Source: Muribaculaceae bacterium
GTDB taxonomy: Bacteria; Bacteroidota; Bacteroidia; Bacteroidales; Muribaculaceae
DNA: 19,389 nt
Reading direction: 5' to 3'
Assembly: GCA_029062725.1 (NCBI GenBank)
Contig: JAIDPP010000266.1
Coordinates: 1 to 19,389 of the forward strand
Shown: one piece after another, positions 1 to 19,389 of the stretch
Position numbering within the stretch: position 1 is the stretch's first letter
Layout of the letters: every line of letters starts with the position of its first letter
Notes under the pieces: model-generated
Seen by the model: only the letters and a program-made list of their open reading frames with translations
What the model was told of the DNA's origin: nothing
The model's database searches: none
Made by a program: the position numbers and the translations under genes

Positions 1-284
1 GCTGTCGGAGATTTACCCTCCCCCTTCTTCACTATCATATAGCGGAGACCGGAGTCTGTGGTGTAGATCTGATCGTCGGCAAGCTGCTCCGAACCTTTGA
101 GAGCCGCGAACACTGAATCCGACACCGCCTTCTGACGGTCGGTCAGGACGGGAGCCGGGGCGTATTCATCCTCAACGGCCGCCACGGTCGTATCCGACGC
201 TTTCGACTTGTCGCCGCCACCGCAGCTCATAAGGCCTATGGCCCCGAGAAGTATGGCCCCGAAGGCCATGAAATTCTTCTTCAT
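1..284 (-). CDS. FKBP-type peptidyl-prolyl isomerase lipoprotein, partial (3' end outside window)
   Basis: The reading frame opens at the ATG at 284-282 and stays open to the window edge (94 codons seen). It begins with a lipoprotein signal: a charged MKKN start, a hydrophobic stretch and the lipobox LMSC, so Cys would be lipidated after signal peptidase II cleavage. A low-complexity acidic linker follows. The last visible residues (DSGLRYMIVKKGEGKSPT) match the start of the FKBP fold in the neighbouring gene (ASGLQYVVEKEGEGAQPT), so the missing part is very likely an FKBP prolyl isomerase domain. Such proteins help fold exported proteins in the periplasm. The start lies 11 bp after the stop of the upstream isomerase gene, so the two are probably one transcript. 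The catalytic region is not visible, so activity cannot be judged. Confidence 0.85.
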   Translation of the reverse strand, partial: MKKNFMAFGAILLGAIGLMSCGGGDKSKASDTTVAAVEDEYAPAPVLTDRQKAVSDSVFAALKGSEQLADDQIYTTDSGLRYMIVKKGEGKSPT

Positions 285-295
285 TATTTTCAATA

Positions 296-886
296 TTATT
301 TCTTGTTAACCTTGATAAGCTCTACCTCGAAGATAAGGGTGGAGTGGGGAGGAATAACCTGAGGCACACCCTGTGCGCCGTAAGCGAGGTCGCTGGGTAT
401 GAAGAATGTGTATTTCGCACCCTCCTTCATAAGCTGCACGCCCTCGGTCCAACCCGGGATAACGCGGTTGAGCGGGAATGTAGCGGGTTCGCCGCGGTTC
501 ACCGAACTGTCGAACACCGTGCCGTCGAGAAGCTTGCCGGTATAGTGTACGGTAACCTCATCCTCGGCTGTAGGCTGAGCTCCTTCGCCCTCTTTCTCCA
601 CGACATACTGAAGACCGCTCGCTGTCTCTTTCACCTCGGCGTTCTTCTTGTTCTCCTCAAGGAATTTCACACCTGCCTCGCGGGCGGCTGCTTCCGCCTT
701 CTTGGCCAGATCCTCGAGATATTCGTTGATAAGTTTCTGAGCCTCTTCAATAGGCATCTCGGGTGTGCCGCCGTCGAAAGCGACTTTGACACCATCCTTA
801 AAACTCTCTGAATTGATTTCCTTTACTCCCATAGCCTGCAACTGCTTGCCCATCGCAAGACCCCAGGCATAACTTAATTTATCCAT
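296..886 (-). CDS. FKBP-type peptidyl-prolyl cis-trans isomerase (FklB/Mip-like)
   Basis: A 196-residue protein if started at the ATG at 886-884. The frame extends upstream to a TTG at 919, but those 11 residues do not resemble the family, and the family usually begins with MDKLSYA-type sequence. Residues 1 to about 85 are the helical FKBP N-terminal dimerisation domain (MDKLSYAWGLAMGKQLQAMG, then a lysine/alanine-rich helix). The C-terminal half is the FKBP fold, with VTVHYTGKLLDGTVFDSS, the FPLNRVIPGWTEGVQLMKEG segment and AYGAQGVPQVIPPHSTLIFEVEL, all hallmark regions lining the proline-binding pocket. It catalyses cis-trans isomerisation of X-Pro bonds during folding. No signal peptide is evident. 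It probably heads a two-gene operon with the lipoprotein FKBP downstream. Confidence 0.95.
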   Translation of the reverse strand: MDKLSYAWGLAMGKQLQAMGVKEINSESFKDGVKVAFDGGTPEMPIEEAQKLINEYLEDLAKKAEAAAREAGVKFLEENKKNAEVKETASGLQYVVEKEGEGAQPTAEDEVTVHYTGKLLDGTVFDSSVNRGEPATFPLNRVIPGWTEGVQLMKEGAKYTFFIPSDLAYGAQGVPQVIPPHSTLIFEVELIKVNKK

Positions 887-1064
887 TGTCTTTATAATTT
901 TAGTAATTTCCAATTTCAATCTCTACTATTATAACGTTTTTCTCCCATTTTAGTCTAATATCAGGACAACTTTTAAGACTAATTAGAAATTATAAGTAAC
1001 CCGCGGAAATTAATTACCATACAAAACACAGGAATTTGGAATAGGGAAATCCGATGATTTTTAT

Positions 1065-1072
1065 TATATTTG
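1065..1072 (+). promoter_or_regulatory. Bacteroidota -7 promoter motif for the C1 peptidase gene
   Basis: TATATTTG matches the Bacteroidota -7 consensus TAnnTTTG and lies 25 bp before the peptidase start codon, which gives a short leader. The nearest TTTG (1035-1038) is 26 bp upstream, longer than the usual 19-21 bp, so only the -7 box is well supported. Confidence 0.5.
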
Positions 1073-1097
1073 CCACATAAAATTAAATCTAACCCGC

Positions 1098-2330
1098 ATG
1101 AAGAAATCTGTTCTGGCGCTTGCCGCCCTTTTTACACTCGCACCTTTCGCCCGGGCCACTTACTTCGAAGCCCCGGCCTGCGACAATCCTAAGGTGGAAA
1201 ACCCGGATTCCACCGGTTTTACATTCACCGACGTGATTCTCATACCCACTACTCCGGTCAAGGACCAGAACAAGTCCGGGACCTGCTGGGCCTTCTCTGG
1301 TCTCTCCACGATCGAGGACAATGTGCTCAAGAACACCGGCAAGACACTCGACCTTTCCGAGATGTTCGTGGTAAGGAACGCCTATATCGACAAGGCGAAG
1401 AAATATATGCGCATGAACGGGAAAATAAACTTCGCCCAGGGAGGCTCCTTCGCCGATGTACTGGAAATGACCCGTCTCTACGGGGCAATGCCTGAAGAAG
1501 CTTACAACGGATTGAACTATGGCGAGGCTAAACATTCCCATTACGAGATGGCCGAGGCTATGGAGGCCTATCTCAATGCAGTTCTTTCAAGAGGCCAGAA
1601 GAACAGCAAACTTTCTTCAGCATGGCTTCCCGGATTCATCGGCATCCTTGACGCCTACCTCGGGAAAGTGCCCGAGACCTTCACATACAACGGCAAGAAC
1701 TACACCCCGAAATCTTTCGCCAAAGAGATGGGGATTGTGCCGGAGGATTTCGAGGTATATACAAGCTACACACACCATCCCTTCTACGAGGAGTTCGTGC
1801 TCGAAATCCCCGACAACTGGCTCTGGAGCTCCTGCCGTAACGTTCCGATGGAAGAGATGAAGCGCATCTGCGACAACGCTCTCGAAAACGGTTATTCCGT
1901 GATGTGGGCCGCTGATGTATCCGAAGGAGGCTTCAAGTGGAGAAAGGGTTACGCTCTCCTCCCCGACGACAAGGATCAGAAGGATATGACCGATACCGAG
2001 CTTTCCCGCTGGGTGAAACTCGACGACAAGGAGCGCGACAACGCCAAGTTCGACATCAAGGGTCCTGTAAAGGAGAAGGAGGTGACACAGGAATCGCGTC
2101 AGACCACTTTCGACAATTACGAAACCACCGACGACCACGGAATGGTCATCGTCGGAACGGCCACCGATCAGGAGGGAAACAAATACTATAAGGTGAAGAA
2201 TTCCTGGGACACCAACCAGATCTACGACGGCTTCTTCTACGTCTCTGTCCCCTACTTCCTGGAGAAGACACTCAACATCGGAGTGCATAAAGACGCCGTT
2301 CCAAAAGAGATTTCAAAGAAATTCAACTAA
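1098..2330 (+). CDS. Exported C1-family cysteine aminopeptidase (PepC/bleomycin hydrolase-like)
   Basis: A 410-residue protein. Residues 1-20 form a signal peptide (MKK, hydrophobic core, AFARA-type end). The papain-like catalytic parts are present in order: the oxyanion Gln57 and nucleophile Cys63 in DQNKSGTCWAFSG, His347 in DDHGMVIVGT, and Asn368 in KVKNSWD. The large helical insert between Cys and His is typical of the PepC/bleomycin hydrolase branch, which forms hexameric aminopeptidases. Textbook members are cytosolic; Bacteroidales commonly carry versions with signal peptides, as here, suggesting peptide trimming in the periplasm or outside the cell. The gene is alone, with a -7 promoter motif before it and a strong inverted repeat after it. 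There is no sign of truncation. Substrate preference cannot be read from the sequence. Confidence 0.93.
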   Translation: MKKSVLALAALFTLAPFARATYFEAPACDNPKVENPDSTGFTFTDVILIPTTPVKDQNKSGTCWAFSGLSTIEDNVLKNTGKTLDLSEMFVVRNAYIDKAKKYMRMNGKINFAQGGSFADVLEMTRLYGAMPEEAYNGLNYGEAKHSHYEMAEAMEAYLNAVLSRGQKNSKLSSAWLPGFIGILDAYLGKVPETFTYNGKNYTPKSFAKEMGIVPEDFEVYTSYTHHPFYEEFVLEIPDNWLWSSCRNVPMEEMKRICDNALENGYSVMWAADVSEGGFKWRKGYALLPDDKDQKDMTDTELSRWVKLDDKERDNAKFDIKGPVKEKEVTQESRQTTFDNYETTDDHGMVIVGTATDQEGNKYYKVKNSWDTNQIYDGFFYVSVPYFLEKTLNIGVHKDAVPKEISKKFN

Positions 2331-2351
2331 GCCGCGCGACGTTAATACGAT

Positions 2352-2405
2352 AACAAGCGTTATATGGTTATACGGCTTCGGCCCGGCAGCCATATAACGC
2401 TTGTT
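2352..2405 (+). terminator. Long inverted-repeat terminator between peptidase and rsmA
   Basis: AACAAGCGTTATATGG at 2352-2367 is perfectly complemented by CCATATAACGCTTGTT at 2390-2405, giving a 16-bp stem with a 22-nt GC-rich loop, followed by TTTATTC. It begins 21 bp after the peptidase stop codon and ends 43 bp before the rsmA ATG. The trailing T run is short, so it could also act as a processing or stability hairpin. Confidence 0.65.
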
Positions 2406-2448
2406 TATTCCGGCGCCGCAGCTGAATGATTTAAATACGACGAGACAA

Positions 2449-3255
2449 ATGCAAGTAAAGGCAAAGAAACAATTGGGTCAGCACTTCCTTAAGGATGAGG
2501 AGATCGCCCGCCGCATAGCGCAGACAATCTCCGGACCCGAGCTCCCGGAACAGGCACGCCGGTGGGCCGGAATACCTATCCTCGAGATAGGACCCGGAAT
2601 GGGAGTGCTCACAAAATACCTTATGGATTCGGGCCGGGAGCTGAAAGCCGTGGAACTGGATTCCGAATCGGTGACATTCCTATCCAAAGTATATCCCAAG
2701 CTCGACGTGATCGAGGGCGACTTCCTCAAGATGGATCTTGAACAGGTATATCCCGGGGAATTCGCGCTCATCGGAAACTACCCCTATAATATCTCTTCGC
2801 AGATATTCTTCAAGGTGCTCGATTACCGCGAGAAAATTCCCGTCGTGGCCGGTATGCTCCAGAAGGAAGTGGCGGAAAGAATCTGCTCCGGCCCCGGGTC
2901 GAAGGTATATGGCATCCTGTCTGTTCTGCTCCAGGCTTGGTATGACTGTCGATATCTGTTCGACGTCGAGCCGTTCGTCTTCGCGCCGCCGCCAAAAGTG
3001 AAAAGCGGTGTTTTGCTGCTTACCCGCAACTCACGCACCGAACTCGGCTGCGACCCTGCACTGTTCAAGAGCGTTGTCAAGACATCCTTCGGTATGCGCC
3101 GAAAGACGCTGCGCAATTCCCTCGCCTCCATGATAAGACCCGGCTCGGAAGCCTCTGAACTGGAGATACTTTCCGAACGTCCCGAACGCCTCAGCGTCGA
3201 ACAGTTCATCGACCTCACCAACGCCATCAAGGCGCAGTCGGGAAAGGGGGAATAA
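2449..3255 (+). CDS. rsmA: 16S rRNA (adenine1518/1519-N6)-dimethyltransferase RsmA (KsgA)
   Basis: A 268-residue enzyme if started at the ATG at 2449. The frame is open back to a TTG at 2401, but that codon lies inside the terminator stem, and KsgA proteins normally start shortly before the KKxLGQHFL segment. It transfers four methyl groups from S-adenosylmethionine to two adjacent adenines in helix 45 of 16S rRNA, a late check in small-subunit assembly. Visible motifs are GQHFLKD at the N-terminus, SAM-binding motif I ILEIGPGMG (residues 44-52), AVELDSE (motif II), EGDFLK, and the catalytic NYPYNIS (Asn110-Tyr113, the NxPY signature). The C-terminal part holds the expected F-x-PPPKVKSGVL and SFGMRRKTLRNSL segments. 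Length is normal. The gene seems monocistronic, with a possible separate promoter before the next gene. Confidence 0.97.
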   Translation: MQVKAKKQLGQHFLKDEEIARRIAQTISGPELPEQARRWAGIPILEIGPGMGVLTKYLMDSGRELKAVELDSESVTFLSKVYPKLDVIEGDFLKMDLEQVYPGEFALIGNYPYNISSQIFFKVLDYREKIPVVAGMLQKEVAERICSGPGSKVYGILSVLLQAWYDCRYLFDVEPFVFAPPPKVKSGVLLLTRNSRTELGCDPALFKSVVKTSFGMRRKTLRNSLASMIRPGSEASELEILSERPERLSVEQFIDLTNAIKAQSGKGE

Positions 3256-3298
3256 GGACGCGACCTCAAGTGAACCCGGGGAGGAGCGAAAGAAAAGA

Positions 3299-3329
3299 TT
3301 TGCATATTATTGATTTTATTGCTAACTTG
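3299..3329 (+). promoter_or_regulatory. Predicted promoter of the S24 regulator operon
   Basis: TTTG at 3299-3302, a 20-bp spacer, then TAACTTG at 3323-3329, which is close to the Bacteroidota -33/-7 arrangement TTTG-N19to21-TAnnTTTG but one T short in the -7 box. It lies 37 bp before the favoured ATG at 3367 and is flanked by the inverted repeats described separately. Confidence 0.5.
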
Positions 3330-3360
3330 CATGATATTTAACAAGCAATGCTATAAAATC
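3312..3360. promoter_or_regulatory. Nested inverted repeats, candidate operator of the S24 regulator
   Basis: GATTTTAT (3312-3319) is perfectly complemented by ATAAAATC (3353-3360). Nested inside, ATTGCT (3318-3323) is complemented by AGCAAT (3344-3349). The two dyads straddle the predicted -7 box and leader just before the regulator start, a position that suits autorepression by a dimeric XRE/S24 protein. Binding is inferred only. Confidence 0.4.
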
Positions 3361-3366
3361 ACTATT

Positions 3367-4053
3367 ATGCAAGATTCAGACCACTTTTATTCCCCCGAGG
3401 AATCGACTGTAAAGTCGCGCCTTCTGCAACTCCTGAAGCAGAAACGCATGAGCCAGACGGAATTTGCCCGCCTGATGGGTGTTTCCCCGACCTATATAGG
3501 AGCAATGCGCCGCTCGATTCCAGACGCGAGGATGCGCCGTCTCCTCGAGATCTTCCCCGACCTTAACCGCGACTGGCTTCTCTTCGGAGAGGGAGAGATG
3601 CTCCTCGAAGAGGAGGAGGCGGAGATCGACGACAGCTATCTCGTCCCCCTGCTTCCGGTGAAGGCCTTTGCCGGCAATCTCCAGAGCTGGGCCACCGGCG
3701 TGGAGCTGCGCAATTGCGAGAAAGTCGTGTCACCGGTAAAGGGTGTGGATTTCGCAATACGGATCTCCGGAAACAGTATGGAGCCGGAATTTCAGAACGG
3801 TTCCATCCTCTACATCAAACGCATCAACGGCCGGGCCTTCATCCCCTGGGGCAACCCTATGGTAATCGATACCGAGAACGGTGTCGTGGTGAAGGCCGTA
3901 TATCCCTCGGAGCAGAACGCCGGATATGACAGCGACGGTTATATAATTGCTAAAAGCTACAATCCCGCCTACCCTCCGTTTAAAATTCCGGTGGAGAGCA
4001 TCTACAGCCTCTACAGGATTCTTTCATCCACCAAGCAATATTCAACCATGTAA
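3367..4053 (+). CDS. XRE-family / S24 peptidase-like transcriptional regulator (LexA/CI-like)
   Basis: A 228-residue protein starting at the ATG at 3367; an upstream start at 3310 would place the promoter motif inside the gene. Residues about 14-70 form a helix-turn-helix of the XRE type (KQKRMSQTEFARLMGVSPTY), with a family-typical ending NRDWLLFGEGEM. An acidic linker (residues 78-88) leads to an S24 domain. An Ala-Gly pair at residues 102-103 (KAFAGNL) sits where LexA-like repressors cleave themselves. The dyad residues are present: Ser137 in ISGNSMEP and Lys176 in GVVVKAVY. It could therefore be a self-cleaving repressor answering stress, although many Bacteroidota homologues are not tied to prophages, and no phage genes are seen here. 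It is followed after 13 bp by the tyrosine phosphatase gene, implying co-transcription. Confidence 0.9.
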   Translation: MQDSDHFYSPEESTVKSRLLQLLKQKRMSQTEFARLMGVSPTYIGAMRRSIPDARMRRLLEIFPDLNRDWLLFGEGEMLLEEEEAEIDDSYLVPLLPVKAFAGNLQSWATGVELRNCEKVVSPVKGVDFAIRISGNSMEPEFQNGSILYIKRINGRAFIPWGNPMVIDTENGVVVKAVYPSEQNAGYDSDGYIIAKSYNPAYPPFKIPVESIYSLYRILSSTKQYSTM

Positions 4054-4066
4054 ATCCCCTCGTAAC

Positions 4067-4618
4067 ATGCAGAAGACCCTGAATCCAGTGATCAGAAAGA
4101 AGATACGCGACGCCGTGGAACGGAGCCGCCTCGAAGGGCGCCCGCTGGCGGTCCTTTTCGTCTGCCTCGGCAACATCTGCCGCTCCCCTGCCGCCGACGG
4201 AATAATGCGCAAGCTCGCCGAAGAGGCCGGCATGAAGGAGAAGTTCCTTATCGATTCCTGCGGTTTCTACGGAGGCCACGCCGGCGACCTCCCCGACCGG
4301 CGTATGCGCACGGCCGCTTTGCATCGCGGATATCACCTCGACCACCGTTCCCGTACCATCCGGACAATAGATTTCGATAATTTCGACCTCATCTTCGGAA
4401 TGGACCAAGCAAATATCGACGACCTGCGCCGGGTCACCCCTACTTTGGAGGCGGAGGAAAAGATAATCCCTATGGCGGCGCTCGCCCTGAATCATCCCGA
4501 GGCCGATGTGGTTCCGGATCCTTATTGGTCGGGAGCCGACGGTTTCTATCTGGTCCTCGATCTTCTTGAGGATGCCTGCACCATTCTTCTTGATGAAGCT
4601 AAAGATTCAGGCCTATGA
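4067..4618 (+). CDS. Low-molecular-weight protein tyrosine phosphatase
   Basis: A 183-residue cytosolic enzyme started at the ATG at 4067, 13 bp after the regulator stop; the frame is open further upstream but overlaps the regulator. The P-loop VCLGNICRSP holds the CX5R signature with nucleophile Cys33 and Arg39, and DPYWSG supplies the general acid Asp151. It hydrolyses phosphotyrosine through a cysteinyl-phosphate intermediate. About 28 residues precede the first beta strand, more than in most family members, which begin within a few residues of the P-loop strand; this extension is charged and probably helical (IRKKIRDAVERSRLEG). Bacterial relatives often oppose tyrosine kinases that control polysaccharide export, but no such kinase lies in the window. 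The stop overlaps the next start (ATGA), implying translational coupling to the histidine acid phosphatase. Confidence 0.95.
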   Translation: MQKTLNPVIRKKIRDAVERSRLEGRPLAVLFVCLGNICRSPAADGIMRKLAEEAGMKEKFLIDSCGFYGGHAGDLPDRRMRTAALHRGYHLDHRSRTIRTIDFDNFDLIFGMDQANIDDLRRVTPTLEAEEKIIPMAALALNHPEADVVPDPYWSGADGFYLVLDLLEDACTILLDEAKDSGL

Positions 4619-5895
4619 GAAAGTTAGCTTTTACCCTTATCCTCCTTTTAGGATTCATCTCCGGCTCTGCGACCTTTACTCCCCTCCCCCCCGAACTCGA
4701 CGGATCCATGATGCCTTACGATTTCGAGGCGGAGGATTCCCTGCTGATTCCGGAGGGCTACACCCCTGTCCATATCAGTTACGTAGCGCGCCACGGAGCC
4801 CGTTACCTTTCGTCGCCAAAGAAGACCGAAAAGATTGAGCGTGCCCTTGAGAAGGGTGCCTCGGAAGGGATCCTTTCCGTTGAAGGGGAGAAATTCCTCG
4901 CGTTCCTGAAGGAGATCACGGCCGTTTCCAAAGGCCGCTGGGGACTTCTTTCGGAGGTAGGCATAGCCGAGCAGCGGCGGCTCGGTTCATTTATAGGAAA
5001 TTCATTCCCGGAACTGCTCAAGCGGGGAAAGGCCGTCTCGATCTCGACTTTCGTGCCGAGAGTGATAATGACCATGTATGAGTTCAATCATTCGTTGGAG
5101 ATTCCGAATCATCAGCTTGAACTTTTCACATCTTCGGGGCATCAGAACGACTCCCTTCTCTACTGCTTCGCCACTTTCAGGGATTACAGCGGTTTCCGGG
5201 AGTCGGGGGCATGGGTGAATATCTATGATTCATACGTCGGGACGCATGTCTCCCCCCTCCCTGCGGGGCGTCTTTTCAAACCGGGCACCGAGAATGATAC
5301 AAAGCGGCTGCTTGATCTGACTATGGAAATGTATGGCGTGCTGCAAGGAAACCGCGCCGCCTCCCTTCCGGCTCCCACCACCGAATGGTTTTCCGAGGAG
5401 GAATACCGGCAATGCTATCTGGCGTCGAATCTGAAGCATTACCTGCGCAACACCCCCAATCTTATCGACCCTTGGTGCGCACCTGCCACTTCAATGCTTT
5501 TAGAGCGTATTATTTCAGACGCCGACAAGGCGCTGGCCGACGGCGACACACCATTCAACGGCTATTTCGGCCATTGCGAAACGCTCCTGCCGCTGCTGGC
5601 AGTCATGAATATTCCGGGATGCTATCTGCGGACGTCGGATTATTCCTCGGTGGAGTCGCATTGGCGACTTCAGGAGATCTCTCCCCTGGGAGCTAACCTC
5701 CAGCTTATTTTCCTGCGTAAGGGAAACAGGGTCCGCACCGCCGCTACCGGGGAGGTCTCGGTGATGGTCCGGCTCAACGGACGCCATATCGCTCCCTATC
5801 CGGGGGCTCCGAAGATTGTGACATGGAAGGATCTTAAAGATTACTGGCTCCGACGCATAGCTTCGTTCTCTCGGCCGAAAGCGAAGATCCTGTAA
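4615..5895 (+). CDS. Secreted histidine acid phosphatase, MINPP/phytase-like
   Basis: A 426-residue protein of histidine phosphatase branch 2. Residues 1 to about 19 are a signal peptide (MRKLAFTLILLLGFISGSA). The catalytic RHGAR motif is at residues 59-63 with nucleophile His60, within SYVARHGARYLSSPKK as in multiple inositol polyphosphate phosphatases. The C-terminal proton-donor motif is HCE at residues 320-322 (YFGHCETLLPLL), where MINPP enzymes usually have HAE and classical acid phosphatases HD; Glu322 would be the donor. Likely substrates are inositol polyphosphates such as phytate, or other phosphomonoesters, in the periplasm or outer membrane vesicles, as known for Bacteroides MINPP (established for the family, inferred here). 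It is the last gene of the S24 regulator-phosphatase operon, overlapping the upstream stop by four bases. Confidence 0.9.
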   Translation: MRKLAFTLILLLGFISGSATFTPLPPELDGSMMPYDFEAEDSLLIPEGYTPVHISYVARHGARYLSSPKKTEKIERALEKGASEGILSVEGEKFLAFLKEITAVSKGRWGLLSEVGIAEQRRLGSFIGNSFPELLKRGKAVSISTFVPRVIMTMYEFNHSLEIPNHQLELFTSSGHQNDSLLYCFATFRDYSGFRESGAWVNIYDSYVGTHVSPLPAGRLFKPGTENDTKRLLDLTMEMYGVLQGNRAASLPAPTTEWFSEEEYRQCYLASNLKHYLRNTPNLIDPWCAPATSMLLERIISDADKALADGDTPFNGYFGHCETLLPLLAVMNIPGCYLRTSDYSSVESHWRLQEISPLGANLQLIFLRKGNRVRTAATGEVSVMVRLNGRHIAPYPGAPKIVTWKDLKDYWLRRIASFSRPKAKIL

Positions 5896-5902
5896 TCTTT
5901 TA

Positions 5903-5967
5903 CGGCAGCTGAAGCTGCCGACCCAATAATATGACGGCGTGTCAAAACTTTGAATTTTGACACGCCG
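5903..5967. terminator. Two hairpins between convergent operons
   Basis: CGGCAGC (5903-5909) pairs with GCTGCCG (5914-5920) around a TGAA loop, 8 bp after the phosphatase stop. Next, CGGCGTGTCAAAA (5935-5947) pairs perfectly with TTTTGACACGCCG (5955-5967) around a 7-nt loop. The second stem is symmetrical enough to stop transcripts from both sides, including the flippase mRNA that ends at 6017. Neither has a long T run, so they are called by structure and position. Confidence 0.6.
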
Positions 5968-6016
5968 CCTTACTTATGGATGGCGAGGGACCCGGCCGGA
6001 ATGACTCGGCCGGAAG

Positions 6017-7525
6017 CTATGACACACCTTTACGACGACGGCGATGTGGCTTCTCATTTATCACTACAGCTCCGCCATACAGGGCCAGAAGCAGAGTCTT
6101 GACCACGTATGCCACCCCGGTAGTGAAGAAACTGTCGGCAAGGATACCCGCGCCGTAAAGCACACCTGCGAAGAGTAGATATAGCCCCATCCTCTTCAGA
6201 TGATAATCGATAGGGTAATACTTACGTCCCAAGAAATAAGATACCACCATCACGGCGAAATAGCTTATCAGGGCTGCCCATGCGGAACCCATATAGCCTC
6301 CCGGAATACCGATTGCCTTGACAAGCCAGATATTGAAGACCAGCATCAACACGAAGCAGAGAAGCGACATGTACATACCCCATTGCGTCCGGTCGGTCAG
6401 CTTATACCAGAGTGAAAGATTGAAGAAAACTCCGAAGCAAAGCTCCGCCAACATAAGAACCGGCACCACATCCAGCCCCTCCCAATAGCCGGGAGATATG
6501 AAATGCTTCAGCAACGGAAGATAATACATCACTCCCAAATAGATGAAAAAACCGAAGATGACGAAAAACTTCATTGCGTCGCTGTAGGCCTGTTTCTTGC
6601 TTTCCCCCTCTCCTCTTGCCTGAGAAAAGATGAATGGCTCGTAGGCGTAGCGGAAAGCCTGGGTGAACATAACCATTACGATCGCTATCTTCATGTTGGC
6701 GGCGTAGATGCCGACCATCGTGTCGGCCGCGGCTCTCTCCCCCGGGAAGAGGTAGGGAATCACCATCTGCCCCATATTCTGGCTCATGATCCCCGCTATC
6801 CCCAGAATCAGAAGAGGCCAGCTGTAGCGCAGCATATTCTTCAGCAGCGACCCGTCAAACCGGTAGTCGCGGCCGATAAGCTCCGGAAGAAGCGCAAGAA
6901 GCACGCAGAGCGTCGAGAGGATGTTGGCCACAAATATCCAGCCGATTCCGAAAGAGGCGCCTCCTAAAGGCTCGTAGAACCATCTGACCGCGCCGGGCGC
7001 ATGCTTCATAATCGAAGGGCACGCGAGGAGGAAGAAGAGATTCAGTCCTATGTTGAGCCCGACGTTCATCAGTTTTATCCCGGCGAAGCGCCATGCCTTC
7101 TTCTTATAGCGCAGATAAGCGAAGGGAAGGTTGGTGAAAGCGTCGATGGCTACGGTCGTACCCAGTATCCAGACATAGGAGGGATGCGCCGGCACATGCA
7201 GCGCCGATGAGACCGGAGATAGGAACACGCTCAGCAAAGCGATAAAAAGAAGCGACGTGGCGCCCACGGAGATAAGCGAAGTCGTATATACCTTTTCAGG
7301 ATCCTCCTCCTTGTTGGCGAAACGGAAGAAGCCCGTCTCCATGCCGTAGTTGAGGATCACGAGCATCACGGCCGTGAAGCTGTATAGGAAACTGACAACG
7401 CCATATTCCTCGGCAACGAAGAGGTAAGTATATAGCGGCACGAGACACCAGTTGAGGAAGCGGCCTATGATGCTGCTCAGGCCATAGACGGCTGTCTCTT
7501 TTGCCAAAGATTTGATTCCTGCCAT
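6017..7525 (-). CDS. Oligosaccharide/polysaccharide flippase (Wzx-like, MOP superfamily)
   Basis: A 502-residue integral membrane protein with roughly 12-14 hydrophobic segments over its whole length. The N-terminus (MAGIKSLAKETAVYGLSSIIGRFLNWCLVPLYT...) is typical of the polysaccharide-biosynthesis/Wzx branch, with the GLSSIIGRFLNWCLVPLYT first helix and an LLYSFTAVMLVILNYGMETGFFRFANK-type second helix region. It ends in a basic cytosolic tail (RRRRKG). Such proteins flip lipid-linked glycan units from the inner to the outer leaflet of the inner membrane. The substrate cannot be deduced; no glycosyltransferases are in the window. The gene starts 48 bp after the stop of ruvB and probably shares its transcript. 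The ATG at 7525 is the only good start, giving a family-typical N-terminus. Confidence 0.92.
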   Translation of the reverse strand: MAGIKSLAKETAVYGLSSIIGRFLNWCLVPLYTYLFVAEEYGVVSFLYSFTAVMLVILNYGMETGFFRFANKEEDPEKVYTTSLISVGATSLLFIALLSVFLSPVSSALHVPAHPSYVWILGTTVAIDAFTNLPFAYLRYKKKAWRFAGIKLMNVGLNIGLNLFFLLACPSIMKHAPGAVRWFYEPLGGASFGIGWIFVANILSTLCVLLALLPELIGRDYRFDGSLLKNMLRYSWPLLILGIAGIMSQNMGQMVIPYLFPGERAAADTMVGIYAANMKIAIVMVMFTQAFRYAYEPFIFSQARGEGESKKQAYSDAMKFFVIFGFFIYLGVMYYLPLLKHFISPGYWEGLDVVPVLMLAELCFGVFFNLSLWYKLTDRTQWGMYMSLLCFVLMLVFNIWLVKAIGIPGGYMGSAWAALISYFAVMVVSYFLGRKYYPIDYHLKRMGLYLLFAGVLYGAGILADSFFTTGVAYVVKTLLLALYGGAVVINEKPHRRRRKGVS

Positions 7526-7573
7526 GATTTCGGGTGGTGAGTTCTGCCGGAGGGCTCCGACGGAGGTTATGGA

Positions 7574-8611
7574 TTATTCTTCATCGAAGAGGGAGGATTG
7601 GGTCGGTTTCTGAATCCGGCCGAGGTGGCGGTAGGCGAGCTCCGTGACCTCGCGCCCGCGGGGGGTGCGCTTCAGGAAACCCTCCTTTATCAGGAATGGC
7701 TCATAGACCTCCTCGATTGTGCCGGGATCCTCGCCGATTGCCGTGGCGATCGTGGAAAGACCTACCGGGCCTCCCTTGAATTTGTCGATGATCGTAAGGA
7801 GTATCCTGTGGTCGATCTCATCAAGACCGTAACGGTCGATGTTGAGGGCCTCGAGGGCATGACGTGCGATCTTGAGGTCGATCTTGCCGTCGCCTCTCAC
7901 CATTGCGAAGTCGCGCACGCGGCGGAGAAGCGCGTTGGCGATACGCGGCGTGCCGCGGCTGCGGAGCGCTATTTCAAGAGCCGCCTCCTCGTCGATGCCG
8001 ATACGCAGCAGACGTGCCGACCGCTTCACGATACCTTTCAGCGTCTCGTGGTCATAATACTCGAGATGGCAGTTGATGCCGAATCTGGCCCGCAACGGGG
8101 CCGTGAGCGCGCCGCTGCGTGTGGTGGCGCCGATAAGGGTGAAAGGAGCGAGGGTGAGCTGCACGCTTTTCGCCCCAGGCCCCTTGTCGAGGAGGATGTC
8201 GATGCGGAAATCCTCCATAGCCGAATAGAGGTATTCCTCCACTATGGGATGCAGACGGTGGATCTCGTCAATGAAAAGCACGTCATGGTCTTCGAGACTC
8301 ATGAGGATTCCCGCCAGATCGCCGGGCTTGTCGAGCACCGGACCCGAAGTGACTTTGAAACCGACTCCCAATTCGTTGGCCACGATATTGGAGAGTGTGG
8401 TCTTTCCAAGACCCGGAGGGCCATGCAGGAGCGTATGGTCGAGGGCCTCGCCGCGCAGACGCGCCGCCTGCACGAAGACCCGGAGATTATCGATAATCTT
8501 ATCCTGACCGCTGAAATCATCCAGTGTCAGCGGGCGCAGGGCTTTCTCGACATCCTTCTCGAATCCGTCAGGACGCTGTTGTCCTTCACGTATATCGTAT
8601 TCTTCTTGCAT
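7574..8611 (-). CDS. ruvB: Holliday junction branch migration ATPase RuvB
   Basis: A 345-residue AAA+ motor that drives Holliday junction branch migration with RuvA and hands over to RuvC. Visible elements are Walker A GPPGLGKT (residues 64-71, Lys70), the RuvB-specific beta hairpin region ([17 protein letters not shown]), Walker B VLFIDEIH (111-118, Asp115/Glu116), sensor 1 GATTRSG (161-167), the arginine finger in APLRARFG (Arg174), and the C-terminal winged helix ([21 protein letters not shown]... RTPRGREVT) that binds DNA. Length and order are normal and no key residue is missing. ruvA and ruvC are not in the window. A -7 promoter motif lies about 78 bp upstream, and the flippase follows directly. 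Confidence 0.98.
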
Positions 8612-8688
8612 TGTTTCGATGATGAATGTTTCCCGGATGAATTATGAGGGCTGTGTGTCCAAAGATTCCGGGGAGAGATTTAGAATGG

Positions 8689-8720
8689 CAAAGTTAATCA
8701 AATTCGGCGCAATCGGCAAT
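8689..8720 (-). promoter_or_regulatory. Predicted ruvB promoter
   Basis: On the minus strand TAACTTTG (8696-8689) is a perfect match to the Bacteroidota -7 consensus TAnnTTTG. Twenty bases upstream is ATTG (8720-8717), matching three of four bases of the -33 TTTG box. The predicted leader to the ruvB ATG is about 70 nt. Confidence 0.55.
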
Positions 8721-8729
8721 TATCCGGGC

Positions 8730-8766
8730 AAAAAAAACGGGAATCCGGCCTTACACGACCGGACCC
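8730..8766 (-). terminator. Intrinsic terminator of the accessory locus
   Basis: Read on the minus strand, a GC-rich hairpin (TCCGG at 8744-8748 pairing with CCGGA at 8759-8763, extended by GGG 8739-8741 with CCC 8764-8766 across a two-base bulge) is followed by an uninterrupted run of eight T (A8 on the plus strand, 8730-8737). This is a standard Rho-independent form and lies about 160 bp downstream of the last secreted-protein gene. Confidence 0.65.
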
Positions 8767-8924
8767 CGAAACATCAAGGTTACGAAAAGGTGATTTCTAT
8801 AATCATGACCCGCTATCACCCGGGTCACTCCCCCCCTTTTCTTCTCCTCACTTTAACTGAATCTTGTACTTAGTTTTCTATCTTAGCATGATAAGACTCC
8901 GACATTAGCTCCTATCGGGCGTCT

Positions 8925-9800
8925 TCACCTATATATACAATCCGGAGTGTTTTTTGGTTCAACAATTTGTATCCGAATCATCCCGATATATTTCTTCCCT
9001 CCCCGGATATAGACGCTCCCGGGGGTGGGATTCGATACACGACGGCCATGTAGGTCGAAAATTTCTTCGCCCGGGGTATTCGCCGAAATTTCTCCCACAC
9101 ATGCAAGCGAGGAAAGCAATTCCTCATTCTCATAGATTATATTTCCATCAGAATCCGAAACCCTCAATAGACTCTCCCAACGTTTGGTTAAACCGGAGGA
9201 GACATTAGCAAACTGTGGGAAAGGCAACAGACCCTGAATATTGCCCAACCCTTCTATATTTCTGTAGGGTTTATCCTCATTATAGTAATTCCCTTTTACA
9301 TAGAAATCCTGATATGAAAAGTTGTTACTTTTATAATCCATCTCGCCGGTCGAGACAATCTCTACATCAAAGAAGAAATAGGTATGGTCACACATATCAT
9401 CGAAGCCCGGATAAATTGATTTATCCCCTTTCTTCAGATTGAAGTCATAAAGGAGGATCTCATTCTCTGTTGTAGAATCCCCCTTCTCAGGATTCATCGG
9501 GTATGGAACACCCCCTTCAATTCCATCTCCACAATAAAGGAATACTTTATTATCCTCCTCTCTCATATAGGCGACGGGCGACGAGTCGCTGTTACGGAAG
9601 ACATTATATTCAATGCCGTTAAACTCATGCGTCCCATCAAAATGATAACCCTCCTGTACAAAGCCATAAGGCTCGCCGTAATTATTACCATGCTCATAAT
9701 AATCCCAAAATCGACCTTCGACTACGGTCCGGTTCTCAGCCGACTGTAAATCGCCAACTAAGAATATCAATATCATTAGAAACACTATTTTTTTCATCAT
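8925..9800 (-). CDS. Secreted Bacteroidales protein with short sorting-type tail, paralogue 1 (divergent, C-terminally extended)
   Basis: A 291-residue protein with a signal peptide (MMKKIVFLMILIFLVGDLQSA). It belongs to a widespread uncharacterised Bacteroidales family recognisable by a start like VVEGRFWDYY, a central ILLYDFNLKKGD motif, and an IEGLGNIQGLLPF-type strand; function unknown. Near the end it carries DLHGRRVSNPTPGSVYIRGG followed by KKYI, the same short tail as its three paralogues and similar to T9SS-type C-terminal segments. Unlike them it does not stop there: the frame continues about 20 residues (GMIRIQIVEPKNTPDCIYR). Its signal peptide and middle are its own. A -7 motif CAAAAGTA (reverse TACTTTTG, 9846-9853) lies upstream, as does a repeat/palindrome element. 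The terminator-like hairpin at 8730-8766 follows. Confidence 0.8.
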   Translation of the reverse strand: MMKKIVFLMILIFLVGDLQSAENRTVVEGRFWDYYEHGNNYGEPYGFVQEGYHFDGTHEFNGIEYNVFRNSDSSPVAYMREEDNKVFLYCGDGIEGGVPYPMNPEKGDSTTENEILLYDFNLKKGDKSIYPGFDDMCDHTYFFFDVEIVSTGEMDYKSNNFSYQDFYVKGNYYNEDKPYRNIEGLGNIQGLLPFPQFANVSSGLTKRWESLLRVSDSDGNIIYENEELLSSLACVGEISANTPGEEIFDLHGRRVSNPTPGSVYIRGGKKYIGMIRIQIVEPKNTPDCIYR

Positions 9801-9911
9801 AAATCTCTTTTTGGTAAAATGAAAATAGTCTCTTTACTCGATAGACAAAAGTATAGACCACAAATAAAGAAAATCCACTGAAATAATACGCTGAATGGAA
9901 GCATATCATAA

Positions 9912-10015
9912 GAATAATATTTATCAGCCGATTGTAGGATTGTTGTTTATCCGCTGATTATAGAAATACTGATTACCAGCCTATTGCATGAATACTATTT
10001 ATCAGCCTATTGTAG
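9912..10015. repeat. 26-bp direct repeat array, copy 1 (4 units)
   Basis: Four contiguous units of exactly 26 bp begin at 9912, 9938, 9964 and 9990. They share a core like TTATCAGCCTATTGTAG with several substitutions between units. The last five bases (TGTAG) form the left tip of the adjoining inverted-repeat element. Confidence 0.8.
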
Positions 10016-10089
10016 GGACGCACCACGGTGCGTCCGCGGTCAGAAGGAGAATATGACTCATCCCGGACGCTCCGTGGAGCGTCCCTACA
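10011..10089. repeat. Inverted-repeat element with twin palindromes, copy 1
   Basis: The 79-bp element is bounded by TGTAGGGACGC (10011-10021) and its complement GCGTCCCTACA (10079-10089), an 11-bp perfect terminal inverted repeat. Just inside each end is a palindrome with 9-bp arms and a 2-base centre: GGACGCACCACGGTGCGTCC (10016-10035) and GGACGCTCCGTGGAGCGTCC (10065-10084). No coding capacity. It resembles REP- or MITE-type non-autonomous repeats; it may also serve as a hairpin after the paralogue 2 stop codon. Confidence 0.75.
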
Positions 10090-10131
10090 TTCAGTCCGAT
10101 TCATTATGGCTTCGATAAATATACCTCCTCA

Positions 10132-11157
10132 TTATTTCCAGATATACTTCTTCCCGCCTCTGATATATACACTCCCGGGGGTGGGATTCGATACACGACG
10201 CCCATGTAGGTCATAGAGAGGCAGGTTGGTATCCGAGGGCAACTTTGAAACGATACCATTCTCTATTCCGGCATCCTTTATATATTTCGGATCAAGATAA
10301 AGATTCTCCCCATCCTTATCAACTACTTTATAGAGAACCGGAACCCCCGGTAAATCAAACATACTGGAAATATCCGGTATCGATAATGCTGCCGGACAGA
10401 TAAAGAACCCATACCATGCTCTCATTGCAGGAACATAACTTTCAGGCTCACCGGAATATGATCCTATACCCTCCGCTATTCTCATTTCCCCCCAGCACCA
10501 TTTAACACCGTCTCTCCTTATCTGTTTTAATTCATAAACTTCAACCTCGTTTTCGGTCTCAATTCCGGTAGGAAGATTGAGCTTGTTTTTCCATGAAACC
10601 CATAACGGTCCGGCCGGCGTAAAAATATCGTAAACGGGATCCTTTTCAAAATCAATATTCATTCCGGTCCAAGGCCATTCGTAGGAATCATCTTCCGAAT
10701 AATTGAAATCATATAGCAGAAATTCCGTCTGATGTTCCGGATTCCAGGTAGGATCGACATCCCACCAATCTCTTGTCCACAAAACATCACCATACCAATA
10801 TCCTAAAAAGTATGATAAGATATACTGCTCGTTTGTCGGTTTATCTCCTATTGTCTCTGACAATTCAAGATTAGGACGGATATATACCCTACTCTCTTCC
10901 TCCTTGAGATGACACAACGGCACATCCAAGACAGGTCGCTGTAGGGAGTCGAGTGCATAACAAGGAGTCCAACCATCTACAGGATCCGTTAGAGTTAAAC
11001 CTAATATTACTGTGTCATTCCCCTTATTATAGGCGATATGGCTCCTATACCACCAAGTCCGTCCCGGCTCCACTAACTTGGAATATGCCGATTCTGCCTG
11101 CGAGATGCCTCCCGATAGAATAAGTGTCATCAAAAGTATAAGTATTCTCGTTTTCAT
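10132..11157 (-). CDS. Secreted Bacteroidales protein with short sorting-type tail, paralogue 2
   Basis: A 341-residue protein started at the ATG at 11157; an upstream in-frame start at 11205 adds 16 residues that spoil the signal peptide. Residues 1 to about 22 form the signal peptide (MKTRILILLMTLILSGGISQ). The first 37 residues are encoded by DNA identical to paralogues 3 and 4. The middle (about residues 38-290) is distinct, though it keeps family landmarks: CYALDSL, an LCHLKEEE strand, FLLYDFNYSEDDSYEWPW and MRIAEGIGSYSG. The last 46 residues again match the neighbours closely, ending DLHGRRVSNPTPGSVYIRGG then KKYIWK. Role unknown; probably an exported or surface protein. It follows a spacer containing the 26-bp repeats and a weak -7-like motif (minus-strand TAATTTG at 11195-11189). 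Confidence 0.82.
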   Translation of the reverse strand: MKTRILILLMTLILSGGISQAESAYSKLVEPGRTWWYRSHIAYNKGNDTVILGLTLTDPVDGWTPCYALDSLQRPVLDVPLCHLKEEESRVYIRPNLELSETIGDKPTNEQYILSYFLGYWYGDVLWTRDWWDVDPTWNPEHQTEFLLYDFNYSEDDSYEWPWTGMNIDFEKDPVYDIFTPAGPLWVSWKNKLNLPTGIETENEVEVYELKQIRRDGVKWCWGEMRIAEGIGSYSGEPESYVPAMRAWYGFFICPAALSIPDISSMFDLPGVPVLYKVVDKDGENLYLDPKYIKDAGIENGIVSKLPSDTNLPLYDLHGRRVSNPTPGSVYIRGGKKYIWK

Positions 11158-11224
11158 ATTTTTTAGTTTTAAAATCTCTTCTATTCGGCAAATTATCCAA
11201 CCCAATAGCCTGAAACTAATACTA

Positions 11225-11328
11225 GACCACTGATTCCGAACCGATGGTAGGAATAATGATTACCAGTCGATTGTAGGATCACTGTTTACCACTTTATTAC
11301 ATAAATACTTATTATCAGCCTATTGTAG
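11225..11328. repeat. 26-bp direct repeat array, copy 2 (4 units)
   Basis: Four contiguous 26-bp units start at 11225, 11251, 11277 and 11303. The phase and junction to the palindromic element are as in copy 1, though individual units differ from those at 9912-10015, so the array is conserved in layout but not in exact sequence. Confidence 0.78.
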
Positions 11329-11405
11329 GGACGCACCACGGTGCGTCCGCAGTCAGAAAGGGTAAACTCTGATACGCCCCGGACGCTCCGTGGAGCGTAC
11401 CTACA
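11324..11405. repeat. Inverted-repeat element with twin palindromes, copy 2
   Basis: An 82-bp element with the same tip TGTAGGGACGC and a right end GCGTACCTACA, one mismatch from a perfect inverted repeat. The left palindrome (11329-11348) is identical to copy 1; the right one (11381-11400) has one arm mismatch. The interior between palindromes differs from copy 1 by several bases and three extra bases. Confidence 0.75.
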
Positions 11406-11447
11406 TTCAGTCCGATTCATTATGGCTTCGATGAATATTCCTACTCA

Positions 11448-12497
11448 TTACCTCACGATATATTTCTTCCCTCCCCTGATATATACACTCCCGGGGATAG
11501 GATTCGATACACGGCACCCATGTAGGTCATAGAGAGGCAGGTTGGTATCCGAGGGAAACTCTGAAACGATACCATTCTCTATTCCGGAATTTTTTAGAAA
11601 TTCGGGATCAATGTAAAGGCACGTGCCATCAGAATCTATCACCGAATGAAGAACCGGGATTTCTGGGCTTCTAAGTCCTGATACTGCCACCATACATATT
11701 GACATAGGCGCTATGAAAAAGCCACTCCAGGTTATCATATCCTCCACATACGATGCCACAATGTTCCATGATCCATTACGCGTTATCCCGAGTCCCTCCT
11801 GAATCTTGATATTTCCGGTATAACTCCATTCTCCTGATGACCATGATTTCTCATACTGTTTAAGAGTGTATGTCTTGACCGTTTTCTTCTCTGAAAGTCC
11901 TGTATGAACCGTCTCTTCTTGAATAGCCATTATCTTAGGAGCACCCTTTAAACATTCATTTTGTTCCCAATAGGGAGAGAAATCAGTAGATACTCCCGAC
12001 CACGGCCAATCATAACAATCTCCCACATCATAATTGAAGTCATAAAGAAGGAATTGTGTAAGGCCCTCCGGATTCCACGTAATATGAGTATCCTCTCCAT
12101 CCCAGATGGTAAACCTATAATAATCTCCATACCAATATCCTAAGAAAAGCGAGAGTATGAACTGTTCATTAGTCCGGTCTTGGTAATCCGGTACAGGAAG
12201 GTGAAGATTCGGCCGTATCTCTACTCTTCTGTTCTCCTCCCTGAGGTGACACAACGGCACATCCACCACTTTTTGATTCAGAGAATCCAACGCATAGCAT
12301 GGGCTCCACCCTTCGGAATCGGGACGGTCAATGGTCAGACCCAAGATCACCTTCTCACTTCCACCCTCCGCAGACATCCAGCTCCAATACCACCAAGTCC
12401 GTCCCGGCTCCACTAACTTGGAATATGCCGATTCTGCCTGCGAGATGCCTCCCGATAGAATAAGTGTCATCAAAAGTATAAGTATTCTCGTTTTCAT
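11448..12497 (-). CDS. Secreted Bacteroidales protein with short sorting-type tail, paralogue 3
   Basis: A 349-residue protein started at the ATG at 12497 (signal peptide as in paralogue 2). It is identical in amino-acid sequence to paralogue 4. The middle section differs from paralogue 2 but aligns at CYALDSL, an LCHLREEN strand, FLLYDFNYDVGDCYDWPW and IKIQEGLGI. The tail is DLHGCRVSNPIPGSVYIRGG then KKYIVR, with Arg-to-Cys and Thr-to-Ile changes compared with paralogues 1 and 2. Unlike paralogue 4 it follows a spacer with repeats and palindromes, with a weak -7-like motif (minus-strand TAATTTG at 12535-12529), so it may be expressed separately from the protease gene. Function unknown. Confidence 0.82.
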   Translation of the reverse strand: MKTRILILLMTLILSGGISQAESAYSKLVEPGRTWWYWSWMSAEGGSEKVILGLTIDRPDSEGWSPCYALDSLNQKVVDVPLCHLREENRRVEIRPNLHLPVPDYQDRTNEQFILSLFLGYWYGDYYRFTIWDGEDTHITWNPEGLTQFLLYDFNYDVGDCYDWPWSGVSTDFSPYWEQNECLKGAPKIMAIQEETVHTGLSEKKTVKTYTLKQYEKSWSSGEWSYTGNIKIQEGLGITRNGSWNIVASYVEDMITWSGFFIAPMSICMVAVSGLRSPEIPVLHSVIDSDGTCLYIDPEFLKNSGIENGIVSEFPSDTNLPLYDLHGCRVSNPIPGSVYIRGGKKYIVR

Positions 12498-12564
12498 ATT
12501 TTTTAGTTTTAAAATCTCTTCTATTCGGCAAATTATCCAACCCAATAGCCTGAAACTAATACTA

Positions 12565-12668
12565 GACCACTGATTCCGAACCGATGGTAGGAATAATGAT
12601 TACCAGTCGATTGTAGGATCACTGTTTACCACTTTATTACATAAATACTTATTATCAGCCTATTGTAG
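12565..12668. repeat. 26-bp direct repeat array, copy 3 (4 units)
   Basis: Identical to copy 2 because it lies within the tandem duplication; units start at 12565, 12591, 12617 and 12643. Confidence 0.78.
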
Positions 12669-12745
12669 GGACGCACCACGGTGCGTCCGCAGTCAGAAAG
12701 GGTAAACTCTGATACGCCCCGGACGCTCCGTGGAGCGTACCTACA
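12664..12745. repeat. Inverted-repeat element with twin palindromes, copy 3
   Basis: Identical to copy 2 (offset 1340 bp), with palindromes at 12669-12688 and 12721-12740 and the same single mismatch in the right end. Confidence 0.75.
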
Positions 12746-12787
12746 TTCAGTCCGATTCATTATGGCTTCGATGAATATTCCTACTCA

Positions 12788-13837
12788 TTACCTCACGATA
12801 TATTTCTTCCCTCCCCTGATATATACACTCCCGGGGATAGGATTCGATACACGGCACCCATGTAGGTCATAGAGAGGCAGGTTGGTATCCGAGGGAAACT
12901 CTGAAACGATACCATTCTCTATTCCGGAATTTTTTAGAAATTCGGGATCAATGTAAAGGCACGTGCCATCAGAATCTATCACCGAATGAAGAACCGGGAT
13001 TTCTGGGCTTCTAAGTCCTGATACTGCCACCATACATATTGACATAGGCGCTATGAAAAAGCCACTCCAGGTTATCATATCCTCCACATACGATGCCACA
13101 ATGTTCCATGATCCATTACGCGTTATCCCGAGTCCCTCCTGAATCTTGATATTTCCGGTATAACTCCATTCTCCTGATGACCATGATTTCTCATACTGTT
13201 TAAGAGTGTATGTCTTGACCGTTTTCTTCTCTGAAAGTCCTGTATGAACCGTCTCTTCTTGAATAGCCATTATCTTAGGAGCACCCTTTAAACATTCATT
13301 TTGTTCCCAATAGGGAGAGAAATCAGTAGATACTCCCGACCACGGCCAATCATAACAATCTCCCACATCATAATTGAAGTCATAAAGAAGGAATTGTGTA
13401 AGGCCCTCCGGATTCCACGTAATATGAGTATCCTCTCCATCCCAGATGGTAAACCTATAATAATCTCCATACCAATATCCTAAGAAAAGCGAGAGTATGA
13501 ACTGTTCATTAGTCCGGTCTTGGTAATCCGGTACAGGAAGGTGAAGATTCGGCCGTATCTCTACTCTTCTGTTCTCCTCCCTGAGGTGACACAACGGCAC
13601 ATCCACCACTTTTTGATTCAGAGAATCCAACGCATAGCATGGGCTCCACCCTTCGGAATCGGGACGGTCAATGGTCAGACCCAAGATCACCTTCTCACTT
13701 CCACCCTCCGCAGACATCCAGCTCCAATACCACCAAGTCCGTCCCGGCTCCACTAACTTGGAATATGCCGATTCTGCCTGCGAGATGCCTCCCGAAAGAA
13801 TAAGTGTCATCAAAAGTATAAGTATTCTCGTTTTCAT
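12788..13837 (-). CDS. Secreted Bacteroidales protein with short sorting-type tail, paralogue 4 (duplicate of paralogue 3)
   Basis: A 349-residue protein identical to paralogue 3. Its ATG (13837-13835) lies one base after the TGA of the C25 peptidase gene (13841-13839), and the peptidase 3' end supplies a strong Shine-Dalgarno-like AAGGAGAG about 5 bases before the ATG. It is therefore very probably translated from the peptidase mRNA, whereas its twin sits behind a repeat-containing spacer. Since the duplicated block ends exactly at this start codon, this copy is likely the original position and paralogue 3 the newer one, created by unequal recombination through the shared 111-bp 5' end (inference). 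Exported by signal peptide; function unknown, possibly a partner or substrate of the protease. Confidence 0.83.
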   Translation of the reverse strand: MKTRILILLMTLILSGGISQAESAYSKLVEPGRTWWYWSWMSAEGGSEKVILGLTIDRPDSEGWSPCYALDSLNQKVVDVPLCHLREENRRVEIRPNLHLPVPDYQDRTNEQFILSLFLGYWYGDYYRFTIWDGEDTHITWNPEGLTQFLLYDFNYDVGDCYDWPWSGVSTDFSPYWEQNECLKGAPKIMAIQEETVHTGLSEKKTVKTYTLKQYEKSWSSGEWSYTGNIKIQEGLGITRNGSWNIVASYVEDMITWSGFFIAPMSICMVAVSGLRSPEIPVLHSVIDSDGTCLYIDPEFLKNSGIENGIVSEFPSDTNLPLYDLHGCRVSNPIPGSVYIRGGKKYIVR

Positions 13838-13838
13838 T

Positions 13839-16253
13839 TCATCTCTCCTTTATGATTGTCAATTTGGTTCCCTTGGAAATTGTGCTCCCCTTTTCAATTG
13901 AGACACTGCTGTGGGTCTCTATTTCAAGATGCCCCTTATTGGTGATGCTGCAATCACTCATCGATACCGAACGGTGAGGCTTTATCTTTAGTTTTGAGCC
14001 TTCATTCAATTCCAGTTTACCTCCGACAGTCACCTTATCAAGAGCCTCGATTGTAACCTCCTTATTCGCGCTAATCGAAACAGATATTCCACCTTTTGAA
14101 GAGTCTCCTCCAAATCTTGTCTTACCCATGAACCAATAATTATTATCATTTACGGTTAATCCTGATATCAGAGTCGGATGCAGAAAAGGCAGCATGTCAG
14201 AACGGAAATTCAGCATTGTGGAGTTTCTTTGCTCTCCAACATTAGAGTAACCACTTATCTTTCCAATTCCAGCCATTGTGTTAGAGGAAGCAAAGGAATT
14301 CATAGCATACCAAACCTGTGATGTTGAAGATATTGATTCAGGCTTAAATTTACCATTGACATCACTCTTATAAGGCTGATTTATCCATAAGGGGACAAGA
14401 GGATCGCCGTTTAGGCAAAAGGTAGTTATCAAGTATTTATTATTCGGCTTACTTAGTGACAACTCACTTAATCCAGTATTTAGTATTTCTGCAGAATAGC
14501 CCACCTGAATACCTGATTCTCTTCTACTAATGCAATCTTGAATTATTACCTCATTCAGCCAAGAACTCTCATCTATCAACCCAGAACCCGTATTACCCAA
14601 GAAAGCAATCCCTCCATAATCCTTCCCTAATATGAAAGATTGGGCAAAGTTGTAGCTTCCCCTATTATAGCCTAATTCAGCCAATAAACAGGACATTGAT
14701 ACCGTCCAACAAGGATAATTCTTATTATTCCAATTATCCAACCCATTATTATTTTCAGGTTGTAACCACCCACGATGACTATCCAAAGCATTGACGCCAT
14801 ACGTAACTTCATCATCTTCTTTATAATATGTTCCTATGCCTGAATAATGACCGTGCGTCCTCCAATCAACAAATCCCCATAAACCTGAATTTAAACTTAT
14901 AATTGCCTGAGATCCATAGTAAGGTCCATTAAGGGCATCTGAATCTACTTTTAGATTTTTAAAATTAGTTACATACGATTCCTTGGAATAAGAGTCGTAC
15001 CTTTTTTTCATTCGAGAATCATAGCCTAAGAGTACATAAGCATCGTCAAGATATGAAAGATTCATATTGTTAGTATTAAACTCATACTGCAACATCTTGT
15101 TAATGTAATTATCTATTTCCTCATAGGTACTGCATGTAATCCTTCCTACATTCAAATCATAACCGAAATCATTAAGCTCTTGTGAATATGGATACCTTCC
15201 CGTTGGATTGGTCCATTTAGCAGTCAAATTCCTAAAATAGAAATCACTTATGTAATCCTCATGTTCACGCATCCATCTTCCCGGCAGTTTTTCATACGGA
15301 CCGGCGAGCAGCACATACTCTGTTCCTAAAGAGGAGTAGGCATAACGGAGAAAGGCTCGGATTTTTCCGGCTTCATCATTATATCCCGACTCCACATCGC
15401 CGGCGGCAAAACGGCTGTCGGCTAATATATCCTCCACGCAGAATATCCTCGTGGAGAACCCGCGCATACGTCGGAGAGCCGCAAGACGTTCAAGAGAACC
15501 GGCCAAAGCCTTGGTGGTGATAATCGCAAAGGTGGCTCTCTCACTTTGGCTGACAACCGCCGCCATCGGGCGCGAGCCTAACGCCGGCATGGCATTGGCC
15601 TCCACATCTTCGGGATTGACAACAGATTCCCGTGCGCGCGACATGGCCGACTCTTGAGTCTCGGCATAGCGTGGTATCAACAGCGTGCCGAAGGAAGAGG
15701 CGTCGTGTCTCCATGAAACTGCGACCTCTATCTCCGTAGCAAGCTCGACGGCGTTGGAAGCGACATTCCATACCACCGGGCAAAGACTGACGGATAGAGT
15801 CCGGTTAAATCCCCCGATTGTCGTGACTCCATCTATAGAGGCTGACACCTGTCGCCTTACTTGAGTCGCTTTGGTAATATCGAGATGCACGAAGTCTATC
15901 AATGCGGCATTGATCGAGGTCGGTACAGGATACTGGGCAGGCATCGGAAGCCCGCTTATGGGAAAAATCTCGCTTTCCTTTACCGCGGTGGTAATCGTGA
16001 AATCCACCGCGTCGTTGGGAACGGATATATTGATCCCTTCACAAGGTAGATCAGGCTCTCCCGGTTCTCCTGAATTTGGAAGATGTCCGAGTCCTATCTC
16101 TGTGTAGAGAGTACCCTCCTTTTCAAGTGAGACAAGCCGGAGATCTCCTGCCGAATAATGGAAAGTATGCCGGTAGGAATCGGCTCCTTCCGCCTTTCCG
16201 GCAAACAGCATCAGAAAGACTATGATGATCGTGGTATATATACTTTTGGTCAT
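13839..16253 (-). CDS. Secreted C25 (gingipain-family) cysteine peptidase
   Basis: An 804-residue protein. Residues 1 to about 23 are a signal peptide. The N-terminal region holds a C25 propeptide-like segment with LPNSGEPGEPDLP (58-70). The catalytic region starts near FAIITT (242-247) and includes EAGKIRAFLRYAY, YVLLAGPYEKLPG and DLNVGRITCST. His468 in WRTHGHY and Cys522 in WTVSMSCLLAELG sit in the expected order, with YGGIAFLGNTGSG (546-558) and the family-closing CLNGDPLVPLW (613-623). The C-terminal 80 residues are repeated short beta strands (EVTIEALDKVTVGGKLELNEG...) rather than a T9SS sorting domain. At 804 residues it is too short and lacks the features to be PorU. Base composition changes sharply near 15280: the 5' part runs about 55-57% GC in sampled lines, the 3' part about 23-37%, suggesting a mosaic gene. 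Confidence 0.85.
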   Translation of the reverse strand: MTKSIYTTIIIVFLMLFAGKAEGADSYRHTFHYSAGDLRLVSLEKEGTLYTEIGLGHLPNSGEPGEPDLPCEGINISVPNDAVDFTITTAVKESEIFPISGLPMPAQYPVPTSINAALIDFVHLDITKATQVRRQVSASIDGVTTIGGFNRTLSVSLCPVVWNVASNAVELATEIEVAVSWRHDASSFGTLLIPRYAETQESAMSRARESVVNPEDVEANAMPALGSRPMAAVVSQSERATFAIITTKALAGSLERLAALRRMRGFSTRIFCVEDILADSRFAAGDVESGYNDEAGKIRAFLRYAYSSLGTEYVLLAGPYEKLPGRWMREHEDYISDFYFRNLTAKWTNPTGRYPYSQELNDFGYDLNVGRITCSTYEEIDNYINKMLQYEFNTNNMNLSYLDDAYVLLGYDSRMKKRYDSYSKESYVTNFKNLKVDSDALNGPYYGSQAIISLNSGLWGFVDWRTHGHYSGIGTYYKEDDEVTYGVNALDSHRGWLQPENNNGLDNWNNKNYPCWTVSMSCLLAELGYNRGSYNFAQSFILGKDYGGIAFLGNTGSGLIDESSWLNEVIIQDCISRRESGIQVGYSAEILNTGLSELSLSKPNNKYLITTFCLNGDPLVPLWINQPYKSDVNGKFKPESISSTSQVWYAMNSFASSNTMAGIGKISGYSNVGEQRNSTMLNFRSDMLPFLHPTLISGLTVNDNNYWFMGKTRFGGDSSKGGISVSISANKEVTIEALDKVTVGGKLELNEGSKLKIKPHRSVSMSDCSITNKGHLEIETHSSVSIEKGSTISKGTKLTIIKER

Positions 16254-16342
16254 AAACAGTAGGAATTAAAGCAGATGTATGATTACTAAAAATTTCATTG
16301 AATTGTCCCCATTACGTATGGGAAACACTTTTCAGTAACTGT

Positions 16343-17458
16343 TTACTCCGTCAGAATCATTCGTTTAGTATCTGCCTCGTTACCGTCCACGATAAGGGAA
16401 TAGAGATAGATTCCGGGCTGAAGGGTATTGGCCGATATGGTTACCGCCACTTCTCCGCGGTCGGAGACGGGAAGTCGGTTCTGCTGACGCCCGTTTAGGT
16501 CGTAGATACAGATGAAGGCCTCGCGGATACTTTCGGGAATATGGCAGCGGATCTCGGTGGTGTCGCGGAAGGGATTGGGACGGTTCTGCATCAAAATGAC
16601 CGATTCCCCATACATCTCCTCTACCGTTGCCATACCCTTCACTTTGCGGTCGGCGCCTTGGAGCGCGGCTATTATCTTCTCCTGCTCTGCTACCGTAGCC
16701 TTCAGGTCTTTATACGCATCTACGAGCAGAGGGATGAATCCGGTATAATCTACCGACAGCATCCCCTCTTCATCCTCATATACGAGTTCGGGGAGAATCT
16801 CACGTACCTCCTGGGCGAGGAATCCGAAGGAGCGGCGTCCTGAATCTGCGGAAGCGGCAGATTTTTTTGTCGCCTCTTCGCCGGAAGAGAGATTGAGATT
16901 AAGATTATAGCTTACAGGAGTCAGCTCATCCAGGAGGGACCCCATATTCTCCATCGATTCGATATTGCTCTTATAGCGAGCGTCGGAAGAGGTCAGGAAA
17001 GCCGTGGCCTTTACATTTATATTAAAAGTAAAGACGGGATCGGCAGTAGTAATAATGGGAGGGGCATAGGAAAAGATCCGTCCGTCGGAAGAGTTATAGT
17101 AGATACCCCCCTTCCCTACCATATAAAGCGAGCCATATTTACGTGTGGGGCTTTCTGTGAACGACGCTTCCTGAAACATCACATCCCTTCTTCCGCCAAA
17201 AGCGATTGTACCTCCGGAAAGATTCTTGTTATTAGTACCTAAAATGGAGATTGTGGTTGTCGTATCATTTACCTGCGGTATCACTCCGGGATTAATTACG
17301 ACATGAGGACTGACAGAATTTGATGAAGTGGGAACGACCTGCGAATTAGCCGTCCAGTCGCCGGCCTGGATATGGCCGTTGGAGAGGACACGAAGCTGTG
17401 CATCGAGACCGAGGGAGAGGGCAAGTAGTCCGGAAAGAGATAGAATGAGTCTTTTCAT
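16343..17458 (-). CDS. Secreted S74 (endosialidase chaperone) protein with T9SS type A sorting domain
   Basis: A 371-residue protein in four parts. Residues 1-20 are a signal peptide. Residues about 21-150 are a low-similarity beta-rich passenger. Residues about 155-250 are an S74 intramolecular chaperone domain as in phage tail fibres: TSSDARYKSNI (Ser158/Asp159, Lys163, matching the SDxRxK autocleavage motif), then FGFLAQEVREILPELV and VDYTGFIPLLVDAYK, leading into a short coiled coil (DLKATVAEQEKIIAALQ). Residues about 287-371 are a canonical T9SS type A tail: LMQNRPNPFRDTTEI, ICIYDLNGR and LQPGIYLYSLIVDG...KRMILTE. It is expected to trimerise, and may cleave itself. It precedes the C25 peptidase by 89 bp on the same strand. 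Bacteroidota homologues with S74 plus sorting domains occur, but the passenger is not recognised. Confidence 0.88.
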   Translation of the reverse strand: MKRLILSLSGLLALSLGLDAQLRVLSNGHIQAGDWTANSQVVPTSSNSVSPHVVINPGVIPQVNDTTTTISILGTNNKNLSGGTIAFGGRRDVMFQEASFTESPTRKYGSLYMVGKGGIYYNSSDGRIFSYAPPIITTADPVFTFNINVKATAFLTSSDARYKSNIESMENMGSLLDELTPVSYNLNLNLSSGEEATKKSAASADSGRRSFGFLAQEVREILPELVYEDEEGMLSVDYTGFIPLLVDAYKDLKATVAEQEKIIAALQGADRKVKGMATVEEMYGESVILMQNRPNPFRDTTEIRCHIPESIREAFICIYDLNGRQQNRLPVSDRGEVAVTISANTLQPGIYLYSLIVDGNEADTKRMILTE

Positions 17459-17501
17459 GAGTCTTCAAAATTAAAGTTAATAATATGTGGCTTATTTCCA
17501 A

Positions 17502-17882
17502 TTAAAGTTCCAACATGCCATAGAATGTGGTACCTGTGTCAGCCGTACATTCAATCGTGCATTCACCTGTTAAGCCGGATATCTCCATCACAGGATTCTC
17601 AGAGGTAACGATATCCGCAAGATTCTCCTCCTCGTTATAGATTATCACGCTGACCGAAACAATTCCATCGGGCAAAGTAAATTCTATCTCGGAATCGGAG
17701 TAGGCACAGTGAATGAAAATCCTTGCAGGAGCATTAGGACGATTATGAGTGGTCTTGATAGGAGTAAGAATCACCTCCTTTGACTTAGTTGAGGTTTTAG
17801 GCCGATCCTTTGAATCAGCCGATGTAAACACCGGAAAGAGCAGGGTCAAGATAATGACCAGAAAAATTTGAATCGTTTTCAT
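17502..17882 (-). CDS. Small secreted DUF3244-like protein
   Basis: A 126-residue protein started at the ATG at 17882; an earlier start at 17939 would extend across the promoter motif and displace the signal peptide. Residues 1 to about 21 are a signal peptide (MKTIQIFLVIILTLLFPVFT). A Lys/Thr-rich linker follows, then an 80-residue beta-sandwich-like stretch (IFIHCAYSDSEIEFTLPDG, VSVSVIIYNEEENLADIVTS, GTTFYGMLEL). The strand pattern and the ending resemble the DUF3244 family of Bacteroidales, small secreted proteins of unknown role, some found near secreted cysteine proteases. An inhibitor or chaperone role for the C25 peptidase downstream is possible but unproven. It is the first gene after a near-consensus promoter and starts the run DUF3244-like, S74, C25, paralogue 4. 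Confidence 0.75.
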   Translation of the reverse strand: MKTIQIFLVIILTLLFPVFTSADSKDRPKTSTKSKEVILTPIKTTHNRPNAPARIFIHCAYSDSEIEFTLPDGIVSVSVIIYNEEENLADIVTSENPVMEISGLTGECTIECTADTGTTFYGMLEL

Positions 17883-17908
17883 GTTTAAATAATTTATTGG
17901 TTCGCCCA

Positions 17909-17940
17909 CAAAGTTAGTCAGATCTATAATAATCCACAAA
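17909..17940 (-). promoter_or_regulatory. Consensus Bacteroidota promoter of the protease locus
   Basis: On the minus strand TTTG (17940-17937), a spacer of exactly 20 bp, then TAACTTTG (17916-17909). Both boxes are perfect matches to the TTTG-N19to21-TAnnTTTG consensus of the primary sigma factor in Bacteroidota. The leader to the ATG at 17882 is only about 20 nt. This suggests transcription of the DUF3244-like, S74 and C25 genes starts here. Confidence 0.75.
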
Positions 17941-18081
17941 TATCAGGCGCTTTTTCATTTGTTTCTTTAAGATCATAATCCATTGGTTATCAGGAGAAGA
18001 CTTCTTACTAATTTGTCTTTTTTTATTACTCCCTTTCATAGAAACAAATTTTTCCATTTCATCATCCTTCTTAGCTCCTAC

Positions 18082-19389
18082 CTACCTCATAGCTTCTATG
18101 TATCGTTCAAACCGATCTTCACCTTTGCACCTAATTTTATCTTTTATACGTCGTTTACGATTATAGACGGCCTCAACCTTATCCTCTTTAAGAAACAGGG
18201 CTATTGTCGGGGCGCTCCAGCCCATTACTGAAAAAAGAAATAATCGGTAATCCACCTCCTTTAATCCGGGAAAATCTTTCTTAAAATCACTGATGATATT
18301 ATCCATGCTTTCATCTAAATCACTTTCAAGTACCCTTATTCTCTCACTCCTACTGGAAAACTGTTCAATCATGGCAGTCATTGAGTCTGCTATTCTTCTC
18401 CTGAATGCTTTTGTATCCTTATTAGTTATGAATATCTGGCTTATTTCCTCAATTATATTATTTCGGGAAGAAAATAAAAGTTTTCTAAGAGCAACTGTCT
18501 TGGAATCCTTTTTAGCTATTATATCCTCTAACTCCTGCGCAGCAGCTACCCTACGGTCTATATCCCTCCTATGTTTTCGTCGTATTTCAATGATAATCAC
18601 CGTGAAAAGTAATATTACCAGAATTAAAATAAGTCCGGACAACCATGTTAAAAGTCTCAAATTTTTAATTTTGAGTCTTTTTTCCCTATTCTGAATCTCA
18701 TAACTCTCATTCATGGCAGTTGCAAGTGCCTCGTTCATTGATGCGCGTAGAATTTCATTTTCCATTGAATGAATTGTCTCCCATTCAACTAAAGCCTCCT
18801 CGTAGTTTCCACGTTCCTTAAATAAATCAGCCTTTAACTTCCGTTTCATCGGACTATCCGAAGATTCCAACCGCCCGAGCAACTCTTCTGCTTCCCGTAT
18901 TCGACCTTCTGCTAATAACGTAGAACCATAATACAGGGAATCAATCTCATCTCCATATCCAGATCCTAAGACAGTTTCAAAACCTTTAAGTGCTTTATCA
19001 TATTTACTCTCACGGAAATAACAGACAGATTGTAACTGATCGGCAAGATAATTTAAGTAAGAGTCCTGCATTTCACGAGCTTTCTCCTTCAACTTCCCAC
19101 ATATTATATTAGCCATACTATCCTGACCGTCTGAAGCGTATGCCCTTGCCAAATCAAACATAGCATATCTCGCATAAGGCTCTCTTCCACTCTTATTTAT
19201 TAGATTATATTCCATTTTAGCATAATTGAGTTCGTCTGCCGAATCAAAGGTTTCATGAAAAATATCCGAAATTCCACGACACGCCATCCCCTCCCAGAAT
19301 AAAGAATCACACTCCGATGCAACCTCCTGAGCCTTCTTAAAATAAATCATTGCCTTCGAATATTTTTTTTCTAAATAATACGAACGGGC
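18082..19389 (-). CDS. TPR-containing, membrane-anchored regulator with C-terminal helix-turn-helix, partial (5' end outside window)
   Basis: The frame is open through the right edge; 435 residues are visible, and the first ATG in the window (19350) is internal, since the 13 codons before it (ARSYYLEKKYSKA) continue a TPR helix. The N-terminal part consists of tetratricopeptide-type helical hairpins (for example ESKYDKALKGFETVLG, RGNYEEALVEWETI). Counting from the Met at 19350, a transmembrane helix lies at about 233-256, then a coiled coil (258-350) and a C-terminal segment at about 360-410 (LKEVDYRLFLFSVMGWSAPTIALFLKED... NRKRRIKDKI) like LuxR/sigma-4-type helix-turn-helix domains. This layout matches Bacteroidota membrane regulators sometimes labelled DUF6377; sensing would be periplasmic and DNA binding cytosolic. 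It sits upstream of the protease locus in the same orientation and is the likely local regulator (inference). Confidence 0.8.
   Translation of the reverse strand, partial: ARSYYLEKKYSKAMIYFKKAQEVASECDSLFWEGMACRGISDIFHETFDSADELNYAKMEYNLINKSGREPYARYAMFDLARAYASDGQDSMANIICGKLKEKAREMQDSYLNYLADQLQSVCYFRESKYDKALKGFETVLGSGYGDEIDSLYYGSTLLAEGRIREAEELLGRLESSDSPMKRKLKADLFKERGNYEEALVEWETIHSMENEILRASMNEALATAMNESYEIQNREKRLKIKNLRLLTWLSGLILILVILLFTVIIIEIRRKHRRDIDRRVAAAQELEDIIAKKDSKTVALRKLLFSSRNNIIEEISQIFITNKDTKAFRRRIADSMTAMIEQFSSRSERIRVLESDLDESMDNIISDFKKDFPGLKEVDYRLFLFSVMGWSAPTIALFLKEDKVEAVYNRKRRIKDKIRCKGEDRFERYIEAMR

Follow-up and report, generated by a model that had tools for sequence, protein, structure and literature searches.

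The locus considered here raises the question of why three neighboring intergenic spacers should share one and the same elaborate design. The window (the whole stretch of DNA analyzed, 19,389 nucleotides long) is the entire contig C186 of a 1.83-Mb MAG from a Muribaculaceae bacterium (completeness, 79.6%), whose ruvB shares 93 and 94% identity with the ruvB genes of the two nearest MAGs (G170 and G171) and 82 to 85% with those of six Muribaculaceae MAGs. Four related genes on the minus strand span positions 8925 to 13837, and each of the three spacers between them carries, read on the plus strand, four 26-bp units followed by an inverted pair of 20-bp palindromes (Table 1). The explanation that we favor, with a probability of roughly 0.92, is that the palindromes constitute a REPIN, a nonautonomous element presumably moved by a RAYT, and that this REPIN was multiplied here by gene duplication beside a 26-bp array. 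The first-pass annotation of this DNA had gone part of the way: its description of the spacers is confirmed, and its suggestion of a REP-like, presumably mobile repeat holds for the palindromes, whereas its idea of a composite element, with the array as the target of the repeat, is not supported.

Table 1. Coordinates of the paralogous genes and of the repeats in their spacers
Feature	Position in window	Strand	Evidence or value
Paralogue p0	8925..9800	-	ORF call; C-terminal similarity to other paralogues; Pfam/NCBIfam: no match
26-bp array, spacer 1, four units	9912..10015	+	TRF score 98; best of 1000 shuffles 50
REPIN copy 1, two GTAG REPs head to head, 79 bp	10011..10089	.	Fold -53.3 kcal/mol
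Left REP, copy 1	10012..10035	+	
Right REP, copy 1	10065..10088	-	
Paralogue p1	10132..11205	-	ORF call; Pfam/NCBIfam: no match
26-bp array, spacer 2, four units in register	11225..11328	+	TRF: 1.9 copies
REPIN copy 2, 82 bp	11324..11405	.	Fold -51.9 kcal/mol
Paralogue p2	11448..12545	-	ORF call; Pfam/NCBIfam: no match
26-bp array, spacer 3, identical to that of spacer 2	12565..12668	+	TRF, alignment
REPIN copy 3, 82 bp, identical to copy 2	12664..12745	.	Alignment
Paralogue p3	12788..13837	-	ORF call; 99% identity with p2

The four 26-bp units per spacer are real. In spacer 1, TRF recovered 4.0 copies (positions 9912 to 10016), and dinucleotide shuffles of this array region reached a score of 40 or more in only 4 of 1,000 cases. 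In spacers 2 and 3, TRF recognized only 1.9 copies (score, 65), and the four units emerge from their register (a match of 0.60 at an offset of 26 and of 0.65 at an offset of 52) and from a listing of the units themselves. At all three spacers, the first four REP bases are the GTAG of the last 26-bp unit, so that the end of the array doubles as the tip of the element, just as had been described earlier; the reported element length of 79 to 82 bp was likewise borne out. Two details required amendment. Copies 2 and 3 each carry one mismatch in the 11-bp terminal repeat, which is free of mismatches in copy 1, and the second palindrome of copies 2 and 3 reads GGACGCTCCGTGGAGCGTAC rather than ending in TCC, a difference of one base. 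Each REPIN lies 42 bases past the stop codon of its gene. When the palindrome pair of copy 1 was folded as the minus strand, none of 200 shuffles was equally stable (z = -7.8), and the pair of copies 2 and 3 gave a similar value (z = -7.2).

Judged from its sequence, the palindrome pair is a GTAG-type REP doublet (REPIN/BIME), with a GTAG foot directly at a short palindrome. It is also dispersed. The pattern GGACGCNCCNNGGNGCGTCC, with up to two mismatches, was located 6 times in the window and 13 times elsewhere in the genome, for a total of 19 (control, 0), and head-to-head pairs with their feet outward recur beyond the window at C55:1345-1442 and C226:613-713 of the same genome. REP pairs are found in relatives as well (e.g., G041:C98, G014:C11, and G070:C15). 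A query made of array plus REPIN (array, bases 8 to 111; REPIN from base 107), for which the best five or fewer stretches per genome were scored, matched 15 of 150 genomes including its own, i.e., 14 of 149 relatives. Among the matches listed outside the window, none starts before query base 90, and hence none contains the array; the first-pass annotation had asked whether palindrome and 26-bp unit always occur together, and REPs do in fact occur without the array. With a wider REP pattern, 41 of the 150 genomes gave matches, 18 of them (the present one included) at least three, with a maximum of 84 in G037; the other 23 have only one or two matches, and the reversed control likewise gives such numbers, up to four per genome. 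The two MAGs with the closest ruvB differ: G171 (identical with G014) is REP rich, and G170 has no match at an E value of ≤0.01, which indicates that the distribution of these REPs is patchy. An extended conserved REP head, suspected from the REPs on contig C352, was not upheld, since 53 heads compared by eye share the foot only. The flanks of copy 1 have at most ATT in common, which is not the target-site duplication of a MITE derived from a DDE transposon.

A Y1/RAYT-type transposase, which had been considered when the repeats were first described, is encoded in the same genome. The genome has a single Y1_Tnp match above the Pfam cutoff (PF01797; 28.6 bits against a cutoff of 23), in a 192-codon ORF on C352; because a REP covers the first of these codons, translation may actually begin further downstream. 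The predicted protein carries the motifs MPNHIH (HUH), WQPRYH, and YIDNN, the catalytic tyrosine being assigned by motif. Three REPs with the stem CATCCCGATG surround the gene (C352:7508, 7560, and 8197), and a REP of the window's own CACC/GGTG type lies inside it at 7923 to 7946, in frame and after the HUH motif. Relatives of this RAYT (E ≤ 1e-10) are present in 30 of 111 genus genomes, its own included. Of 30 loci examined, 28 give a frame with an HUH motif. A GTAG- or CTAC-tagged hairpin follows that motif in frame at 15 of the 28 (a count made by eye), including two loci (L189 and L196) with the hairpin only near the end of the frame and two (L190 and L192) with stops within the stretch matched to the RAYT.

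Several observations on the transposase tell against the REPIN reading. The only NCBIfam match of the RAYT, REP_Tyr_transpos (NF047646), scores 62.2 bits and so falls below the cutoff of 80, and no solved structure matching it by sequence was found. Moreover, of the ten genomes with at least 10 REP matches (G000, G009, G014, G015, G017, G020, G037, G041, G059, and G080), just five carry a close relative of the RAYT (E ≤ 1e-10). Nine have a Y1_Tnp match, and each of the ten has at least one of the two, with Y1_Tnp matches being common overall (101 of 150 genomes). These counts speak against a simple link between REPs and close relatives of this RAYT.

How, then, did one design come to stand in three spacers? 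In the aligned stretch, spacers 2 and 3 do not differ at a single base; they arose by one tandem duplication with a period of 1340 bp. Copies 2 and 3 are thus not independent, and the design has been seen twice rather than three times. On the evidence of the alignments, spacer 1 is the older copy. Set against spacer 2, its array is identical at 74 of 104 bases, its left REP at 24 of 24, its right REP at 23 of 24, and its linker at 20 of 29 (leaving aside three gap columns), and the columns from the REPIN to the stop codon agree at 40 of 43. Within the last 169 bases of the gene, 147 are identical. Past the array, identity is down to 51%, and gaps occupy 36 of 111 columns. Because the two old copies share a third unit ending in CAT, the four-unit array most likely predates the duplication. 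Read in this way, all three spacers trace back to one event, and the design arose once. Repeated insertion at the same site had been offered as an explanation of the threefold pattern; what these comparisons show instead is a local spread of the REPIN by gene duplication.

We propose the following course of events. Movement of the REPIN is presumably due to a RAYT that works on hairpins of single-stranded DNA, much as in IS200/IS605. One REPIN would have settled 42 bases past the stop codon of the ancestral gene, directly beside a 26-bp tandem array. The gene was then duplicated together with its 3' flank; one product carried copy 1, and the other carried the forerunner of copies 2 and 3, which a recent duplication with the 1340-bp period turned into two identical copies. 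In a transcript, the pair would be expected to fold into a highly stable hairpin downstream of each gene. We infer both that the RAYT of this very genome moved this REPIN and the order in which array and REPIN arrived.

An empty site of the window REPIN was not found, and the gene island as a whole is absent from the nearest relative, which also weighs against the REPIN reading. In comparison with the ruvB region of that relative (L418; 18 kb), the window shows a DNA match only at 1057 to 8848, a stretch that encodes none of the four paralogues, and the paralogues have no match in the whole G014 genome (65% complete). Similarly, the 1 kb beside ruvB in nine relatives contains no p0 homologue and no GTAGGGACG (p0 being used as the query, without p1 to p3). 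Full-length relatives of the paralogues number six, at 37 to 42% identity, in G030, G041, and G058; a paralogue search against genome_contigs confirmed no relative. In favor of the REPIN reading, a REPIN of G041 lies between the homologues of the window genes at 16343 to 17458 and 17502 to 17939, and the corresponding spacer of the window is 43 bp long and without a REPIN.

The array behaves differently from the REPIN. With up to two mismatches, its core occurs at 8 places in the genome, 6 of which are in the window; with three mismatches there are 42 places, against 26 for the control. Among the matches listed outside the window in 111 genus genomes (best eight stretches per genome), none covers more than 44 bases of the query, and the best listed match to the array extends over 27 bases (E = 1.2e-4). 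No second array was found in the genome itself or among the listed matches of the 111 genus genomes, nor did TRF find a 26-bp array in three of the eight paralogue loci of relatives. The notion that the REPIN sits inside a longer array was discarded, as its far flank is not array-like (P = 0.59). As far as these searches reach, the array looks like a local feature that is not part of the REPIN.

Tandem arrays do nevertheless accompany other REPs. The counts that follow are confined to REPs in the loci fetched rather than covering all REPs of the genomes concerned, and the totals of 216 and 211 exclude those of the window itself. Upstream of 218 distinct REPs we found 56 arrays, of which 18 end within -4 to +5 of the foot, whereas the following ten-base bins hold 6, 5, and 3. 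In 11 of the 18, the units contain REP letters, in whole or in part. A first comparison placed arrays at 10 of 40 REP loci and at 17 of 156 controls (P = 0.036), with a REP in the unit in 3 of the 10. Within 60 bp upstream, arrays stand at 20 of 216 REPs and at 13 of 569 control points; once five REP-lettered cases (L163, L203 twice, L356, and L106 at 2663) had been dropped by hand, the figure was 15 of 211 (P = 0.004), and with L106 counted once it was 13 of 209 (P = 0.012). Unlike this hand-filtered REP set, the control points involved no hand picking, and they were unmatched for intergenic length. Arrays are thus about three times commoner beside REP feet than at control intergenic points, a link that is suggestive only. 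At L360, a 9-bp array reaches the foot with GTAG in the majority of its units, and at L187 a four-copy 26-bp array of half REPs ends in a REP adjoining a RAYT gene. A preferred 26-bp period was not upheld: an array touches 27 of 214 REPs, with periods from 7 to 82, and a period of 26 occurs at two loci.

One possibility, which we would rate as clearly less than even, is that the array grew at the REP foot after the REPIN had arrived, by slippage or by nicking at the hairpin. Growth of this kind would account for an array that is one-sided and ends at the foot, as well as for the greater frequency of arrays near REP feet than at controls. However, similarity among the units does not peak next to the REP (the fourth unit agrees with the first at 24 of 26 bases, with the third at 20, and with the second at 18), and the foot-ending arrays that carry REP letters may be plain tandem duplications of REPs.

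Another explanation, which strikes us as unlikely, is that the spacer persists because it works as a 3' RNA element, in mRNA protection or attenuation, and that its derivation from REPs is secondary. The stability of the fold (-52 to -53 kcal/mol) and the constant position of the REPIN beyond every stop codon would agree with such a role, as would the conservation of the REP arms. Between the old copies, only 1 of 48 arm bases has changed, against 42 of 172 elsewhere in the spacer (P = 1.5e-4) or 12 of 72 if the array is left out of the remainder (P = 0.014). However, the stretch between REPIN and stop codon is well kept too, and the same pattern could come from gene conversion; the conservation of the arms is compatible with gene conversion, with selection acting on the hairpin, or with the two together. 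A scan of spacer 1 for terminator-like sites found none, matches to Rfam were at chance level, and no tRNA was detected. Furthermore, a scan of eight paralogue loci in relatives found a single REP pair, that of G041 described above, and none between paralogues, apart from one weak candidate with a 6-bp stem in L115 that was not counted. An effect of the hairpin on the mRNA (e.g., on its stability) is possible under the REPIN reading too.

That array and REPIN form one composite, or that the REPIN inserts specifically into 26-bp arrays, is very improbable: the coincidence of the last unit's GTAG with the REP foot in both old copies, the arrays reaching a REP at L360 and L187, and the excess of non-REP arrays upstream of REPs would all fit, but none of the listed matches to other REPINs reaches the array, its core is largely restricted to the window, the far side of the REPIN is unlike it, the half-REP units of L187 do not resemble those of the window, and both findings that the first-pass annotation had named as contrary to a composite (palindromes scattered without the array and a design explained by duplication of the gene family) were made.

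The REPIN has counterparts in systems already described. GTAG-type REPs, as presented by Di Nocera et al. (2013; PMC3733652), have a GTAG foot and a short hairpin, form inverted pairs 20 to 100 bp apart, including heterodimers, and lie near the 3' ends of genes. The window REPIN resembles these dimers in its foot, its short hairpin, its inverted arrangement, its differing stems, and its place near a 3' end, a comparison with the 24 GTAG families of that paper made by description and not base by base. Di Nocera et al. also report REP dimers set in other repeats, where the partner repeat recurs at many dimers; the dimer of the window adjoins another repeat too, but this array was found at one gene family only, and the associations that section 7 of their paper describes do not include a 26-bp array abutting the foot. 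In Pseudomonas fluorescens, Bertels and Rainey (2011; PMC3116915) described REPINs as dispersed REP doublets in a genome with a RAYT gene, with tandem copies that include flanking DNA, and they saw the loss of REP doublets from Pseudomonas genomes in sequencing reads. The present genome is similar in that the doublet is dispersed and a RAYT is present, but copies are few, with the 13 palindrome places noted above outside the window. As for the transposase, Quentin et al. (2018; PMC6006769) described a TnpA-REP subclass 2.4, abundant in Cyanobacteria and Bacteroidetes, with in-frame REP insertions between the HUH and Y motifs. By motif and REP placement, rather than by a tree, our RAYT is like members of this subclass (NHIH, WQ, YIxNN, approximately 194 amino acids, and REPs both around the gene and in frame), except that it reads YIDNNV where their table gives YIxNNP. 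RAYTs resemble IS200/IS605 transposases in their catalytic domain, and the genes of both are bordered by palindromes (PMC8266576); the same source calls the spread of REPs poorly understood. A limited search, which says little about the wider literature, found nothing on repetitive extragenic palindromic sequences in Muribaculaceae.

Taken at this strength, a striking spacer can now be filed under a known kind of element, its threefold repetition being due to gene duplication and not to repeated insertion, and the genomes on record are joined by a Muribaculaceae-like one that has REPINs as well as a RAYT bearing its own REP. A more speculative idea, to which we attach rather little probability, is that a mechanical link ties REP feet to short tandem arrays in this Bacteroidales genus. 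Tandem units might build up at the foot through the REP hairpin or through a RAYT nick at GTAG, or the RAYT might prefer arrays that end in GTAG as its targets. If such a link exists, the 26-bp array of the window and the 26-bp half-REP array at the RAYT locus of G039 would be two snapshots of one process. The excess of arrays at REP feet, if upheld in complete genomes, would constitute a testable trace of how REPs spread.

Of the 28 RAYT frames (REP-associated Y1 transposases) that could be read in the genus, 15 by our own count carry an in-frame REP, frequently directly past the HUH motif. The RAYT gene of the own genome is among the genes with such internal REPs, as are a number of those at loci L178-L207, and in-frame REPs are a known feature of subclass 2.4, as described by Quentin et al. 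(2018; PMC6006769).

At the RAYT locus of one relative (G039), a 26-bp array of 4.1 copies, the units of which are half REPs, terminates in a REP directly ahead of the RAYT gene. Short tandem arrays also lie on the GTAG side of REPs at ten further loci (L343, L358, L360, L083, L090, L390, L392, L087, L106, and L176), with units of 7, 9, 14, or 21 bp, among other sizes; in the arrays of L163 and L203 (units of 41 and 65 bp), every unit contains one whole REP. In the nearest relative (G014), several REPs (L086, L109) have in common a flank of ca. 20 to 25 bp ahead of the foot, and the repeat there therefore exceeds the REP in length. A decayed REP of the own genome aligns with a better-preserved REP in the orthologous spacer of this relative (L419); the insertion is old and the decay subsequent.

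Coordinates of the features discussed
Feature	Location	Positions
Non-coding stretch, ruvB-p0 interval	window	8755-8848
Stretch beyond the synteny with G014	window	8849-19389
C25 peptidase-domain gene	window	13839-16253
RAYT gene with in-frame REP	L017 (G000:C352)	1577-2155
Half-REP array	L187 (G039:C29)	1319-1425
Decayed REP	L002 (G000:C54)	840-900

The non-coding stretch is 88.7% identical to G014 (adjoining ruvB DNA, 77%), and an Rfam search of it returned no family. Its final nucleotide is the last position syntenic with this relative. Beyond it, the paralogues p0 to p3, together with the C25 peptidase-domain gene, look like a lineage-specific island.
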